Source: a virus. Taken from it: a stretch of DNA of 64,000 bases. Shown here in pieces: positions 1 through 64,000 of this stretch. Under the pieces are notes generated by a model, which was not told the origin of the DNA, did no database searches, and worked only from the letters and a program-made list of their open reading frames with translations. The translations under genes were made by a program, and so were the position numbers. The stretch is taken from the IMG/VR virus record IMGVR_UViG_3300017963_000192, positions 62,001 to 126,000 of that record. One strand, written 5' to 3'. Each line of letters starts with the position of its first letter. Within the stretch, counting starts at the first letter, position 1.

Positions 1-331
1 AAATAACATCAAATTTTATATAATCAAAATAGATTAACCCTTTCCCTGAACAATCAACTTTATGTAATTCAACATCCTTTGTATTTAAAAGATATTTACA
101 TTTATTTAGCATTTCTTCACAATTATCAACACCATAATAATTATGTCTTTTATCAGTAGATTCTATTAATTGTTTTAGAACAATTCCAGTACCACATCCT
201 ATATCCAAAAAGTTAAGTCTACCCAATGGTTTATTATCTATAATAGAATACAAAAAGAAACTTTCAAATTCTTTGTTTTTTATCCATTCCAACTTTTCAT
301 AATTGGTTGATCTTACTTTCCAGTTAGTCAT
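1..331 (-). CDS. SAM-dependent methyltransferase, partial (C-terminus outside window)
   Basis: The reading frame opens at an ATG whose last base is 331 and stays open to the window edge, so only the N-terminal ~110 residues are seen. Residues ~45-53 read FLDIGCGTG, the class I methyltransferase motif I that binds S-adenosylmethionine, followed by an acidic YYGVDNC segment typical of motif II. The start directly abuts the stop of the upstream glycosyltransferase gene, so it belongs to the sugar-modification block. The substrate is unknown; a glycan is plausible from context only. Confidence 0.75.
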   Translation of the reverse strand, partial: MTNWKVRSTNYEKLEWIKNKEFESFFLYSIIDNKPLGRLNFLDIGCGTGIVLKQLIESTDKRHNYYGVDNCEEMLNKCKYLLNTKDVELHKVDCSGKGLIYFDYIKFDVI

Positions 332-907
332 TTATCCTCTTGTTTCAGTAGTTGAATTATTAAAATCGTAATAATACAAAACTTTGTCTATTCTAACCTC
401 ATTTTTTATATCTAAACAAGCTCGTTTGACCCAATCAATATCTTCACCATAATTCTTATCTATATATGTATGTTTCTTTGCTATAGAGGATTTCCAAACC
501 ATTGTATGAGCGGGCTTACCTCTCCACTGATTTCCTGTTTGATTATATTCATAATTTATGCTATATTTAGAATAGGTTTGATTATCTTTATCTCCATCAA
601 TTGTAGTTATACAATCAAACACAATACAATCCGCATCTGGATTTTTATTTATACAATCAAGGATACTAATTATATAATCATCTGCTATTCTATCATCATC
701 ATCTACAAATGTTAAAAAATCTCCTTGTGCCAACTTCAATAATTCATTTCTTTTTTCACCAACAGTTCTCTTCTTGTTGTCATAAAATCCTATAATTTCA
801 ACATCATCTCTATCTCTTATTTGTTTATTTATAGAATCAAGCAAATCTGGATAGAAGTTTCGTATCCGAGATGGAACTGTTGCGATAAGTATAGATAATT
901 TAATCAT
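332..907 (-). CDS. Family 2 glycosyltransferase, short
   Basis: This 191-residue protein begins with the Rossmann-like strand LSILIATVPSR typical of GT-A family 2 enzymes. It has a DDDD cluster at ~69-72 within FLTFVDDDDR, the place where the DXD metal and nucleotide-sugar site is expected. It is shorter than most family members and appears to be the catalytic half only. Its start overlaps the preceding gene by four bases (ATGA), indicating translational coupling. The donor and acceptor sugars are not evident. Confidence 0.75.
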   Translation of the reverse strand: MIKLSILIATVPSRIRNFYPDLLDSINKQIRDRDDVEIIGFYDNKKRTVGEKRNELLKLAQGDFLTFVDDDDRIADDYIISILDCINKNPDADCIVFDCITTIDGDKDNQTYSKYSINYEYNQTGNQWRGKPAHTMVWKSSIAKKHTYIDKNYGEDIDWVKRACLDIKNEVRIDKVLYYYDFNNSTTETRG

Positions 908-1626
908 TTTTTAAACAACTTCCCTGCTAAAGCATGAGCCTTGGCATCATATTCTTTTCCCATTCTTCCCTGAAAACCATAATCGCCATTGGTGGTTTGT
1001 TCTCCGTGTATTCTGTATGATGTCAAAACTTCTGGAACTTTATAGTATAAATAATACTGTGATATTCTAACAAGCATTTCGTAATCTTCGCAAGCGACAA
1101 ATTCCTCATTAAACATGCCAACTTTGTCAAATACGCTTTTATGAACCACCATATTACTCCACATCCCAAAGTAACTTCCTATAACAAATTGTTGTTGTTC
1201 CTCTAATGTGTTAAATACTGGTTCTACATAATGTGGATCACCTATTACATCATCTTCTCCAATAGTTTGCCAATCAGCATAAATAACCATTGCTTCAGGA
1301 TGTTCTTTAGCAAAAGCAACTTGCTTTTCTAATTTGTAAGATTTCCACATATCATCAGAACTTAATCCAGCCCACCAATCTCCAGTCATATTTCTAATTC
1401 CGGTATTTAGAGCACCGCAAGTTTTCTTGTTTTCCTGATGAATGATGGTTAGTCTTTCGTTCTTTTTAAATTCTTCTAAACAATCCAATGTTTCTTTTCT
1501 TGTAGAACCATCATCAACAACTATTATTTCATACGGCTTGTAGGACTGATTCAAAATACTGTTAATACTTTTTTCCAGAAAATCTGGACGAATATTGTAT
1601 ACTGGTGAAACTACTGATATTTTCAT
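904..1626 (-). CDS. Family 2 glycosyltransferase
   Basis: At 240 residues this is a compact GT-A glycosyltransferase. ISVVSPVYN at the N-terminus, VVDDGS at ~36-41 (nucleotide binding) and SSDD at ~89-92 (DXD-like metal site) are the family 2 hallmarks. A later CEDYEML segment fits the acidic catalytic-base region. It ends in TGA overlapping the next gene start and begins at the stop of the radical SAM gene. It probably transfers one sugar in a multi-enzyme glycan pathway carried by the phage. Confidence 0.82.
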   Translation of the reverse strand: MKISVVSPVYNIRPDFLEKSINSILNQSYKPYEIIVVDDGSTRKETLDCLEEFKKNERLTIIHQENKKTCGALNTGIRNMTGDWWAGLSSDDMWKSYKLEKQVAFAKEHPEAMVIYADWQTIGEDDVIGDPHYVEPVFNTLEEQQQFVIGSYFGMWSNMVVHKSVFDKVGMFNEEFVACEDYEMLVRISQYYLYYKVPEVLTSYRIHGEQTTNGDYGFQGRMGKEYDAKAHALAGKLFKK

Positions 1627-3707
1627 TATAAAAAATCCTCGTGTTTAATTTTTAATATTAGTTTATCCAATACAAAATTGTAATCATTATAGTAACATTT
1701 CACACACTGATTTCCATTAAAATATTTTTGTTTTTGATATATCTTTTTTAAATCTTGAATAGGCCCCATAGCCATACTATCACCACAACTTAAATCTGGT
1801 TCTTTTCTAGCATATTGCACACCGCAATTATGAAGAAGTATCCCAAATGAACTATAGAACATGTTTGTATTTTCAACTTGAATATCAAATAAGTCATCTG
1901 ACATTATTTTTTCAATTTTTTTAACTGGAACAAACATTAATCCATCTTTTTTATAAAACCCCAAAGCTCGTTTAGGACTTCGCCTAGTAACATCTAAATA
2001 TTTTATTTCAGGAAACATTGTTAATTTTAAAAGATTATAATTACCTGAAATTTTTACTCTATAGAGATCATGACAATTAACCTCTCTTTCTTCTATAACC
2101 ATCTTATCTCTTTTATGTATACTAATTGTAGCTATTATTCCTAATGTTGATAACAATAATACAAGATCACTTGCTAATTGCTTACTAATAGTAGAAAAAA
2201 TAATTCGGTATCCTTTATAACTTTTATTTGGTTTACCTAGATGCCCATCTCCGTCAAAATAACTTTTAAGAAACAATTCTTTTTGATAATTATTACAGTT
2301 AAAGATACTTGGTGGAATTCGTTTATTTAATGCATCACCACCACATTCTTTAAATATATTAAATAAGAGTTTAGAATATATATTTATCTGAAAACCTGTC
2401 CTTCTCTTATACACTTTATATTTATAATTGAATTTATTTAAAACTTTTTCTAATTTTTTTAATTTTTCTGTTGCATGTAATCCATATTTTAATTCTATAC
2501 TATATCCTTTATCACCTCTATCTGAAGAACATCCATCAGCAACATATTGTCCTTTTAACCAAACTAAATCGTCATCTATAAATGAGTCAAATCTACTAGT
2601 TTCAAAATCATTAAATTGATATTTAACTGGGATCAAATCATCAATTTCTATAGTATTTGCAAGTTTTTCTTCTAATGTATAATCATTTAACTCTTTAAAT
2701 CTTTCACTTTTAATATCTAAAGAACTACTTGTTACCATAATATGATCTTTAGATACTTCTATAAATCTATTATTCTTTAAAGTGATTCTTAAAATTTCTT
2801 CTGGAGGTTTTTTCCATACTTTTTTTATTTTACCATGTCCTAATGCCATGTCTCCTTCCTTAACTTCATTTACCCGTTTTGGAACAAGTATACCATTATC
2901 ATCAATTATAACAGTTTCATTAGAATTTAAACAACATGGATAAATATAACCATCTGCATTAATAACTGGTTTGAGTAAACTTATAAGACACTTCTCAATC
3001 CCAGGGTGAAATTCTTTTCTGCCTTGATAGATAACAATTGAATCATCTATATCGTGTGATTGAAGATACTCTTTGATAGTAGCCATTTCACTAACATCAT
3101 TTAGATTTAAAAGATTAGAAACTAATCTGACATATGCAGCACCTTTTTTATTAGAAAATTTTATGATTTTCTGTAACATTTCAAAATTTATATTGTCTGT
3201 CACAACATAACTAAAGCCCCAATCAACTGCACCACAATATTTTAAAATTTCTGCAATTTTAATTTCATAATCCCAAGTCCACTCCCGCAAATCTGAATGA
3301 CTAATTCTTAACCAGGTTATATTTTTTCGTAAATTACCAATTTTTATATTACTTAAAGCGATGCCATTAGTTGTAAGACCTACCTTCATTCCCAGATCAT
3401 TAATAATTTCAATTATTTCATTTATATTAGGATGAAGTAATGGTTCTCCACCTCCAGATATTGTTACAGCTTTACATCCCAATTCTGCGGCATCAGATAA
3501 GACTGAGATTGTATCTTGTAAAGACAATTCATCTTTTTGATTTCTATTAGCACAACTACAAAACTCACATTTGAGATTACATACATTTGTAGGATATAAT
3601 TGAATATGGTATGGTATTATTTTTCCATGTATATCAATCACTTTTTTATTTTGAATGAGTTTGGTTGGAAATGTGTCGGCTGCTGTATAAGATTCTATAA
3701 TTCCCAC
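1626..3707 (-). CDS. Radical SAM/SPASM-type protein interrupted by an intein
   Basis: The 693-residue precursor starts at GTG, preceded by AAAGGAG seven bases upstream. The radical SAM cluster motif C-x3-C-x2-C is at C43, C47 and C50, followed by the GGGEP segment at ~85-89. Near residue 258 the frame enters an intein (259-627), after which the extein resumes with CGVQYARKEP and a Cys-rich tail (CGDS and CVKC), giving a spliced enzyme of 324 residues. The Cys pattern after the junction resembles a SPASM auxiliary-cluster domain, so correct splicing would be needed to rebuild it. Neighbours are glycosyltransferases. The substrate is unknown; sugar or peptide modification is possible. Confidence 0.85.
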   Translation of the reverse strand: MGIIESYTAADTFPTKLIQNKKVIDIHGKIIPYHIQLYPTNVCNLKCEFCSCANRNQKDELSLQDTISVLSDAAELGCKAVTISGGGEPLLHPNINEIIEIINDLGMKVGLTTNGIALSNIKIGNLRKNITWLRISHSDLREWTWDYEIKIAEILKYCGAVDWGFSYVVTDNINFEMLQKIIKFSNKKGAAYVRLVSNLLNLNDVSEMATIKEYLQSHDIDDSIVIYQGRKEFHPGIEKCLISLLKPVINADGYIYPCCLNSNETVIIDDNGILVPKRVNEVKEGDMALGHGKIKKVWKKPPEEILRITLKNNRFIEVSKDHIMVTSSSLDIKSERFKELNDYTLEEKLANTIEIDDLIPVKYQFNDFETSRFDSFIDDDLVWLKGQYVADGCSSDRGDKGYSIELKYGLHATEKLKKLEKVLNKFNYKYKVYKRRTGFQINIYSKLLFNIFKECGGDALNKRIPPSIFNCNNYQKELFLKSYFDGDGHLGKPNKSYKGYRIIFSTISKQLASDLVLLLSTLGIIATISIHKRDKMVIEEREVNCHDLYRVKISGNYNLLKLTMFPEIKYLDVTRRSPKRALGFYKKDGLMFVPVKKIEKIMSDDLFDIQVENTNMFYSSFGILLHNCGVQYARKEPDLSCGDSMAMGPIQDLKKIYQKQKYFNGNQCVKCYYNDYNFVLDKLILKIKHEDFL
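1827..2933 (-). mobile_element. Intein with LAGLIDADG homing endonuclease (in radical SAM gene)
   Basis: The 369-codon in-frame insertion begins at a Cys within YPCC|LNSNETV and ends HN before a Cys (LLHN|CGV), the standard intein junction chemistry. Block A-like and block B-like segments (IDDNGILVPKRVNEVKEGD and VSKDHIM) are present. Two LAGLIDADG-type helices are visible, LKGQYVADG and LKSYFDGDGHLG, so the homing endonuclease may be active. The insertion point lies in the C-terminal Cys-rich metal-cluster region of the host enzyme. The first intein residue could be C258 or C259; C259 keeps CC in the spliced product. Confidence 0.9.
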
Positions 3708-3709
3708 TA

Positions 3710-4486
3710 TTATTCTCCTTTATAAAAATAACTTTCATAATCTTTTAGATTTAAACCAGATTTGATATATAAAGTATTTTTATCTTTTCTATATTTTGCA
3801 AGATTTTGGCCTAAAACTTTTAAACCTTCTCTTCTTTGTGTGCATTTCCAATGAAAATATGTTGCATCATTTTCTAGATCACCACCACCTTGATGATCGC
3901 CTATCTCAAGATTAGCCATATATGCAAATCTTTTGCCAATTCTTTTAACTCTCTGACAATAATCATAATCTTCTTCACTATAAAGACCATAATCTTCACA
4001 CCAATATCCAATCTGTTCTCTAGTCCTTTCAGGAATTAAAACACAAGCCCCACCAATATTACCTTCTCTAACTCGAACATCACAACCATTTATCTGACAA
4101 ACATCAGGGTTCCACCCTTCAAAACTATAACCAATTATTGCAATGTCTGGAGCATTCTCTATTAATTCAACCATTGGAGTTAACCAGCAACCTGAATTAA
4201 ATATAATATCATTATCATATTTCATATAATATTTAAAATTTTCTGTTTGCCAGGCAAGATTAGATGCTTTAGCTATCCCAATATTTTCTCTTAATAAAAT
4301 TAGATTTTTAATTTTTCCATTTTTATATATATCTTTTAAATAGTCCTGGGTTCCATCTTGACTGTTATTATCCACAACTGTTAGTGTATATGGATATTTA
4401 GTATGAGTAAGAATCGATTCTATTGAATTTTTTGTAAAACCTATTCTATTAAATGTAACCATACAAATATTTACTTTATCTTCCAT
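3710..4486 (-). CDS. Family 2 glycosyltransferase
   Basis: The 258-residue protein shows ICMVTFNR at the N-terminus, VDNNS at ~38-42 and DND at ~91-93, which matches the nucleotide-binding and DXD motifs of inverting GT-A family 2 enzymes. A later SEEDYDYCQR segment has the usual acidic catalytic-base residues, and GDHQGGGD lies near the C-terminus. It belongs to the same operon as the radical SAM gene, with two bases between them. It resembles rhamnosyl- or galactosyl-transferase-like enzymes, but specificity cannot be read from sequence. Confidence 0.82.
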   Translation of the reverse strand: MEDKVNICMVTFNRIGFTKNSIESILTHTKYPYTLTVVDNNSQDGTQDYLKDIYKNGKIKNLILLRENIGIAKASNLAWQTENFKYYMKYDNDIIFNSGCWLTPMVELIENAPDIAIIGYSFEGWNPDVCQINGCDVRVREGNIGGACVLIPERTREQIGYWCEDYGLYSEEDYDYCQRVKRIGKRFAYMANLEIGDHQGGGDLENDATYFHWKCTQRREGLKVLGQNLAKYRKDKNTLYIKSGLNLKDYESYFYKGE

Positions 4487-4499
4487 TAAACGCTCCCAA

Positions 4500-5567
4500 T
4501 TAAAATAACTTCTTTCTCCAAGTAATAGGTATTTTAGGACTATCTATCTCAAAGTCTTTAACGTATTCAAACTTCCTCGGTCCCTTTTTCTTAAAATAAT
4601 CCCACATCTCTTCAATAGCATCTTCAATTTTTGTATTATTTTTAAAACCAGTAATACGTTCTGCTTTATCGTGATTACAATACGCTTTAAAAACCTCACC
4701 TGGTCTTTTATCTACATAAATAGGATCTTTATCATAACCAGTAACTTTTCTTACTATATTATACCAATCAGTTATTGATTTATAAACATCTCCACCTATA
4801 TTAATAACTTGACCATATGTTTTTTTATTAAATAAACTTTCACATATAATAGGATTAAAATCGTTTACCCAACTAATTGCTCTTGTTTGATTACCATCTC
4901 CATATATGTAACAATCTTTATTCATTAATATAAGATTAAGCCAAATTGCTAAAAAATTTCTATATACTGAAGTATATTGATTTGGTGCAAAACAATTGTG
5001 AGGACAAAATATCGTATATGTAAAATCATATATTTTATTAAATGCTGTTATTAAGTTTTCTGTTGAAACTTTTGATACAGCATATGGATCTTGAGGAGAT
5101 GGAATATATGACTCTAAAAAAGGTACGGGTTGTTGTAATATCACATTATTATTGCCGTCTTTTACAATACCATCACCATATCTACTCATAGAAGTAAAGA
5201 AAACAAAATGTTTTATGTTATGTTTTAATGCACACGTTAACAAGTTTCTTGAGGCAACATCATTGCTGTTTGAATTTCTTATTGGTGTAAAATAGCTTCT
5301 TATCTCTTCTGCTGAAGCAGCAAGATGAACTATATATTCTATTCCAGACTTATTAAAATTTTTGTAAAAGTATTTTGATAATTTTTTATAATTGCTTAAA
5401 TCTAATTTTGTAAATTTACATTTATTGTTTATATTTTCTTTGTATCCACCACTCAAATCATCAACACCATATATATCAAATTCGCTCCCATAATTATCTA
5501 TTAAATAATTTGTGCAATGACTTCCCATCATTCCAGCAACACCAGTTACTAAAATATTTTTTTTCAT
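4500..5567 (-). CDS. NAD-dependent sugar epimerase/dehydratase (extended SDR)
   Basis: The 355-residue length is normal for extended short-chain dehydrogenases acting on nucleotide sugars. The dinucleotide-binding loop GxxGxxG is at residues 9-15 (GVAGMMG), the catalytic Ser lies near 126 in FTSMS, and Y162-x3-K166 (YAVSK) completes the catalytic set. The family includes UDP-glucose 4-epimerases and GDP- or dTDP-sugar modifying enzymes. In this operon it would supply or interconvert the activated sugar used by the adjacent transferases. Confidence 0.85.
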   Translation of the reverse strand: MKKNILVTGVAGMMGSHCTNYLIDNYGSEFDIYGVDDLSGGYKENINNKCKFTKLDLSNYKKLSKYFYKNFNKSGIEYIVHLAASAEEIRSYFTPIRNSNSNDVASRNLLTCALKHNIKHFVFFTSMSRYGDGIVKDGNNNVILQQPVPFLESYIPSPQDPYAVSKVSTENLITAFNKIYDFTYTIFCPHNCFAPNQYTSVYRNFLAIWLNLILMNKDCYIYGDGNQTRAISWVNDFNPIICESLFNKKTYGQVINIGGDVYKSITDWYNIVRKVTGYDKDPIYVDKRPGEVFKAYCNHDKAERITGFKNNTKIEDAIEEMWDYFKKKGPRKFEYVKDFEIDSPKIPITWRKKLF

Positions 5568-5643
5568 TTTATTTTCTCCTTATTATATTAATTACTTAAT
5601 TTGTTAGTTAACAACAATTAGGGAAAGGTGATTGACCCTCATT

Positions 5644-6885
5644 CTAAAACTTCCTTATGTAATCAACTAGTGGGGATAAAACATTACCCCAATTTAATAT
5701 TTGATGTATTCTTGCTACACTTTCATCCGGTATTTCTAATTTTTCTTTATTTTCTTTAATCTTTAATAAATCATTTACAATACTGTTACTAGAAACAGGA
5801 TGAAGGTAATCTCTTAGAAAATCAAATTCTTCATAAAGTGAATTTCCTTTGTTAATTATTACTGGGAATCCACTAGAAACCATTTCCAGTATCCTACATC
5901 TATGTGAATATTGTTCTTCTAACCAATCTCTTGCTAAAATTATTCCGGCATCATAATTAGAAAATAATTCTAGACTATCATCACAATATTCTTCAATAAC
6001 TCTTATATTTTCAGAATCTTTAATTTCATCAAAGAATTTCTTAAAATAAGAGTCATAAACTTTTTTATACCGTGGATGCTCTACCCCAACAAAATCAATT
6101 TGTATTTCTTTATTATTTTTTAGTTCTTTAAGTAAAGTTTCTGGAGAATACCAAGGATAAACAGGTCCGTACCATAGAAGTTTTAAAATGTCTGGGTTGT
6201 TTTCTTTCTTTTGTACTTTTTCGACTTTATCAACTCCGTAAGGTATTTTATGCATAGGAGAAAATTTAAAAGAACTCCAATCAAGCTTTTGTATCATATA
6301 CATTTGACCCTCGTAATAATAACGCTGTCTACTATTTGCATATAATACACAATTAGCTCTTTTTAATAAATCTTGATATTGTGGCATAAATTTTTTAGTC
6401 CAAAATATTTTTCTGTACATTCTATTATAATTTAATAATACACAGGGAAGTTCCGCTAAAAAAGGAACCCATCCATCAAGTATAAGATTCACGCTTTTTG
6501 GTAGGACTGAAGCGTTTTGAAATCCCGCTCCAGTAGTAGATTGTACTATTACAAAATCACTTTTAATGAGTTTTCTATCTAATTCTTCAGACCATTCCCA
6601 ACAAGCTGATTTAAAATTATAAGATTTTATATCAAAGTTTATGTCAGTATCATCTATATATTCCTTGTCAGGCATATTTAAATTAGGAATTAATAGAGTA
6701 ACTTCGAAATCTTCAAATTGAGATAAATATTTTGCGAACTTCCAACTTCTTTTTCCAGGGGCTGTGGTTCTTATGCATTTATCTTTTGTAAAGAACTCTT
6801 TATTCCCTTCCTTCATCTTTTCTGGAAAACCCTCTTTTAAAGGTAAAGGAACTGTCTCTGGTGAGACTATAGTGATTTTCTTCAT
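5644..6885 (-). CDS. GT-B type glycosyltransferase (group 1-like)
   Basis: A 413-residue protein with a C-terminal half that reads as a group 1 glycosyltransferase: KLLWYGPVYPW, RVIEEYC and then RCRILEMVSSGFPVI, equivalent to the E-x7-E sugar-nucleotide region of GT4 enzymes. The N-terminus (KKITIVSPETVPLP) resembles the first strand of a GT-B fold. It ends in TAG and is the first gene of the sugar block after the baseplate genes. The 76 bases between it and the epimerase contain no copy of the shared promoter motif. Specificity is unknown. Confidence 0.75.
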   Translation of the reverse strand: MKKITIVSPETVPLPLKEGFPEKMKEGNKEFFTKDKCIRTTAPGKRSWKFAKYLSQFEDFEVTLLIPNLNMPDKEYIDDTDINFDIKSYNFKSACWEWSEELDRKLIKSDFVIVQSTTGAGFQNASVLPKSVNLILDGWVPFLAELPCVLLNYNRMYRKIFWTKKFMPQYQDLLKRANCVLYANSRQRYYYEGQMYMIQKLDWSSFKFSPMHKIPYGVDKVEKVQKKENNPDILKLLWYGPVYPWYSPETLLKELKNNKEIQIDFVGVEHPRYKKVYDSYFKKFFDEIKDSENIRVIEEYCDDSLELFSNYDAGIILARDWLEEQYSHRCRILEMVSSGFPVIINKGNSLYEEFDFLRDYLHPVSSNSIVNDLLKIKENKEKLEIPDESVARIHQILNWGNVLSPLVDYIRKF

Positions 6886-6951
6886 ACGGTTTCATTTCTC
6901 CTTAACAGAGTTTTAATTTGTTCTTAATTGAATATATGAGATTAGACTAAT

Positions 6952-8412
6952 TTAATTAGTCCATCTTTCTAAAGTGATTGTCCCAGGTACAGGGTACTCA
7001 TTTTTATCGAGTAATAAATCACCTTGATTTGTTAAAGTACCACCCCCAGTAGGAGTAATACTTACTGTAGTTAAATCTATATTATCAACACTAGAAAATG
7101 CTTTAGCAACACCAACCAAGTCAGCTAATTCAACTGTTCCATCGGTTTTAACATCATCAATAAAAGTTGCTAATTCTAGTTCTACAGAATCGGCAACATC
7201 ATCAAAATCTTGACCGGATAATTCTTTAAATTTCATATATACATCTACTGTAACATCAGTCATTTCTCTAATTAAATAATCTCTGTTTTGAAAGTGATTT
7301 GAGGCTGAATTTAAGTCATCATCTATTGTGTGTAATAGTTTATTATAAATATAGTTTATCTCTACTGAATCACCGTCTTCAAAGAAACCTTCATTAATTA
7401 ATCCTGTTGAAGTTAAAGTTACTTGATCAAAGCCATCAGTTGAACCTTTTAATGTTCCAGTATCCTTTGTTAACTCATAGTAATCTTGTTCTAATACTGT
7501 ACCATTAATAATAACACTAATAATACTATCAACTGGCTGATTTGCTAGTACTATTCCTGTAGAAGTATAATTTACATTAGTTCCAAGAGATAACCCATTT
7601 TCTGTTATTGTAACAACATCTTGAGTACTTTCTAAATCCTCTCCTATTATATAAATATCAACTGCACCGCCTAACCCCTCATCCCTTTCCATAAGAGGAT
7701 CATTTGCACCAACAATATTTATATAAGAAGTATAAGTACTTAAATAACTCTTAATTCCAGCACTTGGTCCTAAATCTCTACCCTGGAATTTTTCATTAAC
7801 TCTTTTTAATCTATTTACTATTGATTCGGAATCTTCTCCACCAGTTATAGAATCCTCATTAGTAACACCTTCAATTCCAGATATTGTTGTTTCTATTTCA
7901 GTAATAGCACCACTTGCTGCTCTATAATCTGGTCCAGATTCAACGGCTTGAACATTACAAGTTATTTCCCATCTTTCAGTTACTGAATTGTAATAAGAAT
8001 TTTTTGTTGCTTCATACAATGTATATGTTCCAATAACTTCAAATATAACTGGTTCAGCACTTACAGTAGTCACTCTCGTTCCAGTTGATATAACAATATC
8101 TGAAGTAGGTTCTGTTGATGTATAAAAGGTTACTTGTCCAGATGAATAAGTAGCTGGAGTTGGAATAACATTGAATGTGGAACAATATCTATCAATATCT
8201 TCTTCATCCAAATCTTCATAATATATTAGGGGAGCATGTAATTTTTGAGTATAAATAAGAGTATTCCAAAGGTTTTGTAGATTTCCAGATATTTGTGCCT
8301 CTACAAACATATCCCTTTCAGGTGTACCTTCTGTTAAATCAAGATTAGGTAGAAGTGTGTTTATTGAAGTTATTAAATCAGTTCTTATTTCAGTTAGAGA
8401 TTTGCTTTGCAT
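6952..8412 (-). CDS. Baseplate J-like wedge protein
   Basis: The 486-residue protein has the layout of baseplate J / T4 gp6-type proteins: an N-terminal region with TPERDMF, a middle domain ending in a conserved GEDSESIVNRLK-like helix, and a C-terminal region starting DVTVDVYMKF with repeated helices. It follows the gp25-like gene with one base between, the usual order of contractile-tail baseplates (spike, gp25, J). It should form part of the wedge that links the hub to the fibres. It also carries an inserted segment with an INGTVLEQDYYEL-type motif shared with the fibre proteins of this window. Confidence 0.85.
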   Translation of the reverse strand: MQSKSLTEIRTDLITSINTLLPNLDLTEGTPERDMFVEAQISGNLQNLWNTLIYTQKLHAPLIYYEDLDEEDIDRYCSTFNVIPTPATYSSGQVTFYTSTEPTSDIVISTGTRVTTVSAEPVIFEVIGTYTLYEATKNSYYNSVTERWEITCNVQAVESGPDYRAASGAITEIETTISGIEGVTNEDSITGGEDSESIVNRLKRVNEKFQGRDLGPSAGIKSYLSTYTSYINIVGANDPLMERDEGLGGAVDIYIIGEDLESTQDVVTITENGLSLGTNVNYTSTGIVLANQPVDSIISVIINGTVLEQDYYELTKDTGTLKGSTDGFDQVTLTSTGLINEGFFEDGDSVEINYIYNKLLHTIDDDLNSASNHFQNRDYLIREMTDVTVDVYMKFKELSGQDFDDVADSVELELATFIDDVKTDGTVELADLVGVAKAFSSVDNIDLTTVSITPTGGGTLTNQGDLLLDKNEYPVPGTITLERWTN

Positions 8413-8413
8413 T

Positions 8414-8860
8414 TTACACTACCTCCTGTTCATATTCCCCTAAATTATACTCAACTCCTTCAGCAGTAGTGAAACGGATTGGTATGAGAAGAACACTAGG
8501 CCTATCTCTATCAAAATAAGTATCAAAATTAATATCTACTATAATTTCTCCAGAACTTAAATTGCTCCTACTCTCTTGTAAAGCCAAATAATTTTTTATA
8601 GTTGTATAGACTAAATCACTAGCAAGTTCTAAAACTTGAGTTCTTTTCATTCCAGAATTTATAGTTAATTGATTAAGTAGGCTTCCATAATTAGGATTAT
8701 ATCGTTTAAATTCTGTTATAACTGTTTTGGTCGCCTCTACATCAGTTATTAGCATTTTTCCAACATCTCGAAGACACTTTTCAGATTCCGTTACCATATC
8801 AATAGTACCACTACCATTAATAACAAAATCTCCACCTACCATTTTTATACCTTCTGCCAT
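8414..8860 (-). CDS. gp25/gpW-like baseplate wedge protein
   Basis: A 148-residue protein with the pattern of the T4 gp25 / gpW-gp25 family: a short beta N-terminus (GDFVINGSGTIDMVTESEKCLRDVGKMLIT), a helix after YGS, then DINFDTYFDRDRPSVLLIPIRFTT, the C-terminal sheet. Family members nucleate sheath assembly at the baseplate. It is preceded by a copy of the bipartite promoter motif 16-49 bases upstream, so this gene and the wedge protein start a transcription unit. Confidence 0.75.
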   Translation of the reverse strand: MAEGIKMVGGDFVINGSGTIDMVTESEKCLRDVGKMLITDVEATKTVITEFKRYNPNYGSLLNQLTINSGMKRTQVLELASDLVYTTIKNYLALQESRSNLSSGEIIVDINFDTYFDRDRPSVLLIPIRFTTAEGVEYNLGEYEQEVV

Positions 8861-8875
8861 ATTTTACCTTTACCA

Positions 8876-8909
8876 ATTAAAATATAAGAAAATACTAATT
8901 AATTTTAAG
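8876..8909 (-). promoter_or_regulatory. Bipartite promoter-like motif, copy H
   Basis: On the minus strand CTTAAAAT (8909-8902) is followed by exactly 14 bases and TTATATTTTAAT. It lies just upstream of the gp25-like gene start at 8860. It matches seven other intergenic copies in this window in both boxes and in the 14-base gap. Confidence 0.7.
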
Positions 8910-8937
8910 TAACTTTTTATAATCATATTAATAAATG

Positions 8938-9441
8938 TTATACTACTAATGGTTCGATTGAATTAATATCATTTTCTAATGTATCTAATTCTTCTACTGC
9001 TGAATCATAAAAATCTAATAATGAATTTATAGTATCTAATCTTTTTGATATTTCATCGTGTTCTCTATCATTACTTCTTATATTTCTTAATAAATCTATA
9101 ATTGATATATTTATTTTACCAACCATTTCATTCATTGTATCTGAATAAGTATTTAAATCAATTGCATTTTGTCTAAAAACATTATACTTACCTTCTATTT
9201 GAGATAAATCTACAAATTCATCATAAGTCTCTTTAAAGAAAGAGAGTCTGTTTAATTTTATTGTTAAAAATTCTTTTAATTTTTCATATTTAATTTTTCT
9301 TGCTTTTATAGATGCTCTAGCTATTGTTATCATTTCTATAAAAGTAACTGAACCATCTTTTTGTTTTTCTCCGTCGGTATAATAATAAGATTTTAAGGCT
9401 CTTATATAGTTTTCTACTTTCTCATTTCTAACGTATGCCAT
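8938..9441 (-). CDS. Hypothetical helical protein in baseplate block
   Basis: The 167-residue protein is rich in Lys, Glu, Ile and Asn. It has a basic N-terminal half and a C-terminal half of probable coiled coil (EISKRLDTINSLLDFYDSAVEELDTLENDIN). No family is recognised. It sits between the three-repeat protein and the promoter that drives the gp25-like gene, within the tail assembly block, so a baseplate-associated role is possible. Confidence 0.55.
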   Translation of the reverse strand: MAYVRNEKVENYIRALKSYYYTDGEKQKDGSVTFIEMITIARASIKARKIKYEKLKEFLTIKLNRLSFFKETYDEFVDLSQIEGKYNVFRQNAIDLNTYSDTMNEMVGKINISIIDLLRNIRSNDREHDEISKRLDTINSLLDFYDSAVEELDTLENDINSIEPLVV

Positions 9442-9453
9442 AGTACGACTCCT

Positions 9454-10023
9454 TTATGCGATAGTCCCTACTCCAACACCAACCCAAGATACTGGTGGTA
9501 TAGAACCAGTATCTGTCGTATTGACCGTACATGTTTTTATAAAAGTATTTACAGCAGTAGCAATATTCATTGCTGTTTGTTCCCAAGCTTGACCAGATGA
9601 AAATGCGGTAGATAATTGTGTTGTTAATAACCCTAATCCAGTTGGTACAATAGTCCCTACCCCAATACCAGTTAAAGCACCAGCAACAGTAGTAGTTATT
9701 GTTGATGTTGAAACTAAAGTGTTAATACCATTTGCTATAATGTTTCCTGCTGTTGCCCATGATGGGCTTTTAAAAGCACTGACACAAGATGTAATTAGAG
9801 ATGGTAATCCAGTAGTTACTGGATTACCTGTTCCAGTACCTACAGCAACAAATGATGTACCTGGTGGTGGAGGTGTAACTGTGCCAGTAACAGTTGTAGT
9901 TACCATTCCAGTAATAAAAAATGTATTTATAGCTGTAGCGTATAGATTGGCCGCAACAGTCCATTCAGGGGTTTTAAATGCGCCAACTAAATCTGATGAT
10001 AATTTAGAGACTAATAAAGCCAT
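9454..10023 (-). CDS. Structural-like protein with three internal repeats
   Basis: This 189-residue protein is built of three degenerate repeats of ~60 residues. Each repeat has a helix of the type AFxxxxWxxxAxxIAxAINTF, a TTTVTG-like strand and then a glycine-rich GVGTG/GVGTI turn. Composition is rich in Thr, Val, Gly and Ala with no charged patches. I do not recognise the family. The repeat number suggests a threefold or pseudo-threefold assembly, attractive next to a trimeric spike, but that is inference. Confidence 0.6.
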   Translation of the reverse strand: MALLVSKLSSDLVGAFKTPEWTVAANLYATAINTFFITGMVTTTVTGTVTPPPPGTSFVAVGTGTGNPVTTGLPSLITSCVSAFKSPSWATAGNIIANGINTLVSTSTITTTVAGALTGIGVGTIVPTGLGLLTTQLSTAFSSGQAWEQTAMNIATAVNTFIKTCTVNTTDTGSIPPVSWVGVGVGTIA

Positions 10024-10024
10024 A

Positions 10025-10474
10025 TTATATATATATTATCCCTTTAACCCATTTTTTATTTTCATACAGACTAGTAGATTCTCCTTTATCATTTGCTGTA
10101 GGAGTGGTAGGTGTCTCTTTTTTCGTATCTTGTCCTATTGCGTCTTGATTAGCTTGGTATTCTTCTTTAGGCAACGCTGGACAATTAACGAAAAGAGGTG
10201 GAGGAACTTCTATTCTAAAACCAAACACAGGAAAATTAAATAGAGGTGGAAAAGAAAAAGAAGGTATTCCTGGAATAGATAATGTTGGTGTAGTTTTAGT
10301 ATAATCACACGGATCATCAGTTCCGCAATATGTAGAGAAAGGACAAGTGTATGATATGGTAATTGGCGGAGGTAATCCTATTCCTAAAGGAGGAGTTGTT
10401 ATTGTTGGTAATATTGGTATAGCTGGTGCTTCTACTTCTATTACAACAGGCTCGAATATTTGCATTTCAGGCAT
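10025..10474 (-). CDS. Proline-rich hypothetical baseplate protein
   Basis: The 149-residue product is dominated by Pro, Ile, Thr and Phe (PAIPILPTITTPPLG, PGIPSFSFPPLFNFPVFGF), with three Cys near residues 44-56 and one near 119. It has no signal peptide or membrane segment. The hydrophobic proline-rich part suggests an extended or beta-helical tip piece. Its position between the repeat protein and the gpV-like spike operon is compatible with a spike-tip accessory, but no family can be named. Confidence 0.5.
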   Translation of the reverse strand: MPEMQIFEPVVIEVEAPAIPILPTITTPPLGIGLPPPITISYTCPFSTYCGTDDPCDYTKTTPTLSIPGIPSFSFPPLFNFPVFGFRIEVPPPLFVNCPALPKEEYQANQDAIGQDTKKETPTTPTANDKGESTSLYENKKWVKGIIYI

Positions 10475-10476
10475 AA

Positions 10477-10929
10477 CTAACTCCTTTTATTAATTTGTTG
10501 ATTTATAATCTTTCCAGATGCAAAAAGATTATAAATAGAATCCACAAATTCATCTACAATATCATCCCATTCTAATCCTTTAAATTTATTACATATTTTA
10601 ATGAATTTATCTATTTCTTTTTGAGGATATTTTACAAAAACTCTATGAGGATATTCCAACGTACTAAAACCATTCAGGAATTGAAGTGTAACATTATCTA
10701 AATAATCAAATTTCTTTGATATAATCATAGAACCAAGATTTATTTGAAACTCCATTAGTCTTCCCCAATCATATCCTATATGACTAGGACTACCTTTCTT
10801 ATTAGTTATATGAAAAGTTCTAAATAAATCACCAATTAAATGAGGCACTACTTGAGATATTACCTCAAGAGAATAACCCGATGTTCTATATCCTTTAATT
10901 CCTTTTAATAAGAAATCTTTGTCTGTCAT
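10477..10929 (-). CDS. Hypothetical baseplate-block protein
   Basis: A 150-residue protein with mixed helix/sheet character (YSLEVISQVVPHLIGDLFRTF). No recognised motif was found. It overlaps the spike gene by four bases, ends in TAG three bases before the next ATG, and so is embedded in the tail operon. A tail assembly role is inferred from position only. Confidence 0.55.
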   Translation of the reverse strand: MTDKDFLLKGIKGYRTSGYSLEVISQVVPHLIGDLFRTFHITNKKGSPSHIGYDWGRLMEFQINLGSMIISKKFDYLDNVTLQFLNGFSTLEYPHRVFVKYPQKEIDKFIKICNKFKGLEWDDIVDEFVDSIYNLFASGKIINQQINKRS

Positions 10930-12308
10930 CCTACGTTAACTCCAGTACTTGCTATCTGTCCAGACATAACCATTGTCATCAAAGGTACTGCCGGAGGACC
11001 AGATGGACCTAAATGTATATGTGCATCTAGCATTGCGGCAGTCATCTTTGCTTTAAAAACTGTATCCCCATTAACAGCAGCCAACATTCCACCAAAGGTA
11101 AATTTTTCTGCGTCAAAATTTATTTCTTTAGCATTTAAACTTATATAAGCCTCTGCCATATTCAATGTTAATCCCATACTATTTAACTTGACGTTTCTAC
11201 CACTACCATCACTGAGATTTATTTCTGGAGCACCATCTTTGTCAGTTTTTAAATCCACAAATCCACCTTTATGTGTTAAGCTTATACCAGAATCGGAAAC
11301 ATCTATATAATTTTCTGGAGTAACTCGCAATCCCTTGCTTGAATTTGTTGTATCAGATGTTGACTTTGGAGCGGTAAATTTAGTATGACTCCTACCTAGA
11401 TTATCTAATATATAGAAAGAACTGTTTTCTGTTATAGCCATTCCACCACCATTTGTCATTCTAACAAAAAATTGAACACGCTCACCACCTATTTCCATAG
11501 GTCGTCCTTTCTCATCTATTACTTGAGATGCTAATGACATCCAACCAGTTTGTGGACTTGAATTTGCTATATCTCCTTGTTTAAAATCTAAATCTTCCCC
11601 ATCCTCATCTTGTAAAGTTCCTACTTGGACAGTAAATTCTTTATGATGTTCATAAGGTTCTATAGTCCCGTCTTCTTGTTCTATTAATTCAGATAAAGGT
11701 TTGAAAGGTTCCTCTTCATCTTCGGTTTCTACAAAATAATCTTCTTTTCTTAATGTTCCAGATAAAGATCGTCTTACATTTCCCGCTCTAATACGAACCC
11801 CATCCATTTCATATTTCATATTAGCGAAATAACCTTCGAGAGTACTAGAAAAACTATCAAGTTTAACATAAGAATTATTTGAAGATTTCATAAGAACATT
11901 ACCATCATTTGTTAAAAGAACCTCATTTCCAGAAAGTCCTAATAATTGAACCTCACCTTCTTCTAAATATCTTTGTAAGAGTATTGGTGTTGTTTTCTTT
12001 CCTAATAAATCTGACGTAAGTGAACTCAAACCATCTAATGCGTACCCTATATGAAAATAATTTTCACCGCTTTTTAATAAAAGTACAATAGAATCACGAG
12101 CTACTGGCATAATTCTTACTCCTATACCATGATATGAAATCATATTATTAATAGGTATATCTGGAATCATTTGTTCTATATCTCTTACATATACAGTCAT
12201 CGTTTGCGACTCACTATCTACACCATAAACATTAGCCCAAACTACTGTTTGGACATCTGATTCGTTTTCTATTTTTAATGAAGGAAAATTATAAATGTCT
12301 TCAGCCAT
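10926..12308 (-). CDS. Central spike protein (gpV / gp5-like)
   Basis: A 460-residue protein. The N-terminal ~100 residues (WANVYGVDSESQTMTVYVRD...GIGVRIMPVARDSIVLLLKSG) look like the OB-fold of phage baseplate assembly protein V. The middle is a run of short beta strands (GNEVLLTNDGNVLMKSSNNSYVKLD), as in the beta-helical shaft. The C-terminus has DAHIHLGPSGPP, similar to the His-containing tips of puncturing spikes. It follows the large hub gene and should form the trimeric membrane-piercing needle. Confidence 0.75.
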   Translation of the reverse strand: MAEDIYNFPSLKIENESDVQTVVWANVYGVDSESQTMTVYVRDIEQMIPDIPINNMISYHGIGVRIMPVARDSIVLLLKSGENYFHIGYALDGLSSLTSDLLGKKTTPILLQRYLEEGEVQLLGLSGNEVLLTNDGNVLMKSSNNSYVKLDSFSSTLEGYFANMKYEMDGVRIRAGNVRRSLSGTLRKEDYFVETEDEEEPFKPLSELIEQEDGTIEPYEHHKEFTVQVGTLQDEDGEDLDFKQGDIANSSPQTGWMSLASQVIDEKGRPMEIGGERVQFFVRMTNGGGMAITENSSFYILDNLGRSHTKFTAPKSTSDTTNSSKGLRVTPENYIDVSDSGISLTHKGGFVDLKTDKDGAPEINLSDGSGRNVKLNSMGLTLNMAEAYISLNAKEINFDAEKFTFGGMLAAVNGDTVFKAKMTAAMLDAHIHLGPSGPPAVPLMTMVMSGQIASTGVNVG

Positions 12309-12326
12309 TTTTACCTCTTTTCTATT

Positions 12327-15300
12327 TTATTTTTCTTCCTCACCTTGTTGTACAAAATCTTTAATATAGGCATAGAGTGGTAATTCTAATTCCCAACCAA
12401 TATCTATACTAAATTTATCAACATTTCTATCATCTAATGGTGTTATTCTATCAATAGTAATACCACTAGATACAACAATATCTATTAATTGAACATAAAG
12501 AGATTTATCTCTTCCTATAAGTTTATTTCTTTCGTACAATGAAGCAGCATCTCCAATTTCTGTTTCAGAAGGTGTCCTTTTTCCTAACGGTTTATCTGTT
12601 TTTTTGCCTTCCGTTGCTTTAGGTGCATAAACACCTTGTATTCCATAAACTTTCCAACATGCTAAACGATGTTCTTCTTTTTTCTTTTTAATATCATTAT
12701 CTATATTTTTTAAAGCTATTTTATCTTGTTTTAAATACCTACTGGTTTGTTTTACATGTCTTAATATTTCAGCAGAGTTATATTCTTCCAATAATTTTAA
12801 TGCATCTTCAGAATTTGTAATGTCAATTTGTTTCATCTCTTTTTTCTCTAATAAATCATCTAAACTTATCTCTAATTTTATTATATTATCTAGAGCTATT
12901 TGAATTGTTCTACAAATTGCTATTAAATCAACACCGACACTTGAAACCTGTTGAAGAGTATCTGGATAATCTTTAGCTATAGGATCAGTTGTAGAAGACC
13001 CTTTACTCCTAACAACATTATCTGACACTCCTTTTTTATCATATTCCATATGTCCTATCCAATCGTGAGCACAGTAAAGTCCTCCAGCAAATCCTGCACC
13101 ACTTAATTGAAAAACAGAACTTCCAATTTCTCCGCCAACTCTACCACCTATAGCATTACCTACTGCACCCCCCATAGCACCAAATCCACCACTTACAATT
13201 CCTTTTGAGAATTGATTCATTTCAGATATGGATTTGTAATAACTAATAGCAGCTTTTCCAAAATAACTATTTTTAATATTACCAGAAAGTGTATCTAATT
13301 CGCCTAAAGAATAGTTATATGTCAATGAATTTTTTCTAATATATGTTAAATCTAAAGATGTCTGAAAATCAGAACCGATACTATAACTCAAACTAAATTT
13401 TTCTAACAATCCTATTGAATCTTTTCTTTCACAGTAATAAGGTCTATTTAACATTAATTCTGGTCTTCCTATTATATCCATATGAATAACATGAGACCTC
13501 CCAAATAATCTATTAAAACTTGTTACTGCATACCTCTGTGCTTCAGCACCATTATCTATCATATTATTTCTTATTACTGGACCAGCATTATAACCATATC
13601 TTCTAACCATATCGGTTCTTGGATTATAATAACCAGATTTTTCTAAATCTCTTAATCTACCCAATGTTAACATAGTACCTGTTTTAAATAGTTTTGTATT
13701 GGCTTTTTGTATTCCAAGAGTTGTAAATTCTTCAAATTTTTCTTTTAGTGTTGTTCCTACTGCTAATATATGAACTTCATACATATCTAATAATTCAGTT
13801 GCAACTTTTTGTTTTGTTCCAGCATCTACAAAACTATTTGTTATATTTGTAGAATTAGCTTTTTGATTGCTTGTGGATATAGAAGAATCAGAATTGGCCA
13901 CAAACCAACTTTTTAATTGATCTGTTTTTTTTAATTCGACAGTTTTACTTGCTGTTGTTAGAGTTCCTTTTTTTTGAGACTGTGTTCTTTCTAAAAGATT
14001 TAATGTTTCTGGACATAATCCATTTAATATTCTATATTGTCCTCTAGTAAACCCTTCTAAACCATATCTGTTATTTCTATCTTCTGCTATTTGACCATAA
14101 ATCGTCCCATTTGTATCAGACCTAACATCAGAACATAAAAGAGTTCTCCATAAAAATCGTTCATCATATTTATCAATAGCCAAATCATAAAAATAATTAA
14201 CGGTATCTTGAAAAAAAACTTGAATAGTTGTATTCATTTGATTTTTGAAAAAATCACTTTTTAAAAGCTTAAAATAATCTTCTTTTAATTGTTGTACTCT
14301 TTCTGTAATCCATACAGGAGAGACATTAAAATCGCTTCTTCTTATTTTATACCCAAAACCATCTGCTAAATATACTCCTGGTGTAAAACCTCTTTTCTTT
14401 TTAGGATCATATATTGATTGACCAGAAAGTAATGCTATATTTTGTTCTGAAAAAGGTTTTAATGCACTTTCTTCTATACCCCCTCTTCCACTAACAGAAC
14501 CTATAACAGTTATATGGGTTTTTATATTTTCGGGTTTAAAAGTAAAGGTACATCTTATTCTATCTTTTTCCATAATGAAAAATGGATGATTAGCTTTTGG
14601 ATTAAACATATAAGCTCTGTCTTTTCTTTCTCTTTTAAGTCCAGAATATTCACTAGCATCTATTGATCTAAATCTTATTTCTTTTTCTTTTATGATAATT
14701 GACCTGCTCTCTACTTTACCTATTTTAGTAATATCTTTTGCTAAAACATAGTCGGTAGGATGAGAGTCATACATTTCTGGTTCTATAAAAATGTCCCCCA
14801 TAGGAGATGTGTAAAATTTGAATTCTATAGCAGAACATATTTCTTTTAAAGCTTCATAGCTTGTTGTTGTTGCTTCTTTTTGTAATTGAAGTTGTCCTAT
14901 TGCTGTTGCAATTAATCCTTTATTCTTATCCATAAATTTAGTAGGCATTACAACAAAAGTTCTTGGTCTAAATAAGTTTATGTTGCTACCTTTAGTTTCC
15001 TCGTTTCCTCCTGGTCTATATTCTGTAGGACTTCCAGCTACAAGTTCTCTTATTTTTTCATTAGGGGAAACGTTCAAATTGTCTAGTTTACTGCTTTGTT
15101 CAGGTGTTTCTCTCCAAATAGAGTCTCCTGCAACAGTAAAACACTCTGACCAAACATGCCCTAATACATTGAAATAATTCATAAAGTCATAAGTCAAGGC
15201 TGGATGTATTCCAGCAATACCTATTGAATTTGTACTTTTACCATCAGCCCAACCAGTAAGCTTACTTTCTTTTGCTGGTTTTCCTATTGTGGGTCTTACT

Positions 15301-16589
15301 TCCCAAAATCTAACAGATGCATTATATCTCAATGCTAACTCTTTTCCATCAAATATTGGTAAATCTATTCTATTAAGTTGTGTATATAAAGATAACCATT
15401 CTCCAAAAGGATTGGTATTTAATTTACCTCCTTGTGGACTTATTGTGCCAGAGCTTATAAGATGACCAGCATTTGAAAATGTTGTACCATCGTTTACAAA
15501 AACATTTGTATCTTTTTTACCCCATGTTAACATAAAATCATTTTCAGCACTTGTAAAACTCCAATCTTTTTTACCTATACTAAAGTTTTGTTCTAACATA
15601 TCTCTAACTTTGGCAATATCTTTTAAAGAAGCTTCTGATATTTTTGATTTTAAATTACCTAAATCTCCATAAAGAGGATTGCAGTTTTTAACTTGCATTT
15701 TTCTATATGTACTATTAGTACCAAACAATACCATACTAACCGCTCGATCTAATGTAATTCCTTTTTTACCCCAAGCTTTATCACGAATATTAAATTTCAT
15801 TTTTTGATGTATATTTCTAGTAGCAGTTTCATAATTTCCAGCATTTATTAAAGAACCTTGTTTAACATACTTATCTCTTTTAAGAAAATAAAGAATATCT
15901 TCACAATGAAGATCTAATGTCATATCTTGTCCAAACGTATCAGCATCATCCCAACTAACAAGCACGCCAGTAAAAGCAAAATACCAATAAGGACTAAACC
16001 GTCCTTTCATAAAAACCATAACAGGATCTCTATAATCAAATACTAAATCACCTACTCTTTTATCAATACCACTAAAATATTTAGTTTCAAACGCCATTCG
16101 TGTAACATTAAAAGGATACGGAACATTAGGATTCCCTGCTGAAAACCAACCAGCTACTTGATTATATTGATTTAGATAATCTTTTTTTAGAAACATCTTC
16201 ATCATATCTGGTCTGATTGGTTTAATTCTTTTAAATTGATCATATTCGTAAGTTGCTAAAATATCTTTATCTTCTCTCCAATTTTTAGACAAATCAGCTT
16301 TGCTTATTTCGTATTTTCCTCTTGGGTTGGATAATCTTATTCGGCAAGTATTACCGCTTAAACTATTATCAACAGTAACAGATTCAATATCTTTTGAAAC
16401 ATCAGCACCAAAAATAAAAACTCTACATTCTGGTACTAAATCTATAATAGAAACCCCATCATCACGAACTCTTTCAAATTCTGACGCATCATAAGAAACT
16501 CCGCCACCAGGAAATGTTCCAAAGACACTCCCCCTATCTACATCTCCCTTTGTTTGAAAAATTCTCTCTGTTCCAACTCTAACACCCAT
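12327..16589 (-). CDS. Large baseplate hub / tail protein
   Basis: At 1420 residues this is the largest gene in the window. The N-terminus (ECRVFIFGADVSKDIESVTVDNSLSGNTCRIRLSNPRGKYEIS) resembles the first domain of gp27/gpD-type hub proteins, in which a tube-like beta barrel docks on the last tube ring. A Gly/Ala-rich hydrophobic stretch (GGFGAMGGAVGNAIGGRVGGEIG) around residues 1125-1150 and a C-terminal coiled coil follow. Position between the 250-residue tail protein and the spike supports a hub role. No lysozyme or peptidase active site was recognised. It is much longer than classical hubs and may be a fusion. Confidence 0.65.
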   Translation of the reverse strand: MGVRVGTERIFQTKGDVDRGSVFGTFPGGGVSYDASEFERVRDDGVSIIDLVPECRVFIFGADVSKDIESVTVDNSLSGNTCRIRLSNPRGKYEISKADLSKNWREDKDILATYEYDQFKRIKPIRPDMMKMFLKKDYLNQYNQVAGWFSAGNPNVPYPFNVTRMAFETKYFSGIDKRVGDLVFDYRDPVMVFMKGRFSPYWYFAFTGVLVSWDDADTFGQDMTLDLHCEDILYFLKRDKYVKQGSLINAGNYETATRNIHQKMKFNIRDKAWGKKGITLDRAVSMVLFGTNSTYRKMQVKNCNPLYGDLGNLKSKISEASLKDIAKVRDMLEQNFSIGKKDWSFTSAENDFMLTWGKKDTNVFVNDGTTFSNAGHLISSGTISPQGGKLNTNPFGEWLSLYTQLNRIDLPIFDGKELALRYNASVRFWEVRPTIGKPAKESKLTGWADGKSTNSIGIAGIHPALTYDFMNYFNVLGHVWSECFTVAGDSIWRETPEQSSKLDNLNVSPNEKIRELVAGSPTEYRPGGNEETKGSNINLFRPRTFVVMPTKFMDKNKGLIATAIGQLQLQKEATTTSYEALKEICSAIEFKFYTSPMGDIFIEPEMYDSHPTDYVLAKDITKIGKVESRSIIIKEKEIRFRSIDASEYSGLKRERKDRAYMFNPKANHPFFIMEKDRIRCTFTFKPENIKTHITVIGSVSGRGGIEESALKPFSEQNIALLSGQSIYDPKKKRGFTPGVYLADGFGYKIRRSDFNVSPVWITERVQQLKEDYFKLLKSDFFKNQMNTTIQVFFQDTVNYFYDLAIDKYDERFLWRTLLCSDVRSDTNGTIYGQIAEDRNNRYGLEGFTRGQYRILNGLCPETLNLLERTQSQKKGTLTTASKTVELKKTDQLKSWFVANSDSSISTSNQKANSTNITNSFVDAGTKQKVATELLDMYEVHILAVGTTLKEKFEEFTTLGIQKANTKLFKTGTMLTLGRLRDLEKSGYYNPRTDMVRRYGYNAGPVIRNNMIDNGAEAQRYAVTSFNRLFGRSHVIHMDIIGRPELMLNRPYYCERKDSIGLLEKFSLSYSIGSDFQTSLDLTYIRKNSLTYNYSLGELDTLSGNIKNSYFGKAAISYYKSISEMNQFSKGIVSGGFGAMGGAVGNAIGGRVGGEIGSSVFQLSGAGFAGGLYCAHDWIGHMEYDKKGVSDNVVRSKGSSTTDPIAKDYPDTLQQVSSVGVDLIAICRTIQIALDNIIKLEISLDDLLEKKEMKQIDITNSEDALKLLEEYNSAEILRHVKQTSRYLKQDKIALKNIDNDIKKKKEEHRLACWKVYGIQGVYAPKATEGKKTDKPLGKRTPSETEIGDAASLYERNKLIGRDKSLYVQLIDIVVSSGITIDRITPLDDRNVDKFSIDIGWELELPLYAYIKDFVQQGEEEK

Positions 16590-17341
16590 TAAGAACCGCC
16601 CCTTAAAACACTTCCTACAACAGAACCTTTACCACTACTTCCAAACATACTTAATTTTCTATCAAGTAATGTTACTGGAACTATATTTTCTATGGTGAAT
16701 TCAAAATCATAAGAGATTGTTTGAACATCATCTGAAGTTTCTGGAACATCAAATTTTGTATAATATCCTTCACAAATAACTCCATCTGGATATTGTTTTG
16801 TATATATTTTAATCATTTTCATATTATAATGCTCAACTCCTTGACTATCTATGAAATACATTGGTTCTTCAGCAATATCCCTTAACCTATTTAAGAATAC
16901 TCTTGGGGAATTGTTAGTATTATCACTTTGTAATCCACCTCTGCTTTTAGGACTCCATCTTTCAAAATTTGTTTTACCTCCAACCTCTGTATCATTTGGG
17001 TTATATTTATATCCTGTTAATGCTAAAAATGAATGACCAAAACTATCTCCATCAACTTGAGAAGGTATTCCTACCCAACCACATTGACCAGATACTGACA
17101 TTTTTGGGGTATCTTTTCTATAATGATAAGTAACAATTGAACCTGCGGTGTGTTGAGGCTTTTGTATAAAGTTAGTACTTATAGTAACTTTTTCTGGATT
17201 AATCCACATCTCATACCAACTAAAAGCGGATTGCAAAATATTTCCTGCAATCCCTCCTAGTTTAACACCTCCAAGTATTCCACTTGTTGTTTTTTCTTGT
17301 GTCATTTTTGATGAAAATTGAAACGGTGTTAGTCCTGCCAT
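16589..17341 (-). CDS. Putative tail tip/baseplate protein
   Basis: The 250-residue product contains WINPEKVTISTNFIQKPQHTAGSIVTYHYRKDTPKMSVSGQ, a beta-rich segment like those of LysM-associated or tail-connector baseplate proteins placed between tape measure and hub. Its TAA overlaps the hub start by one base. Order and overlap strongly suggest a structural link between tube and hub, but I cannot name the family. Confidence 0.55.
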   Translation of the reverse strand: MAGLTPFQFSSKMTQEKTTSGILGGVKLGGIAGNILQSAFSWYEMWINPEKVTISTNFIQKPQHTAGSIVTYHYRKDTPKMSVSGQCGWVGIPSQVDGDSFGHSFLALTGYKYNPNDTEVGGKTNFERWSPKSRGGLQSDNTNNSPRVFLNRLRDIAEEPMYFIDSQGVEHYNMKMIKIYTKQYPDGVICEGYYTKFDVPETSDDVQTISYDFEFTIENIVPVTLLDRKLSMFGSSGKGSVVGSVLRGGS

Positions 17342-17352
17342 ATATTAATCTC

Positions 17353-19800
17353 CTATGCGTGTTGACGAACAAGATGTGTTCTTAATTTATTTGCTATTGT
17401 ATCTGGATCTGAATCTGGTATTTGTAAGTAAATATTTGTAATGTTTCCTGCTTTTGTAACTTCTGTTTTTTCTCCTAATCCCCCTCTAGCACCTTCTTTT
17501 GATGTTACATCAACATTTCTTTTACTGTATACATACATTTCATTGTTTAATAGCTCACCGTCTTCTATTATTGCTGGAACACCACCTTTTATTGTACCAC
17601 CTCCGTGTTTTGTATCCACCCCCCACCCAGTTCTTGTCTTGAAACCTTTTTTACCTTGTTTTAATATATAATCACCAACACCAACCTTTTTAGTGAGGTC
17701 TTCCATGCCTTTTTTTATACTTAATGCACTTTGTTTGAGAGTATTTCCAACATCTATATTTTGTTTAAAACTCTTTAAATCCATATCGGCACCTTTTTTT
17801 GCTTTGTCTATGTAATCAGACCATTTTTCCATAACATTCTTTTCGCTAGAGAACCATTTTGATGGGCTAAATACTCTCATCATTGTTCCAGCCAATTTAA
17901 CAATACCTCCCGCAACCCATAATAGAGTAGGTTTTATAAATTTCCATATAACACCTATAATTGTAAAAACACTCATCATTATTCTCATTATAAGTCTTTG
18001 GATTTGCTCACCCCTTTCTTGAATAGATAGAGTTCTTTCCTGAATTTGTTTCGTTGTCATTAATTTTTTTTGAACTCTTGAGTCTTTTGCTAAAGATTTA
18101 AAATTATCTGTTTGCATCATTGTTATTCTTAATTGTTCGTCATCTACTCCAAACAATTCTTTTAACATTTTATTTTGAGTTATGAAAGCCTCTCCTTCAC
18201 TCATACCTTTAGTAGCATCTCTAACATAGCTCATCATAGATTCCATTTTAGTTGCATATACATCTGTTGTTTTTGTTCCTTCAAGTCCTTTTAAAACACC
18301 TTCTTTTGTAAAACCCATTCCCGTTGCTGTTTTATATCCAAATCGTGATGCAACAATTCCTCTACCAACACTCATTTCCTTTCCTGTTTCTTTTCTATAT
18401 TTCTCTCCATACATTCTTATTCCCATAAAGGCGTGCATACTATAATCCCATTTCTTTCCAAGAGTAGACATACCAGTAACTAATTTAGATAAACTGTCCC
18501 TTAAACTGATGCCCCAACCAGCTAAGTCTTTTTGTTTTTTAGCTAACATGTTTGTTACATTAGCAACTGAACGCATATCAACATTCATCATCCTAGCCTG
18601 TACTGATGCATCTGCAATTGCTTTTGAAAATTGTGTGGTTGATATTCCGGTAATCTTAGCCATTTTATCAGCCATTCCAAACATTGTTGACATATTTCTC
18701 ATTGCTTTTGAAGCATCTCCTGCGGATATCAGCATTTGCTCAAAATATTGTCGTGTTTGTGATGATGATAACTGCATTGTTTGACCTATTCTATACATTT
18801 GTGTTGCCATTGCAGTATTAGCTCTAGTACCTGTTTCTATAAATGCTGATGACCATTCTTCAGCTCTTTTTCTAATTCCCCCAGTAGCTTTCATCATACC
18901 ACTAAATAAATCTGCTCCACCACCTGCTCCAGTTCGTGCTTTAGCAAGAATATCAACTTTTTGTTTAGCAATCCAGTCTCCCAATGACATCATATACATC
19001 TTTACTGCCATTGTACCAAATGTTCCTATAAGATCTCCTAACATACCACCAAAAAGTGGTATTTTTTTTGCTAATCCAGAAAAGAAATCTATTGTTCCTT
19101 GATTAAGTCCTTGCAATCCGCCATCCCAAGCTTTGTGCATTAAATCCATAAATGTTGTAATTACTTTTGTTACCATTTTTGGTAAGAAAGTAATTGTACG
19201 AATAATTGCATCAATTACTAATTTCATTACATTTGCTACTGTGGATACTATTCCACCAACTCCTGGAATATTTTCTCCTAATTTTCCTATAACACTAAGA
19301 GGCCCCTTTCCAGGTGGTCCCCCTGGACCACCTGGACCACCTCCTACAAATTTAGAAATCCTTTCGAGTCTTGCTTTTTTCTTTTCTATTTCGTAAGTCT
19401 TTTCCATAATTCTTAATCTATCTTCTTCTTTTTGTAACTGTTCTTTATTTATTCCATCTATAGTTTTTAATTCTGCTTTTTGCTTTTTTAATTTTGCTAT
19501 GGCTTTGTCCATAGTTATGCCTTCTTCTTTCATTATTCTAGAAATTTGAGATTCAACTTTTAACTGTGCTAGATAAAAGCTTTTAGCCTCACGAGCCATA
19601 TCTTTATCATAGCCCATAATTTTGGCAGCTTTTTCTTTATCCGCTCCAGAAATATCTCCTAAATCTGCCATGTCTCTATGAAGACCATACGTCTCTGCTC
19701 TAGTACCTCTTGCAGTTTCAGAGGCGGCCTCCTTTCGAGATTCCTTTATACCTTCTAAATATTTCAATATGGAATCGGTTAATTTATCTAAATCTGCCAT
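17353..19800 (-). CDS. Tail tape measure protein
   Basis: An 815-residue protein starting with a long charged coiled coil (residues ~1-150), then a Gly/Pro hinge (GGGPGGPGGPPGKG near 152-165), hydrophobic helical segments (~180-270, and ~600-640 IMRIMMSVFTIIGVIWKFIKPTLLWV) and a long helical middle rich in Met and Ala. This is the classic composition and position of a tape measure, immediately downstream of the frameshifted chaperone gene. It sets tail length and may help membrane passage during DNA entry. It ends in TAG. Confidence 0.85.
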   Translation of the reverse strand: MADLDKLTDSILKYLEGIKESRKEAASETARGTRAETYGLHRDMADLGDISGADKEKAAKIMGYDKDMAREAKSFYLAQLKVESQISRIMKEEGITMDKAIAKLKKQKAELKTIDGINKEQLQKEEDRLRIMEKTYEIEKKKARLERISKFVGGGPGGPGGPPGKGPLSVIGKLGENIPGVGGIVSTVANVMKLVIDAIIRTITFLPKMVTKVITTFMDLMHKAWDGGLQGLNQGTIDFFSGLAKKIPLFGGMLGDLIGTFGTMAVKMYMMSLGDWIAKQKVDILAKARTGAGGGADLFSGMMKATGGIRKRAEEWSSAFIETGTRANTAMATQMYRIGQTMQLSSSQTRQYFEQMLISAGDASKAMRNMSTMFGMADKMAKITGISTTQFSKAIADASVQARMMNVDMRSVANVTNMLAKKQKDLAGWGISLRDSLSKLVTGMSTLGKKWDYSMHAFMGIRMYGEKYRKETGKEMSVGRGIVASRFGYKTATGMGFTKEGVLKGLEGTKTTDVYATKMESMMSYVRDATKGMSEGEAFITQNKMLKELFGVDDEQLRITMMQTDNFKSLAKDSRVQKKLMTTKQIQERTLSIQERGEQIQRLIMRIMMSVFTIIGVIWKFIKPTLLWVAGGIVKLAGTMMRVFSPSKWFSSEKNVMEKWSDYIDKAKKGADMDLKSFKQNIDVGNTLKQSALSIKKGMEDLTKKVGVGDYILKQGKKGFKTRTGWGVDTKHGGGTIKGGVPAIIEDGELLNNEMYVYSKRNVDVTSKEGARGGLGEKTEVTKAGNITNIYLQIPDSDPDTIANKLRTHLVRQHA

Positions 19801-19809
19801 ATAAATCTC

Positions 19810-20993
19810 CTATAAGCTTATTGCTGCTCCTGAAAAATTCTCTAACATTTCTTTATATTTTTCTTTAGGAATAAGAACATTTCCATTAGCATCAATAAGT
19901 CCAAGGTTATCATCATAACGAGTATCTGCAACTGCATGACTAACCCTAGTCTTACCATCTTGATAGCTAACGTCAAGAGGTTCTCCTGCTTTCTTCTTTT
20001 TCTCCATCTGCTCTTTCATACTTCGATACTGCTTATATATTTCGGGCTTAATTAATTGACCTATTAATTCAGCTTGTGGTTCTAAAGCTTCTTTCCAATT
20101 GACGTTATGTTGCATTCTTATCATATAAAACGACAAAAACCAATAATGGATGGGTAATCTTTTAACCTCTTCGGAGTATGGATTCCATTTATTGTAAAGA
20201 CAGACGTAGTATCTTACGAAATTCTCGTCACCCACCAGGTTGATACAATCTTCCCAGTTTTCTGATGGGTGACTTAGGAGTTTTTTAACTCTTCAATCGC
20301 AGCTCCTCGTCTTTCTTCCATTTCGAGATATTTCTCGTATAGAATATCTATAACATTTGGAGGTAACGCTTCTAAGTATGCTCGCAAAGCTCTTCTTACA
20401 GCCACGTGATATTCCATTCTATTCATATTAAAATCTGAAAGTTTGATGTCTTCAAACCATTCATAAACAGAAACATCATCTATAGCCTCTAAAGAATAAA
20501 TAATAGTACCAAACATTACAGACATCACCCTACCGGATTGAGTGGATAGGGTGTCTTTAACTTCATCTAGAGATAAAAGAGTATCACCCTGATCTAAAGC
20601 TCTTAAAGTCCACTTATGCCCAAAAATATCAAAATCCTCTGTATGTTCTCCTTTTGAGATAAGTTGTTTTAAAACTTCTTTAGGATTTTTTGGAGCACCT
20701 TGAAATTTTGTTTTCTGTGCTTCTGCAACATCCCTTCTAATTCTATCTTCAACAGTATCAATCTTATTCATAGTCTGATCTACTTTCTGATTGATTTGTG
20801 CCCTCCTTTCAGCATTAGGAAGTTGTTCTGTTGTGTGTAAATCAGGAATAGGACTTCCCATATTTTGTTGAGGTATTGTTGTAGCAATAGGTTGTTGTGG
20901 AGGTTGGTTATTCATTTGATCAGAAGTTAATAAATCTCCACTGTGTATACCTTGCCCTTGTACGGGATTTCCCGTATTCTCTTTTGGTTTCAT
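19810..20993 (-). CDS. Tail assembly chaperone, -1 frameshift fusion product
   Basis: The 239-codon upstream frame (20274..20993) and a downstream frame (to 19810) are in -1 register and overlap without a stop between slip site and fusion. The last codons of the first frame read TTA AAA AAC TCC TAA, so A AAA AAC at 20286-20280 is a canonical slippery heptamer. Slippage continues as KLLSHPSENWEDC into the second frame, giving about 394 residues. The second part has no good independent start (first candidate GTG at 20235). This mirrors lambda gpG/gpGT and sits, as expected, between tube and tape measure genes. Confidence 0.85.
20274..20993 (-). CDS. Tail assembly chaperone, short (gpG-like) product
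   Basis: The 239-residue unshifted product has a Gln/Pro/Asn-rich N-terminal 90 residues and a helical C-terminal domain (FDIFGHKWTLRALDQGD...MEYHVAVRRALRAYLEALPPNVIDILYEKYLEMEERR). FGHKWTLRAL followed by a helical bundle is typical of phage tail chaperones related to T4-like or SPP1 gp17-like proteins. It is translated at a higher level than the fusion and both bind the tape measure during assembly in known systems. Confidence 0.8.
   Translation of the reverse strand: MKPKENTGNPVQGQGIHSGDLLTSDQMNNQPPQQPIATTIPQQNMGSPIPDLHTTEQLPNAERRAQINQKVDQTMNKIDTVEDRIRRDVAEAQKTKFQGAPKNPKEVLKQLISKGEHTEDFDIFGHKWTLRALDQGDTLLSLDEVKDTLSTQSGRVMSVMFGTIIYSLEAIDDVSVYEWFEDIKLSDFNMNRMEYHVAVRRALRAYLEALPPNVIDILYEKYLEMEERRGAAIEELKNS
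20280..20286 (-). other. Programmed -1 frameshift site (A AAA AAC)
   Basis: Minus-strand heptamer A AAA AAC read in the zero frame as AAA AAC, two codons before the TAA of the short chaperone. Shifting back one base enters the open downstream frame. X XXY YYZ heptamers of this type are known strong slip sites in bacteria. The pairing downstream was not folded. Confidence 0.82.
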
Positions 20994-21032
20994 TTCATTT
21001 GTCTCCTTAATTTATAAATACCCTAATAATTA

Positions 21033-21722
21033 TTAGGGGTTTGCTGCTGGAGTAAGTTCGCCTGCGGTTAGAGAGTAAGGTCTTAATCTAACAGCAGTAA
21101 GTTCTCCATTTTCCAAAATAGGTTCATTTGTTTCTGCTGTTGGAATTTCTTCTCCCATAGTTGTAAACCAACACTCCTCAAATTTTCTTCCAAATACTGG
21201 TGCTCCTGTAACAGGAGAGATGTACATTTGATAAATATCAAAAGGTCTAACCTGCTGTATCAATGATACATATCTATTAACATTTACAACATCATTCACT
21301 TCAGCATTTGTTGCAACAGGATCAGCATCGTAATTGCCTGCACCACTAATCCTTGTTAATGCCGCAAGAAGATTTGAAGTATATAAAGCATATCTTTTGA
21401 GAGTTATTTTAATACCATCTATTTTACCTGGAACGCCTTCAACTGGTTCTCCTGGCCAATAAGATGATTGATGAAAATCAACTCCTCCTAGAGTTGCTTG
21501 ATTATTAAATGTCCCATCTGGATAAGGTTCTATTTGATGTAATGTTTTTACATCTCTGTCTGCCGACCATCCAAACTCTTGGATATATCCAATGGCAAAC
21601 TGCTGATCACCGATTCTTATTGCCATCGTTATTGATTGTATCGCCACTTTAGGAATGGAACCCTCAAGATTCGACTTCGTAGTTGCGTAATTTATAGGAA
21701 GAACTCTATTTGCGTTTGCCAT
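21033..21722 (-). CDS. Tail tube protein
   Basis: The 229-residue protein lies directly downstream of the sheath gene, the conserved position of the major tube protein. The sequence is beta-rich, with a central RIGDQQFAIGYIQEFGWSADRDVKTLHQIEPYPDG segment and SLTAGELTPAANP tail. The length is close to tubes of large myoviruses. It should form hexameric rings inside the sheath. Confidence 0.75.
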   Translation of the reverse strand: MANANRVLPINYATTKSNLEGSIPKVAIQSITMAIRIGDQQFAIGYIQEFGWSADRDVKTLHQIEPYPDGTFNNQATLGGVDFHQSSYWPGEPVEGVPGKIDGIKITLKRYALYTSNLLAALTRISGAGNYDADPVATNAEVNDVVNVNRYVSLIQQVRPFDIYQMYISPVTGAPVFGRKFEECWFTTMGEEIPTAETNEPILENGELTAVRLRPYSLTAGELTPAANP

Positions 21723-21743
21723 TTACTTAAACCTCCAAAGATA

Positions 21744-23105
21744 TTAAACTGATAATGAGTATGTTCCTTCAGTATATTTATGAACGTATACTGAATAGTA
21801 TGAGTAAAAAATATTTACTGTGTCACGCCTATCAGTTGGCAACGTAACTTTAAGCGTGTCTATTTCTTCTATTATATTATTTGCTAAATATGTTTTAAAA
21901 AGTATTTCCAAATAATTTTGTACAACACCAGTATAATTTGGTCTGTTCTTTATTAAAGAACCTTTAAATGTTCTGTCCATTTGAGCAGCTACATCTTTAG
22001 CAATGTAATCTTTTGCAGTTATTATGTTGGTGTTATTTCTTTCTACTGTAGAATTGTCAGTTGTTAAATCATCAATTACTTTTGTTAATCCACCAGATGG
22101 TGCAAGTAAGTATAGACTACTTGAACCGCAGAGTTGCAATTGATATTCCGAATAGTAGTCATCATAATCTTCATCATATAACTCTATTCCAGGAATTACT
22201 TTATTTAGTAAAGTAGTTGTAGGAGCAATAAATGAATCCCTATAAGCTGCTACTGCGGAAGCTATAAAAGAACCATCAACAACGGCAGTCATTTCTTCAT
22301 TCGTATCTAAATCATTATAGTAATATTTAGCTCTTGTTGCATTTACAAAATTAACCCTTTCATGTTGAAATGATACTGCCTTTCCTCTTAATGATCCTGA
22401 ATCAGCTTCAGTTCCAACTGCTGTTCCAACATCGGCTCCCATATAAGTAACTCTGTACCTAGCATTATCTGGAAGACTCCTTTCTTCAACATGTGCTTTA
22501 AGAAGAGCTTGAACAGCAGAGGACGTTGTTAGGCAACAAACTGTTTGAATATCTCTGTATTTTATTAAATCTAATGCATTACCATAGTCGGTTGTTGTTT
22601 CTGTAGAGGGTACTTGTACAACGGCAATTTTAGGCAGGTTATAGTATCTTAAAGCGAGTTTTGAAATCATAACTAATTGATTGGCAGGAATATCATCTCC
22701 TAAATCTTCTGTTACATCTTCGTAGCTGGTAAATTCTTTATAAACATAATCGCTACTTGGTCTGTCGTATTTATAAGTAACATAATATGTTGCTCCTGGT
22801 GTTACTATACCAGATGAAGTCCATACAATCTGATCTCCAACAAGGTCAAAATGAGTTCCTTCAATATAATCTCCCAATCCTCTTTGTGAACCACATAGTA
22901 TAACAGAATCAATTCCTTCACTAGTATATGCTAAATCATCTGCCAGTCCAACAGCTCCTCTTGTGACTTCTTCGTTAGAAACTTTAACGGTATCACTTGC
23001 AACACCTATAAAACAAGGTGTTCGCTGTGTGGATGTAGGGTTCGCTGAAGCAGGATTAGTTACTTCTTCAATAATTGTTCCAGGTAATCTATATCCTATT
23101 GCCAT
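21744..23105 (-). CDS. Tail sheath protein
   Basis: The 453-residue product starts MAIGYRLPGTIIEEVTNPAS, the typical N-terminal beta strand of sheath proteins (PGTYIEE-type). The C-terminal part has LTTDNSTVERNNTNIITAKDYIAKDVAAQMDRTFKG, the conserved sheath domain with a VR..Y/AKDY helix followed by a final beta hairpin. Length fits T4-unrelated sheaths of 400-500 residues. A promoter motif lies ~50 bases upstream, so sheath is the first gene of its unit. Confidence 0.88.
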   Translation of the reverse strand: MAIGYRLPGTIIEEVTNPASANPTSTQRTPCFIGVASDTVKVSNEEVTRGAVGLADDLAYTSEGIDSVILCGSQRGLGDYIEGTHFDLVGDQIVWTSSGIVTPGATYYVTYKYDRPSSDYVYKEFTSYEDVTEDLGDDIPANQLVMISKLALRYYNLPKIAVVQVPSTETTTDYGNALDLIKYRDIQTVCCLTTSSAVQALLKAHVEERSLPDNARYRVTYMGADVGTAVGTEADSGSLRGKAVSFQHERVNFVNATRAKYYYNDLDTNEEMTAVVDGSFIASAVAAYRDSFIAPTTTLLNKVIPGIELYDEDYDDYYSEYQLQLCGSSSLYLLAPSGGLTKVIDDLTTDNSTVERNNTNIITAKDYIAKDVAAQMDRTFKGSLIKNRPNYTGVVQNYLEILFKTYLANNIIEEIDTLKVTLPTDRRDTVNIFYSYYSVYVHKYTEGTYSLSV

Positions 23106-23146
23106 TTTATCACACCTCTTAAATCAAAAATATTTTTGCCTATCAG

Positions 23147-23180
23147 ATTAAAAATTAAGAAAAACCAGACAAATTTTAAG
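23147..23180 (-). promoter_or_regulatory. Bipartite promoter-like motif, copy G
   Basis: CTTAAAAT (23180-23173) plus 14 bases plus TTAATTTTTAAT on the minus strand, upstream of the sheath gene. The downstream box has TTAA instead of TTAT, the most divergent of the eight copies, but spacing is identical. Confidence 0.6.
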
Positions 23181-23211
23181 GTTGCATTTTAATTTTTTTA
23201 GATTCATTTAT

Positions 23212-23925
23212 CTATCTTTCAAGTAATCCACTACCTTCCTCAACTTCTATGTTATTTATCTCAAATAATAAGCCATCCGTAGCAAAATCCCTAAAATGGT
23301 ACTCAATTAGGCTATTTATTCCAACATCTGTAGCATATATTATAGTTGTTGAGGATTCGTCCTTGATTTCTGTTTCAGAACCAGAATCAACTTCGTCTTT
23401 AGCTGGAACAATTGAAAATAATGAACCGTCATCCCCTTTATATATAAATTGACCTCTGTAAAAATGAGTGAAACATAGTTGAATCATTTCCGCAAACATC
23501 GATCTTTCTTCTGGAGAAGTTGTAAGTACAGCCATCATAATTCCAATATCAGCCATTCCAGCAAAAACATCTACTCCAACCAGATTTCCATCTGGATTTT
23601 CGAATACTTCTTGATATAAAAAGTTATCTGAACCAACAAAAACTTTCCTTTCTTTTGCTCTTACTATGGAAACAACTATCATAGGAAATTTTCTCTCCTC
23701 AAAAGGAAATTCCCTCATATTATTAATCTTTTTGTCTTTTTTAGGAACATTTTGAACAGCAAAGACTTCAGGTACTATTGTTCCATATAGTTTGTTTCTA
23801 GATGAGAAAAACTCATTTAAAATATTTACTATTACAGATTTAGTCTGCCTCTGTACCTTTTGAAATCCATACTCATATAAAGGTCCAGAAGAAACTTCTG
23901 AATGAGATGAAGAAAATATTCCCAT
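23212..23925 (-). CDS. Putative tail-terminator/neck protein
   Basis: The 237-residue protein starts with a Ser-rich segment, then QTKSVIVNILNEFFSSRNKLYGTIVPEVFAVQNVPKKDKK and beta segments (MIVVSIVRAKERKVFVGSDNF). It sits just upstream of the sheath promoter in a run of short virion-like genes, which is where tail terminator and neck proteins usually lie. No family can be named with certainty. It ends in TAG. Confidence 0.5.
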   Translation of the reverse strand: MGIFSSSHSEVSSGPLYEYGFQKVQRQTKSVIVNILNEFFSSRNKLYGTIVPEVFAVQNVPKKDKKINNMREFPFEERKFPMIVVSIVRAKERKVFVGSDNFLYQEVFENPDGNLVGVDVFAGMADIGIMMAVLTTSPEERSMFAEMIQLCFTHFYRGQFIYKGDDGSLFSIVPAKDEVDSGSETEIKDESSTTIIYATDVGINSLIEYHFRDFATDGLLFEINNIEVEEGSGLLER

Positions 23926-24254
23926 TACATTACCTTACAATCAATATTTTTTGTGTAATCATCTAAGTAAAACGCTGCTCCAACAAAATAAGGACAAGTC
24001 TTACTGTTGTACATACAAGATGCATTTCCATCTTTATCGTAAAGGACATCTTGTTTTCTGCCTTTTCCAGGGCAATTTGTTGGATAAACTGATACACCCG
24101 TATTATCTATTTTTATTTCAGAAAGTAAAATCTCCACTTGAGAATTTTTTAATGTTTCGGATACGAGACGATTATACTCTTTTACCTTGTTCACTATACG
24201 GTTATAATCTTCTAAACCTCTTTTGAGTTTTTCTATTTTCTTCTCTAAAGACAT
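23925..24254 (-). CDS. Small Cys-containing hypothetical protein
   Basis: 109 residues, with an N-terminal coiled coil (KKIEKLKRGLEDYNRIVNKVKEYNRLVSETLKNS) and a C-terminal part containing four Cys (NCPGKGR, ASCMYN, KTCPY, IDCKVM) that could bind a metal. It overlaps neighbouring genes on both sides by one base. The function is unknown; a neck-assembly chaperone-like role is only a guess from location. Confidence 0.55.
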   Translation of the reverse strand: MSLEKKIEKLKRGLEDYNRIVNKVKEYNRLVSETLKNSQVEILLSEIKIDNTGVSVYPTNCPGKGRKQDVLYDKDGNASCMYNSKTCPYFVGAAFYLDDYTKNIDCKVM

Positions 24255-25000
24255 TACTTACCTTCTTTTATGTTACCTTCTTCTTCAGCTTCTACTGAAT
24301 CAATACGAATAAGATAAGGGACTTCTTGTCCATCATCTGTATATTTCATATCAATTTTCCAGAGTACATTTGCTCTTTTAGTTCTAAAAAGATTTTGACC
24401 AACTCTTTCAACAGCCTCTCTTACAGATGGAGTTAGTTTAATTCTTTTATGATGAGACATCTTGTTTAAGATTTCTGTTGCATAGTCAATTCCAAAATCT
24501 TCTTCTATGTGACCACTAACTACGTCTCTACTTATTTTATGAAGATGTTTAGCTTCAGCAAAAGATACTCTAACACCAATATCATTACCTATTTGCTGTC
24601 GTATAGCATCTGGATTAAGCCTAGCTCTTTTCCAAACTCTTAAAGCCTCCATAAAATCTAGATTTTCACTAGCATATCTCTTATTGAGATTAACAAGAAG
24701 TTCTCTTGAGCCAGAAAAAGACGATGCCATTGTTTGTGTCTGTTGTCCCATACTTTGATCGATTGCTTGTCCTAATGGGTTATTAGGCTCTTGTTGTGCT
24801 AATTGATTCAAGTGTAATGTTGCTTGTTCAACGGCTTTAGGATCTGTAGCTTGACTCATAGACTCCAATACTTTTTGAGCAGCAGCTTGTTGAACTGCTG
24901 GATCAGTAGGATTTGATTTGGAAACTTCGGAAATATATTCCTGAACTTTCTCTGGAGTAAATACAAGTTCTAAAGGGTTTTGTGCTGTTTTGTCTTCCAT
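24254..25000 (-). CDS. Hypothetical virion-block protein
   Basis: The 248-residue product has a Gln/Ala-rich N-terminal ~90 residues (AVQQAAAQKVLESMSQATD, MGQQTQTMASSF) that look like a helical low-complexity region, followed by a folded helical part (LDFMEALRVWKRARLNPDAIRQQIGNDIGV). The composition is like the neighbouring tail chaperone and the 304-residue gene at 59615..60529, as if scaffolding. No family recognised. Confidence 0.5.
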   Translation of the reverse strand: MEDKTAQNPLELVFTPEKVQEYISEVSKSNPTDPAVQQAAAQKVLESMSQATDPKAVEQATLHLNQLAQQEPNNPLGQAIDQSMGQQTQTMASSFSGSRELLVNLNKRYASENLDFMEALRVWKRARLNPDAIRQQIGNDIGVRVSFAEAKHLHKISRDVVSGHIEEDFGIDYATEILNKMSHHKRIKLTPSVREAVERVGQNLFRTKRANVLWKIDMKYTDDGQEVPYLIRIDSVEAEEEGNIKEGK

Positions 25001-25011
25001 AGTATATACCT

Positions 25012-26070
25012 CTATATTAATAAATTAAGTATTCTGATAATATCGTAATTATCTCTTAAAAACGCACTCTCAAAATCCCTATGTAAAATTTTAAGTTCTG
25101 GACCGTGAGTGTGTTCTGTTAAGTTTTTTACTTCGTATTTTTGACCTTCAAATTCCCCTTGTAAAAAAACAATAATATCACCTTCGCTAATGTTTGCCTC
25201 TGGTAATGTCCACCATCTCATAGGACGGGTTGTCTTCCATCCATGTTCTGATTGATTTATTTCTATTTTAACTTGATCTCTTGATGCTAAAAATGCTGGT
25301 ATATCAATAGTATGTCTTGGATCAAGTTCTGTTATTTTTACATGATATCTATATCTAAATCTTATAGAATTTAATTGAGGACTTGGACTTGCTGCATATC
25401 TTTTTTGAAATGTAGCTCTAAATTTTATTTGAGTAGTACCTTCTGGAAGACTGAAACCAGTAGCTTTTCTATTACCTAATTCGGTATCGGTATAATCTTC
25501 CATTGTTAACTCTGTCCAATTTCCCCCATCATCTGTAGAATAATAATATTTTATTCTGTTTGTGTCCGCATCTGTCTTATCTTTAGCTAAAAAGAAATCA
25601 ACTTCCTTAAAAGAATCTAAAGTGAAGTTTTCAGTATCCAAATATTCTTCGGTCGAACTCGCAGAACTCATCGAAAATCGATCAGGTTCCCCACTTTGAT
25701 CTTGACCCACTGATATACTATTACTAGAAAAAGAAATATCGCTAGGAGTAGATACAACGATATGATGATAACCATACTTAGTATACCCTTGAAGGTATCC
25801 TGTACCCATGCAAAGAAAGTGATCCCTGTTTGGGCTGCTTTTAATTTCTTTAGTTTCTGCATCTTCTGTTTTACTCCAACAATAACATTTTGTTAAATCA
25901 TCTGGTGCAGTACCATAAAGAGTTATTGCAGAGTTTCTATAGTAAGTACAAGGAGTTCCAGCCGCTCTCATCTTTGCCCTATTTCTGTTTAGGGTTCTTT
26001 CATATAAATGGTATTTATCTATAATGAGTCTAGGATCAACTCTAAATGGTGTAGTCCACCTCATTAACAA
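25012..26070 (-). CDS. Conserved-looking neck/structural protein
   Basis: The 352-residue protein has a short Cys cluster (DDLTKCYCWSK, then DHFLCMGTGYLQGYTKYGYH) and two central beta domains (YYYSTDDGGNWTELTMEDY, QIKFRATFQKRYAASPSPQLNSIRFRYRYHV) of the type seen in phage structural adaptors, ending EHTHGPELKILHRDFESAF. It is probably a virion component of the neck or connector set upstream of the sheath. The exact role is unknown. It ends in TAG. Confidence 0.5.
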   Translation of the reverse strand: MLMRWTTPFRVDPRLIIDKYHLYERTLNRNRAKMRAAGTPCTYYRNSAITLYGTAPDDLTKCYCWSKTEDAETKEIKSSPNRDHFLCMGTGYLQGYTKYGYHHIVVSTPSDISFSSNSISVGQDQSGEPDRFSMSSASSTEEYLDTENFTLDSFKEVDFFLAKDKTDADTNRIKYYYSTDDGGNWTELTMEDYTDTELGNRKATGFSLPEGTTQIKFRATFQKRYAASPSPQLNSIRFRYRYHVKITELDPRHTIDIPAFLASRDQVKIEINQSEHGWKTTRPMRWWTLPEANISEGDIIVFLQGEFEGQKYEVKNLTEHTHGPELKILHRDFESAFLRDNYDIIRILNLLI

Positions 26071-26076
26071 TCTCCT

Positions 26077-26976
26077 CTATTCTCTCGATCTTACTGGTCT
26101 TTTATATTTACCTAATAATACAGAATCTTTTATTCCCTCATAAAGATAATCTATATATCCTTGGGTATAGATATCAATCTCATCTTCAGATAAACTTTCT
26201 TTCATGTATGCATAATCACTTATTTTTTGTCTTAAAACTTCATAGCATTTTTCTTTTACTGCCTCGTCATTAACATCGTATCCTTGCTCATTAATTCCTA
26301 CAAGAAATTCGTACATAGTCTCCCTTGCAATAGTACTCAATTCCTCGTTTTCTGCAATTGTTTCTTTTGAAAAAACTTCTTCTTCTGTTTCTTTTGTAAA
26401 AACTCCTTCTTCTGTTTCTTCTTCATATTCTCCAGAAGAAGAGTAGTATTCGTTTAACATTGGTCTTACTATACTTGTATATAATAATCCAAGTTCACTC
26501 ACATAATCAAAAATCGCAACATTTGATTCGTAATCCACATTAGCTAACTCTTTATCAAGTTCATCCAGATAATAATAAAAAGTATCCATTGCTTCTTCTA
26601 ATTCTGGAAACATTTCACTTTCTTCACTAGGAGGATTGCTGTTAACAACATCTACTAAATGTAAATAACTCTCTAATATGTTTTGAATTGTTTCTGTTTT
26701 AACTAAACCTCTTTCAGGTTGAGAGTATTGTTGCACGTCTCCCTGCTCACTTAAAAGCTCTTGAAACCCTGGTTCTACTTGTATGTTTTCTTGATATGTT
26801 TCATAATCCCCTAAGTTTATTAAACCATTTACTTTGTTTCCAAGCTCATTAACCAATCTTTCTATAATATCACTAGGAAAACCTTCCCAAGAAGATGACA
26901 TTGGGATTTGTGCTGTTTTAATTAATTCCTTTAAATTATTTATTCCAATATAATCCATATTACCAGTTATCCTCAT
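26077..26976 (-). CDS. Acidic hypothetical protein
   Basis: A 299-residue, strongly acidic protein with a repetitive Glu segment (EEETEEGVFTKETEEEVFSKETIAENEEL) and helical flanks. No domain was recognised. The reading frame overlaps the previous gene by 17 bases; an in-frame ATG at 26958 would almost remove the overlap and give a 293-residue product, so the start is uncertain. It lies in the neck block. Confidence 0.5.
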   Translation of the reverse strand: MRITGNMDYIGINNLKELIKTAQIPMSSSWEGFPSDIIERLVNELGNKVNGLINLGDYETYQENIQVEPGFQELLSEQGDVQQYSQPERGLVKTETIQNILESYLHLVDVVNSNPPSEESEMFPELEEAMDTFYYYLDELDKELANVDYESNVAIFDYVSELGLLYTSIVRPMLNEYYSSSGEYEEETEEGVFTKETEEEVFSKETIAENEELSTIARETMYEFLVGINEQGYDVNDEAVKEKCYEVLRQKISDYAYMKESLSEDEIDIYTQGYIDYLYEGIKDSVLLGKYKRPVRSRE

Positions 26977-27295
26977 TATTATCAGTTGGTGTCGGATCGC
27001 CAGTTACAAAAACATCAGATAAACTCCAAAGAGATGCTGTTGTGCTGTCTGGAATCCTTATAGTTTTTTTAAACCCAATTAAAGGGATGTTTATAGTAAA
27101 GTTAACGTTTCTAACAAGATCTAATTCAAATTCTCCAGTACTAGTAGTAATTGCCGTTACCACTTCTGGAGATATTACTTGATCTGTTCCCTGAATTAAT
27201 GCTGGAGAATCATAGGGTGTTGCATGAATATATGCATAAGGAACAGCTTCACCACTTCCTAAAACTATAGTACCTGTTAGTTTACAAGTAGCCAT
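26960..27295 (-). CDS. Beta-sandwich (carboxypeptidase-regulatory-like) protein
   Basis: 111 residues that read as a single transthyretin/carboxypeptidase-regulatory-like fold: KLTGTIVLGSGEAVPYAYIHATPYD, then ITTSTGEFELDLVRNVNFTINIPLIGFKKTIRIPDS. The pattern of a G-x-(V/I)-x-D-x-x-G-x-P-first strand and T-x-x-G-x-F-turn is typical. Such domains decorate phage structural proteins and adhesins. It begins one base after the stop of a small ribbon-helix-helix-like gene. Confidence 0.55.
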   Translation of the reverse strand: MATCKLTGTIVLGSGEAVPYAYIHATPYDSPALIQGTDQVISPEVVTAITTSTGEFELDLVRNVNFTINIPLIGFKKTIRIPDSTTASLWSLSDVFVTGDPTPTDNNEDNW

Positions 27296-27466
27296 TTACT
27301 TATTTCCCTTAATGTTAAACTTACCGTCTATATAAACAATCATAAGATTACGCAATGCTTCTTGCAACGTCCAGCCTTCTGATCTAATCTTTTTTACAAA
27401 TTGTTCGTATACAAAATAAGGCACTCTTGCACCAACGAACTTTATTTTTTTGTGTTTTTCAACCAT
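27296..27466 (-). CDS. Small ribbon-helix-helix-like DNA-binding protein
   Basis: A 56-residue frame starts at the ATG ending at 27466, overlaps the end of the preceding gene, and stops one base before the ATG of the next gene. The translation begins MVEKHKKIKFVGARVPY and continues with FVYEQFVKKIRSEGWTLQEALRNLMIVYI, matching the strand-helix-helix pattern of the Arc/MetJ fold (a RVPxxxyexf strand then a GWTLxEALRxLM helix). It may be an operator-binding regulator. No promoter of its own is seen. It is too short to be recognised by a length cut-off. Confidence 0.6.
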   Translation of the reverse strand: MVEKHKKIKFVGARVPYFVYEQFVKKIRSEGWTLQEALRNLMIVYIDGKFNIKGNK

Positions 27467-27681
27467 CCATTCACCTTTTTTCGTAACAAAGACTCGTCTT
27501 TGTATCCTAAGTTATCTATTTTTATTTTTAAATCTTCTATTTTGATTTTTAAATCTTTCATTAGGGTGAACAAATCTAGTAATAAATCATTGTTATCTGT
27601 GATAATTTTTTCTACACCAGCCAAAAAATTAATTAAAATTTCTTGATTACTGCTGTTTGGATTTTTATCAGATTCATTCAT
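27442..27681 (-). CDS. Small hypothetical coiled-coil protein
   Basis: A 79-residue protein of mostly helical, charged sequence (NNDLLLDLFTLMKDLKIKIEDLKIKIDNLGYKDESLLRKKV) suggesting a coiled coil. Its start overlaps the neighbour's stop by one base. No family was recognised. Function unknown. Confidence 0.5.
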   Translation of the reverse strand: MNESDKNPNSSNQEILINFLAGVEKIITDNNDLLLDLFTLMKDLKIKIEDLKIKIDNLGYKDESLLRKKVNGWLKNTKK

Positions 27682-27953
27682 TATCCCTTTTTATCATAAA
27701 CCATACCTAAAAGATTTCTTCTAGTCGATTCGTATTGTAATACTTCTACCCTCGAATCACCATTTCTTAATTTTAAAGACAACTCTTCACAAGATTTAGC
27801 ATCTCTGAACGACCAGGATTTAGAACTTGGTTCATATCCTCCAGCAAGCTTAGTACCTTTCAACGCAAGATACGTAGCTAATACAAGATCTCTGGTTGTA
27901 TATACATCTTCATTATCATAAGTTTCATTTTTGTTAATAGAATCTTGATTCAT
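27681..27953 (-). CDS. Small hypothetical protein
   Basis: A 90-residue protein (MNQDSINKNETYDNEDV...) whose chosen start, ATG ending 27953, is preceded by AGAGGAGATGTAA. The alternative start at 28025 would overlap the end of the previous gene by 71 bases and lacks a Shine-Dalgarno. It has a mixed charge and a conserved-looking GTKLAGGYEPSSKSWSFRDAKSC. Function is unknown. Confidence 0.55.
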   Translation of the reverse strand: MNQDSINKNETYDNEDVYTTRDLVLATYLALKGTKLAGGYEPSSKSWSFRDAKSCEELSLKLRNGDSRVEVLQYESTRRNLLGMVYDKKG

Positions 27954-27954
27954 T

Positions 27955-28869
27955 TTACATCTCCTCTGTGTTTTTCCGTTTAAAATCCTTTTTAGGATAA
28001 TAAATATGATCACGAGGCAACCCAACAGGAGGTGGTTCTATATTAGATATTTCATACCATTTTTGATCATCGGGTCTTCTATGAATGTTATCTCCAATAT
28101 TATTGTATAGATTCATTCTACCTTCATAAGGTTTGTCTATATTCATTTTCCTAAACGATACTGATTCTAACTCTTCTAGAATCTTTTCCCTTGTTATTGG
28201 TATTATTTTTATTCCTCTTTGAATGTATTGAGGATAATGTATGATACCATTTAAAATGGGAACGTCAACTTTAAAATCATATCTGTAGCCGTCATTGGGT
28301 ACAGTAATATTCACAGACACAATTGCGTCAGATACAGTACCATCGTCAAACGTTCTACTTACTTGAGTTGCTATTAAAGAATAATCAGGAATATCATAAA
28401 ATATGTTTATAAGAAGTTCATCAAGTACACGAGTTACTACCTCAAACAATCTTTCTTTATATAATCCTCCAGAATCAAAAGAACCTATTTCAGGAACTTT
28501 TCTATCTTTAAAATTATCCAACTCTGTTTTCAATTCTCTGATAGTATAATTCAATTCATCAACTAATTCATCCCTAAGATTTTTAATTTTTTGCTCAAGT
28601 TCAATATCAGTTAAACTTTGTTGGATTTGTTTAAGATCACTTTCAATAACTTCTTCATCCCCTATTTTATCAGATTCTTCTTTAATAGGTGGAGGAGTTA
28701 TAGTAGGTGTCTCCTCTTTCTTTTCTTCAACATCTGGTATATCAATTGGAGGTGCGGCTTTTTTATTCATACTAGCCAACTTCTTCTTCAAGAGTTTTTT
28801 AACATCAATACCAAGTTGATTAAAGTATTCCTCGGTATGCTTTTGTTCTTGTTCAGTTGTTCCTGCCAT
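27955..28869 (-). CDS. Hypothetical structural protein, coiled coil then folded domain
   Basis: A 304-residue protein. Residues ~1-120 are low-complexity and helical with Lys/Glu (KKEETPTITPPPIKEESDK, then ELKTELDNFKDRKVPEIGSFDSGG), residues ~125-235 a mixed domain with LFEVVTRVLDELLINIFYDIPDYSLIATQVSRTF, and the C-terminus is rich in Pro (PPPVGLPRDHIYYPKKDFKRK). It is likely a virion or assembly protein in the connector set. No family recognised. Confidence 0.5.
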   Translation of the reverse strand: MAGTTEQEQKHTEEYFNQLGIDVKKLLKKKLASMNKKAAPPIDIPDVEEKKEETPTITPPPIKEESDKIGDEEVIESDLKQIQQSLTDIELEQKIKNLRDELVDELNYTIRELKTELDNFKDRKVPEIGSFDSGGLYKERLFEVVTRVLDELLINIFYDIPDYSLIATQVSRTFDDGTVSDAIVSVNITVPNDGYRYDFKVDVPILNGIIHYPQYIQRGIKIIPITREKILEELESVSFRKMNIDKPYEGRMNLYNNIGDNIHRRPDDQKWYEISNIEPPPVGLPRDHIYYPKKDFKRKNTEEM

Positions 28870-28882
28870 AAGCTTTCCTCTT

Positions 28883-29311
28883 TTAAGTTATTTGAGTAGA
28901 AACTAAAAAGTTAACGAGTTCAACTAATTGAGCATGTAATTCATGCATATCTCCATTAATCATATAAACATCCAAAACGTCCTCTTCAACTTTTTTAGTC
29001 ATTTCATACCAATTATCAAAAGTACTTTCGGTTTTGTCTGTTACCGAATTGAATCTTGCTATAAGTTCGTCAGAATATTCTTCATTAAGGACTATTTCAC
29101 CACTATCTAAAGCTTTATAAACATTTTGAAGTTCCCTCAAACAACTTTCTAAAATTTTAAGAGTTAAATTAAAAGTTTTATTGATTTTCTCAATATCAGC
29201 TTTAGGTTCAATAAAATAGGTACCTAATAAAACTAATTCATTTAGGAACTCCTCTTCAGCTATCCCAAACTTATTTTTATTAATGTCTCCAACATTATTT
29301 AACATTAGCAT
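28883..29311 (-). CDS. Hypothetical helical protein
   Basis: 142 residues, strongly helical with heptad-like Leu/Ile spacing (EEEFLNELVLLGTYFIEPKADIEKINKTFNLTLKILESCLRELQNVYKALDSGEIV). No motif or signal is recognised. It is adjacent to the beta-rich structural protein at 29320..29835 and near a promoter. Role unknown. Confidence 0.5.
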   Translation of the reverse strand: MLMLNNVGDINKNKFGIAEEEFLNELVLLGTYFIEPKADIEKINKTFNLTLKILESCLRELQNVYKALDSGEIVLNEEYSDELIARFNSVTDKTESTFDNWYEMTKKVEEDVLDVYMINGDMHELHAQLVELVNFLVSTQIT

Positions 29312-29319
29312 CTACAATT

Positions 29320-29835
29320 TTATGATGAGTAAGTTTCGGATATATAATAACCGTCTTTTAAATCAGCATCAGCATCATAATCATAATAGATTACATCGTT
29401 TACTGATTTTCCAGTAAAATCACCTTTTACTAGACGATGAGCATCAAAATGAGTTGGGGTATCGCTATATTGATATGCTACTGCTACAACTTCACTAGCT
29501 CCAGGCGTTGCTGCTAGAGTAAAGTAGATTTCCAAAGCACCAGTCTCATAATTTATTGTACTCTCTTCTCCTGTAGAAGTGGATATGTCTGCTCCAGAAA
29601 TTACACCACCAGAATCTGTCGCTGCAACAGGAGTACCATCGACAAGAATTGTGAGTTCTCCTTCTTCTACAATAGTTGTCAATCCTGTTGATGATGTAAA
29701 GTATCTATTAGAAGCATCTCCTACTCCAATACCAGTACTAGTTATAACTTGGTCTTCTATCATAGCTTTTTCGTGGACTAATGCCCAATCAGCATTTTCC
29801 CCAATAAACTTTATTGTACCTTTAAAATCAGCCAT
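29320..29835 (-). CDS. Beta-rich virion-like protein
   Basis: The 171-residue protein is Thr/Ser/Gly/Val-rich with regular beta repeats (GTIKFIGENADWALVHEKAMIEDQVITSTGIGVGDASNRYFTSSTGLTTIVEEGELTILVDGTPV), as in small phage decoration, tail or fibre proteins. It is first in a transcription unit: promoter motif F lies 57 bases upstream. The exact role is unknown. Confidence 0.5.
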   Translation of the reverse strand: MADFKGTIKFIGENADWALVHEKAMIEDQVITSTGIGVGDASNRYFTSSTGLTTIVEEGELTILVDGTPVAATDSGGVISGADISTSTGEESTINYETGALEIYFTLAATPGASEVVAVAYQYSDTPTHFDAHRLVKGDFTGKSVNDVIYYDYDADADLKDGYYISETYSS

Positions 29836-29883
29836 TTCTTCCTCCTAGATATTACTGTGCCCATTGGCAATATTTTTGCTATT

Positions 29884-29917
29884 AAAAAAAGATAATGAAA
29901 TTATTGCATTTTTTAAG
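29884..29917 (-). promoter_or_regulatory. Bipartite promoter-like motif, copy F
   Basis: CTTAAAAA (29917-29910), 14 bases, TTATCTTTTTTTAAT on the minus strand, upstream of the 171-residue protein gene at 29320..29835. It is one of eight copies with an invariant 14-base gap. Confidence 0.65.
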
Positions 29918-29956
29918 GAATATTCACATAATATTTATAGAATTGGTTAATTACTT

Positions 29957-30721
29957 TTATATTTTAGACTTTTTAAATTCCTTTAATTTTTTCTTTTCTA
30001 TTAGAGAAATACAAGCATCAACTACGTCAGAATCATACAATTTCCCCTTATTTTTACGAATTTCTTTTATTGCTTTTTTAAATCCTAAAGAAGGTCGATA
30101 AGGTCTGTGAGAAGACATTGCTTCAAGGACATCGGCTACCGCTAAAATACGAGTCTCTATAAGTATTTCATCACCTTTTAAACCTCTAGGATAACCTGAA
30201 CCATCCATTCTTTCATGATGTTGATATACTATTTCAGCAACAGGCCAAGGAAAATCTATTTCTTTTAATATTTTGTATCCTTTTAAAGGGTGTATTTTGA
30301 TTAAATCAAACTCTGTATCAGACAAGTCAGTTGGTTTAGATAAAATATCTGAAGGTAATCCTAATTTACCAATATCATGGACTGCTGCCGCTATTCTTAT
30401 TCCCTCAAGCATTCCATCTCTATTTTTAATTCCCATTTCCTCTCCAATATTTCTTGCAATATCAGCTACTTTTGATTGATGTCCAGCAGTATAAGGGTCA
30501 CGCATTTCGACAGCAGTAGCCATAGCTTGAACAACTCCAGAAAGGGCTTTCCTGAGTTTTTCTGGTATTTTTGTTTCTAATTCTATTTTTATGACTTCTT
30601 GTTTATTTTTTATGACGTGTTCGATTATTCTATAACCATTTTCTCTTAGAATGAATTTTAAATGTTCGTCTACAATAATACTATCTTTATCTATATAAAT
30701 ACCTTTATTGATATGTTTCAT
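29957..30721 (-). CDS. HD-GYP domain protein (c-di-GMP phosphodiesterase-like)
   Basis: The 254-residue protein carries an HD-GYP domain: H81 in TAGHQSKVA, HD at 115-116 in AVHDIGKL, HP at 144-145 and HHERMDGSGYP at 168-178, followed by RILAVADVLEAMSSHRPYRP. The catalytic residues expected of the family are all present, so cyclic-di-GMP hydrolysis is likely. The N-terminal ~50 residues contain no second domain. It stands alone next to a receiver-domain gene, as a split two-component pair. Phages seldom carry HD-GYP enzymes. Confidence 0.88.
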   Translation of the reverse strand: MKHINKGIYIDKDSIIVDEHLKFILRENGYRIIEHVIKNKQEVIKIELETKIPEKLRKALSGVVQAMATAVEMRDPYTAGHQSKVADIARNIGEEMGIKNRDGMLEGIRIAAAVHDIGKLGLPSDILSKPTDLSDTEFDLIKIHPLKGYKILKEIDFPWPVAEIVYQHHERMDGSGYPRGLKGDEILIETRILAVADVLEAMSSHRPYRPSLGFKKAIKEIRKNKGKLYDSDVVDACISLIEKKKLKEFKKSKI

Positions 30722-30736
30722 ATGTAGTCCTTTTAT

Positions 30737-31117
30737 TTATTCGTCTTTTAGACTTTTTGGAATTAATTTTTCAAGTCTACTAAGTCTAACAGCATTGTCT
30801 ATTGTTGCAAAAAGCATTTCTTTATCAAAAGGTTTTACTAAATACGTCTTTGGATTGTATTTATTAGCCTTTATTATAATTTCGTCATCATTCAATCCTG
30901 TTATGTAAATCAAAGGAGTATCTTCAAAATCCTCAAAACTGTTACTAATTCCACTGTCTACCAAGATAACATCGGGACTACTCTCTTCTATAGTTTTCGA
31001 AACCAGTTCTAAATCATTTGAAATCACTATTATTTCATTTTCAGAACCGCTAGTAACATACATATCAATTATTTCATTTACATCTGCGTTTTCACTCTCA
31101 ATTACAAGTATTCTCAT
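30737..31117 (-). CDS. Response-regulator receiver domain protein
   Basis: 126 residues with the REC fold: ILVIESENAD (acidic pocket), DVILVDSG with phospho-acceptor candidate D54, PLIYITG and the invariant Lys in YLVKPFD near 95. It has no output domain, so it probably acts by binding partners. It lies 16 bases upstream of the HD-GYP gene; in other bacteria such receivers are often fused to HD-GYP, which suggests the pair acts together. Confidence 0.82.
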   Translation of the reverse strand: MRILVIESENADVNEIIDMYVTSGSENEIIVISNDLELVSKTIEESSPDVILVDSGISNSFEDFEDTPLIYITGLNDDEIIIKANKYNPKTYLVKPFDKEMLFATIDNAVRLSRLEKLIPKSLKDE

Positions 31118-31124
31118 AATAAAC

Positions 31125-31436
31125 CTACTTCCACAAAAGTTTTAATAAGGCAAATGACACGATTATTACTGTTTGTACTACAATAAAAATCGTTACTATT
31201 TGCGTTTTAAACTTTTGAAGTTCTTTATTAGATTTTTCCAATTCTTCAACTCGATGTCTTAACCCGTTTTTGCCGTCAACACCCATAAGGACAACCTCAA
31301 TTGTTTTCATACGATCAAGCATTTCTCCAACTAGTTTGGAATTTTCTTTTTGGTTGTCGTTAAGTTCCTGGAGTTCTTTTAACACTAAATCTCTGTAAGC
31401 TTTTTCGACATCTGATTTACTATATTCGTTTGACAT
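31125..31436 (-). CDS. Membrane-anchored coiled-coil protein (XhlA/holin-like)
   Basis: 103 residues: a charged coiled coil (residues ~12-75) and a single C-terminal transmembrane segment (IVTIFIVVQTVIIVSFALLKLLWK). This topology resembles haemolysin XhlA-type proteins found in phage lysis modules (MKTIEVVLMGVDGKNGLRHRVEELEKSN is XhlA-like). In this position it might be a lysis protein or a membrane tether for the signalling proteins on either side. It ends in TAG. Confidence 0.55.
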   Translation of the reverse strand: MSNEYSKSDVEKAYRDLVLKELQELNDNQKENSKLVGEMLDRMKTIEVVLMGVDGKNGLRHRVEELEKSNKELQKFKTQIVTIFIVVQTVIIVSFALLKLLWK

Positions 31437-31439
31437 TTT

Positions 31440-32279
31440 CTATTTCCTTTTCTTCCTTCTGTCTGTTCTTTTTGAATAATTTTTTGCACATGAAACATCT
31501 TTAATAAGAATTATAGCTATAAATTTTTGCTTATCGATTGTACATCCCCTTGTTCTTATCTCTAATAATTTGCAAATATTATCCTTGTTGCAGAACTCGA
31601 CATCAAAAGATCTTCTTTCTCCTTTATCTATTGCGGATATAATGCTTTTACAGCCTTCTTCCGTTACACCAATATCATTAAGATGTACTCCAACCATATC
31701 ATTGATATTCTCACATTCTGCTATATTACAAAAACTGGGATTAACATCTTCTATAATCAAATCTTGAGAACAAATTGCAATGCCTTCAGTAGTTAATTCA
31801 ACCAAACGTTTATACCGATTTTGACTAATTCTTAATTGTTCAACTGTCTCTTTTTTAGAAGTAACATTACGTTGCATACCTCTAAATCCTATTATTCTGT
31901 TGTCATTAGAGTTTTTTAAAACATCAACAGATGTTTCGACCCATATTTTAATTCCATCTTTTCTTATAACTTGCCAATCAGTAATTTCATTTTTTTCTTC
32001 AGTTTCATAAACTTTACTAAATTCTTTATAAATTTTTTCTGCTGTTTTTTCGTCTGTATATTCTTTATAATTCATTCCAAAAAGTTCGTGTCTTGAATAT
32101 CCATACATTTCACAAAGAGCACGATTAAAAAAAGTTAAATTACCTTCTAAATCAACTTCATAGTATCCCTCATCAATACTCTCTAAAATGTTTTCATATT
32201 TATCTTTTGACTCTTCCAACCTTCTTTCTAATTTATTAAGTTGTGTTGTTATTTGTTCTATTTCATTTAAGTATGTCAT
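31440..32279 (-). CDS. PAS-domain sensor protein without output domain
   Basis: The 279-residue protein starts with a coiled coil (residues 1-30), then two PAS domains (~26-140 with GYYEVDLEGNLTFFNRALCEMYGYS and ~150-265 with GIAICSQDLIIEDVNPSFCNIAE). The KDGIKIWVETSVDVL and GFRGMQRNVTSKKE segments are typical PAS/PAC. There is no kinase, cyclase or HD region, so it must signal by protein contact. It is within the STAS-REC-HD-GYP cassette. It ends in TAG next to a basic tail. Confidence 0.82.
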   Translation of the reverse strand: MTYLNEIEQITTQLNKLERRLEESKDKYENILESIDEGYYEVDLEGNLTFFNRALCEMYGYSRHELFGMNYKEYTDEKTAEKIYKEFSKVYETEEKNEITDWQVIRKDGIKIWVETSVDVLKNSNDNRIIGFRGMQRNVTSKKETVEQLRISQNRYKRLVELTTEGIAICSQDLIIEDVNPSFCNIAECENINDMVGVHLNDIGVTEEGCKSIISAIDKGERRSFDVEFCNKDNICKLLEIRTRGCTIDKQKFIAIILIKDVSCAKNYSKRTDRRKKRK

Positions 32280-32293
32280 TTTATATATCCTAT

Positions 32294-32587
32294 CTACATT
32301 AATTTAAAAAACTTATCAAATGAACTGATTTTTAATAAATCAAACAAACCTTTATTTATATTTATCAAAGACACTTCTTTATCAAAAGATTTTTGTTTTT
32401 TTACCAATGCTACTAAAACACCTAATCCAGAAGAGTCCATACATTTAACATTTATCATATCCACAATTATATCTCTATCATTAGGAATTTCTGTTAATAA
32501 TTCTTTTTTGATTTTCACAATATTTTCTATACATAACGCATCTTCTACCACTATTATATATTTATCGTTTTCTATTTTTATTTCCAT
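32294..32587 (-). CDS. STAS domain, anti-sigma-factor-antagonist-like protein
   Basis: A 97-residue STAS domain with DSSGLGVL at 51-58, the serine-containing loop that SpoIIAA-type antagonists use for phosphorylation by their partner kinase. Start chosen at the ATG ending 32587, with AAAGGAAATC upstream; a longer frame to 32638 lacks a clear ribosome site and overlaps the neighbour. In known systems STAS proteins release sigma factors or other targets by partner switching. Ends in TAG. Confidence 0.8.
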   Translation of the reverse strand: MEIKIENDKYIIVVEDALCIENIVKIKKELLTEIPNDRDIIVDMINVKCMDSSGLGVLVALVKKQKSFDKEVSLININKGLFDLLKISSFDKFFKLM

Positions 32588-32795
32588 TTTTTGATTTCCT
32601 TTTTTCTTCTGTTGAAGAAAGTTCTTCTTGATAAGCAAAAGAATTTATAAGTTGTTCGTTTGTTAGCTTACCTTGTTTTATTAATATAAAACCCAACAAA
32701 CCTCCTTCGTGTCTTTGAATGTTAAGAGCTGTACTAACATCCTCCCTTGATACATATCTAAGTTTTATTAAAATTTCCCCAACTTTTTTATTCAT
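32562..32795 (-). CDS. MshEN-like small protein
   Basis: A 77-residue protein, start at ATG ending 32795 with AAGGAAAAAATA upstream. The core VGEILIKLRYVSREDVSTALNIQRHEGGLLGFILIKQGKLTNEQLINSFAYQEE matches the repeat pattern of MshEN / GspE N-terminal domains (LGELLVERG-ITEEQLEEALAEQ), which bind c-di-GMP in MshE. Here only one repeat-like unit stands alone, with a basic tail. Association with an HD-GYP gene makes c-di-GMP binding a reasonable but unproven idea. Confidence 0.55.
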   Translation of the reverse strand: MNKKVGEILIKLRYVSREDVSTALNIQRHEGGLLGFILIKQGKLTNEQLINSFAYQEELSSTEEKRKSKNGNKNRKR

Positions 32796-32805
32796 TATTT
32801 TTTCC

Positions 32806-33393
32806 TTACTTACCATTATTATCAAAATCATTCAGATAATTAATCGCATCTTCATATTCATCATACACTTTAAATAGGTTATACACGCTTAATCTTTTTG
32901 CAATTTCATATGATCTCCCTCTAAAACCATAAAAGGCGAGAGATCTATTACATTTTTTAAAATGTTCTGAAAGATGTATAAATACACCTACTCCAGATGA
33001 ATCGAATAAACTTAATTTGGAGCAATCTAGTATTGCATGTAAAGTTGTTTCGTATTTATTACAAATTATTTTATATGTTTCGAGAATGTTTTTTAAAGTA
33101 TTAGGGGTATTGTATATTGTAAGTTCTTTGAAATTTAATTTAATATTTAGAATGTTGTTTATTTTATCAAAAGAAATTGAATTGTCTAAAGAAACATCTC
33201 TTTTTTCTTTTTTATAAGGTTCACTTAATCTTTCAAGCCAATCACATGGTTTGTTAGAATTATTAATGCTATCAATCCCATCATTAGTGAAAGCATTAAA
33301 AAAATTAGGGTGTCTTTCCCAATCATATTTATGTTCGGAAACCAGGTTGTTATTCTCAAATTTATTTTCGAGTAAAGTTTTTTCATACTTCAT
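32806..33393 (-). CDS. STAS domain protein with N-terminal extension
   Basis: 195 residues: an ~80-residue unstructured or helical start, then a STAS domain (residues ~85-190) with ILDCSKLSLFDSSGVGVFIHLSEH and FYGFRGRSYEIAKRLSVYNLF. The DSSG loop again provides the phosphorylatable serine. It is the second STAS protein in 1.2 kb. The N-terminal extension may fix it to another component of the cassette. Function in partner switching is inferred. Confidence 0.75.
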   Translation of the reverse strand: MKYEKTLLENKFENNNLVSEHKYDWERHPNFFNAFTNDGIDSINNSNKPCDWLERLSEPYKKEKRDVSLDNSISFDKINNILNIKLNFKELTIYNTPNTLKNILETYKIICNKYETTLHAILDCSKLSLFDSSGVGVFIHLSEHFKKCNRSLAFYGFRGRSYEIAKRLSVYNLFKVYDEYEDAINYLNDFDNNGK

Positions 33394-33397
33394 TACT

Positions 33398-33949
33398 TTA
33401 ATCTCCCGAATTTATCTCAATTATATTTAATCTTTCACAATCAAAAAAATTAAAAGGAGCCACTTCTGCTGAAACTATGTCGGGAAACAGATAAACACCT
33501 CCGTCTATATAACTATTAACAACAAGTTCTGTACAAACAACCGCTTTTTTATCGGCATCTCCAACTCTTTTTAATTTAAATAGATATTTTATTAATAATA
33601 ATAACAACTGTTTATATGAATAATGTTCTCCTTCTCTTTTTACAGCAGATTCAAGTATTTTTCTATGTATTTCATCATTCATCCCTTTGTATCGTGCTAT
33701 ATATAAAAGTACATCCTCTTTTTTGTATTCTTGTAGTTGTTTAATCACAACTCCAATGAAAGTTGCTTCTATCGTAATCCCGTTTCCTAAATATATTAAT
33801 GCATGCGAGGCTTTGTATTTTGATTTAATTTTTTTAAAAAAGGTTTCTTGGAAATATACAATAAATCTGCTTATTATGTTTTTCTTTTTGTATATTAATA
33901 ATATATCGCTATCTTTCAATAATTCTTTATATTGTAAATACTCGCTCAT
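33398..33949 (-). CDS. Permuted NlpC/P60-like (YiiX-type) protein
   Basis: The 183-residue product has the order of circularly permuted papain-like proteins: KASHALIYLGNGITIEATFIGVVIKQLQEYKKEDVLLYIARYKG, then GEHYSYKQLLLLLIKYLF and AVVCTELVVNSYIDGG, with a His near the first motif and a Cys in CTELV as expected for the catalytic pair. Members include lipid- or peptidoglycan-directed hydrolases. It heads the signalling cassette, downstream of the weak promoter variant at 33985..34018. Confidence 0.6.
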   Translation of the reverse strand: MSEYLQYKELLKDSDILLIYKKKNIISRFIVYFQETFFKKIKSKYKASHALIYLGNGITIEATFIGVVIKQLQEYKKEDVLLYIARYKGMNDEIHRKILESAVKREGEHYSYKQLLLLLIKYLFKLKRVGDADKKAVVCTELVVNSYIDGGVYLFPDIVSAEVAPFNFFDCERLNIIEINSGD

Positions 33950-33984
33950 TATAATTCTCCTGAATGATTTCGTACATCATTTTT

Positions 33985-34018
33985 AGTACGTCATAAATAC
34001 GCAGTCTTACTTTTAATC
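33985..34018 (-). promoter_or_regulatory. Weaker variant of the bipartite promoter motif
   Basis: Minus strand GATTAAAA (34018-34011), 14 bases, TTATGACG. The first box fits seven of eight positions of the CTTAAAAT pattern loosely and the spacing is the same, but the second box lacks the T-run. It lies just upstream of the peptidase-like gene, so it may drive the signalling cassette. Confidence 0.35.
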
Positions 34019-34030
34019 CTTTCTTAAACA

Positions 34031-34774
34031 TCATTTAAATGTTCTCACATAAAATTCTAATTCAGCATTTATATCTTTATCATGCAATACTCTTAATCTA
34101 ACTTGATTTGCATATGGATTTTCAGAATAATATTTAACATATTTAGGAGGAGCTTCAATTTCATAATGCTGATTTTGATACCATAATCGTTTGTGTTTTA
34201 CAAATGTCCAATTTCCTCCGTATGCCGGTGGAATGTTTGGAGCCATTATAACATATACTTCTATTGGAAATTCTCCTGCTGATGAACTTATAAGTTGTAT
34301 CCCACCTCCATCTAAGTAATAGCTAAAACTTGGCGTTATAGTAATTTCTGTTACTCCTGTACTTGTTCCCAAGTGTGTTGTTCCTGTTGATGTAGTAATA
34401 GTAACATTCTCTCCCGTATCTTCTCCATAATCAAGACTGTCGGTATCTCCAGTAGTGAAATATATAAAAGTCATTGCGAGAGTGCCTTCAACTGGTCTTG
34501 GTTTTGTTTTAGGAATGCCAGTCTCAGGTTCAATGGGAGCTATTGTTTGATTAGAAGTATCTTTATAGTTTGTTTCAAAATCGATTAAACCAGTAGAGGT
34601 ATCAATACTGTTAAGATGGCATTCATATCTAAGGTTTCCGTCTGTTACAAATATTTCATAGTACTTGTCAGAGTTTTCGGTTTCCTGCCTAAAATTGTAC
34701 TGTACTTTGTTCAGTATTGATTTTGTAGTACAAATAGCAATGAATTCATCATATTCCATTAATTCTTTATACAT
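34031..34774 (-). CDS. Fibre-like structural protein, paralogue A
   Basis: A 247-residue protein. Its first ~90 residues (YYEIFVTDGNLRYECHLNSIDTSTGLIDFETNYKDTSNQTI) match the protein at 34774..35424 in outline (YYTLFAPDGEHLLYICYIDEV..SSVIDYEANYTSNANNQI), and the rest is Thr/Gly-rich beta strands (YGEDTGENVTITTSTGTTHLGTSTG). It is probably a tail fibre or appendage piece. No specific family known. Ends in TGA. Confidence 0.55.
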   Translation of the reverse strand: MYKELMEYDEFIAICTTKSILNKVQYNFRQETENSDKYYEIFVTDGNLRYECHLNSIDTSTGLIDFETNYKDTSNQTIAPIEPETGIPKTKPRPVEGTLAMTFIYFTTGDTDSLDYGEDTGENVTITTSTGTTHLGTSTGVTEITITPSFSYYLDGGGIQLISSSAGEFPIEVYVIMAPNIPPAYGGNWTFVKHKRLWYQNQHYEIEAPPKYVKYYSENPYANQVRLRVLHDKDINAELEFYVRTFK

Positions 34775-35424
34775 TATTTCTTCTCCACATAACTAAGAAC
34801 ATACCCTTTAGCAGTTAAATCACCAGTACCATTTCTTCTCTGTTGAAGAATTCTAATTCTACTACCTTTTTGATAATTTAAATCTAGATAAAGTGTTGAT
34901 ATGTTGTTGACATAGCTAAAATCTATATCTTTCATTGTGATACCGTCATCATCTACAATAACTTTCTTTAGGGAATTTAAAGGAGCTTGAAGAGCAACTT
35001 CATCATCAATTTTTACTCTTATTTTCTCAAGATTATCACATTTATACACAAACTCAGAGAACCATTTTTTCTCCGACCCAAAATCTATGTCATAAAATTC
35101 TGTCCAACCATCATCAGTACATTCGTGTGTAACATCTCCACTAGTAGAATCATATTCCCTTCTAAATCTATCTGATCTAAAAACATTATCTTTTATTTGG
35201 TTGTTGGCATTGGATGTATAATTAGCTTCATAGTCAATTACACTTGAAGCATGGCGCACTTCGTCTATGTAACATATATATAATAGATGTTCTCCATCTG
35301 GAGCAAACAAGGTATAATATTTAGCTCCTCCAGTAGATGTTATTATATGCTGATATTGAAGATTCTTTGTTTCAGAATCTAATACATGAGACTTATATTC
35401 AGTATATGTTAATTTAAGTTCCAT
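34774..35424 (-). CDS. Fibre-like structural protein, paralogue B
   Basis: 216 residues sharing an N-terminal domain with its downstream neighbour and carrying a C-terminal part with EKIRVKIDDEVALQAPLNSLKKVIVDDDG and a basic end (RIRILQQRRNGTGDLTAKG). It overlaps both neighbours by one base. Tandem paralogues suggest a duplication within the appendage genes. Role inferred from position. Confidence 0.55.
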   Translation of the reverse strand: MELKLTYTEYKSHVLDSETKNLQYQHIITSTGGAKYYTLFAPDGEHLLYICYIDEVRHASSVIDYEANYTSNANNQIKDNVFRSDRFRREYDSTSGDVTHECTDDGWTEFYDIDFGSEKKWFSEFVYKCDNLEKIRVKIDDEVALQAPLNSLKKVIVDDDGITMKDIDFSYVNNISTLYLDLNYQKGSRIRILQQRRNGTGDLTAKGYVLSYVEKK

Positions 35425-37988
35425 CAGTAAACTTCCCTAAATGATAATGATGCGTGCATCGTTGATGATGTTCCTAACGACTTTCCTACTAAAACCAGGA
35501 TATCTCTATCTCCAGAATAATTAGACACAAGTTTTAAAAGCATTTCTGGTACTTCGCTTGCTAACTGATTTCTATCAGCACCTTGACTAGATACAAACAT
35601 ATCTTCTATTTCTTCTCCACCGCTATACGCAGATGCTGTTATATCATATTCAGCAATTGAATTTGTACCAGCAGATACCCAGGATGCTCCAGTAAGTGTC
35701 GCTCCATGAATAAGTTTAACATGAACCAATGTATTTGATTCATTGTATGTTTTAAAGGTTAATGGTAATATTTGTGCTCGTTTATACGTTTCTTTCAATC
35801 GTAAAGCGATAATAGGTACATACGTTGCTCCAACAACACGGTCAGCGGCACCTGTCGTAACACTCCTTGTAACACCTTTGGGGTTATACCCTCCCTCACT
35901 CTCAATTTCAACACATACGTTATCCATATATGTATTACTTGCTGTAGAAGATGTATTTTCTATTTCATATCGTAGTGGTAGATTAGCTGTCTGCATATAA
36001 ACTTTATCTATAATATTAGCATGTAGAAATTGGTGGATATAGTAGAATTCTCCATCTATACTAAATCCCATACGAACACGTCCCATACCTAACCACTGAA
36101 TGTCCAATATAAATATTTGACCTTTAGATACATCTACTGTAATAGCACTTTTACCAGTACCATCTAAAGTATCTATATTCCAGTCATCTTGTTGTACTTT
36201 ATTTTCTACAACAGAGCCAGTAGTATAGCTCCTTTCTACTACATACAAACCGCCAGTAGATGTTTGTTCAAAAAATACACCATTATAATCATCAAAGTAT
36301 CCAATTCTTTTTACAACACCAGCTTTTTCAGACCCCATTATTCCTGTCATGGCAATTCTGAGAGAATTATGTTCATAAAATGATGTTAAATACGTATTAC
36401 CATCAGGTACACCTATAGCAACAGTCCATTGATATCCAATAATTTCTATAGACTCAACGATATCCCATCTTAAACTATCTTGTATATTTTTAAATAAATA
36501 TTTGAATTTAGTACTTTCTTTTCTATTTTTAATTTTATTATAGACTTTTTCTACATCTTCTTCTTTTCCGTAAATTCCAATCTCTTTATAGAATAATTCT
36601 ATATCTTTTTTTGAATGTAATGATAGTATATAAGCTCTGCTACATTCTTTACCATTACATTTAGGAATTTTTGAATGTATGTTTCCATGTATTCCAAACT
36701 TTAGTAAAAGTTCCTTTATATCTTTCACGAGTTGTTCTGAAATAGAACAATACCCAATCTCATCTTTAAACGCCCATCCATCAGTAGAATACAATCGAGA
36801 AAGAAACGTAGTTATAATTTCTTTTGGAGATTCAAATATATCATTTGGAATAAATTTATATGCGGAAGATTTCCCCAATAATTCAACTTTTCGTAAAAGT
36901 TTAGTAATTCCATTTTTTCCCTTTCTACTTCCATTTTTATAAACTACATGATAAGAATTACTATCGCCTTTCTTCTTTTTCAACACACAATCATATTGTC
37001 CTACTAAAGACTCAAATTCGTCTAATTGGCTTCCTTTGTTTTGACTAAATGTTACATGATGTGCAGATATTCCACCATCTCCTATAAGATAAGCTAAAAT
37101 TTTAGCATCTGATTCTGTTAAATTATTATTAGTTCCAAAAATTGGTAATGTATCAGCTATAGCAACAAAATCTCCTATTTTAATATTTTCAAGATTAGTC
37201 CATTCCTTAATATTGAAGTGTGGTTTATTTCCTTTTTTCCAAAAAGTTTTATAATATTTTTTTCCTACCCACAGTGGATGTTGAGCATTACCACATAATT
37301 CATTTCCAGATTTAGTTTTTATTTTATATATAGGTTCATAAGCATTCCATTCTGCTATAGCATCTACTTCTATTCTTTTTCCATCTCTAACAGTTAAAAG
37401 TTTAAACTCTGTATCAACTAAATCTTTAGCTTGTATTCTTCTACCATCAGCCAATGGTATATAATCAGAAGCTAATCTGCATTTACCTGGCTGATAATTA
37501 AAATACTCTTTAGTTTGTCGGATTACTTTATCACCATTTGCAGTTGTACATTCCAATCTTGTAGAAGCCTCGTTACTTCGATAAGTAGCTGTTCCTCCAC
37601 CAGTAAGTACGTTATTCCAAAATAATGGTTGGTCATTAAAAATTTGTGTTGAATCAAATAATGAATGAGGATTGCCAGTTCTTAATCGTGAGAAAGCATC
37701 AAGGTTAAAACTATCTGAAAACGTGGTTGTAACAGATATAGCACTATCCACACCCCTAGATGCTCCATCAGCATAATTATTTATATAGTCATCATAATCA
37801 GCAGTGCCATATTTTATTATTGTATAATAAGTAAATTCGTTAGATTGCCTTACACGAACAGTAAGATCGCTAACATCACTTTTAAGAGCGTGGTCGTATC
37901 CAAATTTAGGATTTGCATCTATTATAGCTTTTAAATCTAACCATTTTGGTATTTCTATCGATTGTACTATACTTCCTGACGCTGCCAT
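35424..37988 (-). CDS. Structural (appendage) protein interrupted by an intein
   Basis: The 854-residue precursor splits as N-extein 1-169, intein 170-541 and C-extein 542-854. The joined extein reads YFNYQPGK-SLRIAMTG..., followed by KRIGYFDDYNGVFFEQTSTGGLYVVERSYTTGS and DWNIDTLDGTGKSAITVDVSKGQIFILDIQWLGMGRVRMGFSIDGEFYYIHQFLHAN. I recall this type of extein sequence from large-phage virion proteins but could not check. The insertion sits in the YQPGKS segment, so splicing is needed for function. It heads an appendage gene run. Confidence 0.7.
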   Translation of the reverse strand: MAASGSIVQSIEIPKWLDLKAIIDANPKFGYDHALKSDVSDLTVRVRQSNEFTYYTIIKYGTADYDDYINNYADGASRGVDSAISVTTTFSDSFNLDAFSRLRTGNPHSLFDSTQIFNDQPLFWNNVLTGGGTATYRSNEASTRLECTTANGDKVIRQTKEYFNYQPGKCRLASDYIPLADGRRIQAKDLVDTEFKLLTVRDGKRIEVDAIAEWNAYEPIYKIKTKSGNELCGNAQHPLWVGKKYYKTFWKKGNKPHFNIKEWTNLENIKIGDFVAIADTLPIFGTNNNLTESDAKILAYLIGDGGISAHHVTFSQNKGSQLDEFESLVGQYDCVLKKKKGDSNSYHVVYKNGSRKGKNGITKLLRKVELLGKSSAYKFIPNDIFESPKEIITTFLSRLYSTDGWAFKDEIGYCSISEQLVKDIKELLLKFGIHGNIHSKIPKCNGKECSRAYILSLHSKKDIELFYKEIGIYGKEEDVEKVYNKIKNRKESTKFKYLFKNIQDSLRWDIVESIEIIGYQWTVAIGVPDGNTYLTSFYEHNSLRIAMTGIMGSEKAGVVKRIGYFDDYNGVFFEQTSTGGLYVVERSYTTGSVVENKVQQDDWNIDTLDGTGKSAITVDVSKGQIFILDIQWLGMGRVRMGFSIDGEFYYIHQFLHANIIDKVYMQTANLPLRYEIENTSSTASNTYMDNVCVEIESEGGYNPKGVTRSVTTGAADRVVGATYVPIIALRLKETYKRAQILPLTFKTYNESNTLVHVKLIHGATLTGASWVSAGTNSIAEYDITASAYSGGEEIEDMFVSSQGADRNQLASEVPEMLLKLVSNYSGDRDILVLVGKSLGTSSTMHASLSFREVY
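36366..37481 (-). mobile_element. Intein with LAGLIDADG homing endonuclease (in structural gene)
   Basis: A 372-codon in-frame insertion starts at Cys (GK|CRLASDYIPLADGRRIQAKDLV) and ends HN before Ser (YEHN|SLRI). Hint-type motifs at both ends include CGNAQHPLWV and VAIGVPDGNTYLTSF. Two LAGLIDADG-like helices, AYLIGDGGIS and LSRLYSTDGW, sit in the middle. The C-extein nucleophile is Ser. The insertion lies between Lys and Ser of a GKS segment in a conserved extein motif. Confidence 0.88.
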
Positions 37989-37989
37989 A

Positions 37990-38601
37990 TTATCCCTCTG
38001 ACCTTACAACCATACCTCTTTCAAGAGTTAGGTTTGTTTGATTGGCTTGTGCTTCTATTTTAAAATAATCTGTAAATTCCATACCACCTGGAAATGTTAG
38101 AACAAGTACCTTGCCCTGACTTTCTGTATGAATAAAATCAAGGTCAGCTACTCCTGGAATACTTGTATCAAGTTCATAGTCTCTGTAAAGTTCATCTAAA
38201 TAAAAACCATCCATTATTAAATTATCATCAACAGTTACTTTTATGTTTATATTATTATTATCAAAAACACATCTTGCCCAGATGATTTTTTGTGGTCTAG
38301 TAGATGTTGATATATTATAAATAGTATCATAAGAACCATTAGTGAGATTTTGATCTTTCGTCATCTCCTCGTATCTGAGATTCTCACCTGTGAGTTTAAC
38401 TTGAACAATACCGCTTTTAATATTACAATCTAATGAGCGAACACCTTCTCCATATTCTTCTGATTCATCTTTTGTGGTTACACCAAGTCCCTCAGAACCG
38501 ACTATACGAATAGCAAGTGATCCAGAAGATGTATCTACAAGAAGAACATCTCCTGTTGATGAGTTTATTAGTATGGCTTCTACTTCTACTACTGGTGTCA
38601 T
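37990..38601 (-). CDS. Hypothetical structural protein
   Basis: A 203-residue protein of beta character (VEVEAILINSSTGDVLLVDTSSGSLAIRIVGSEGLG, RPQKIIWARCVFDNNNINIKVTVDDNLIMDGFYLDELYRDYELDT). It abuts the intein-split gene (one base). The ATG has no obvious ribosome site. It ends with a segment LTFPGGMEFTDYFKIEAQANQTNLTLERG typical of phage appendage domains. Family unknown. Confidence 0.5.
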   Translation of the reverse strand: MTPVVEVEAILINSSTGDVLLVDTSSGSLAIRIVGSEGLGVTTKDESEEYGEGVRSLDCNIKSGIVQVKLTGENLRYEEMTKDQNLTNGSYDTIYNISTSTRPQKIIWARCVFDNNNINIKVTVDDNLIMDGFYLDELYRDYELDTSIPGVADLDFIHTESQGKVLVLTFPGGMEFTDYFKIEAQANQTNLTLERGMVVRSEG

Positions 38602-38605
38602 AAAT

Positions 38606-39256
38606 TTAAATTAGTATGATTGAATACACTATCAAAAATTGTCCGATAGCATATGTACTCCATACCACAACTCCCTCATATTTAATTGTTTTTATATATT
38701 TATCTATTATTATAATTAAGTCAGAAATCCAAAATAATAATGCACCTATTCCAATAAATAATCCTGTTGCTTTCATAGAACCATAATATATATCTATAGC
38801 TAAAGATGTCATAATACTAATAGTAACCATATATACTGCTATGCCTATTTTCTCTTGTAGAGTTAATAACTTTGGATATATTTTTTGATATATTAATACT
38901 AAAATTCCAAGTAAAATAATAAGTACAAATATGACTTTAAAATTCCATTGTAAAAGAAGTATGAAAGCTATTACGTAGCATATATGTGTTATTATAAAGA
39001 AAACTCCACCCTCCAATAGAGACTTAGATAGTAAGAACATATCTCCTATTAAAGAAAAAAGAAGTCCCAACATTATGCAAAACATAAAAACAGTTGGATG
39101 TGTTATCATATGTAATATAGCAATAACAAGAAGTACTCCTACAACAAAAGGAGTAATCATATTCTCAAGTATTGGAACTGGTTTTATCTTAGTAAATATT
39201 TTAATGCCAAAAGAACTAAAAAATAAAATCAATAATATTATTAATGTTGCAGTCAT
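38606..39256 (-). CDS. YhhN/TMEM86-family multi-pass membrane protein
   Basis: 216 residues with ~8 predicted transmembrane helices. The family markers are SLIGDMFLL (GD at ~79-80), HICYVIAF, LLFWISDLIIIIDKY and WSTYAIGQFLI. Animal TMEM86 is a lysoplasmalogenase; the bacterial YhhN activity is less clear. It starts after AAGGAATGTGA. An intact membrane enzyme of this class in a phage is unusual and could remodel host lipids. It may have been acquired from a host. Confidence 0.78.
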   Translation of the reverse strand: MTATLIILLILFFSSFGIKIFTKIKPVPILENMITPFVVGVLLVIAILHMITHPTVFMFCIMLGLLFSLIGDMFLLSKSLLEGGVFFIITHICYVIAFILLLQWNFKVIFVLIILLGILVLIYQKIYPKLLTLQEKIGIAVYMVTISIMTSLAIDIYYGSMKATGLFIGIGALLFWISDLIIIIDKYIKTIKYEGVVVWSTYAIGQFLIVYSIILI

Positions 39257-39270
39257 TCACATTCCTTATT

Positions 39271-39567
39271 CTATAAAGCTTTTTGCCAATATTTCCATCG
39301 TTTGTCTTTAACAATTCTATCTGTATCGCATTCCCAAACTCTTTTTACAACTTTACAGTCATATCGTCTCATAGCTTCTCGTCTCTTAAAATAAGAATCT
39401 TCGCCTTTGTATTTTACAAAAGTTCCATCTTCACAAACATAACAAGCTGTATAACCTTTGTTACGTCCATTAACCTCGTCAGAAAAAACCAAAGTGTATA
39501 CAAGCATAAACAAAATACCTAGAACAAATATAAGTATCATTGTCCTAAATATATTACTTTCAAACAT
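39271..39567 (-). CDS. Small membrane protein with Cys-rich soluble domain
   Basis: 98 residues: one N-terminal transmembrane helix (TMILIFVLGILFMLVYTLVF) and a ~65-residue soluble part with Cys in ACYVCEDG, RYDCKVVKRVWECDTDR. It starts after AAAGGAGTAATAGATA. Topology resembles inner-membrane spanins or small toxin-like proteins; a lysis role is possible but not shown. Ends in TAG. Confidence 0.5.
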   Translation of the reverse strand: MFESNIFRTMILIFVLGILFMLVYTLVFSDEVNGRNKGYTACYVCEDGTFVKYKGEDSYFKRREAMRRYDCKVVKRVWECDTDRIVKDKRWKYWQKAL

Positions 39568-39935
39568 TATCTATTACTCCTTTTTATTCTATAAAGAGAT
39601 CTTTGTAGTTCCTTAATATCTTGTCTAAATTCTTGTTCTCTCTTTTCTGAATTTCTAAATTTCTCTTTAAATAAAATTTCAATTTTTTCAATCTCTTTAT
39701 AAAGAGAAGTTTTAATTTTAAAAATTTCATCATTGATATGTTTTTGCATATCTTTAACAGTACCCAGAGATTTTATTGAAACAATATCTTTTTTAAGTTG
39801 TTCAACATCCTTAAAGGACTGCTCCATCTTATAAGTCATCCTCACACCATAAGCAAAACCACCAGCAACAACAATAATAAGTGATATTATACTAAATATA
39901 TTAGCTTTCCACCAAGGTTCTTTTTTTGTTGTCAT
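39567..39935 (-). CDS. Membrane-anchored coiled-coil protein (spanin/holin-like)
   Basis: 122 residues with an N-terminal transmembrane helix (IFSIISLIIVVAGGFAYGVRM) followed by a long Lys/Glu coiled coil (KKDIVSIKSLGTVKDMQKHINDEIFKIKTSLYKEIEKIEILFKEKF). This matches the topology of small inner-membrane spanins or of membrane tethers. It precedes a small membrane protein gene and may belong to a lysis set. Confidence 0.5.
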   Translation of the reverse strand: MTTKKEPWWKANIFSIISLIIVVAGGFAYGVRMTYKMEQSFKDVEQLKKDIVSIKSLGTVKDMQKHINDEIFKIKTSLYKEIEKIEILFKEKFRNSEKREQEFRQDIKELQRSLYRIKRSNR

Positions 39936-40148
39936 TTATCTTCCTCGTTTACTGTTATTTCGACCTATTCCCAATCCTGGACCTTTTCCTTGTCCTCTAC
40001 CATCGAATGGTCTATTAGGTATTTTTGGTCCTTTATCAAAATAGCCCATATCCTTAAATGTTTTCATATCTTCTTTGGAACAACCACCAAGTCCTCCACC
40101 AGTCATTGGTCCTTTTCCTCTCGGTCCTGTTTTATCTCTATTTGGCAT
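39936..40148 (-). CDS. DUF5320-like glycine-rich small protein
   Basis: A 70-residue protein (MPNRDKTGPRGKGPMTGGGLGGC...) matching the DUF5320 pattern MPxxDRTGPxGxGPMTGRGxGxC, except that the Arg in the second GRG is Gly. The rest is Gly/Pro/Lys-rich. Cellular members are found mainly in anaerobes and are often near metal-handling genes; function is unknown. A phage copy suggests acquisition from such a host. Confidence 0.7.
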   Translation of the reverse strand: MPNRDKTGPRGKGPMTGGGLGGCSKEDMKTFKDMGYFDKGPKIPNRPFDGRGQGKGPGLGIGRNNSKRGR

Positions 40149-40171
40149 TTTAATACCTCCTATATTATTAT

Positions 40172-40723
40172 TTAAGTTCTAACCCATTCTATTGAAGAAG
40201 TTCTCCCACTTGTCCTTGTTATTGTACCAGTAAGAGTTTCTCCAATTATTACATTACCATCATCATCATATTGTTTATAAACTATTTGACTTATTCTTCC
40301 ACTTGTTCTAGTGTACTCAACACTTCTAATTTTAGTGCTTTTACCAGAATCGGTGTAATATATAACAGAAGAAATTCTTCCTCCAATCCTTTCTATTTCA
40401 CAGTAGCTGTCTTCTGCTATATTATGTACTAATTGGTCAAGTGACCTATGCTGACTGGCTGTTATACCACCAGTACTCGAATTAAAATTTATTGTTACTG
40501 CCCCAGTACCTTCTGTACCACCCGTCCATTCTATTGATATATCATCTCCAGCTATTATATTTGTAACTAATGCCTCTCCTGTAGAAGAAGTTATATTTAT
40601 ATCTGAACGACCTATTGTACCATCTTTTATATCTTCAGTTTCTAAAGAATCATCTTGGACTTGAGTACCAGTAACGGTCTCGTCCATAATTTGACGGTCT
40701 CCCCTGATTTTACTTCTAGACAA
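40172..40723 (-). CDS. Fibre-like structural protein (TTG start)
   Basis: A 183-residue protein. The likely start is TTG ending at 40723, preceded by GGGAG nine bases upstream, giving MSRSKIRGDRQIMDETV; the paralogue at 43191..45233 begins MASTKIRGNTQIMDYTV. The longer frame to 40759 would add 12 residues with no homologous counterpart. Beta-rich sequence with SQHRSLDQLVHNIAEDSYCEIE follows. A homing-nuclease gene overlaps its start by 8 bases, as expected if the nuclease inserted upstream. Confidence 0.6.
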   Translation of the reverse strand: MSRSKIRGDRQIMDETVTGTQVQDDSLETEDIKDGTIGRSDINITSSTGEALVTNIIAGDDISIEWTGGTEGTGAVTINFNSSTGGITASQHRSLDQLVHNIAEDSYCEIERIGGRISSVIYYTDSGKSTKIRSVEYTRTSGRISQIVYKQYDDDGNVIIGETLTGTITRTSGRTSSIEWVRT

Positions 40724-41870
40724 TTCTTTTATCTCCCAAAAGAAATTCCATACATTCAAATATAGATTTTTCCTTATTAGTTAAATAATGTTTTTTTGTA
40801 ATTCTATATATCTTTACCCCTTGTAAGGAATCTTTTATTTCAACTTCTCTTATATAATCTTTAGTTTGTTGAGATTCTTTAATGTGATACTCTTCGTCAA
40901 ATTCAATTATTTTGTTAAGTTCTTCTACATAAAAGTCTAAATATCTAAATCCATGTTTACTATTAACAGGAACAATATATTCATTATTTTCTTCATTTAC
41001 TCCATTTGTTGAATAATAAACAGTATAATCATTTAAGTACTCTTCTAAACTATTAAAAAGTTCTTGTGATTCAATTGAAAATCTTGGTGCATAATGCATC
41101 CATTTACCATATTTCATTTTTGTAGTTTGTATTACTTTTCGCCTAATTTCTTTTGAAGACATTGGAGTGTCTCCACCATATCTTCTATTATTTGTAGCTT
41201 TAACTTTCTCTTTTATCTCTTCACATTTTAATGGGTTATCTACACCATAATTATTTATATAAGATTCTCTTTTCTTTAATTTTATATTTTCGTTTTGAGA
41301 TGGATTCTCCACTCCATATTTATCTATCATAGTTGTTTTTATTTTATCTTTAATTTCTTTTGATTGAAAGACATTAGTTACCCCGTATCTGTCTTTGCAA
41401 GTTTTAGCGTGTTTGTCTTTAATTACTTTCGATTGCATTGGGTGGGTAACGCCATAGTTTTTAATTAGTGATTTTCTTATAGTAGTTTTAACTTCTTCAG
41501 ATTGGAATACATTATCAACACCATATTTACTCTTAACACTATTTATAGCATTATCTGTAAAAAATCCAGTTGTAACACCATGATTCCTTAAACACGTCTC
41601 TCGTTTTTTATCTTTTATTTCCTCTAATTGAGATATATTTTCAACTCCATACTTTTCTAATGTTGTTCTCTTTCTCTTCTCCTTATTATTATAACTTAAA
41701 CTCCCATATTTTTCTATTTTAGACTTCCTTGCCTTTTCCTGTACTAATTTATTGTGCATTGGAAAACAAGAAACACAAATGGAATAAACTCTACCATTTT
41801 TGTCTTCCTTTAGATTATCTGAAGTATTACAATATTTACACTTTTTATTCATGTTACTAATATGACTCAT
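40716..41870 (-). CDS. Free-standing homing nuclease with KYG repeats
   Basis: 384 residues. N-terminus has a CxxC...CxxC zinc motif (CKYC and CVSC) at ~11-38. Then ~9 repeats of ~25 residues, each with a KYGV(E/D)NxxQ core and a basic helix, as DNA-reading units. The C-terminal region GFRYLDFYVEELNKIIEFDEEYHI reads like a PD-(D/E)XK/VSR-type catalytic core with D and E residues in place. It is inserted between a lipoprotein gene and a fibre gene and ends in TAG inside the fibre gene's start region. Confidence 0.7.
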   Translation of the reverse strand: MSHISNMNKKCKYCNTSDNLKEDKNGRVYSICVSCFPMHNKLVQEKARKSKIEKYGSLSYNNKEKRKRTTLEKYGVENISQLEEIKDKKRETCLRNHGVTTGFFTDNAINSVKSKYGVDNVFQSEEVKTTIRKSLIKNYGVTHPMQSKVIKDKHAKTCKDRYGVTNVFQSKEIKDKIKTTMIDKYGVENPSQNENIKLKKRESYINNYGVDNPLKCEEIKEKVKATNNRRYGGDTPMSSKEIRRKVIQTTKMKYGKWMHYAPRFSIESQELFNSLEEYLNDYTVYYSTNGVNEENNEYIVPVNSKHGFRYLDFYVEELNKIIEFDEEYHIKESQQTKDYIREVEIKDSLQGVKIYRITKKHYLTNKEKSIFECMEFLLGDKRIV

Positions 41871-42230
41871 TTATTCCTCTAACAACAAAAGTTTACCTTG
41901 TTGCGTTTTATTATTATCCTTAGTATCAACCTGTATGTGTAAAAACAAATCATGTACTTCTCTAAACTTCTCATCATACCAGACTACACGAAACACAGTA
42001 TTACTGTCAATACTCTGATAAACTCTTATTCTACCACTCAACTCAGCATCACGAATCATAATCATTAGGTTTGCCATTTGAAGTGTGTATACTAAATTTT
42101 TAAGTGGTAGGGTACGAACACATTTCTCCCCTCTGAATATTCGTATAGTCTCCGAGTCATACTTCTTTTTCTTAACAGACGAACAAGAGAGTATAAGAAT
42201 AGAAATTAAAAATGTTATAATCTTTTTCAT
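41871..42230 (-). CDS. Small lipoprotein
   Basis: 119 residues beginning MKKIITFLISILILSCSSV: a short basic start, a hydrophobic core and a lipobox-like ILSC with Cys as acylation site, followed by KKKKYDSETIRIF. The mature part is beta-rich. The ribosome site AAAGGG is in the 3' arm of a small hairpin (CCCTTT-TTTT-AAAGGG at 42252-42237), which may lower translation. It may be an outer-membrane spanin or surface protein; function unknown. Confidence 0.6.
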   Translation of the reverse strand: MKKIITFLISILILSCSSVKKKKYDSETIRIFRGEKCVRTLPLKNLVYTLQMANLMIMIRDAELSGRIRVYQSIDSNTVFRVVWYDEKFREVHDLFLHIQVDTKDNNKTQQGKLLLLEE

Positions 42231-42260
42231 CTAAAACCCTTTAAAAAAAGGGCTTGGCTT

Positions 42261-43064
42261 TTACAATATTTTCCAACCATTTGGAAATTCGCCCTTTTCT
42301 TCATATCTTCTAAATCTACCATATAAAGTAGCAGGCTTTATACCTATATCTATAGCTGCGTCTTTTATACAATCATATACAATATTATTAATCATAACTT
42401 TTTTTGCTGTAGGATTTTTACCGCCACAGAAATCTCTGTTTTCAAAATCACCCCTTCTCCATCTATTATACATATTATCAGAACTTTTTTTCAATCTATC
42501 TTCTGTCCAAGCTTCCTTACGTTTTTTGAGCATAGTATTTCTATAAGTTTTATTACTCCATATTCTTTTTTGAGCATTACTCATATTAAGTTTAGATTCT
42601 TTTGAAAATTTTCTATCTTTATTGGGTCCCTCATTACTAGTATAATAATTATATAATCCTAAACTTATTTTATTCCTTGTTTCTTTTGATGGAATTCTAC
42701 CTTTAGATTTTTTACCGCTTTTCTTTAACTTCTCTATAACCTCTTCAGATGGTTCTTGTAACCCTTCTCCACCTTTAGTAGAATTATATCCATATATTTT
42801 ATTATTACTATTATAAAATTTTATACCCTCTATCTCACATTTAATTAGTTCTTCTTTAGAGTAAGTATAACCTAGTATCTCCCATTTGAAATTTCTCCAC
42901 CCATACTTTCTAATAGCATTATAAAAATATGTGTTTCTTTTGGATTTAAGAGCATTTCTTTTATGTTTAGATTTTCGCTCATATAACTTTTGTCTAGTTT
43001 GACCTATATAAATTTTATTATTCAATAAATTAGTAGCCTTATATATTAAACCATAGATTTCCAT
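42261..43064 (-). CDS. GIY-YIG homing endonuclease with NUMOD-type repeats
   Basis: 267 residues. N-terminal GIY-YIG domain: GLIYKATNLLNNKIYIGQT, then KRNTYFYNAIRKYGWRNFKWEIL. The middle has NUMOD3-like segments (GRIPSKETRNKISLG, DRKFSKESKLNMS), and the C-terminus has a NUMOD1/HTH-like KDAAIDIGIKPATLYGRFRR. It stands between a fibre gene and a lipoprotein gene as a free-standing nuclease. A GC-rich stem-loop lies just upstream. Confidence 0.85.
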   Translation of the reverse strand: MEIYGLIYKATNLLNNKIYIGQTRQKLYERKSKHKRNALKSKRNTYFYNAIRKYGWRNFKWEILGYTYSKEELIKCEIEGIKFYNSNNKIYGYNSTKGGEGLQEPSEEVIEKLKKSGKKSKGRIPSKETRNKISLGLYNYYTSNEGPNKDRKFSKESKLNMSNAQKRIWSNKTYRNTMLKKRKEAWTEDRLKKSSDNMYNRWRRGDFENRDFCGGKNPTAKKVMINNIVYDCIKDAAIDIGIKPATLYGRFRRYEEKGEFPNGWKIL

Positions 43065-43090
43065 AATAAATTAATTATAAAAATATTTTC

Positions 43091-43140
43091 GGGGTTAGAT
43101 TTTATCTAAATAAAATCAATGATACTAATCACTGTCCCCC
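43091..43140 (-). terminator. Possible terminator or mobile-element border stem-loop
   Basis: On the minus strand a GGGGG end pairs with CCCC around a perfect GATTTTAT-TTAG-ATAAAATC inner hairpin; the RNA then reads GAAAATATTTTTAT. It lies between the 680-residue fibre gene and the GIY-YIG gene. The T-run is interrupted, so termination is possible but weak. It may instead mark the insertion edge of the nuclease. Confidence 0.35.
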
Positions 43141-43190
43141 GTTAATATTAAAACTAAATTACATAATCTACGCCTATAATTATTATTTTA

Positions 43191-45233
43191 TTAATAACGA
43201 TAGTCGCAGATGACCTCATCTTCCTGACCAGGTGTGTTGAGAAGAGGACTACTAAAGGTAATAGTTGTTCCACTGATTGTATAATCAGCACCAGCACCTT
43301 CAACTTGTCTTAATCCATTTAAGTATACTCTAACTTCGCTGTTACTTGTTGGCGTATTAGCTAAAGTAACATTTGCATTGTTATGAGTAACTGCTGGGTT
43401 TTCTCCCCAAACTTCTGTATAACCAATTCCAGGAGTAGAAGCAGCAAGTTCTTGTAATGCACCCTCAACACCAGTAGATGTAAAGTATCCACCAACATCT
43501 ATTATAGGCACATCATCAGCATTAACTTGATTTGCACCAAGACCCCAATCAATATGGGTATCATTAATACCATCAGCACCGATATCGAAAGTAATTGTGT
43601 CTGGGTCAGAACCTGTGATAGTAATAGGACCACCACTTGCTAATACTAGAGTATCAGAAATTGAATCAGCTACTGGATCTGTTCCAGTAGGAACATCAAT
43701 TGTGGTGAATGCTGTAGTTGCGTAAGTTCCACTGTGGTCGTGATCATCAATTGTTTCTAATGCTGTTTGTATGTCAGAATCACCAGCACTTAAAATACCA
43801 TCAAAATTGGTAGTATCTGTTGGCACATCACCAGCACTAACTTGATCAGCACCAGTACCCCAATCGATATGATAATCTTTGATTCCATCAGTAGCAATAT
43901 CGAAATCTACACTATCTGCTGTCGCATCACCAGTAATTACTATTACACCACTACTGCTTTGTAGAGTGAGGGTATCAGTATTACTATCTGCTTCAGGATT
44001 TGTTCCAAAATCAGTTGCTATTGTTCGGAATGTGTATGTTCCTGCAAGACCAATACCAAGTTCTTGTAATGCTCCTTCTACTTCTGTTGCGGTATAATAA
44101 CCACCAGAATCCACTATAGGAACATCAACAGCACTTACTTGTCCAGCACCAGTACCCCAATCGATGTGAGTATCTTTAATTCCGTCAACAGATACGTCAA
44201 AATCAATTGTATCACCAGCAAGACCAGTAATTGTTAATGCTCCACTTGAAGTTTGAAGTGTTAGTGTGTCTCCTTGTTGATCTGAAACAGCATTAGAACC
44301 ATTAGGTACAGCAACTGTTCCAAAGTCATTTGGATAATTCACAACAGGAATACTTGCTTCAATTTCTTCTAATGCATCCTGAACATTTGTTGCAGAACCG
44401 CCGTATGTTCCACCAGTATCTAATGGTACGCTTGTAGCATCTACTTGATTTGCTCCTGAACCCCAATCGATATGAGTTTCATCTATCCCATCAGCCTTAA
44501 CTTGTAGGGTATCACTAGATATTTCAATAGTATCGTTATCAACATTAACTGATATTGTCATACCAGTTATATCAATACCATCACCGCCAATGTATGTTCC
44601 AACACCAGAAAATTGTGCCCAAGGAATATCGTGGGTATTAAGAGTAAGTTCTCCGTCTCCACTATATCCAGAAGGCTTGGTTACTACCCAATGCGTACTT
44701 TCGTGATCATATCCATTCTCAACAAAAGTAGCATTACCTATAGAAACTTCAGAAGAAGGTTGACCGTCTTGGTCATCAGCTCTTACCATTCCTCCAGCAG
44801 CACCAGTACTGGTTACTATGTATATACCATTCTGTTTCTCATCAGCCTGGTCTTTAACAAGTACTCTATCGTCAACAGCAACTGTATGTCCTCCTAAATC
44901 AAAAACAGAAGCTCCAGTAAAGTCAACATCCGTGAATGACCCAGTACTGTTACCACCTCCAGAGGCGTTGTATGTACCTACACCTCCAGTAGAAGTAGTA
45001 AACTGTACAGATTCTTTCCACTCAATTCCCCAAGCTGCTTGCTGATCGACATACCATTTTGACGCTACATCTGAATCATTAGAGGGCTGTAATTTTATAC
45101 CAGTTATGAGTGCGTCTTGATTTCCATTTGTAATATCCCAATCTGAACCATTGAGAAAATCTTGTTCGAGACGACCTACATCTACAGTATAATCCATTAT
45201 CTGGGTGTTACCCCTGATTTTCGTACTCGCCAT
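43191..45233 (-). CDS. Tail-fibre-like protein with four long repeats
   Basis: A 680-residue protein starting MASTKIRGNTQIMDYTV. From ~240 to ~620 it has four repeats of ~110 residues with the core DGIxDxHIDWGxGAxQVxAxDVP and connecting DTLTLQSSSGVIVITG strands. The C-terminus has NGLRQVEGAGADYTISGTTITF, which recurs in the 277-residue protein. The repeats suggest a fibrous adhesin of the trimeric beta-helix type. A promoter motif lies 143 bases upstream of the ATG. Confidence 0.72.
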   Translation of the reverse strand: MASTKIRGNTQIMDYTVDVGRLEQDFLNGSDWDITNGNQDALITGIKLQPSNDSDVASKWYVDQQAAWGIEWKESVQFTTSTGGVGTYNASGGGNSTGSFTDVDFTGASVFDLGGHTVAVDDRVLVKDQADEKQNGIYIVTSTGAAGGMVRADDQDGQPSSEVSIGNATFVENGYDHESTHWVVTKPSGYSGDGELTLNTHDIPWAQFSGVGTYIGGDGIDITGMTISVNVDNDTIEISSDTLQVKADGIDETHIDWGSGANQVDATSVPLDTGGTYGGSATNVQDALEEIEASIPVVNYPNDFGTVAVPNGSNAVSDQQGDTLTLQTSSGALTITGLAGDTIDFDVSVDGIKDTHIDWGTGAGQVSAVDVPIVDSGGYYTATEVEGALQELGIGLAGTYTFRTIATDFGTNPEADSNTDTLTLQSSSGVIVITGDATADSVDFDIATDGIKDYHIDWGTGADQVSAGDVPTDTTNFDGILSAGDSDIQTALETIDDHDHSGTYATTAFTTIDVPTGTDPVADSISDTLVLASGGPITITGSDPDTITFDIGADGINDTHIDWGLGANQVNADDVPIIDVGGYFTSTGVEGALQELAASTPGIGYTEVWGENPAVTHNNANVTLANTPTSNSEVRVYLNGLRQVEGAGADYTISGTTITFSSPLLNTPGQEDEVICDYRY

Positions 45234-45416
45234 AATTTTATCTCCTATAAAAAATTTATCTAAATTTTTTAGTTCATATAGGTCATCTCATCTTATATTA
45301 ATTTAATTTGTCTGTATTAATGTATGAATTGGTTTCATATATTAACACAAATTTTTTCTTATTCAATCTTAAATAATAAAAAGATTTTACTGGATTTTAA
45401 GGCAAGTGCAGTAATA
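45234..45416 (-). other. Intergenic region with long leader
   Basis: 183 bases without a gene. It holds promoter motif E at 45368..45401 and, downstream, ~130 bases of AT-rich leader to the fibre gene. No terminator or ORF with ribosome site was seen. The TAG of the neighbouring gene at 45417 lies 16 bases from the motif. Confidence 0.4.
45368..45401 (-). promoter_or_regulatory. Bipartite promoter-like motif, copy E
   Basis: CTTAAAAT (45401-45394), 14 bases, TTATTATTTAAG on the minus strand, upstream of the four-repeat fibre gene. Confidence 0.68.
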
Positions 45417-46250
45417 CTAGACTGTTTTTTCGTACTTAACTACTAAATAATCGCCTACCGTTAACTCTAAATCATTACCAAAAGTTATCAATGTTCCACT
45501 AATAGTGTAATCCCAAGAAACATCATTAACTAAATCTAATCCATTCAATTTAACAGTTTCTGAATTGTTTATTGGAGTATAGGTTAAATCAACCTGACCC
45601 GTTGAGGTTATTGCTTGTGTTACCGGAAATTTTTCAACATACCATTCAGCATCACCTGTAGAAGAGACTATTCCAGTAGCACCAATATATCTATAACCAT
45701 ATATCCACAAACCATTTATATCATAAAAAGTTGTTTTAAAATGATTTGCCTCATCTCCAGAAATGAACAATATTCCAGAAGTGTAACTATATGCCCAACA
45801 CGGAGCACCTCCAGTTCCAGCATGATAAATTGTTGATATTTCTGTTCCACCAGAATCTGGATCACCATGAAATAATTTTGCCACATAACCATTAGATGGA
45901 TCACCACCATCTCTTATTAAAGCTGGTTGAATCCAGTTTTCGTATATCGGACTAGAATTATCATTATATGTTGTTCTAGCAACATAAGCACCATAATTAC
46001 TTGTAACATCAGCAGTAAGCCTTATTTTTCTTTTTTCTAATATGGTGGGATTATTAGTTACATTTGTGTCAGCTTCAGAAGGATTTGTAGCTGGAGGTAT
46101 ATCATTAAAGCTCTGCCAAATTTTATTAAGCGGAGTAATAGGTGCCCATCCAAATAATTCGTTGAACCAGTATTTGCTGTCTGTGGTACTTTCTATTTGT
46201 TGAGTTAATTTACTAACAATTGATAGTTTTTCTGAATCAGAAAAAGCCAT
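45417..46250 (-). CDS. Fibre-like/adhesin protein
   Basis: A 277-residue beta-rich protein. Central YFIATGI- and GTGGAPCWAYSYTSGILFISGDEANHFKTTFYDINGLWIYGYRYIGATGIVSSTGDAEWYVEKF segments resemble phage tail-fibre tips. The C-terminus has LNGLDLVNDVSWDYTISGTLITFGNDLELTVGDYLVVKYEKTV, the same module as in the 680-residue protein. It ends in TAG. Function as receptor-contact protein is inferred. Confidence 0.55.
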   Translation of the reverse strand: MAFSDSEKLSIVSKLTQQIESTTDSKYWFNELFGWAPITPLNKIWQSFNDIPPATNPSEADTNVTNNPTILEKRKIRLTADVTSNYGAYVARTTYNDNSSPIYENWIQPALIRDGGDPSNGYVAKLFHGDPDSGGTEISTIYHAGTGGAPCWAYSYTSGILFISGDEANHFKTTFYDINGLWIYGYRYIGATGIVSSTGDAEWYVEKFPVTQAITSTGQVDLTYTPINNSETVKLNGLDLVNDVSWDYTISGTLITFGNDLELTVGDYLVVKYEKTV

Positions 46251-46253
46251 TGA

Positions 46254-46412
46254 TTATTTTTCCTCTAAAACTTCCTCTAGATCAATATATAGTTGTTCCA
46301 AACTCTTTTTAGAAAGAGTCTTTACTATTAGTGTTGAATCTGAAGTAGCTATACTTATAGTGAATTCGTTATCTGATTTTTTATTAACTTTTATAGGTTC
46401 ATCAAATATCAT
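46254..46412 (-). CDS. Small hypothetical protein
   Basis: A 52-residue frame (MIFDEPIKVNKKSDNEFTIS..., ending EVLEEK) starts at the ATG ending 46412 and stops three bases before the fibre-like gene's start. The sequence alternates hydrophobic and charged residues with a C-terminal acidic helix (SLEQLYIDLEEVLEEK). No family recognised. Too short for common length cut-offs but well packed between neighbours. Confidence 0.5.
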   Translation of the reverse strand: MIFDEPIKVNKKSDNEFTISIATSDSTLIVKTLSKKSLEQLYIDLEEVLEEK

Positions 46413-46423
46413 ATTATTGTCCT

Positions 46424-46888
46424 TTATAAAGATTCTATTTCATAAGAGAAAGCCAGCCAACTGTTTTTAAGAAGTTCCTGATTACGGCTTTCTTCCCAAT
46501 ATCTAACAATGAGTGCTGGTTTACTAAATAAATAATCTCGTACAGTAAAGAAATGATCTAAATTTGCTACTAATCTTTCCATAGCTACAATGTCCTCTTC
46601 CTCTAATTCACGAGCATCTATTCCGACATAAGGTTGACCCATTTCATCCTTTGGTTTATCTAAATGATCTTCATTTAAGCCAGAACAAGAGACTAATGTA
46701 GGATAACCTTTTTCATTTAATTTATATATAATATCTAATATACCATTATCTATTTCAGCATCTAAATTTTTATTCACAACATTTTGTAGACTTTCTGGAA
46801 ATTCTTCTACATCAACATCTATAACATCTTTTCCAGTATCTGCTATCTTAATAAGATTTTTAATGTTTTTTATGTTTCTAAAATTCAT
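46424..46888 (-). CDS. Hypothetical protein
   Basis: 154 residues, with NIKNLIKIADTGKDVIDVDVEEFPESLQNVVNKNLDAEIDNGILDIIYKLNEKGYPTLVSCSGLNEDH and an acidic middle. GYPTLVSCSGLNEDHL looks like a small ligand or nucleotide-binding loop, but no family is assigned. Lies between two fibre-like genes. Confidence 0.5.
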   Translation of the reverse strand: MNFRNIKNIKNLIKIADTGKDVIDVDVEEFPESLQNVVNKNLDAEIDNGILDIIYKLNEKGYPTLVSCSGLNEDHLDKPKDEMGQPYVGIDARELEEEDIVAMERLVANLDHFFTVRDYLFSKPALIVRYWEESRNQELLKNSWLAFSYEIESL

Positions 46889-46897
46889 AAAAATCTC

Positions 46898-48556
46898 CTA
46901 ATTAAAAGTAATACTAAAACTTGTTATTCTCTCACTTCCAGTAAATCCAACTCTAATGTATACTGTATCAGAACAGTTTACAATATTGTTTGTCCCAAAA
47001 GTGCAATCAATATACCCAGAACCAGATCCCACTCTACACCCACCAGAGACAGGGTTTCCGTTATTCCAATCACTTGCGTTATAATCATCTAAACAATCTA
47101 TCCAAACAGTTCCTCCACCGCTAGTTCCATCCCAAGCTTTTGCAAGTTTCATCTCAAGTGAGTTATAACTTCCAACTATATTTATTCTAAAATTAGCACT
47201 TGCTGTACCATCGTGTTCAAACTGTCTCCATAAGAATACTTCAGTATTCATATAAGAACCAGAGTAATCTGGTTGACTTGTTAGGTTTGGGGAATATATC
47301 GTAAAATCTGTAGTATTTCTCTCACATCCACCACATCTAAAAACGGCATCCATTATCCCCACATCAACAGTAGAATCCCAGGATTTCGCACCGCCCGAAT
47401 CAAAGTTTGCTGTAGAAGGACATCTCCAATCTTCATAATCAAATCTTTCTATTAATCTGGTACTAGAATTTGTTCTTGTATTTACAAGTATGTTTGCATT
47501 GCTAGATGGAACCCATGAACCATTTGTCCAATCTATAGGTCTTGCATTTATATTTGCAGTTGTTGTTACAGAACAAAAATTGGATGCATTAATAGCCCAA
47601 TTCGTCTTATTATAAGAATCGTTTGCATCATCATATGCATAAGTCCATCCAGTTAAATCCGAGCCAGATAAATCTAATGTTGGTAATCCATATTCACTAC
47701 CTTCAATATCTACTTGATTAAGAGGATATGTATGATAATTTAAATTATCAATATCAGTAATATCAACCGTAAATTGACTTCCAGTTGTATAATACTCAAC
47801 GCCAGACAAAAATCTTGTTACAACACTTCCAGCAGTTTCTACTATAGTAACACCGGACAATGTTGCAATAGTTGGATTAGGATCATAAAAAGTAGCTGTT
47901 TGTGTTTTGGTATAATCAATGTCATTATGATGAATCATTTCTACCGTAATTCTTCCACCACTTGATATTATTAAACTTATAGATATTGTTATAGTAACAA
48001 TACCTTTATACTTGATATAATCCGTATCCCAGGAAGTTACTTGTATTCTAATGTTATCTGAAGTATCATCATAATTTCCTGTTATTGCCGGAGTTGTTTT
48101 AGTAGCTACTTTTGTAATCTCATCAGCATCATAAACATTCACCTCTAAGGTGGAAGTTAAACTATCAAAAAGACATTGATTTGTTGTTGTATAACTCCAA
48201 GTCGTTGATTGCGTTGCAGGATGAAGTGTTCCAGCCACCCAATCTCCTTTACTAAAAGGAGTTCCTTCAGATGCTGGATTTGATATATACCTATTTGTAG
48301 TTGATATACTACCCACAGAGCAATTGTTATTACCATCACTTGTATTAAAATGAGAAACGAAGTCTACTTCTGGAGCAAATATTGTAACCTCATTAGGACC
48401 TGTTTTCATTGCATTATGACCTGTCCCAACAATGTTGACGGTTGTAATGCCCGTACCTATTACAACTCCTTCATCTTCAAAAGTAATACCTGTACTAGTA
48501 GGGGTTTGTTGTCCTCTTTTTCGTTCAAGAAGAATTTTAGGTTCTCTAAATCCCAT
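46898..48556 (-). CDS. Large adhesin/fibre-like protein
   Basis: 552 residues, Thr/Asn/Gly-rich with beta repeats. The N-terminus ends GVVIGTGITTVNIVGTGHNAMKTGPNEVTIFAPEVDFV, and the C-terminus has KAWDGTSGGGTVWIDCLDDYNASDWNNGNPVSGGCRVGSGSGYIDCTFGTNN, a Cys-containing domain of the type I associate with receptor-binding tail proteins of large phages. It may recognise the host surface. It ends in TAG and is followed by a 123-residue tail-like gene. Confidence 0.55.
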   Translation of the reverse strand: MGFREPKILLERKRGQQTPTSTGITFEDEGVVIGTGITTVNIVGTGHNAMKTGPNEVTIFAPEVDFVSHFNTSDGNNNCSVGSISTTNRYISNPASEGTPFSKGDWVAGTLHPATQSTTWSYTTTNQCLFDSLTSTLEVNVYDADEITKVATKTTPAITGNYDDTSDNIRIQVTSWDTDYIKYKGIVTITISISLIISSGGRITVEMIHHNDIDYTKTQTATFYDPNPTIATLSGVTIVETAGSVVTRFLSGVEYYTTGSQFTVDITDIDNLNYHTYPLNQVDIEGSEYGLPTLDLSGSDLTGWTYAYDDANDSYNKTNWAINASNFCSVTTTANINARPIDWTNGSWVPSSNANILVNTRTNSSTRLIERFDYEDWRCPSTANFDSGGAKSWDSTVDVGIMDAVFRCGGCERNTTDFTIYSPNLTSQPDYSGSYMNTEVFLWRQFEHDGTASANFRINIVGSYNSLEMKLAKAWDGTSGGGTVWIDCLDDYNASDWNNGNPVSGGCRVGSGSGYIDCTFGTNNIVNCSDTVYIRVGFTGSERITSFSITFN

Positions 48557-48563
48557 TATTTTC

Positions 48564-48935
48564 CTATTTTGACATTAATGCTAATTCAACAATAGAGTCT
48601 TCAATAAAGTATATGCCAATCTGTCTAACCGAATCTTGAATATATAAAACATCTCCTGCTTTGAGGGTTTTAGCTCCATCTATAGAACTTGATAAATCCA
48701 TACCCTTTTTGTTAAATGCTATTCTTACTGAACCATCTCCAATATTATCAACTAATAAATACTCAAATGATTGTGTTATTGTAGTCTCAAAATAGGTGAG
48801 ACTACCATCCATAAAATCATATTCGTAAGAAGTTGCTGTAGTGCCACTTCTTACCAAGAATATTGTTTTCTGTACTTGATGTTCACTACTTGGAGAGGGT
48901 ATACCATCTCCTATGACTATCTTTTTTCTAGGCAT
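48564..48935 (-). CDS. Beta-rich tail-associated protein
   Basis: A 123-residue protein with a beta pattern (VIGDGIPSPSSEHQVQKTIFLVRSGTTATSYEYDFMDGSLTYFETTITQSFEYLLVDNIGDGSVRIAFNKKGMDLSSSIDGAKTLKAGDVLYIQDSVRQI). The GAKTLKAGDVLYIQDSVRQIGIYF segment looks like a phage structural cupin-like barrel. It is the first gene after promoter motif D. Family unknown; ends in TAG. Confidence 0.5.
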   Translation of the reverse strand: MPRKKIVIGDGIPSPSSEHQVQKTIFLVRSGTTATSYEYDFMDGSLTYFETTITQSFEYLLVDNIGDGSVRIAFNKKGMDLSSSIDGAKTLKAGDVLYIQDSVRQIGIYFIEDSIVELALMSK

Positions 48936-48960
48936 AATTTATCTCTATTGAATAATTTAT

Positions 48961-48994
48961 ATTAAAATATAAATGTATTTTGAGTAATTTTAAG
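48961..48994 (-). promoter_or_regulatory. Bipartite promoter-like motif, copy D
   Basis: CTTAAAAT (48994-48987), 14 bases, TTATATTTTAAT on the minus strand. It sits ~34 bases upstream of the 123-residue tail-like gene and both boxes match the consensus exactly. Confidence 0.75.
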
Positions 48995-49044
48995 GAAAGT
49001 TTTCTAATTAAAAGGGGAGTAATCAATACTTCTTTGTATATTAA

Positions 49045-49344
49045 TCATAAACCTTTATCGCATTTTTTACGACAAAGTTTGATACAAAGATTTTTTGTAT
49101 TGATTTCTTTTGTTTCTAGCATATTTGCATCATCAACAGATTTGACTTTATGAAGAATTTCCCAACTGAAGTTATCTTCACCATACTTAGCTATAGCTTT
49201 GTGTATGTAACTGTGATTTCTAGATGTCTTTTTTCTAGCTAAATGGTTATGTTGCACTCTCCTTTTGTTTAATGATAGTGATGTTTTGCCTATGTAACAT
49301 TTTCCATTAATTATATTTGTTGCCTTATATACTAAATAACTCAT
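49045..49344 (-). CDS. Short GIY-YIG homing endonuclease
   Basis: A 99-residue GIY-YIG nuclease: MSYLVYKATNIINGKCYIGKTSLSLNKRRVQHNHLARKK...HSYIHKAIAKYGEDNFSWEILHKV. The start chosen is the ATG ending 49344 with a GGAAAA upstream; a frame with ATG at 49389 adds no conserved sequence. It has only the catalytic domain and overlaps the C-terminal end of the cupin gene on the transcript side, so it may be a recent insertion. Confidence 0.75.
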   Translation of the reverse strand: MSYLVYKATNIINGKCYIGKTSLSLNKRRVQHNHLARKKTSRNHSYIHKAIAKYGEDNFSWEILHKVKSVDDANMLETKEINTKNLCIKLCRKKCDKGL

Positions 49345-49360
49345 TAAGTTTTCCATGTAT

Positions 49361-49849
49361 CTAGAAATAATTGCTTCTACCATAATCATCTTTAAGTCTA
49401 ACTATATCGTTTTCATCATTCTCATCTCCATCTTCTACTCCTAATGCAACGTCCAATATCATTCCATATTTTTTATTCCCATTATAAATTGCTCTGTGTA
49501 CAACATGTTTTTTAAATCCAAAAATGTCTCCTTTTTTTGCTTTTATTGTAATTAAATTATTATTTAAAAATTCCTCAAGTAATTTAAATTTAGGTTCTAC
49601 ATCTGGCATATTAAGTATTTTTTTAGAAACAGGCTTTTTGCTATACTTTATTATAAAATCATTATCTAATATTAAATATAACTGATATCTTTTAAAATGA
49701 AATTGGAGAGATAATGATTGCTTCGGTTTTACATATAATACTTTTGTTGTACTTTTAACATTATCAGCATATAATCCATAGTGCCCCCACGGTCTTTCTA
49801 CTTCTAATGTTGAAAATGGTTTAATGAATTTATTTCTCTTTAATTTCAT
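49361..49849 (-). CDS. Type II phosphomannose isomerase-like cupin
   Basis: 162 residues. VERPWGHYGLYADN, KVLYVKPKQSLSLQFHFKR, KKGDIFGFKKHVVHRAI and EDIVRLKDDYGR match the C-terminal domain of ManC/RfbM-type phosphomannose isomerase-GDP-mannose pyrophosphorylases: cupin metal ligands (H/Q/H in SLQFH and H-R), and the ending DIVRxxDxYGR is diagnostic. It lacks the pyrophosphorylase domain. It could supply mannose-6-phosphate-derived sugars for the phage glycan genes. Ends in TAG. Confidence 0.82.
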   Translation of the reverse strand: MKLKRNKFIKPFSTLEVERPWGHYGLYADNVKSTTKVLYVKPKQSLSLQFHFKRYQLYLILDNDFIIKYSKKPVSKKILNMPDVEPKFKLLEEFLNNNLITIKAKKGDIFGFKKHVVHRAIYNGNKKYGMILDVALGVEDGDENDENDIVRLKDDYGRSNYF

Positions 49850-49864
49850 CTTTTTCTCACCTCC

Positions 49865-50221
49865 CTAGCACATGTTATTCCATCTTCTGACTGCATCAAT
49901 TTCTTCTTCTGTCTTTGGACCACTTGCCTTACAAGTTTCGCATTTAACTTGTTTATATTTAGTATCATGATATACATATATAAGAACATGTGTTGATTTA
50001 CAATATGGACAAGGTTTTAAATTCAAGTCTATATCCCAAAACATAATATCTTCAGTATAGGGGATAAAACAGGATGTACTACCATGTCTCCCTACATATC
50101 TGTATATCCATCCACTAGGAACTCTTATAAACGTTCCTTCATAATTATTCTTTTTTTGGATGTTTACTGACTCTCCAATTTTCATTTTAAATAATCTTTT
50201 TGCTAATTTATTTTCTTTCAT
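49865..50221 (-). CDS. Lar-like zinc-binding protein
   Basis: 118 residues. The C-terminal half, LKPCPYCKSTHVLIYVYHDTKYKQVKCETCKASGPKTEEEIDAVRRWNNM, matches the Lar/Lar_restr_allev family (LKPCPFCGS..V.C..C.A.GP...EAI..WN) with two CxxC zinc ligand pairs. In Rac prophage, Lar reduces type I restriction. The N-terminal part may bind DNA or other protein. Antirestriction is a reasonable assignment. Overlaps the next gene by four bases; ends in TAG. Confidence 0.7.
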   Translation of the reverse strand: MKENKLAKRLFKMKIGESVNIQKKNNYEGTFIRVPSGWIYRYVGRHGSTSCFIPYTEDIMFWDIDLNLKPCPYCKSTHVLIYVYHDTKYKQVKCETCKASGPKTEEEIDAVRRWNNMC

Positions 50222-50571
50222 ATCTCTTTTTTAAGACTTTCTAAAGCCTCCTCCAAATTATCGTGTATGTCTATTAATTTATCAAAATTAGTAATAGCCA
50301 ACACTTGTTTACATAGTTCGTTTGGGTTGAACACTTTAAAGGCTAATCCCTCCTTATCTAGTTTTCTTTTATTTATAATAAACACTTTTAATGCAGAACT
50401 ACCTATGAATTCCACATCTTCAAGATCAACCAAAATATTGGCTTTTTTATGTTTTTTCATAATTTCTTCAAGAACATTCTCAAAACTGTCCGATAAATCT
50501 AAATCCATTTTTCCAGACAATTCTACAACAATGATGTTTTCCTCTACTTCTTGATATTCTACACTACCCAT
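50218..50571 (-). CDS. STAS domain protein
   Basis: 117 residues, a free-standing STAS domain: IIVVELSGKMDLDLSDSFENVLEEIMKKHKKANILVDLEDVEFIGSSALKVFIINKRKLDKEGLAFKVFNPNELCKQVLAITNFDKL. The GSSAL loop provides a candidate phosphorylated serine. Third STAS protein of the genome segment. Partner unknown. Confidence 0.78.
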   Translation of the reverse strand: MGSVEYQEVEENIIVVELSGKMDLDLSDSFENVLEEIMKKHKKANILVDLEDVEFIGSSALKVFIINKRKLDKEGLAFKVFNPNELCKQVLAITNFDKLIDIHDNLEEALESLKKEI

Positions 50572-50609
50572 TCTAACCCTCCATTATTAAATTTGGTAAG
50601 GTTTCATAT

Positions 50610-50918
50610 TTATAATTCATATAATTTTTTTAATTTCCATTGCAAATGGAACCATGACCATAAAGGGTTACGTTCTCCTGGAATGAAGTTATCTTCTCTC
50701 CAACTCATCCACATATTTCTGTACTGAAAAAATTTAAACTTAACTTCTTTAATGGTTTCCCACAACATTATCCACTCAATTCTAGGGTAACTTATAAACC
50801 ATGCTACTCCTGTATACTTTTTCAACTCCCACGTCCAAAACAAGAATCTTCCCATAGCATCTGGTAATCCACACATTATTATTTCTGCGTTCTCTGTTTT
50901 AATAAATAAACAAGCCAT
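50610..50918 (-). CDS. Trp-rich hypothetical protein
   Basis: 102 residues from the ATG ending 50918, which follows AGGAGAAAGG; the frame to 50936 adds MCVGER with no ribosome site. Unusually Trp-rich (FWTWELKK, RIEWIMLWETIKEV, MWMSWRED, LWSWFHLQW). No family recognised. Possibly membrane-active or RNA-binding, but this is not shown. Confidence 0.5.
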   Translation of the reverse strand: MACLFIKTENAEIIMCGLPDAMGRFLFWTWELKKYTGVAWFISYPRIEWIMLWETIKEVKFKFFQYRNMWMSWREDNFIPGERNPLWSWFHLQWKLKKLYEL

Positions 50919-50943
50919 CCTTTCTCCTACACACACCTATAAA

Positions 50944-51303
50944 TTAATCTAATAAATCTTTAAAATCAAGCCAATCTTTTTCTATACACAATAAAAACAA
51001 ATAACCTATCATATCAGAAGTATCATTTTTTCTCAATTCATTTGCATTTTGAATTCTTTTAAGCTTATCATCTAATCTTATACAAATAGAACTTCCAGCA
51101 TCGTGTTTTGAAAAAACATTCAAAGGATTTAATGCACTATCACCGTATCTTTTATTCTTCTCAAGAAGGAAATCTCTAAAATTGTCACAAGCTTTTATAA
51201 TTTTCCCTTGAGTCTCAGTATATAATTTAGGTTCATCATTTTTATTTTTGTAACTAACAATTAAATCCTCTTTTTTAATATCCATTCCTATAGGATTTGC
51301 CAT
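50944..51303 (-). CDS. DUF1599/Nmad1-like phage protein
   Basis: The 119-residue protein has the phage-associated pattern DFLLEKNKRYGDSALNPLNVFSKHDAGSSICIRLDDKLKRIQ...TSDMIGYLFLL. These KNxxYGDSxxxPxxxF and RLDDKLxRI motifs match the DUF1599 / nucleotide-modification-associated domain. Molecular role is not established for most members; nucleotide or DNA modification has been suggested from gene association. Confidence 0.55.
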   Translation of the reverse strand: MANPIGMDIKKEDLIVSYKNKNDEPKLYTETQGKIIKACDNFRDFLLEKNKRYGDSALNPLNVFSKHDAGSSICIRLDDKLKRIQNANELRKNDTSDMIGYLFLLCIEKDWLDFKDLLD

Positions 51304-51657
51304 TTATTTCTCCTTTGATTTAATAAATTCTACCGCCTCTTCTTCATTATTACAAACTTTTATAACCTCATCAATACCTGTAATGTTAAACACTTTTTTA
51401 CAAGTAGCATTTGCATCAAATAATACAAGTTTCAGCTTATTGCAAATCAATTCTTTATATGCAATTATAAAAACTTTTATAGCATAACTATTTAAATATC
51501 CTACATCGAATAAATCCATTAGTATGTGACAATTAGGATTATCTTCTATAGCCTCATTTACCATATCTTCAAAGTCTTTATCTAATGTTATATCAATATT
51601 TCCAGATGGTGTCAATATAATTATATCGTCTCCTATCTTTTTATATGCTGATTTCAT
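51304..51657 (-). CDS. STAS domain protein
   Basis: A 117-residue STAS-like protein (IIILTPSGNIDITLDKDFEDMVNEAIEDNPNCHILMDLFDVGYLNSYAIKVFIIAYKELICNKLKLVLFDANATCKKVFNITGIDEVI) similar in layout to the protein at 50218..50571. The Ser of LNSYAIKVF occupies the usual phosphosite position, with the small-residue spacing altered. It is one of four STAS genes here. The pair flank an unknown protein and a DUF1599-like protein. Confidence 0.72.
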   Translation of the reverse strand: MKSAYKKIGDDIIILTPSGNIDITLDKDFEDMVNEAIEDNPNCHILMDLFDVGYLNSYAIKVFIIAYKELICNKLKLVLFDANATCKKVFNITGIDEVIKVCNNEEEAVEFIKSKEK

Positions 51658-52367
51658 TAAGTACCGCCTTCAAATTTTCCTTTTAACCTTTTATATTCTT
51701 TATATTCAGGGTCATCTTGGAATTTCTTTTTAAGAGCTTGATATTCCGCTCTTAATATTTTATTGGCTTCATATTCATATTTAGATGACGGATTTATTTC
51801 ATATAATTCTATTTTTTCTATTTGCCATTCTCTATAATGTTCAAAATCTTCTGGACTATCAAACTCCCTAAAATCTGTTTCTGAAAAATCATCTAATATT
51901 TTATCTATTGCCTGCTTTGGAGATTCCCCACCTACAATTTCAAAATTAATATTACATCCCATCGTATAATCACAACCCTCTCCAATACCATATATCAATG
52001 CAATATATTTTTTAAAAGGTTCACTTCCTGTCCTTCCTTGAATAATATTCTCTGGACAAGTATATACAACGTCTCCAATTTCATTAAATAATATAAATCC
52101 TAATTTTTCATCCTTATAGAATTCTTTAACTTTATTCCACACAATCATTGCTTTTTCTTCTGATTTGAATGCTATTAAACCATATCCATCATTTTCTACA
52201 CTTTCCATCATTTTTGTTTCAACAAACTCTCTATCAAAACATTTAGATAAAAGGTCAATATAATTTGTTAATTCCACATTAACATGTGGAATTACTACTA
52301 TACAATAACTTTTAATGTCCTCTTTAATCCTATCCTGAAGAATGGTAAATAAATTAATCTTTTTCAT
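51657..52367 (-). CDS. Hypothetical protein
   Basis: 236 residues, chosen start ATG ending 52367 with AGGAGAAATGAT upstream. Central features: KSYCIVVIPHVNVELTNYIDLLSKCFDREFVETKMMES, and DYTMGCNINFEIVGGESPKQAIDKILDDF with a CNINFEIVG strand. C-terminus a basic helical region. No known family. Lies between a STAS gene and a small zinc-ribbon gene. Confidence 0.5.
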   Translation of the reverse strand: MKKINLFTILQDRIKEDIKSYCIVVIPHVNVELTNYIDLLSKCFDREFVETKMMESVENDGYGLIAFKSEEKAMIVWNKVKEFYKDEKLGFILFNEIGDVVYTCPENIIQGRTGSEPFKKYIALIYGIGEGCDYTMGCNINFEIVGGESPKQAIDKILDDFSETDFREFDSPEDFEHYREWQIEKIELYEINPSSKYEYEANKILRAEYQALKKKFQDDPEYKEYKRLKGKFEGGT

Positions 52368-52377
52368 ATCATTTCTC

Positions 52378-52494
52378 CTATACAAACGTTCTAAAATTAG
52401 AGCAATCTTGACATTGCCAAGATTTATCTTCTTGTCTTTTATGCATTGTCACTCTTTTGCAATTATTACAATATAAATAATCCATATTATACAT
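52378..52494 (-). CDS. Small zinc-ribbon-like protein
   Basis: A 38-residue frame (start ATG ending 52494; an in-frame ATG ending 52485 gives 35 residues). The sequence MDYLYCNNCKRVTMHKRQEDKSWQCQDCSNFRTFV has CxxC at 6/9 and 25/28 of the shorter form, a compact zinc-ribbon pair. It ends in TAG. Too short for a standard length cut-off. Function unknown; may bind nucleic acid or the host polymerase. Confidence 0.6.
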   Translation of the reverse strand: MYNMDYLYCNNCKRVTMHKRQEDKSWQCQDCSNFRTFV

Positions 52495-52495
52495 A

Positions 52496-52687
52496 TTACA
52501 CCAACTTATTAGCTTTGTAATAAACCATAATTCCTCCCTCAACATCTTGAACGGATATTACATCATCTATATCTATATTATTTTTAGATAAAGTATCATT
52601 TAAAAGATCCATATCGTATCGATGTGTCCCAAAACCTTTAGGAATATGCATAGACTCTATTATTCTTTTAAAACTTTTCATAATCAT
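52496..52687 (-). CDS. Small hypothetical protein
   Basis: 63 residues (or 61 from the second ATG). MKSFKRIIESMHIPKGFGTHRYDMDLLNDTLSKNNIDIDDVISVQDVEGGIMVYYKANKLV has no recognised family. No Shine-Dalgarno is seen immediately before the ATG. Instead a strong stem-loop (52694..52717) sits six bases upstream, so its translation may be controlled by RNA structure or coupled to the preceding gene. Confidence 0.5.
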   Translation of the reverse strand: MIMKSFKRIIESMHIPKGFGTHRYDMDLLNDTLSKNNIDIDDVISVQDVEGGIMVYYKANKLV

Positions 52688-52693
52688 TTTTTA

Positions 52694-52717
52694 TTGGTGG
52701 GGGTTTCCCCCCACCAA
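52694..52717 (-). promoter_or_regulatory. GC-rich stem-loop without U-run, before a start codon
   Basis: Minus-strand RNA forms TTGGTGGGGG-GAAA-CCCCCACCAA, a near-perfect hairpin in a ~70% AT genome, followed by AATAAAAAATG. With no U-tract it is not a typical terminator in either direction. It lies between the ARPP-1-like gene and a short gene lacking a visible ribosome site. Possible roles are transcript stabilisation, attenuation or translational control. Confidence 0.45.
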
Positions 52718-52725
52718 AGTATTAA

Positions 52726-53898
52726 TTAAACTCTAAAAAGAGTAAGATGTATAATCTTGTTATTAAATTCAACAGCTTCACCGATTAATTTGGTAGAACT
52801 CTTGTCTTTTTCATCTTTCTCTTCCCTAAATTCAATTATCTTGTAAGGCTGCCCTTGAGCCTCACCATAGATAACCTTCTCCTTAAACTTCTTCAAAAGT
52901 TCCTTTCCCAGAAGCCCTTTAACTTTTTTAGGATTAAACTCAAACAAGTTGTTTTCTTCTTTTTTCATAAAAGAACTGCCCTCTTTCTCAACAACATCGT
53001 CCTTAACAGACTGCCAAGAATCTGGAAGATTATAAATATCCATACCCTTAACTTTGTTTTCTGTGATAAAGATAGCTCCAACTTGGTTTTCGATAGGTGG
53101 GATTTTCTTCATAGCTTCTCTAATGCTTGAAGACAAATCATCTAATGTTGCTGCTAAATCATCAGATGCCGGAACGTCTCTTGTAGGCTCATCTGGTTCT
53201 GATGAAAGTGAATCCATACTTGCAAACATCATATCTACTCCATTATCAATACTGTCATTAAGATTGACAGATGAAGATGTAGTAAATGTACTAGATGCTT
53301 CTGATGTAACACCACTAGTTTCATCAGACACATTAGATGCATATACATTTTGACTTTCTACACCACGACTTTTTAAACCACTTTTCTTGGTTAATCGCCT
53401 ATTGCTCAGTTTAACTTGAGCATTTTGTGGTTCTCCATACACAGAACAGCTATAAAGATTAACACTATTCCAGGTACTGCCTTGATTAGAAAGATCAATA
53501 TCATATGGGGTTCTACCACCATATTTCATATCTGCTCCTTTTTGTATCCCTTTGCTTTGGTGAATACATCTAACAGCAACTCGCTGCCCTTTTCCAGCCA
53601 ATACAATGTGACCGTGAATAGCAGCCCTTTCTTGAGTTTTACCTCTGAAGATTTCACCTCTACTGATAAGTAGAGGTACATCCTCATTGTTTTTGACATA
53701 AACGTAGTCGATCATACCTGTGTCTTCTACTTTTACATCCTGTGCTTCTGCAAACGTGATATAATCACGTTTCTCGTCAACTTCCCTTTTAACAGGTACG
53801 ATGACGTTTAGAGATTCTTCACTCATTCTCCAAGGCTCGTCTAGAACGAATCCATCCTTTTCCTCTATGACAGCCCCAATAAATTTTTGAATCTTCAT
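52726..53898 (-). CDS. ARPP-1-like protein
   Basis: 390 residues. The N-terminal half (KVEDTGMIDYVYVKNNEDVPLLISRGEIFRGKTQERAAIHGHIVLAGKGQRVAVRCIHQSKG) resembles the ARPP-1 domain pattern (N-x-x-d-x-P-V-L-L-x-x-G-E, G-x-x-Q-x-R, then P-V-x-C-V-E-Q), although the final motif is altered (VAVRCIHQSKG). The middle ~200-260 is Ser/Thr-rich and low complexity; the end (LGKELLKKFKEKVIYGEAQGQPYKIIEFREEKDEKDKSSTKLIGEAVEFNNKIIHLTLFRV) looks folded. Function unknown. Family match is tentative. Confidence 0.45.
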   Translation of the reverse strand: MKIQKFIGAVIEEKDGFVLDEPWRMSEESLNVIVPVKREVDEKRDYITFAEAQDVKVEDTGMIDYVYVKNNEDVPLLISRGEIFRGKTQERAAIHGHIVLAGKGQRVAVRCIHQSKGIQKGADMKYGGRTPYDIDLSNQGSTWNSVNLYSCSVYGEPQNAQVKLSNRRLTKKSGLKSRGVESQNVYASNVSDETSGVTSEASSTFTTSSSVNLNDSIDNGVDMMFASMDSLSSEPDEPTRDVPASDDLAATLDDLSSSIREAMKKIPPIENQVGAIFITENKVKGMDIYNLPDSWQSVKDDVVEKEGSSFMKKEENNLFEFNPKKVKGLLGKELLKKFKEKVIYGEAQGQPYKIIEFREEKDEKDKSSTKLIGEAVEFNNKIIHLTLFRV

Positions 53899-53946
53899 GG
53901 AACTTCCTCCTTAAAATATATTTAGTAACCCTTATGGGAATACTAT

Positions 53947-54222
53947 CTATAATACTGCAAGGATTTGTCCACCCTGAATAATAAAAAGCTCCTCGCCCTC
54001 TACTGTTATTGGCACTTTTGGTGTGTTATTATATAAAACTTTATCTCCAACTTCCACATCTAAAGGAATTATTTTACTTCCAGATATAACTCCTCTACCT
54101 TTACTTACTACTATACCCGTATCAAAATGTTGGTCAGCAGTTCCAGGCACGAAAATAGAACCTATCTTCTTCTGTCCTTCTTCTATTTCTCTTACAATTA
54201 CAGCATCACCTAATGCTCTCAT
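53947..54222 (-). CDS. GroES-type co-chaperonin
   Basis: A 91-residue GroES homologue: LGDAVIVREIEEGQKKIGSIFVPGTA, then TGIVVSKGRGVISGSKIIPLDVEVGDKVLYNN and GEELFIIQGGQILAVL. The DVEVGDKVLY and GEELFII segments match cellular GroES (DVKVGDRVLF, GEELLIM). The mobile loop and roof regions are near standard length. A strong Shine-Dalgarno (GGAGGAGAT) precedes it. T4 gp31 is the classic phage example. Here it may pair with the host GroEL to fold virion proteins. Ends in TAG. Confidence 0.88.
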   Translation of the reverse strand: MRALGDAVIVREIEEGQKKIGSIFVPGTADQHFDTGIVVSKGRGVISGSKIIPLDVEVGDKVLYNNTPKVPITVEGEELFIIQGGQILAVL

Positions 54223-54241
54223 ATTTCATCTCCTCCATTTT

Positions 54242-54475
54242 TTAAAAATTTAAATCTCTTTCTTTTATTATTCTTGTTTTAATATCTAAGAAAGGTAAAT
54301 TTTCCTCTTTTTTTATAAATTTTATTATCTCAAGTATTCCAAGATTATCTGAAAGAGTCTCAAATATCTTTATAGGATAATTTTTAACTTTTTTATAGGA
54401 AACTATTTTCTTATTCTCAAATTCTACATCTTTTATTAATTCATAGCTTTTTGTTCTTTGAATAACATAGTGCAT
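54242..54475 (-). CDS. Small hypothetical protein
   Basis: 77 residues, basic and mostly helical (MHYVIQRTKSYELIKDVEFENKKIVSYKKVKNYPIKIFETLSDNLGILEIIKFIKK). No recognised family. Located just upstream of the co-chaperonin gene (in transcript order before it) in a run of short genes. Confidence 0.45.
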   Translation of the reverse strand: MHYVIQRTKSYELIKDVEFENKKIVSYKKVKNYPIKIFETLSDNLGILEIIKFIKKEENLPFLDIKTRIIKERDLNF

Positions 54476-54501
54476 ATCTTATACTCCTTTAACTAAAAAA
54501 A

Positions 54502-54855
54502 TTAAGGTTTAACAATTTTATATTTATCATCTTTACTCATAAGAGGATATATTAATATATACTTATTTCCTTTTTCATTTATGATTATTTTAGAAAAAAA
54601 GGATTGAATAGGACTTAAATTGCCCATTACATCCTTAATTTCATCTATTGTCATTTCCTTTATTTCCCAATCATTTGGTAATTCTCTCATTAAAAGAGAG
54701 ACAACTATTTGTGCTTGAGATTGGTTTTGGTATTGATATTGTTCATTATGGTATGTATTATTAATCTTTATTCCACCACCGATTATGAAGAAAAGATTAC
54801 CAGCAACAGACAAACTAAGCAGTACTATTAATAATATAATAAGTTTTTTCACCAT
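54502..54855 (-). CDS. Small membrane-anchored protein
   Basis: 117 residues with an N-terminal hydrophobic helix (LIILLIVLLSLSVAGNLFFIIGGG) that could be a signal anchor, followed by a soluble part with Gln/Asn-rich NEQYQYQNQSQAQI and a beta-alpha region. The 7-base overlap with the next gene indicates coupling. No family recognised. Confidence 0.48.
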   Translation of the reverse strand: MVKKLIILLIVLLSLSVAGNLFFIIGGGIKINNTYHNEQYQYQNQSQAQIVVSLLMRELPNDWEIKEMTIDEIKDVMGNLSPIQSFFSKIIINEKGNKYILIYPLMSKDDKYKIVKP

Positions 54856-55091
54856 TTACCGCTCTTTTTTAGAAATTTTTTAATCCCTGGTTCTTCCTCT
54901 CCAGATATCTCCTTTAAAAGGAGGTCAATTTTAGGAATATCTTCTTTTTTTAAGTAGTCAGCACTTTTTATGAATTGTAAAAATAAAATAGCAACTTGTC
55001 TTAATCTTAATAATTCTTTTTCTAAATCTTCTACGGTATCATATTCATTACTAAAATTATGCCTATTGATATATCTTTCTCTAGTATTCAA
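54849..55091 (-). CDS. Small hypothetical protein
   Basis: 80 residues, helical with charged residues (NEYDTVEDLEKELLRLRQVAILFLQFIKSADYLKKEDIPKIDLLLKEIS). Starts ~60 bases downstream of a host-like promoter at 55154..55181. No recognised family. Confidence 0.48.
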   Translation of the reverse strand: MNTRERYINRHNFSNEYDTVEDLEKELLRLRQVAILFLQFIKSADYLKKEDIPKIDLLLKEISGEEEPGIKKFLKKSGKW

Positions 55092-55153
55092 AACAGAAAC
55101 CTTTCTTTCATTTTATCTTAATATCTGCGGGATTTCCCAATTAATGAAGTCCA

Positions 55154-55181
55154 TTTATATATGTTATTAATTTTATTTCAA
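55154..55181 (-). promoter_or_regulatory. Sigma70-like promoter
   Basis: Minus strand TTGAAA (55181-55176), 16-base spacer, TATAAA (55159-55154). It differs from the CTTAAAAT class, which suggests early expression of the small genes beginning at 55091. It lies just downstream of a terminator. Confidence 0.5.
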
Positions 55182-55201
55182 TAAAAAAACGACAAAAACA
55201 T

Positions 55202-55232
55202 AAAAAAGCGGAAGACAGATAAAGCCTCCCGC
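55202..55232 (-). terminator. Rho-independent terminator
   Basis: Minus-strand RNA GCGGGAGG-CTTTATCTG-TCTTCCGC (eight-base stem with two wobbles) followed by six U residues. It ends the transcript of the 66-residue gene at 55273..55473. Confidence 0.75.
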
Positions 55233-55272
55233 AAATTTCAAATTAGAATACGATTTTTTAATAAAAGAACTA

Positions 55273-55473
55273 TTACTTTTTAAATTTATTGTAATCTTCT
55301 GCTAACTTAAATATTACGTCAACCCTATTGTCGTGCTTTTGTAACTCATAACTAACAATATTTCCGTATTGATTTATGTCATCAGCAATTTTATCCACTT
55401 CTGTAAGAGTTCCTTCGAATTTTGAATGCAATTGAACAACTGCTGTTTTTGAATTAGGAAAGAAATGTTTCAT
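55273..55473 (-). CDS. Small hypothetical protein
   Basis: 66 residues from the ATG ending 55473, preceded by GGAGAATATT. A frame opening at 55485 adds MENI but has no ribosome site. The sequence is mixed alpha/beta (KTAVVQLHSKFEGTLTEVDKIADDINQYGNIVSYELQKHDNRVDVIFKLAEDY). Single-gene transcription unit between promoter copy C and a terminator. Function unknown. Confidence 0.55.
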   Translation of the reverse strand: MKHFFPNSKTAVVQLHSKFEGTLTEVDKIADDINQYGNIVSYELQKHDNRVDVIFKLAEDYNKFKK

Positions 55474-55497
55474 AATATTCTCCATTTAATTGGTATT

Positions 55498-55531
55498 TTA
55501 AAATAATAAAAGGTTTTTGCTAAATGTTAAG
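55498..55531 (-). promoter_or_regulatory. Bipartite promoter-like motif, copy C
   Basis: CTTAACAT (55531-55524), 14 bases, TTATTATTTTAA on the minus strand, 25-58 bases upstream of the 66-residue gene. One position differs from the consensus in the first box. Confidence 0.65.
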
Positions 55532-55588
55532 GCTCAATACCTGCTTTTTTATTTTTAATTTTATTATTCATTTTGCACTTTAGTGTAA

Positions 55589-55602
55589 TGTCTTACAAGA
55601 CA
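55589..55602. promoter_or_regulatory. Perfect inverted repeat TGTCTT-AC-AAGACA
   Basis: A 14-base palindrome (6-base arms) between the divergent units, 181 bases upstream of the plus-strand start at 55783. A related AGACATAA sequence follows at ~55619. Possible operator for the regulator-like product. Confidence 0.45.
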
Positions 55603-55626
55603 TAATACAGCAATATGAGACATAAG

Positions 55627-55654
55627 TTATTAATTTTTTGTAAAAAATTAATAA
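55627..55654. repeat. Perfect 28-base palindrome
   Basis: 13-base arms TTATTAATTTTTT / AAAAAATTAATAA around GT. It precedes the plus-strand promoter by 17 bases. It may be an operator, a bend or origin-like element, or a terminator of the minus-strand unit (poor T-run). Confidence 0.5.
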
Positions 55655-55670
55655 TTATTAACTTTTGTTA

Positions 55671-55699
55671 TTGAATTTTTACTATGATTGTGTTATATT
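55671..55699 (+). promoter_or_regulatory. Sigma70-like promoter for the plus-strand gene
   Basis: TTGAAT (55671-55676), 17-base spacer, TATATT (55694-55699). The -10 fits five of six, the -35 four of six. It is followed by a 77-base leader with AAGGAGGAACATT ribosome site before the ATG at 55783. Confidence 0.65.
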
Positions 55700-55782
55700 G
55701 TTTGTATCTCTAACTAAAAAAGTATTTGGCAACATTTTTATTTCCGTGAAGAATTTAAACAAACATAAGGAGGAACATTTCT

Positions 55783-56520
55783 ATGAACACTGTAAGTGGT
55801 TCAAAAGAAGGGTTGAGGTTAAAACAGTATTTCAAGTACAATAACCTTCTGTCAGAAATCACAAAGGTAAAAGAGGATTTACCCGATTTGGAAACTAAAA
55901 GAATTAAGCTTTTAGGAGATTTATACACCCTTCACGAAAAGAGTGGTTGGTTAATAGGAGAACTATTAATTCAACAAAGAAAAATTTTAAAGGATCGTTA
56001 CCAAGATTGGCAACAATATCAAAGAGAAAACGGTGGTAATGGTGAGTCCTACACCCAAATCAAATCAATTTATGATTGGGCAGAAGCCAATAAAGATGAA
56101 TTGGGATTTGGCGAAAGAACTGCAAGAAGATACATAAGATTGCGAGAGGAAACTACACCAGAAATAGGAAATCAATTAGGGATAAAAAAAGCAGAGATTA
56201 TAAAAAAAGCTCCAAAGCCTATTCAACAAGAATTGAGGAAAATGGCTGTAAAAGAAAACTGGAGTACTCCTAAAGTAGAACAGGTTGTCAACATCGTCAA
56301 GAACAAAAAATCTAAAAACGTATCTATTAAGGATATAGATTTTGATAATGTAATAAAAGCCAACCTTCCAAAGATAAGTGTTAAACTTCATCCAAGGAAC
56401 AAGAGTCAAATAATTATTGAAGTTGCTCCAAAATACAGAGATTCCCTCAATAATTTACTCCAAGAAAGATATATCCCTAAATTGAAACATTCTTTACACC
56501 TCTCCATGCATTCCCATTAA
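55783..56520 (+). CDS. DUF3102-like putative DNA-binding protein
   Basis: The only plus-strand gene, 245 residues. It resembles DUF3102-type proteins: LHEKSGWLIGELLIQQRKILKDRYQDWQQYQRENGG and FGERTARRYIRL (RTA-type HTH). A following KAPKPIQQELRKMAVKENWSTPKVEQVVNIVKNKK segment looks like a second helical domain. Family members occur on plasmids and phages, and are thought to bind DNA. It has its own promoter, strong AAGGAGG, and a bidirectional terminator, so it is transcribed independently. It may be a regulator or partition-like protein. Confidence 0.65.
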   Translation: MNTVSGSKEGLRLKQYFKYNNLLSEITKVKEDLPDLETKRIKLLGDLYTLHEKSGWLIGELLIQQRKILKDRYQDWQQYQRENGGNGESYTQIKSIYDWAEANKDELGFGERTARRYIRLREETTPEIGNQLGIKKAEIIKKAPKPIQQELRKMAVKENWSTPKVEQVVNIVKNKKSKNVSIKDIDFDNVIKANLPKISVKLHPRNKSQIIIEVAPKYRDSLNNLLQERYIPKLKHSLHLSMHSH

Positions 56521-56525
56521 TTAAA

Positions 56526-56567
56526 AAAATCGGACACCAGTGTCCTCATTTGCTGGTGTCCGATTTT
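56526..56567. terminator. Bidirectional rho-independent terminator
   Basis: A 15-base-pair stem AAAATCGGACACCAG / CTGGTGTCCGATTTT around a 12-base loop, with A-run and T-run flanks suited to both directions. It separates the convergent plus-strand gene (ending 56520) and the minus-strand gene ending 56610. Confidence 0.85.
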
Positions 56568-56609
56568 CTATTATTAAGATATTAATAAGAAATTTTTATG
56601 TGTGTATAT

Positions 56610-57533
56610 TTATAATGGCACGTTGCCACGTAATCCGAATCCTAGCATACTTGATAATGGTGTAATACCAGATTGAGTAACCTGGTTGAGGGCTGCTCCA
56701 ACCCATCCCATTGACGCAAATGGGTAAGATCCTACACCAACACCAAAACTATTTATGCTGTTCATTTTAACGAGATACATTTGCTCTTTGTAAGAATTTA
56801 AAAGATTTTGCATCCAACTCGCAATGTTTCCAACACGCTCGTAAGTAATACTTAATCCAGAATCTGTTGTTGAGAAGTTTATATCTATTTCTAAAATTCC
56901 CCACGCATATAAGCATCTTATAACAGCTCCTTGAACAATTAAGTCAACCATTTCATAGGGTATTCCACCCATTAATCTATGATAAGGATTAGTTAATTTG
57001 TCTTTGCTTTCTTCAACATATTGCCACCAATATTCAGTAGTTGGAGGACTTATGTTTATTTCTATTAAAGCACCTTGAACCATTTGTTCAAGTTCATATA
57101 AACTAAATTTCTTGTCCCATCCTCCAGCGAATGATACAACGCCCCCTTCTCCTACACCATCTACATCAGAAATAGTTGTTCCTGGATTAGGAAACCTTCT
57201 TCTCACTAAATCTATTCTTGTTAATAACATCTCTATAATATAATGCTCTGCCCATGTCATAACCTTAAATAAGGCAGGGTCAAAAACAGTATAATCTGTT
57301 ATACTTCCAGATGTTTTTGGATAGACATTTGTGTTATCTATTTGAATATCAAAAATATCCTCATCCCCTGTTGATGTTGTTAATGCTCTCCAAGAATAAT
57401 AATCTTTCAAGTCAGTTATGCCAGTACTAGTATCATACATAACATAAGCAACTCTATCTGGATTTTCTATTTCTTCAGTAGCTATTGTAACGTGAGTTAA
57501 ATCTTGCTCCGTTATATCAATTAATCTTAACAT
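56610..57533 (-). CDS. Hypothetical structural protein
   Basis: 307 residues from the ATG ending 57533 (GGAAGTAGGTGACT upstream); GTG at 57539 is alternative. Contains TDYTVFDPALFKVMTWAEHYIIEMLLTRIDLVRRRFPNPGTTISDVD and a C-terminus of Gly/Val/Ser (GVGVGSYPFASMGWVGAALNQVTQSGITPLSSMLGFGLRGNVPL), as in some phage structural proteins. First structural-like gene before the regulator. No family name. Confidence 0.5.
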   Translation of the reverse strand: MLRLIDITEQDLTHVTIATEEIENPDRVAYVMYDTSTGITDLKDYYSWRALTTSTGDEDIFDIQIDNTNVYPKTSGSITDYTVFDPALFKVMTWAEHYIIEMLLTRIDLVRRRFPNPGTTISDVDGVGEGGVVSFAGGWDKKFSLYELEQMVQGALIEINISPPTTEYWWQYVEESKDKLTNPYHRLMGGIPYEMVDLIVQGAVIRCLYAWGILEIDINFSTTDSGLSITYERVGNIASWMQNLLNSYKEQMYLVKMNSINSFGVGVGSYPFASMGWVGAALNQVTQSGITPLSSMLGFGLRGNVPL

Positions 57534-57548
57534 AGTCACCTACTTCCA

Positions 57549-58037
57549 TTATTCTGGAATAGTTTCTTCAAATAAATCTTCTTCTCCTATTTCCTCAATA
57601 GGTCCTTCTGACATTAAGCTTTCTTCCGTTTCAGTCGTTTTTTCTGGCTTACTTTCCAATATTTCTTTTATCTTTTCGATGATTTTCATTTCAGCAGAAC
57701 CATCTTTTAAATAAAATTCAGATGCTCTTATAAAATCTTCAATAGACATCTTTCCTGCCCAAGCATCTAATGTTGGTTGTAACCAGTTTCTTAATTGTTT
57801 TTTATCTAAAGAATCAATATCTTCTAAATCTATTGATCTTAATATATTAAAACAAACTTCTGCACCACCAGTTGATTCAGCAATCACGAATCTTATTAAC
57901 CCTTCGTCTTTAGATAACTTAATATCAACACCCATTACATCTTTAATTTCATTTTCAGAAGCAATCTTTTTAATAATATTTTCAAGTTCTTTATAAGACT
58001 CTCCTTCCAAAGTAAAAGTATTACTATTAAGTTTCAT
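57549..58037 (-). CDS. Tandem paralogue 1 (hypothetical)
   Basis: 162 residues sharing an N-terminal unit with the next two genes: SYKELENIIKKIASENEIKDVMGVDIKLSKDEGLIRFVI. The C-terminus is acidic (KPEKTTETEESLMSEGPIEEIGEEDLFEETIPE). The KKIASENEIK core is nearly identical in all three. The common domain is unknown. The gene trio is probably a duplication product. Confidence 0.55.
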   Translation of the reverse strand: MKLNSNTFTLEGESYKELENIIKKIASENEIKDVMGVDIKLSKDEGLIRFVIAESTGGAEVCFNILRSIDLEDIDSLDKKQLRNWLQPTLDAWAGKMSIEDFIRASEFYLKDGSAEMKIIEKIKEILESKPEKTTETEESLMSEGPIEEIGEEDLFEETIPE

Positions 58038-58048
58038 TTTTTACTCCT

Positions 58049-58468
58049 TTATTTATATTTTAAACTTTCAACATATCTCATAATTTCTTCTTCCCTAAAA
58101 TAGTAATTATGATCTTCTACATATTCTAATAGAATTTTTGCTATATCTTCAGAAGACCACTTAATTATTGGTCCTCCTATATATCCCTTTTCTTCTAAAA
58201 AGCTCTCTACTTCCGAATCATGATTTAATTGAGTCTTAGAAAAATTAATTAATATATCTTTTAAATCATCAATTTCATAAACCCAACCTTCATCACTTTG
58301 CTGTGCCTTTTTTATAGAAAAGTTTATTGTTCCTTCTTTTTGAGAAAGTTTGATATTAACTCCAGAAACATTTTTAATTTCATTTTCAGAAGCAATCTTT
58401 TTAATAATATTTTCTAATTTTTTGTATTCTTCTTTTTCAAAAGAAAAAGTATTACTATTAATCTTCAT
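58049..58468 (-). CDS. Tandem paralogue 2 (hypothetical)
   Basis: 139 residues. N-terminus EYKKLENIIKKIASENEIKNVSGVNIKLSQKEGTINFSI matches the flanking paralogues almost word for word. The C-terminus, IIKWSSEDIAKILLEYVEDHNYYFREEEIMRYVESLKYK, differs. No known family; the shared unit may be a domain of a host- or virion-interaction protein. Confidence 0.55.
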   Translation of the reverse strand: MKINSNTFSFEKEEYKKLENIIKKIASENEIKNVSGVNIKLSQKEGTINFSIKKAQQSDEGWVYEIDDLKDILINFSKTQLNHDSEVESFLEEKGYIGGPIIKWSSEDIAKILLEYVEDHNYYFREEEIMRYVESLKYK

Positions 58469-58505
58469 TTTTTACTCCTTATTTTTATACTAAAAATATA
58501 TCACA

Positions 58506-59210
58506 TTAAAAAATTCTACTAATAAAGATATTAACATCAAATATCATAGAAAATTCTCCGTATTTTATATATCTTTCTCCTTCATTAGTAGGGTTTTCAA
58601 ACTCTAAATCTATAAAACTTGAATCTATTTCTTCAAAAGGATGTTTATTACCAGAGTACATAGCCTGAAATCCTTTTACAAATTCTGGTAATTTCATTTT
58701 AATAATTTCTTTTACAGCTTCATTAAATCCCTGTTCATCCATAGAAATATTATTTATTAAATAATTGTACATGTCTTCTTTAGCAAATTCAATTATTTTT
58801 CCTTCATTTACTATTGGCTCTCTATCTTCATTAAAAAATTCTTCCCTTTCCTCATAAGGTATTGGACTTACATCTATACTTATAGAAATTTTTCCTATTT
58901 CATATGGATCTGGGTTCATAGTACCTTCACTTGAATAATAATCAAAATATTCTTCAACTTCTTGTTCCCAATTTTTATCAAAATTAACATCAAAAATCTC
59001 TATGTATTCATCCAAAGATCTACTTCTACCAAATTTGTTATAAATTGGAAATCTTGTTTTATTTTTGTCTATTGCAAACTTAATAAGTCCTTTTTCTTTT
59101 GAAAGTTTGATATTAACTCCAGAAACATTTTTAATTTCATTTTCAGAAGCAATTTTCTTAACTACCTCTTCTATACTTTTGTAATCCTCAATTTTCAGAT
59201 CGAGTTTCAT
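58506..59210 (-). CDS. Tandem paralogue 3 (hypothetical)
   Basis: 234 residues with DYKSIEEVVKKIASENEIKNVSGVNIKLSKEKGLIKFAI at the start, then a longer region with CCD-free acidic segments (EEYFDYYSSEGTMNPDPYEIGKISISIDVSPIPYEEREEFF). Longest of the trio. Function unknown. Confidence 0.55.
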   Translation of the reverse strand: MKLDLKIEDYKSIEEVVKKIASENEIKNVSGVNIKLSKEKGLIKFAIDKNKTRFPIYNKFGRSRSLDEYIEIFDVNFDKNWEQEVEEYFDYYSSEGTMNPDPYEIGKISISIDVSPIPYEEREEFFNEDREPIVNEGKIIEFAKEDMYNYLINNISMDEQGFNEAVKEIIKMKLPEFVKGFQAMYSGNKHPFEEIDSSFIDLEFENPTNEGERYIKYGEFSMIFDVNIFISRIF

Positions 59211-59252
59211 TTTTAAATCTCCTGAATTATAGTATAGTAGGTTTCATTTCAT

Positions 59253-59603
59253 TTACACATAATCCATACAATAAATATCTAAATCGGCAGTAGCGACTCC
59301 GGCCTCCACTTTTGCAATAAGTATATAATCAATCTCTCTGTCTGGATCAAATTCTATCAAATCTTTACTAGAAAAAGAATCTCCATCATCAATTCCTATA
59401 CCTACAAAATTAGTAGGGTCATTAGTAAACTCCATCATTTCTTCTTGAGAGATAAAGTTGATTTCAACCTTTTTACCGCAACCATTTTTTACATAGATAT
59501 TTTTAGGAGTCGAATTTCCTATCTTACATGTTTCCACATATTGATAACCCGTACTCGTTGTATTCAACTCTGCTATAGTAACGGTGACTTTTTTGTTCTT
59601 CAC
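59253..59603 (-). CDS. Beta-rich hypothetical virion-like protein
   Basis: A 116-residue protein of beta pattern (KVTVTIAELNTTSTGYQYVETCKIGNSTPKNIYVKNGCGKKVEINFISQ, EIDYILIAKVEAGVATADLDIYCMDYV) similar in composition to decoration or fibre proteins. No family assigned. Starts a few dozen bases downstream of paralogue 3's region. Confidence 0.48.
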   Translation of the reverse strand: MKNKKVTVTIAELNTTSTGYQYVETCKIGNSTPKNIYVKNGCGKKVEINFISQEEMMEFTNDPTNFVGIGIDDGDSFSSKDLIEFDPDREIDYILIAKVEAGVATADLDIYCMDYV

Positions 59604-59614
59604 TGAATTTCCTC

Positions 59615-60529
59615 CTACATTTTACTTCTTTTATCGTATAGTGCAGTCCTTATTTCACTATTTTGAACAACGTTAGGATGAGTTATAATAAAATCAAGTT
59701 CCTCAACATTCAAGTCTTCTGTTAAAGCCCATTGAGTAAACTCAATAGAGGTCATCCCAAGATGAGCACTTTCTGGAACACTTGAAAGTCTGAGCTTTTC
59801 CAATTTACTTAAAACAGTAGGTCTAATCCTTGGTGTTGTAGGCTGTAAAGGAGGAGGATTATGTGGAAGATTAACCTGTTGTTGGTTTTGGGCTTGCTGT
59901 GCTTGTTGCGATACTTGTGCTTGACTGATTTTCATTTGCTCAATTCTTCTCTTATTATCAAGCTCTATCTTTTTAGCTTCAAGATATTCTTCTGGAGTAA
60001 GTCTTTGCAACATTGATTTTCCTAAATCACCAGCCAACATGTTCCTTAAATCCCTAGACTTTTTAAGATCATCAAGAGTAGCATATCTTAATAAGTCCTC
60101 ACTCTTTCCCCTCAACACGTTCATGTCTAAATCAGATATTACAACGTGTCCGTTTGAATTGTTTTTAACATAAAATGTTTCGTTACCGTACTCATCCATA
60201 AAAACTTTGGCTTTAGCTGTTACTTCAGTAACACTTTTAGAGGATTCTCCGAGTTCTCTCTCTATCTCCTCTATTTTAGACTTGGTATCACTTTGAGAAG
60301 TATCTACAGCAACTGGTTGTTGTGGAACTTCTCCGCTAACATTCCCCTGAACTTGTTGTGTTGTTTGAAATTCAGGAGTAATTGTTTGACTTGTTTGAGT
60401 CGCTTGTAGATTTTGGGCATCAGTTGGAACAACGTAACCGTTAACTCCATCTTGAGTGATGTCCCTACCAACTAACTCACTTTGTTTTTGAGCCTTTCTC
60501 ATTAGCTCTTCTTGTAAATTTGGATTCAT
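59615..60529 (-). CDS. Gln-rich virion- or scaffold-like protein
   Basis: 304 residues: N-terminal Gln/Thr/Val-rich disorder (~20-85; QNLQATQTSQTITPEFQTTQQVQGNVSGEVPQQP), a small folded segment (VFMDEYGNETFYVKNNSNGHVVISDLDMNVL), then a helical Gln-rich part (MKISQAQVSQQAQQAQNQQQVNLPHNPPPLQP) and C-terminal helices. Composition is similar to tail chaperone and the 248-residue neck-block protein. Could be an assembly chaperone. Ends in TAG; promoter motif B precedes it. Confidence 0.5.
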   Translation of the reverse strand: MNPNLQEELMRKAQKQSELVGRDITQDGVNGYVVPTDAQNLQATQTSQTITPEFQTTQQVQGNVSGEVPQQPVAVDTSQSDTKSKIEEIERELGESSKSVTEVTAKAKVFMDEYGNETFYVKNNSNGHVVISDLDMNVLRGKSEDLLRYATLDDLKKSRDLRNMLAGDLGKSMLQRLTPEEYLEAKKIELDNKRRIEQMKISQAQVSQQAQQAQNQQQVNLPHNPPPLQPTTPRIRPTVLSKLEKLRLSSVPESAHLGMTSIEFTQWALTEDLNVEELDFIITHPNVVQNSEIRTALYDKRSKM

Positions 60530-60558
60530 TTCATATCTCCTTAATATTATATTAATAC

Positions 60559-60592
60559 ATTAAAATATAACTATAATCAGTAAAATTTTAAG
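60559..60592 (-). promoter_or_regulatory. Bipartite promoter-like motif, copy B
   Basis: CTTAAAAT (60592-60585), 14 bases, TTATATTTTAAT on the minus strand, overlapping the last codons of the sugar nucleotidyltransferase gene and ~38 bases before the 304-residue gene. Both boxes match the consensus exactly. Confidence 0.75.
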
Positions 60593-61304
60593 TATTCTTT
60601 GACTTATTTATTTCTAATAAATCAGGATTGCTTTCAAGAAAATGTACAACTTCTTCTATAGAAAAAGGCTTTTTTTTATACAATTCACCATATATCATTT
60701 TAGCAAGTACATAATCCTCCTCATAATCAACTGTCAATCGAGGATATCCTAAAGGGCTTTGTAATCCAGCATTATAAAATTCAACATTGAATTTATCTCT
60801 ATTATTTTTAATGTAAGTTGTTACATGTTCTCTATCAGATTTTTTCGTTACTTCATTGTATGTTCTTTGAATGGCTTCACTTTTGAATATTTCTATGCCT
60901 GTTCCTATAGGAAGTCCAACCATAGCAAGTAAATCAAATTTTTTTTCAATTTCTCTTTTAATGGCAAAAGAACCGTAATTAACGTCAATAAAAGGGTTAT
61001 CCCCCGTTATTCTTGCTATGTATTTACTAGGATATTCCTCTGAAATTATGTAAAATCTCTCTAAAACATCCTCTATAGCACCTACAAAAACATTACATCT
61101 CATTTCAAATGCTAAATCTATTATAGGTTTATTAGAACCACAGTAACTTGTAGCTACAAACACCTCATCTACGTTCTCAAAAGCTTGAACTCTTTCAATT
61201 ACGTGTGCTAACAAAGGTTTTCCAGCCAAATCAAGCATAGCTTTATCTGGTAGCCTATTAGATTTCATTCTTGCCTGTATAACAGCTATTACGTTTTTTC
61301 TCAT
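60588..61304 (-). CDS. Sugar nucleotidyltransferase (SpsF/CMP-KDO synthetase-like)
   Basis: 238 residues. IAVIQARMKSNRLPDKAMLDLAGKPLLAHVIERV is the nucleotide-binding start of SpsF/KdsB-type cytidylyltransferases (R-M-x-S-x-R-L-P-x-K). Later ITGDNPFID carries the metal-binding Asp. It joins sugar to CTP or another nucleotide and would provide activated sugar for the phage glycosyltransferases at the window's left end. Expressed from promoter motif A. Confidence 0.82.
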   Translation of the reverse strand: MRKNVIAVIQARMKSNRLPDKAMLDLAGKPLLAHVIERVQAFENVDEVFVATSYCGSNKPIIDLAFEMRCNVFVGAIEDVLERFYIISEEYPSKYIARITGDNPFIDVNYGSFAIKREIEKKFDLLAMVGLPIGTGIEIFKSEAIQRTYNEVTKKSDREHVTTYIKNNRDKFNVEFYNAGLQSPLGYPRLTVDYEEDYVLAKMIYGELYKKKPFSIEEVVHFLESNPDLLEINKSKNT

Positions 61305-61339
61305 ACGGTAGGAATATTCTTCATCTCATTTTTAATATT

Positions 61340-61373
61340 ATAAAATGATAATGAATTTAGCAAAAATTTTAAG
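61340..61373 (-). promoter_or_regulatory. Bipartite promoter-like motif, copy A
   Basis: CTTAAAAT (61373-61366), 14 bases, TTATCATTTTAT on the minus strand, between the tRNA and the nucleotidyltransferase gene. Confidence 0.7.
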
Positions 61374-61400
61374 GATATTTTTTTATTGGTTTATAAAATT

Positions 61401-61472
61401 CGTCCCTGACAGGAATCGAACCTGCTATACATAGTTTTAGAGACTATTGCCTAGCCATTTGGCTTCAGGGAC
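61401..61472 (-). tRNA. tRNA with anticodon CUA (amber suppressor, Gln-like)
   Basis: The minus-strand 72-base RNA folds as a full tRNA: acceptor GTCCCTG/CAGGGAC, D-arm GCC/GGC with AAATGGCTA loop, anticodon stem ATAGT/ACTAT with loop CT-CTA-AA, variable GTATA, T-arm GCAGG-TTCGATT-CCTGT, discriminator G73. Anticodon CUA reads UAG. G73 and the GCC-A..GGC D-arm match tRNA-Gln, so glutamine charging is plausible. CCA is not encoded. A8 differs from the usual U8. Confidence 0.88.
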
Positions 61473-61480
61473 GAGTAACT

Positions 61481-61915
61481 TTACGCTACTTTTTCTTCAA
61501 TCCAATGTCTTTTAACACTAACAATTGTCATATTATCAACTTCAAACTCCAATTCGTACTTTTCACAGAGTTTTATGACTCTTGCATTGACCATATATAC
61601 TGTTGAGGTATCATTTACTCTGTTAGGTTCGATTTGGTCAAGGGTTTTCCCCCTACACATACTTAAAAATATGTGATTTGACCGAAATTCAAGGTAAGGG
61701 TAGTCCAAATTGCCTTTTTCACGTTCAATTTGCATCTCTTTTTGGATTTCTTGATAAGAAGAGTCTTTATCTTTCATAAATTCGGGCAAATTGCTCTTAT
61801 TTAGACATTTTGCAAGCCTACTTTCAAATTTTCGGCTTAAATGTTTCGAAATTCTTAATTTTTTTGCTAAATTCTTGTTATGTTCTCGTAATTCGATGTA
61901 TTCTTCTCTAATCAT
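61481..61915 (-). CDS. Hypothetical protein of the suppressor-tRNA operon
   Basis: 144 residues, basic N-terminus of likely coiled coil (YIELREHNKNLAKKLRISKHLSRKFESRLAKCLNKSNLPEFM) and a mixed C-terminal domain (NDTSTVYMVNARVIKLCEKYELEFEVDNMTIVSVKRHWIEE). No family recognised. It is preceded by AAGGAGATTTAC and by an unusual leader, and is followed nine bases later by the amber-suppressor tRNA. It could bind RNA or DNA; unproven. Confidence 0.6.
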   Translation of the reverse strand: MIREEYIELREHNKNLAKKLRISKHLSRKFESRLAKCLNKSNLPEFMKDKDSSYQEIQKEMQIEREKGNLDYPYLEFRSNHIFLSMCRGKTLDQIEPNRVNDTSTVYMVNARVIKLCEKYELEFEVDNMTIVSVKRHWIEEKVA

Positions 61916-61937
61916 TGTAAATCTCCTTATAATTAAT

Positions 61938-62033
61938 TTATAAATTGTGGTTGGTAGGTAAATTAATCATAGGAGGTGAGCGAGAACCTCTATTGGCGGG
62001 AAATTTTCTTAATATTTTGATAATCTAGGTCAT
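61938..62033 (-). CDS. Leader ORF with in-frame TAG at codon 3
   Basis: ATG ending 62033 is preceded by AAGGAGG six bases upstream. The frame reads M T TAG, then 28 sense codons (IIKILRKFPANRGSRSPPMINLPTNHNL) to TAA at 61938. It gives a dipeptide if TAG stops, or a 31-residue peptide if the neighbouring CUA tRNA reads it. No homologue is known. Codons 18-21 span a TCACCTCCT identical to the 16S anti-Shine-Dalgarno. Real expression is uncertain. Confidence 0.4.
61971..61979 (-). promoter_or_regulatory. Anti-Shine-Dalgarno-like segment in leader
   Basis: Minus RNA reads TCACCTCCT, nine bases matching the 3' end of bacterial 16S rRNA. It can pair with the AAGGAGG of the leader ORF or the AAGGAGA of the 61481..61915 gene, and is part of a GAGGT/ACCTC hairpin. 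It may switch between open and closed ribosome sites. Confidence 0.45.
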
Positions 62034-62060
62034 TTTTTGCCTCCTTAACTTATAAGGTTC

Positions 62061-62089
62061 AATTTATTATAAAAGTTACAGTTTGTCAA
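62061..62089 (-). promoter_or_regulatory. Sigma70-like promoter of suppressor-tRNA operon
   Basis: Minus strand TTGACA (62089-62084) is a perfect -35; with a 17-base spacer the -10 is TAAATT (62066-62061). A TATAAT also occurs at 62071-62066 with only 12 bases between, so the exact -10 is unsure. It follows a terminator, and a ~140-base leader follows. Confidence 0.6.
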
Positions 62090-62090
62090 T

Positions 62091-62125
62091 AAAAAAACCC
62101 TTCTAAAAATAAGGAGGGTTTTTTT
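62091..62125. terminator. Rho-independent terminator ending the RNA array
   Basis: Minus RNA CCCTCC-TTATTTTTA-GAAGGG followed by seven T residues; the mirrored A/T runs allow either direction. It closes the transcript from the 62705..63448 gene and the tRNA-like array. Confidence 0.75.
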
Positions 62126-62223
62126 ATTGGTTTTCTGTTCAATTCTGCTCAATTCTTATCTCTTCTGTTCAGTTCTCGTCATATCTTTTCAGCTCTTGCC
62201 ACCTCACTTCTTTTAACTAATTT

Positions 62224-62270
62224 GACCAGCTAAGTAATGAACTTAGAAAACTTCTTTAAAAGTTCTGGTC
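62224..62270 (-). ncRNA. 47-base tRNA-like element, copy 1
   Basis: Folds as closing stem GACCAG/CTGGTC, hairpin AACTT-TTAAAG-AAGTT, two bases TT, and hairpin CTAAG-TTCATTA-CTTAG. Relative to copies 2 and 3 every stem has compensatory base pairs. Followed by AAATTAGTT. No D-arm. Confidence 0.6.
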
Positions 62271-62284
62271 TTTTCTACTCTTAA

Positions 62285-62369
62285 CTTCTCAGATCTAAAC
62301 TATTCAAATCTCGTCTACTCTTAACTTGCCTGATCTAGTCTGTTCCTATCTTATAACTAATTTGGGCAG
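62285..62369. repeat. 85-base direct repeat, left copy
   Basis: CTTCTCAGATCTAAACTATT... to GGGCAG; same 85-base unit recurs at 62582..62666 with only a few mismatches. It joins spacer to the start of an RNA element, showing that element and spacer duplicated together. Confidence 0.65.
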
Positions 62370-62410
62370 TTAGGTAACGAACCTAATTAATTTCTTTAAA
62401 AATTCTGCCC
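62364..62410 (-). ncRNA. 47-base tRNA-like element, copy 2
   Basis: Closing stem GGGCAG/CTGCCC, hairpin AATTT-TTAAAG-AAATT, linker AA, and TTAGG-TTCGTTA-CCTAA. Identical layout to copy 1 with covarying pairs; conserved TTAAAG loop and T-arm-like loop. Followed by AAATTAGTT. Confidence 0.65.
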
Positions 62411-62518
62411 TCCTCTGTTCTGGACAATTCTTTTCTTTCCTATTCTTTACTCATCAAAACTATCCTACTCTACTCATGTCTGCTCTTTTCTTCTCTCCTC
62501 TTTCCATTTAACTAATTA

Positions 62519-62565
62519 GGGCAGCCAAGTAATGAACTTGAACAATTCCTTTAAGAATTCTGCCC
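62519..62565 (-). ncRNA. 47-base tRNA-like element, copy 3
   Basis: Closing stem GGGCAG/CTGCCC, hairpin AATTC-TTAAAG-GAATT, linker GT, and TCAAG-TTCATTA-CTTGG (one G-U pair). Pairs changed in both helices compared with copies 1 and 2 keep the fold. Followed by TAATTAGTT. Confidence 0.65.
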
Positions 62566-62581
62566 TCTTTGCTATTCTTGT

Positions 62582-62666
62582 CTTCTCAGATCTAAACTAT
62601 TCAATTCTCGTCTATTCTTAACTTGCCTGATCTAACCTGATCTTATCTTATAACTAATTTGGGCAG
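62582..62666. repeat. 85-base direct repeat, right copy
   Basis: Right copy of the repeat starting at 62285; it leads into the fourth, larger RNA element. Confidence 0.65.
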
Positions 62667-62721
62667 TGGAGGATTAGAACCTCCACTAACAAACCAAAGT
62701 TATATTAACCAACCTTTGCCC
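62661..62721 (-). ncRNA. 61-base tRNA-like element, copy 4 (larger)
   Basis: Minus RNA has closing stem GGGCA/TGCCC, hairpin AAGGTT-GGTTAATAT-AACTTT, linker, and AGTGGAGG-TTCTAAT-CCTCCACT, with tRNA-like T-arm. Same three-way-junction order as copies 1-3 but longer. Its 5' end overlaps the last 17 bases of the gene ending 62705. Too short and lacks an anticodon stem, so it is not a normal tRNA. Confidence 0.5.
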
Positions 62722-63448
62722 AATTCTTATCTTTGATAACTGGATTAAATGGTTCAATGGTGTCTGATGCAACAATGCCTTTAATTGAATATGTTCCATA
62801 TGTTCCAGAATTTTCCGGTCTCCAGGCACCGTATCCAGATAATGCTCCAGCTTTTACTATTATCTCAGTCATTTGTTCTGGACTAATAACGTTTTCATCA
62901 AAAGCAACTCTTAAATTTAAAGTCCAATCAGAAAACATTGCTCTGTAAAAAGGCACCAAACTCCCTTTCTTACCACCGAGATTTCCAAGTTCAATGCTTT
63001 TATCGTACTTTTTATATTTAATTGGAATTAAACCTCTCCTTGCTGTAGGAACTACAAAAATAGCCGCCTCTAATGCTTTTTTCATTTTTCTTCCTAGGAG
63101 ATTTTGACCAACATTTACAAACGATTTTTTAAATCCTATTGCAGGTACTCCTACTAAACCTTTTTTTTCATCGAGCCAATGAGCCTTTCCTTTACATTCC
63201 TCATCAGGGTCAACTGCTTTGGTTCTTTTAAGGATTTTATTTTTTTCTTTTTCAAAATCTTCTCTTCGCTCTTTTAAAAGATTTTTTGATTTTGCGTTTT
63301 GAAGAAGCTCTGTTTGCCCTTCAATAACAAACTCAATCCACGAAATAAATCGAGATGGCTCTATAATATTTAGATTATCTTTTACAGAGCCTCCCTTTTT
63401 TTCTGCTTTTTTGCCTAATTCTTGTACACTATCCTTTTTCTTTGGCAT
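62705..63448 (-). CDS. Conserved phage-like hypothetical protein
   Basis: 247 residues. N-terminal Lys-rich coil, then SRFISWIEFVIEGQTELLQNAKSKN and DPDEECKGKAHWLDEKKGLVGVPAIGFKKSFVNVGQNLLGRKMKKALEAAIFVV, ending with LSGYGAWRPENSGTYGTYSI. The GxGxWRPExxGTYG ending recalls a widespread phage protein group of unknown function. Its stop overlaps the RNA element at 62661..62721. Confidence 0.5.
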   Translation of the reverse strand: MPKKKDSVQELGKKAEKKGGSVKDNLNIIEPSRFISWIEFVIEGQTELLQNAKSKNLLKERREDFEKEKNKILKRTKAVDPDEECKGKAHWLDEKKGLVGVPAIGFKKSFVNVGQNLLGRKMKKALEAAIFVVPTARRGLIPIKYKKYDKSIELGNLGGKKGSLVPFYRAMFSDWTLNLRVAFDENVISPEQMTEIIVKAGALSGYGAWRPENSGTYGTYSIKGIVASDTIEPFNPVIKDKNWAKVG

Positions 63449-63474
63449 AATTAATTCCTCCTGCTAATTTAATA

Positions 63475-64000
63475 TTAAATCAAAGGCTCATATTCATTCA
63501 CAATTTCTTGTAAAATACTAATCACCTTTTTTAATCTTTTTTCTATTGCTATAAAATGTAAATTTGCTTCACAATCATTTATAAGTGCTTTAGCTAATTT
63601 AACATATTGTAATGCTTGTTTCTTATCATCTATAATTATATCCGATAAATATTGAATCCTTTTATATTTTTTGTTAGATGTTGTTTTTACTCCATGAGAG
63701 CTATATTGAACAGGTATCTCTTTAAGAGAGTGTTTTATTATTTTATTGGCTGGTGCTTTTATTCTTGGTATAGGAACAAATGTAATAGACCTTTCTAATT
63801 GAGATATTTCTCTTGAAACATAAAGCAAATGCCCTTTCTTTTTATCCATAGTTAGAAGCTTGTGTATTTCTCTAAAATTATTAGAATCATATTGCTTTAT
63901 TAACATCTTTGCTATTTCTTTTGTAGTTTCTGCTCCAGTTTCATTTAAAAATTTGTAATAATCTTCTATACAAAGATTTTCATCAATATTTTTGCTTATC
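63475..64000 (-). CDS. Hypothetical protein, 5' end beyond the window
   Basis: The frame is open from 63475 to the window edge. An internal ATG ends at 63906, but the upstream codons (IDENLCIEDYYKFLNETGAETTKEIAKM) are in frame without a stop, so the real start is probably outside. Contains TTKEIAKMLIKQYDSNNFREIHKLLTMDK, a possible winged-helix segment, and basic KKKYKRIQYLSDIIIDDKKQALQYVKLAKALI. Function unknown. Confidence 0.55.
   Translation of the reverse strand, partial: ISKNIDENLCIEDYYKFLNETGAETTKEIAKMLIKQYDSNNFREIHKLLTMDKKKGHLLYVSREISQLERSITFVPIPRIKAPANKIIKHSLKEIPVQYSSHGVKTTSNKKYKRIQYLSDIIIDDKKQALQYVKLAKALINDCEANLHFIAIEKRLKKVISILQEIVNEYEPLI

Follow-up and report, generated by a model that had tools for sequence, protein, structure and literature searches.

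A CUA tRNA gene in a standard-code phage, preceded by a leader with an amber-interrupted mini-ORF that may act as a suppression-gated switch

Suppressor tRNAs turn up repeatedly in phages without signs of recoding. Xanthomonas phage XacN1 carries two CUA tRNAs in each terminal repeat alongside 18 amber stops, and a search by its authors gave no read-through target (PMC5852040). Suppressors without recoding also occur in crAss-like phages, where they have been read as an incipient change of code (PMC7886860). The suppressor tRNAs of code-15 phages have the anticodon CUA and are often predicted to be of Gln isotype, and those of recoded phages often adjoin theta ribozymes (PMC10879173). In engineered circuits, a UAG placed in a leader peptide makes the downstream gene suppression-dependent (PMC6412442). 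In the literature that we covered, which was incomplete, we found no natural example of a suppressor tRNA acting on a UAG leader in the operon that encodes it. Here we describe a CUA tRNA gene in a phage that retains the standard code. The new element is the leader of the predicted tRNA operon, whose anatomy we report (Table 1) and from which we infer a switch.

The window analysed, 64 kb in length, comprises bases 62001-126000 of a 217,703-base (217.7-kb) virus record. ARAGORN finds a single tRNA in it, on the minus strand at 61400-61473 with anticodon cta. The same gene matches the Rfam model RF00005 end to end with 57.7 bits, above the cut-off of 29 and fourth best among the 14 tRNAs of the record. 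Its cloverleaf folds at -26.2 kcal/mol (z = -3.96); the four stems, the T-loop and the anticodon loop are all intact, and the last, CTCTAAA, has the normal seven bases. A sequence-only reading had described a complete minus-strand tRNA with CUA in this loop, and the gene finder, the covariance-model score and the fold all bear this out. None of the 14 tRNA genes in the record encodes CCA; the C-1 of the CUA tRNA could pair with its discriminator base, G73. ARAGORN labels the gene tRNA-Pyl, merely because the anticodon is CTA. Hallmarks of tRNA-Pyl are a 6-bp anticodon stem, a 3-base variable loop and one base between the acceptor and D stems; the 5-bp anticodon stem, 5-base variable loop and two bases between acceptor and D stems seen here rule this identity out.

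The conserved tRNA core is partly atypical. A14, G18 and G19 are present, and A8, U21 and A48 depart from the usual bases. T stands at position 8 in each of the phage's other 13 tRNAs, as it does in the related suppressor tRNAs whose sequences were inspected. A8 and U21 may have changed together so as to compensate within the 8-14-21 triple, or may equally signal a weak tRNA; with A48 added, the three departures make weak or absent activity of the CUA tRNA possible.

We set this tRNA against four textbook tRNAs, tRNAs of viral loci and 43 others whose isotype is known from the anticodon (35 from the distant relative Rctr197k, the remaining 8 belonging to this phage). Counted as identical positions out of 72, the closest sequences were the tRNAs of L041 (52), L038 (51), Cronobacter phage GAP32 (50) and L036 (50), all of which are phage amber suppressors; that of GAP32 is annotated Sup-tRNA. 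Furthermore, a pattern made of the D-arm GCCAA..GG..AGGC, the loop TCTAA and GGTTCRA found 11 viral contigs, each with a CUA tRNA by ARAGORN. Judged by its sequence, the CUA tRNA belongs to the phage suppressor-tRNA kind. Rctr197k, whose tail sheath is 35% identical over 45% of the query, is without a CUA tRNA.

The resemblance to tRNA-Gln that had been noted in the D-arm and G73 holds: the D-arm reads GCCAA-U-GG-CU-AGGC, a tRNA-Gln pattern, and G73 is present. The step from there to charging with glutamine stands only in part. U35, G10, A37 and G73 favour glutaminyl charging, G1-C72, U2-A71 and C3-G70 do not, and the CUCUAAA loop is of the type found in Trp-like and suppressor tRNAs, which leaves the amino acid unsettled. 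Glutamine is the likeliest candidate, its charging being presumed rather than established.

The other 13 tRNA genes are clustered at 17.8-24.3 kb of the record, and the CUA gene lies apart from them, 8 nt behind the TAA of a 144-codon ORF. It thus sits outside a tRNA cluster, in a small unit in which a small ORF precedes it and a promoter-like site is well placed, much as the sequence-only reading had it, although the promoter scan overall is at chance (6 sites found, 7.4 expected). The further suggestion that this placement reflects deliberate timed expression is not supported: five related suppressor tRNAs also lie 1-4 nt behind a small ORF, the promoter scan is at chance, and a position outside the cluster does not imply such timing. 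Across 61300-62800, beside the tRNA, we found no HDV-like or theta ribozyme and no other credible Rfam element, the theta model possibly not being among the Rfam models searched.

Several other features of the record deserve mention. Within the cluster at 17.8-24.3 kb (L015, L016), the 13 tRNA genes, four of them for Leu, alternate with small ORFs, and several have the Shine-Dalgarno of the next ORF directly behind. On the minus strand of the window, at 1626-3707, a radical SAM protein is split by an intein with LAGLIDADG endonuclease domains; a DnaB-like helicase of 844 aa (L023:7261-9795, plus strand) has a middle part that matches terminase families, probably owing to a shared intein. Record positions 145349-145780 (L021) are non-coding and contain several GTGACAGTTCTGTCAC-type palindromes upstream of plus-strand genes, resembling an operator or origin array.

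Just upstream of the tRNA operon lies an apparently non-coding and apparently new structured RNA of about 600 nt (62130-62735, minus strand), which terminates at the terminator-like hairpin of Table 1. AG recurs in it with a period of 5 nt: 41 pairs have spacing 5, against 13.8 in shuffles (sd 3.2, max 28; z about 8), and its AG-period-5 scores are the top three of the record. Three three-way junctions of 47 nt (62519-62565, 62364-62410 and 62224-62270), spaced about 145-155 nt apart, keep 18 of 18 pairs, with both-side changes at 7 pairs among only three copies. A fourth, larger and tRNA-like element at about 62655-62722 scores 19.4 bits on the tRNA model, below the cut-off. Two 86-nt stretches, 62285-62370 and 62582-62667, are 93% identical at a distance of about 297 nt, a recent internal duplication. 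No Rfam family fits the RNA, and a scan of viral contigs for the three-way-junction motif matched no other contig. Its role may be that of a scaffold, or of a sponge, for some ring-shaped RNA-binding protein; TRAP (PF02081) was considered as its binder and rejected, a homologue being absent from the record. Period-5 NAGNN runs occur in other viral contigs, among the matches listed L088, L086, L057, L051, L102 and L110, with L102 and L086 as examples; some of the runs are probably coding or simple repeats, and an AGNNN scan was too unspecific. A wider survey could reveal whether AG-period-5 RNAs recur in phages.

The sequence-only reading had likened the phage to those that reassign TAG. The 271 non-overlapping ORFs of the record end in TAA (180), TAG (52) or TGA (39). 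Coding density over the whole record drops from 0.925 under the standard code to 0.910 when TAG is read as sense; in 20-kb pieces it goes from 0.834 to 0.805. Among ORFs of at least 100 codons, TAG makes up 20% of stops against 22% expected from trinucleotide counts. The corresponding figures in eight viral records with related suppressors are 3-12% against 19-32%, a comparison that does not include suppressor-free phages, so ordinary TAG avoidance may contribute; a few of these eight records do gain coding density with TAG as sense. The frame stays open for more than 60 codons past the stop in 8 of 52 TAG, 26 of 180 TAA and none of 39 TGA cases, and TAG does not stand out from the other stops together (26/219; Fisher p = 0.49). 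Extensions past the phage TAG stops have a median of 9 codons, and those of at most 3 codons make up 19% past TAG compared with 29% and 23% past TAA and TGA. TAG terminates 19 of 80 ORFs in the late region, where the long ORFs are open under code 11. When the fused frames of the read-through fusions were searched, no PHROG family match spanned any TAG junction.

These results show that TAG works as an ordinary stop here and that the standard code is retained. Neither the proposed kinship to TAG-reassigning phages nor the search for TAG-to-sense codons elsewhere in the genome found support. Recoding, whether genome-wide or in late genes, was rejected because density is not gained and TAG stops are common in late ORFs too; programmed read-through joining late neighbours was likewise rejected, since eight TAG ORFs run on, TAA ORFs do so equally often and no family crosses a junction. 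As TAG is a normal stop, the CUA tRNA could act as an efficient general suppressor only at the price of extending some fifty proteins, by a median of nine codons. With the standard code kept, suppression of UAG could be no more than low to moderate in efficiency, or confined to particular times.

Table 1. Features of the leader, the 144-codon ORF and the tRNA gene, in window coordinates
Feature	Position	Strand	Description or basis
Terminator-like hairpin	62085-62131		Both strands have T-runs; separates the upstream RNA from the tRNA operon
Promoter-like site	62061-62089	-	TTGACA-17-TAAATT, 10/12 consensus; directly downstream of the terminator-like hairpin
Leader mini-ORF	62025-62046	-	Shine-Dalgarno AAGGAGG 62046-62040; ATG ACC TAG 62033-62025
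Frame upon UAG suppression	61938-62033	-	Translation: M-T-(UAG)-28 codons, TAA 61940-61938
Hairpin	61923-61975	-	Local fold; 5' arm CTCCTATGATTAATTTA 61975-61959, 3' arm TAAATTAATTATAAGGAG 61940-61923
144-codon ORF	61481-61915	-	Directly upstream of the tRNA; orphan protein, mostly helical model
tRNA gene, anticodon CUA	61401-61472	-	ARAGORN, Rfam RF00005, fold and flanks; no encoded CCA

The 144-codon ORF is preceded by a leader of about 150 nt that contains the mini-ORF, its strong Shine-Dalgarno and an amber as third codon. Continued past the amber, the frame closes at a TAA 9 nt ahead of the Shine-Dalgarno of the 144-codon ORF. The two arms of the leader hairpin are arranged around these elements: the 5' arm lies within the 28-codon frame past the UAG, and only that frame covers it, and the 3' arm includes AAGGAG (61928-61923), the Shine-Dalgarno of the 144-codon ORF. 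The local hairpin has a predicted stability of -13.7 kcal/mol against -2.7 in shuffles (sd 1.6), none of 1000 being as stable, and it is retained in the MFE of the whole leader; the fold of the entire 176-nt leader is less striking (z = -1.94). That Shine-Dalgarno is predicted to be 83% paired, the 16th least accessible among 195 genes. Sequestration of this ribosome site is therefore real in prediction, but not unique.

Of shuffled leaders, 0.56% combine a strong Shine-Dalgarno with an ATG, and none of 5000 has in addition an amber within four codons; the frame remains open over 28 codons in 17% of shuffles. Other intergenic sites of this type in the record open ORFs of 38-117 codons, except for those that overlap a neighbouring start or a tRNA, a single 12-codon ORF with a TAA stop, and the site at window position 62033, which is the sole one in the record to be broken by an amber with a 28-codon continuation.

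The 144-codon protein matches no family in Pfam or PHROG, is without relatives among the viral contigs and bacterial genome contigs searched and, in a single-sequence model with pLDDT 73, gives no PDB match at E <= 0.001. When relatives of the locus were sought by two flanking proteins and a structural protein, the only hit was a contig of 111,658 bases that comes from the same phage, is almost identical and does not reach the locus. A comparable leader was absent from all 12 other phage suppressor-tRNA loci inspected, so that a switch would be a local invention.

The most likely purpose-built target of the CUA tRNA would be the leader of its own predicted operon. Ribosomes would load at the strong leader Shine-Dalgarno and translate ATG ACC. 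Upon RF1 termination at the UAG, the hairpin would stay closed and the ribosome site of the 144-codon ORF hidden. If instead the CUA tRNA read the UAG, 28 further codons would be translated, the 5' arm would be opened and the ribosome would halt 9 nt before the next ribosome site, and the 144-codon ORF would then be translated by coupling. Its translation might then shield the transcript and lead to more tRNA. Because the tRNA follows 8 nt behind the ORF in the same predicted transcript, such a switch would sense its own suppression activity.

A leader gated by suppression is our leading explanation, held tentatively and barely level with that of a working suppressor without a dedicated target. 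According to the latter, which is about as plausible and itself far from assured, the tRNA is a chance gain or a first step to a change of code, and the leader, an attenuator or small-ORF control of the ordinary sort, has a TAG by chance. Precedents exist: the standard-code jumbo phage XacN1 has CUA tRNAs for which a search gave no read-through target (PMC5852040), suppressor tRNAs precede recoding in crAss-like phages (PMC7886860), GAP32 likewise carries one, and the TAG-ended ORFs of the present phage resemble the others. Given an ordinary attenuator, the share of TAG among stops (about 20%) and of open runs among shuffles (17%) would put an amber plus an open frame at near 3% by chance. An untargeted suppressor does not account for the fact that the record's single mini-ORF interrupted by an amber is found in the leader of the operon predicted to contain the tRNA. 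It is possible, if somewhat doubtful, that the locus is a natural amber-gated switch, in which the level of suppression decides the opening of the hairpin over the next ribosome site and the last gene of the operon is the UAG-reading tRNA. The grouping of Shine-Dalgarno, ATG and early amber is essentially missing from shuffles and the hairpin is stable and lies over the next ribosome site, which argues for this switch, but the leader was recognised after the fact, no close relative of the locus and no similar leader at the 12 other suppressor loci came to light, the ribosome site is even less accessible in 14 other genes, and A8, U21 and A48 are off the usual tRNA core.

The same three bases raise the question of whether the tRNA decodes at all. 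It might decode little or nothing, being in decay or repurposed, for example as a processing signal behind the 144-codon ORF or as a decoy for tRNA-targeting nucleases. A8, where the phage's 13 other tRNAs have T8, would fit this, together with U21 and A48, and so would TAG stops that match base composition (20% v 22%) in place of the 3-12% v 19-32% of phages with related suppressors. The intact stems and loops and a score that ranks fourth of 14 speak against it, and A8/U21 may be compensated in the 8-14-21 triple; we regard it as unlikely. Less probable still is a tRNA directed at the host, as suggested for crAss-like phages (PMC7886860), which would extend UAG-ended host proteins, defence proteins included, while phage proteins tolerated short extensions. 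The median extension of only 9 codons past phage TAG stops agrees with such tolerance, but TAG in the phage is not avoided, and a second stop backs it no more often than it does TAA or TGA. Reassignment of TAG to glutamine (code 15), perhaps in late genes only, is largely refuted and can hardly be credited. The CUA anticodon and Gln-like D-arm would suit it, as would open read-through fusions at window positions 17353-20235, 25012-26976, 31125-32279, 46424-48556 and 49361-50221, but coding density is not raised, 19 of 80 late-region ORFs end in TAG, family matches cross the TAG in none of the fused proteins, and in-frame neighbours are as frequent behind TAA (26/180) as behind TAG (8/52).

Compared with known systems, the phage resembles XacN1 and GAP32 in being a jumbo phage with a CUA tRNA that retains TAG as a stop, and its tRNA shares 50 of 72 positions with that of GAP32. 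Unlike the CUA tRNAs of XacN1, which lie in tRNA-rich terminal repeats, and that of GAP32, which lies beside another tRNA, the gene described here is solitary, behind an ORF with an amber-interrupted leader. In code-15 phages, whether crAss-like or not, coding density rises when that code is applied; here it does not. If the proposed switch fails, the locus is one more orphan suppressor tRNA. If it is real, a UAG-gated leader would give a suppressor tRNA a job without genome-wide recoding, which would supply a purpose for suppressor tRNAs in standard-code phages in the form of a self-sensing stop-codon suppressor. As in ermC-type attenuation, the locus combines a leader ORF that has a Shine-Dalgarno of its own, a hairpin covering the ribosome site that follows and a 5' arm in a translatable frame; the signal in ermC-type systems is an antibiotic-stalled ribosome, and here it would be stop-codon suppression. 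With the engineered UAG switches it shares the principle that leader translation past a UAG governs the downstream gene. Those switches act on transcription (PMC6412442), whereas this one would be natural and act on translation, a natural counterpart, if true, to the UAG leader switches of synthetic biology.

Follow-up and report, generated by a model that had tools for sequence, protein, structure and literature searches.

A very probable VIPR locus with WGA-scaffold guides and tRNA-like tails in a 218-kb phage

VIPR was first described in a preprint of 27 April 2026 (PMC13142463), whose main text defines it as a phage RAMP protein (Vipr) together with vrRNAs of 9–16 YNNGG repeats (GGY/NN) and, usually, a vap gene. 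Each repeat tract is followed there by an invariable structured tail, a pseudoknot in the Felix O1-like SUSP1 clade; in SUSP1, the model phage, sRNA-seq reveals the vrRNAs, and the tail is kept on a vrRNA of ~100 nt. According to the same text, double-stranded DNA is read through the NN pairs, which skip one base, and competing phages, satellites and prophages serve as targets. Arrays interspersed with hammerheads are also reported, and scaffold consensuses related to GGY are allowed but left unspecified (PMC13142463). VIPR has been proposed as an ancestor of CRISPR and as a programmable tool of very small size for recognising DNA.

Here we analysed a 64,000-nucleotide stretch, the window (bases 62001–126000 of the 217,703-base record of a giant phage of 218 kb), and find that a locus on its minus strand (Table 1) is very probably a VIPR system, with a Vipr gene, four guides of 16–19 repeats and 47-nt elements serving as guide tails. 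Like the VIPR loci of SUSP1 and the P. fulva prophage, as these appear in the main text of the preprint, it combines a RAMP protein with pentamers having two hypervariable bases, a tail per tract and several guides, intergenic beside vipr. It is a known kind of system that differs from that main text in scaffold triplet and tail structure: its scaffold is WGA and not GGY, its tail is a three-helix tRNA-like element (acceptor plus T-arm) and not a pseudoknot, its tracts have 16–19 repeats, it has no recognised vap or other recognisable accessory gene, and its host is a 218-kb phage. Scaffold, tail type, host and missing accessory gene are new with respect to that text, as are the true minimal tRNA mimics of a separate VIPR clade described below; the word 'tRNA' does not occur in the main text, and the supplement may mention such tails or scaffolds (PMC13142463). 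The WGA scaffold, the repeat numbers above the published 9–16, the missing vap-like gene, the lack of any target found and the modest TM-scores given below all speak against the VIPR assignment. In its favour are the array, the covarying tails, the RAMP fold and the family-wide linkage, all observed here; the array, its tie to a RAMP protein, the structured elements between tracts and the partner gene were reached independently of the preprint, from which the code, repression as the function and the tail concept are taken. With class 1 CRISPR (Csm/Cmr crRNA and Cas7 filament) the locus shares a Cas7-like fold and a structured handle capping the guide tract, but it has neither CRISPR repeats nor a cas operon near the gene, and its unit is 5 nt long with interrupted guide letters.

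Table 1. Features of the candidate VIPR locus (window coordinates).
Feature	Position	Strand	Basis
Candidate accessory gene, upstream of vipr	63475..64000, continuing beyond the window (open frame as far as 64128 on its scale)	-	position
vipr, 247-aa Cas7-like RAMP protein	62705..63448	-	phrog_4652 match, AlphaFold model, fold matches
U4, 61-nt tRNA-like element (acceptor, D-arm-like hairpin with GG, T-arm UUCUAAU)	62661..62721	-	fold z, Rfam score
Leader AAATTAGTTA, conserved 10 nt, before guide 1	62651..62660	-	sequence
Guide 1 repeat tract, 17 pentamers NNWGA	62566..62650	-	periodicity
U3, 47-nt structured tail of guide 1	62519..62565	-	fold, covariation
Leader TAATTAGTTA before guide 2	62509..62518	-	sequence
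Guide 2 repeat tract, 19 pentamers	62411..62508	-	periodicity
U2, 47-nt structured tail of guide 2	62364..62410	-	fold, covariation
Leader AAATTAGTTA before guide 3	62354..62363	-	sequence
Guide 3 repeat tract, 16 pentamers, paralogue of guide 1	62271..62353	-	sequence repeat
U1, 47-nt structured tail of guide 3	62224..62270	-	fold, covariation
Leader AAATTAGTTA before guide 4	62214..62223	-	sequence
Guide 4 repeat tract, 16 pentamers	62134..62213	-	periodicity
Terminator hairpin ending the transcript, replaces a fourth tail	62087..62129	-	18-nt inverted repeat, 94% complementary

The vipr product matches phrog_4652 (E=3e-15); it has no Pfam match, a single-protein scan with it returned no relative, and no DNA similarity to phage records was detected. 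It is homologous to the Felix O1-type protein, whose family includes that of SUSP1, and has relatives in Felix O1-like, Gordonia, Mycobacterium, Pseudomonas and Listonella phages. Identity between the window Vipr and the relatives aligned with it is only ~17–29%. In an AlphaFold model built from 79 members (pLDDT 82, pTM 0.73), the best 50 PDB matches listed by Foldseek were all CRISPR RAMPs (Csm3, Cmr, type VII subunits or complexes; best E=6.6e-7), with TM-scores that were modest, 0.4–0.58 for most. Moreover, the protein carries the motif AGxxxGxGxWRP...G, which by inspection we equate with the RAMP glycine-rich loop and whose G201, G205 and G218 are invariant in the 79 members.

A period-5 array adjoins the gene in every named-phage locus fetched, none of which was picked for having one, with GGTNN repeats in Felix O1 types, GGCNN in actinophages and Pseudomonas phages and GCANN in phiHSIC. 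Among 166 IMG/VR loci fetched by protein similarity alone, 163 have period-5 arrays, nearly always beside the gene, and the other three (L174, L243, L268) are contigs that end within ~0.6 kb of it; the median best score over the 166 loci was 2.48 for period 5 versus 0.92–1.20 for periods 4, 7 and 8. Two partner families directly follow the gene, in 53 and 48 loci, the first of which (winged-helix-like by eye) is probably the vap1 of the preprint (PMC13142463). Neither was found near the window vipr, where no vap-like gene could be recognised; the candidate accessory gene, whose end lies 26 nt from vipr, has no detectable homology. In the Mycobacterium phage Gorge (L142, 3833–5050), the annotation fuses vipr and its partner into a single ORF, a hint of joint working unless the record contains a frameshift. 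In LittleE (L138/L223) and phiHSIC (L140), the two genes occupy the opposite strand within tail or structural clusters, in the manner of a mobile cassette, and helix-turn-helix genes adjoin vipr in Medea1 and Ecliptus. Two further loci (L212, 4693–5090; L215, 1–285) contain a single long continuous tract instead of separate guides, resembling the staggered or single-guide arrays of the preprint (PMC13142463).

The initial annotation had described the spacers between the structured units as purine-rich, which they are, but not merely so: their exact 5-nt periodicity, the strongest feature of the locus, had been missed. Each is an uninterrupted run of NN-(A/T)-G-A pentamers, preceded by a conserved 10-nt leader, (A/T)AATTAGTTA. 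The fourth pentamer place is G in 68/68 units (the best of 20,000 shuffles reached 37), and places one and two come close to random (1.90 and 1.88 bits), with the other three constrained (0.87, 0 and 1.09 bits). The same screen yielded no further 14-unit period-5 tract in the window. A duplication noted previously among the spacers is real and spans 102 nt at 90% identity. Guide 3 is a diverged duplicate of guide 1, with 10 differences over 83 positions, six of them at the first N; taken as codon positions 1–2, these changes would be mostly conservative, which is suggestive only. The NN pairs of guide 1 are TA TA TC TT TC CA TA AT CG AT AT TT TC GA CA AT AA, and by the published rule it would read TA.TA.TC.TT.TC.CA.TA.AT.CG.AT.AT.TT.TC.GA.CA.AT.AA. 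With exact seeds required, no target of any guide searched was found in the phage itself, in viral contigs or in genome contigs (the own-genome scan used 0–3 base skips, and guide 4 was run only against sequences fetched for this analysis); matches were at chance level and mostly in other frames or unrelated genes. A natural rival carrying the targets may be absent from the collections searched. TRAP-type binding sites have a spacing that NAGNN resembles, but the TTG/ATG units and the RAMP link make them an improbable reading.

We then considered the structured units. As had been claimed, three units of 47 nt and one of 61 nt share the same order of elements, all on the minus strand, and each folds better than its own dinucleotide shuffles (z -2.9 to -3.3; U4, z=-3.2). 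In the alignment of U1–U3 the three-helix plan is paired in 48/48 cells. The compensatory changes reported for all three stems were borne out, with double-sided changes in 7/16 pairs distributed over all three helices and only 0–1 left when partners were slid by 1–3 columns. Placement of the units in the 3′ region of a gene applies to U4, the first array element, which overlaps the vipr stop codon (62705), and not to the others, which are intergenic; the terminator said to close the array is real. The T-loop of U1–U3 is UUCAUUA or UUCGUUA, without the canonical A58, which is present only in U4 together with a D-loop-like GUUGGUUA.

These features had been likened to stripped-down tRNAs, and functional tRNAs or tRNA decoys, with the purine-rich spacers as mere linkers, would account for the acceptor-like and T-arm-like stems (the top half of a tRNA or of the tRNA-like domain of tmRNA), for the D-loop-like GG, near-canonical T-loop and weak Rfam tRNA score of U4, and for the true minimal tRNA mimics in related arrays. 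Sequence inspection of U1–U4 revealed, however, neither an anticodon arm nor a CCA end, the T-loops of U1–U3 are non-canonical, ARAGORN called none of the four as a tRNA, and with the Rfam tRNA model (RF00005) U4 scored 19.4 bits against a gathering threshold of 29 and U1–U3 gave no match. Since this reading also leaves the perfect spacer periodicity and the RAMP linkage in 163/166 loci unexplained, we regard it as highly improbable and the elements as tails between VIPR guide tracts.

Tails of comparable design occur in related VIPR loci. With a T-arm defined as a stem of at least 5 and a loop TTCRANN, T-arm density on the gene strand was 0.139/kb in arrays versus 0.011/kb outside (~12-fold), and arrays contained 15 on the gene strand versus none on the opposite strand. 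In L213, L223 (LittleE), L224 (Trine), L225 and L228 the T-arms lie within acceptor stems of 5–6 bp, nearly always with a 10–11-nt, D-loop-like linker containing GG. Seven such elements, chosen by pairing, are paired in 77/77 cells with covariation in 10/11 pairs; because they had been picked by pairing, linker length and GG are the more independent evidence. A covariance model of such elements (R1) identified 17 such places in LittleE/Trine-type loci; its matches in L277 and L230 were weaker, and another 70 loci gave none. Like the window tails, those of the LittleE/Trine clade (L213, L215, L223, L224, L225, L228) have an acceptor stem followed by a T-arm and stand between tracts, but they have the GG linker and a canonical TTCGANT loop where the window tails have a 5-bp hairpin and an altered T-loop. 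R1 gave 3 bits for U2 and U3 and recognised only the T-arm of U4 (9.3 bits, E=0.11), so that the window tails fall outside R1 and have only its architecture in common. A model of the window tails themselves (R2) found nothing significant in other loci or in the rest of the phage; homologues with covariation are therefore lacking for the exact 47-nt sequence and not for the architecture. Since related loci of other phages hold acceptor plus T-arm mimics at the corresponding position, the initial annotation was right in form to propose a phage ncRNA family with tRNA-like elements, though the family is not new, having been described in 2026. The Vipr proteins of loci with R1 tails form one clade of eight (support 0.94) that excludes the window Vipr; tRNA-like tails thus either evolved in two or more lineages or represent an ancient trait.

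The strand bias of the T-arms also bears on whether the array works as DNA, such as an origin, centromere or partition site, rather than as RNA. Its direct repeats and the similar AGANN runs in replication genes of other phages would fit such a site, yet the G-strand and the T-arms keep to the gene strand (15 versus 0), the stems covary as RNA, a terminator ends the array and the RAMP fold of the linked protein is an RNA-binding one; in SUSP1, moreover, published sRNA-seq reveals vrRNAs, as the main text reports (PMC13142463). We therefore consider a DNA site extremely unlikely. The AGANN runs are purine tracts of 8–10 units in or just before replication-type genes of unrelated IMG/VR phages (including L013, L016, L017, L019, L036 and L082; by eye, replisome organiser and DnaB-like helicase genes). 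They suggested a replication origin or DnaA-trio, which was set aside, no homologue being encoded there: a four-sequence seed model detected no VIPR relative at these loci. The runs may represent a charged linker or an origin element.

For the VIPR system that we favour, the order of repeats and then structured tail agrees with the published vrRNA (PMC13142463), and by analogy the window copy would work in the same manner. The Cas7-like Vipr would coat guide RNAs built of tandem pentamers, the three scaffold bases (A/U-G-A) presumably being held by one protein subunit per pentamer and the two variable bases left free for DNA pairing; the NN pairs would read the target with one base skipped between them, following the published rule, and the complex would act as a repressor of genes in competing phages, satellites or prophages. 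The transcript would run from vipr or upstream of it through the four guides to the terminator, each guide comprising a leader (AAATTAGTTA), 16–19 pentamers and a structured end (U3, U2 and U1 for guides 1–3, the terminator hairpin for guide 4), and U4 would lie where the vipr message meets guide 1. The most likely role of the tails would be to mark or shield the 3′ ends of the guides, and enzymes that process tRNAs may recognise them.

RNase P recognises a core of acceptor and T-arm, and from this established knowledge of its substrates we infer that RNase P or related enzymes could be used here. It is possible, though less likely than not, that in some VIPR systems the minimal tRNA-like ends of the guides are recognised by RNase P, RNase Z or CCA enzymes of the host for maturation or stabilisation, that such mimicry originated at least twice (in the LittleE/Trine clade and in the window phage), and that the window protein also reads WGA. 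The tails might be RNase P/RNase Z-type signals for cutting the precursor into single guides (tRNA punctuation) and not handles retained on the mature guide. We deem this possible but doubtful: the tails contain the RNase P core and separate neighbouring guides, U4 lies at the mRNA/guide border and hammerhead-interspersed VIPR arrays have been published, but the T-loops of U1–U3 are non-canonical and, according to the main text, the SUSP1 tail stays on the ~100-nt vrRNA (PMC13142463). An Rfam hammerhead search of 19 loci gave no match.

The occurrence of another scaffold triplet implies that GGY may be a replaceable part of the code, and protein comparison could reveal the residues that read it. 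Tails of tRNA-like form would make guide maturation depend on tRNA enzymes and would link tRNA mimicry to RNA-guided systems. In addition, the locus extends VIPR to a phage of 218 kb and provides several independent loci for comparing structures.

Other features of the window were noted in passing, all on the minus strand. Beside the VIPR locus, at 61400–61473, lies a tRNA with a CTA anticodon, labelled tRNA-Pyl by ARAGORN and probably an amber suppressor. Judged by eye, an intein containing a LAGLIDADG-like endonuclease seems to be inserted in each of two proteins, one of radical-SAM type (1626–3707) and one of structural type (35424–37988), and positions 29957–33393 contain a row of genes resembling, by eye, HD-GYP, PAS and STAS signalling genes, which is unusual in a phage.
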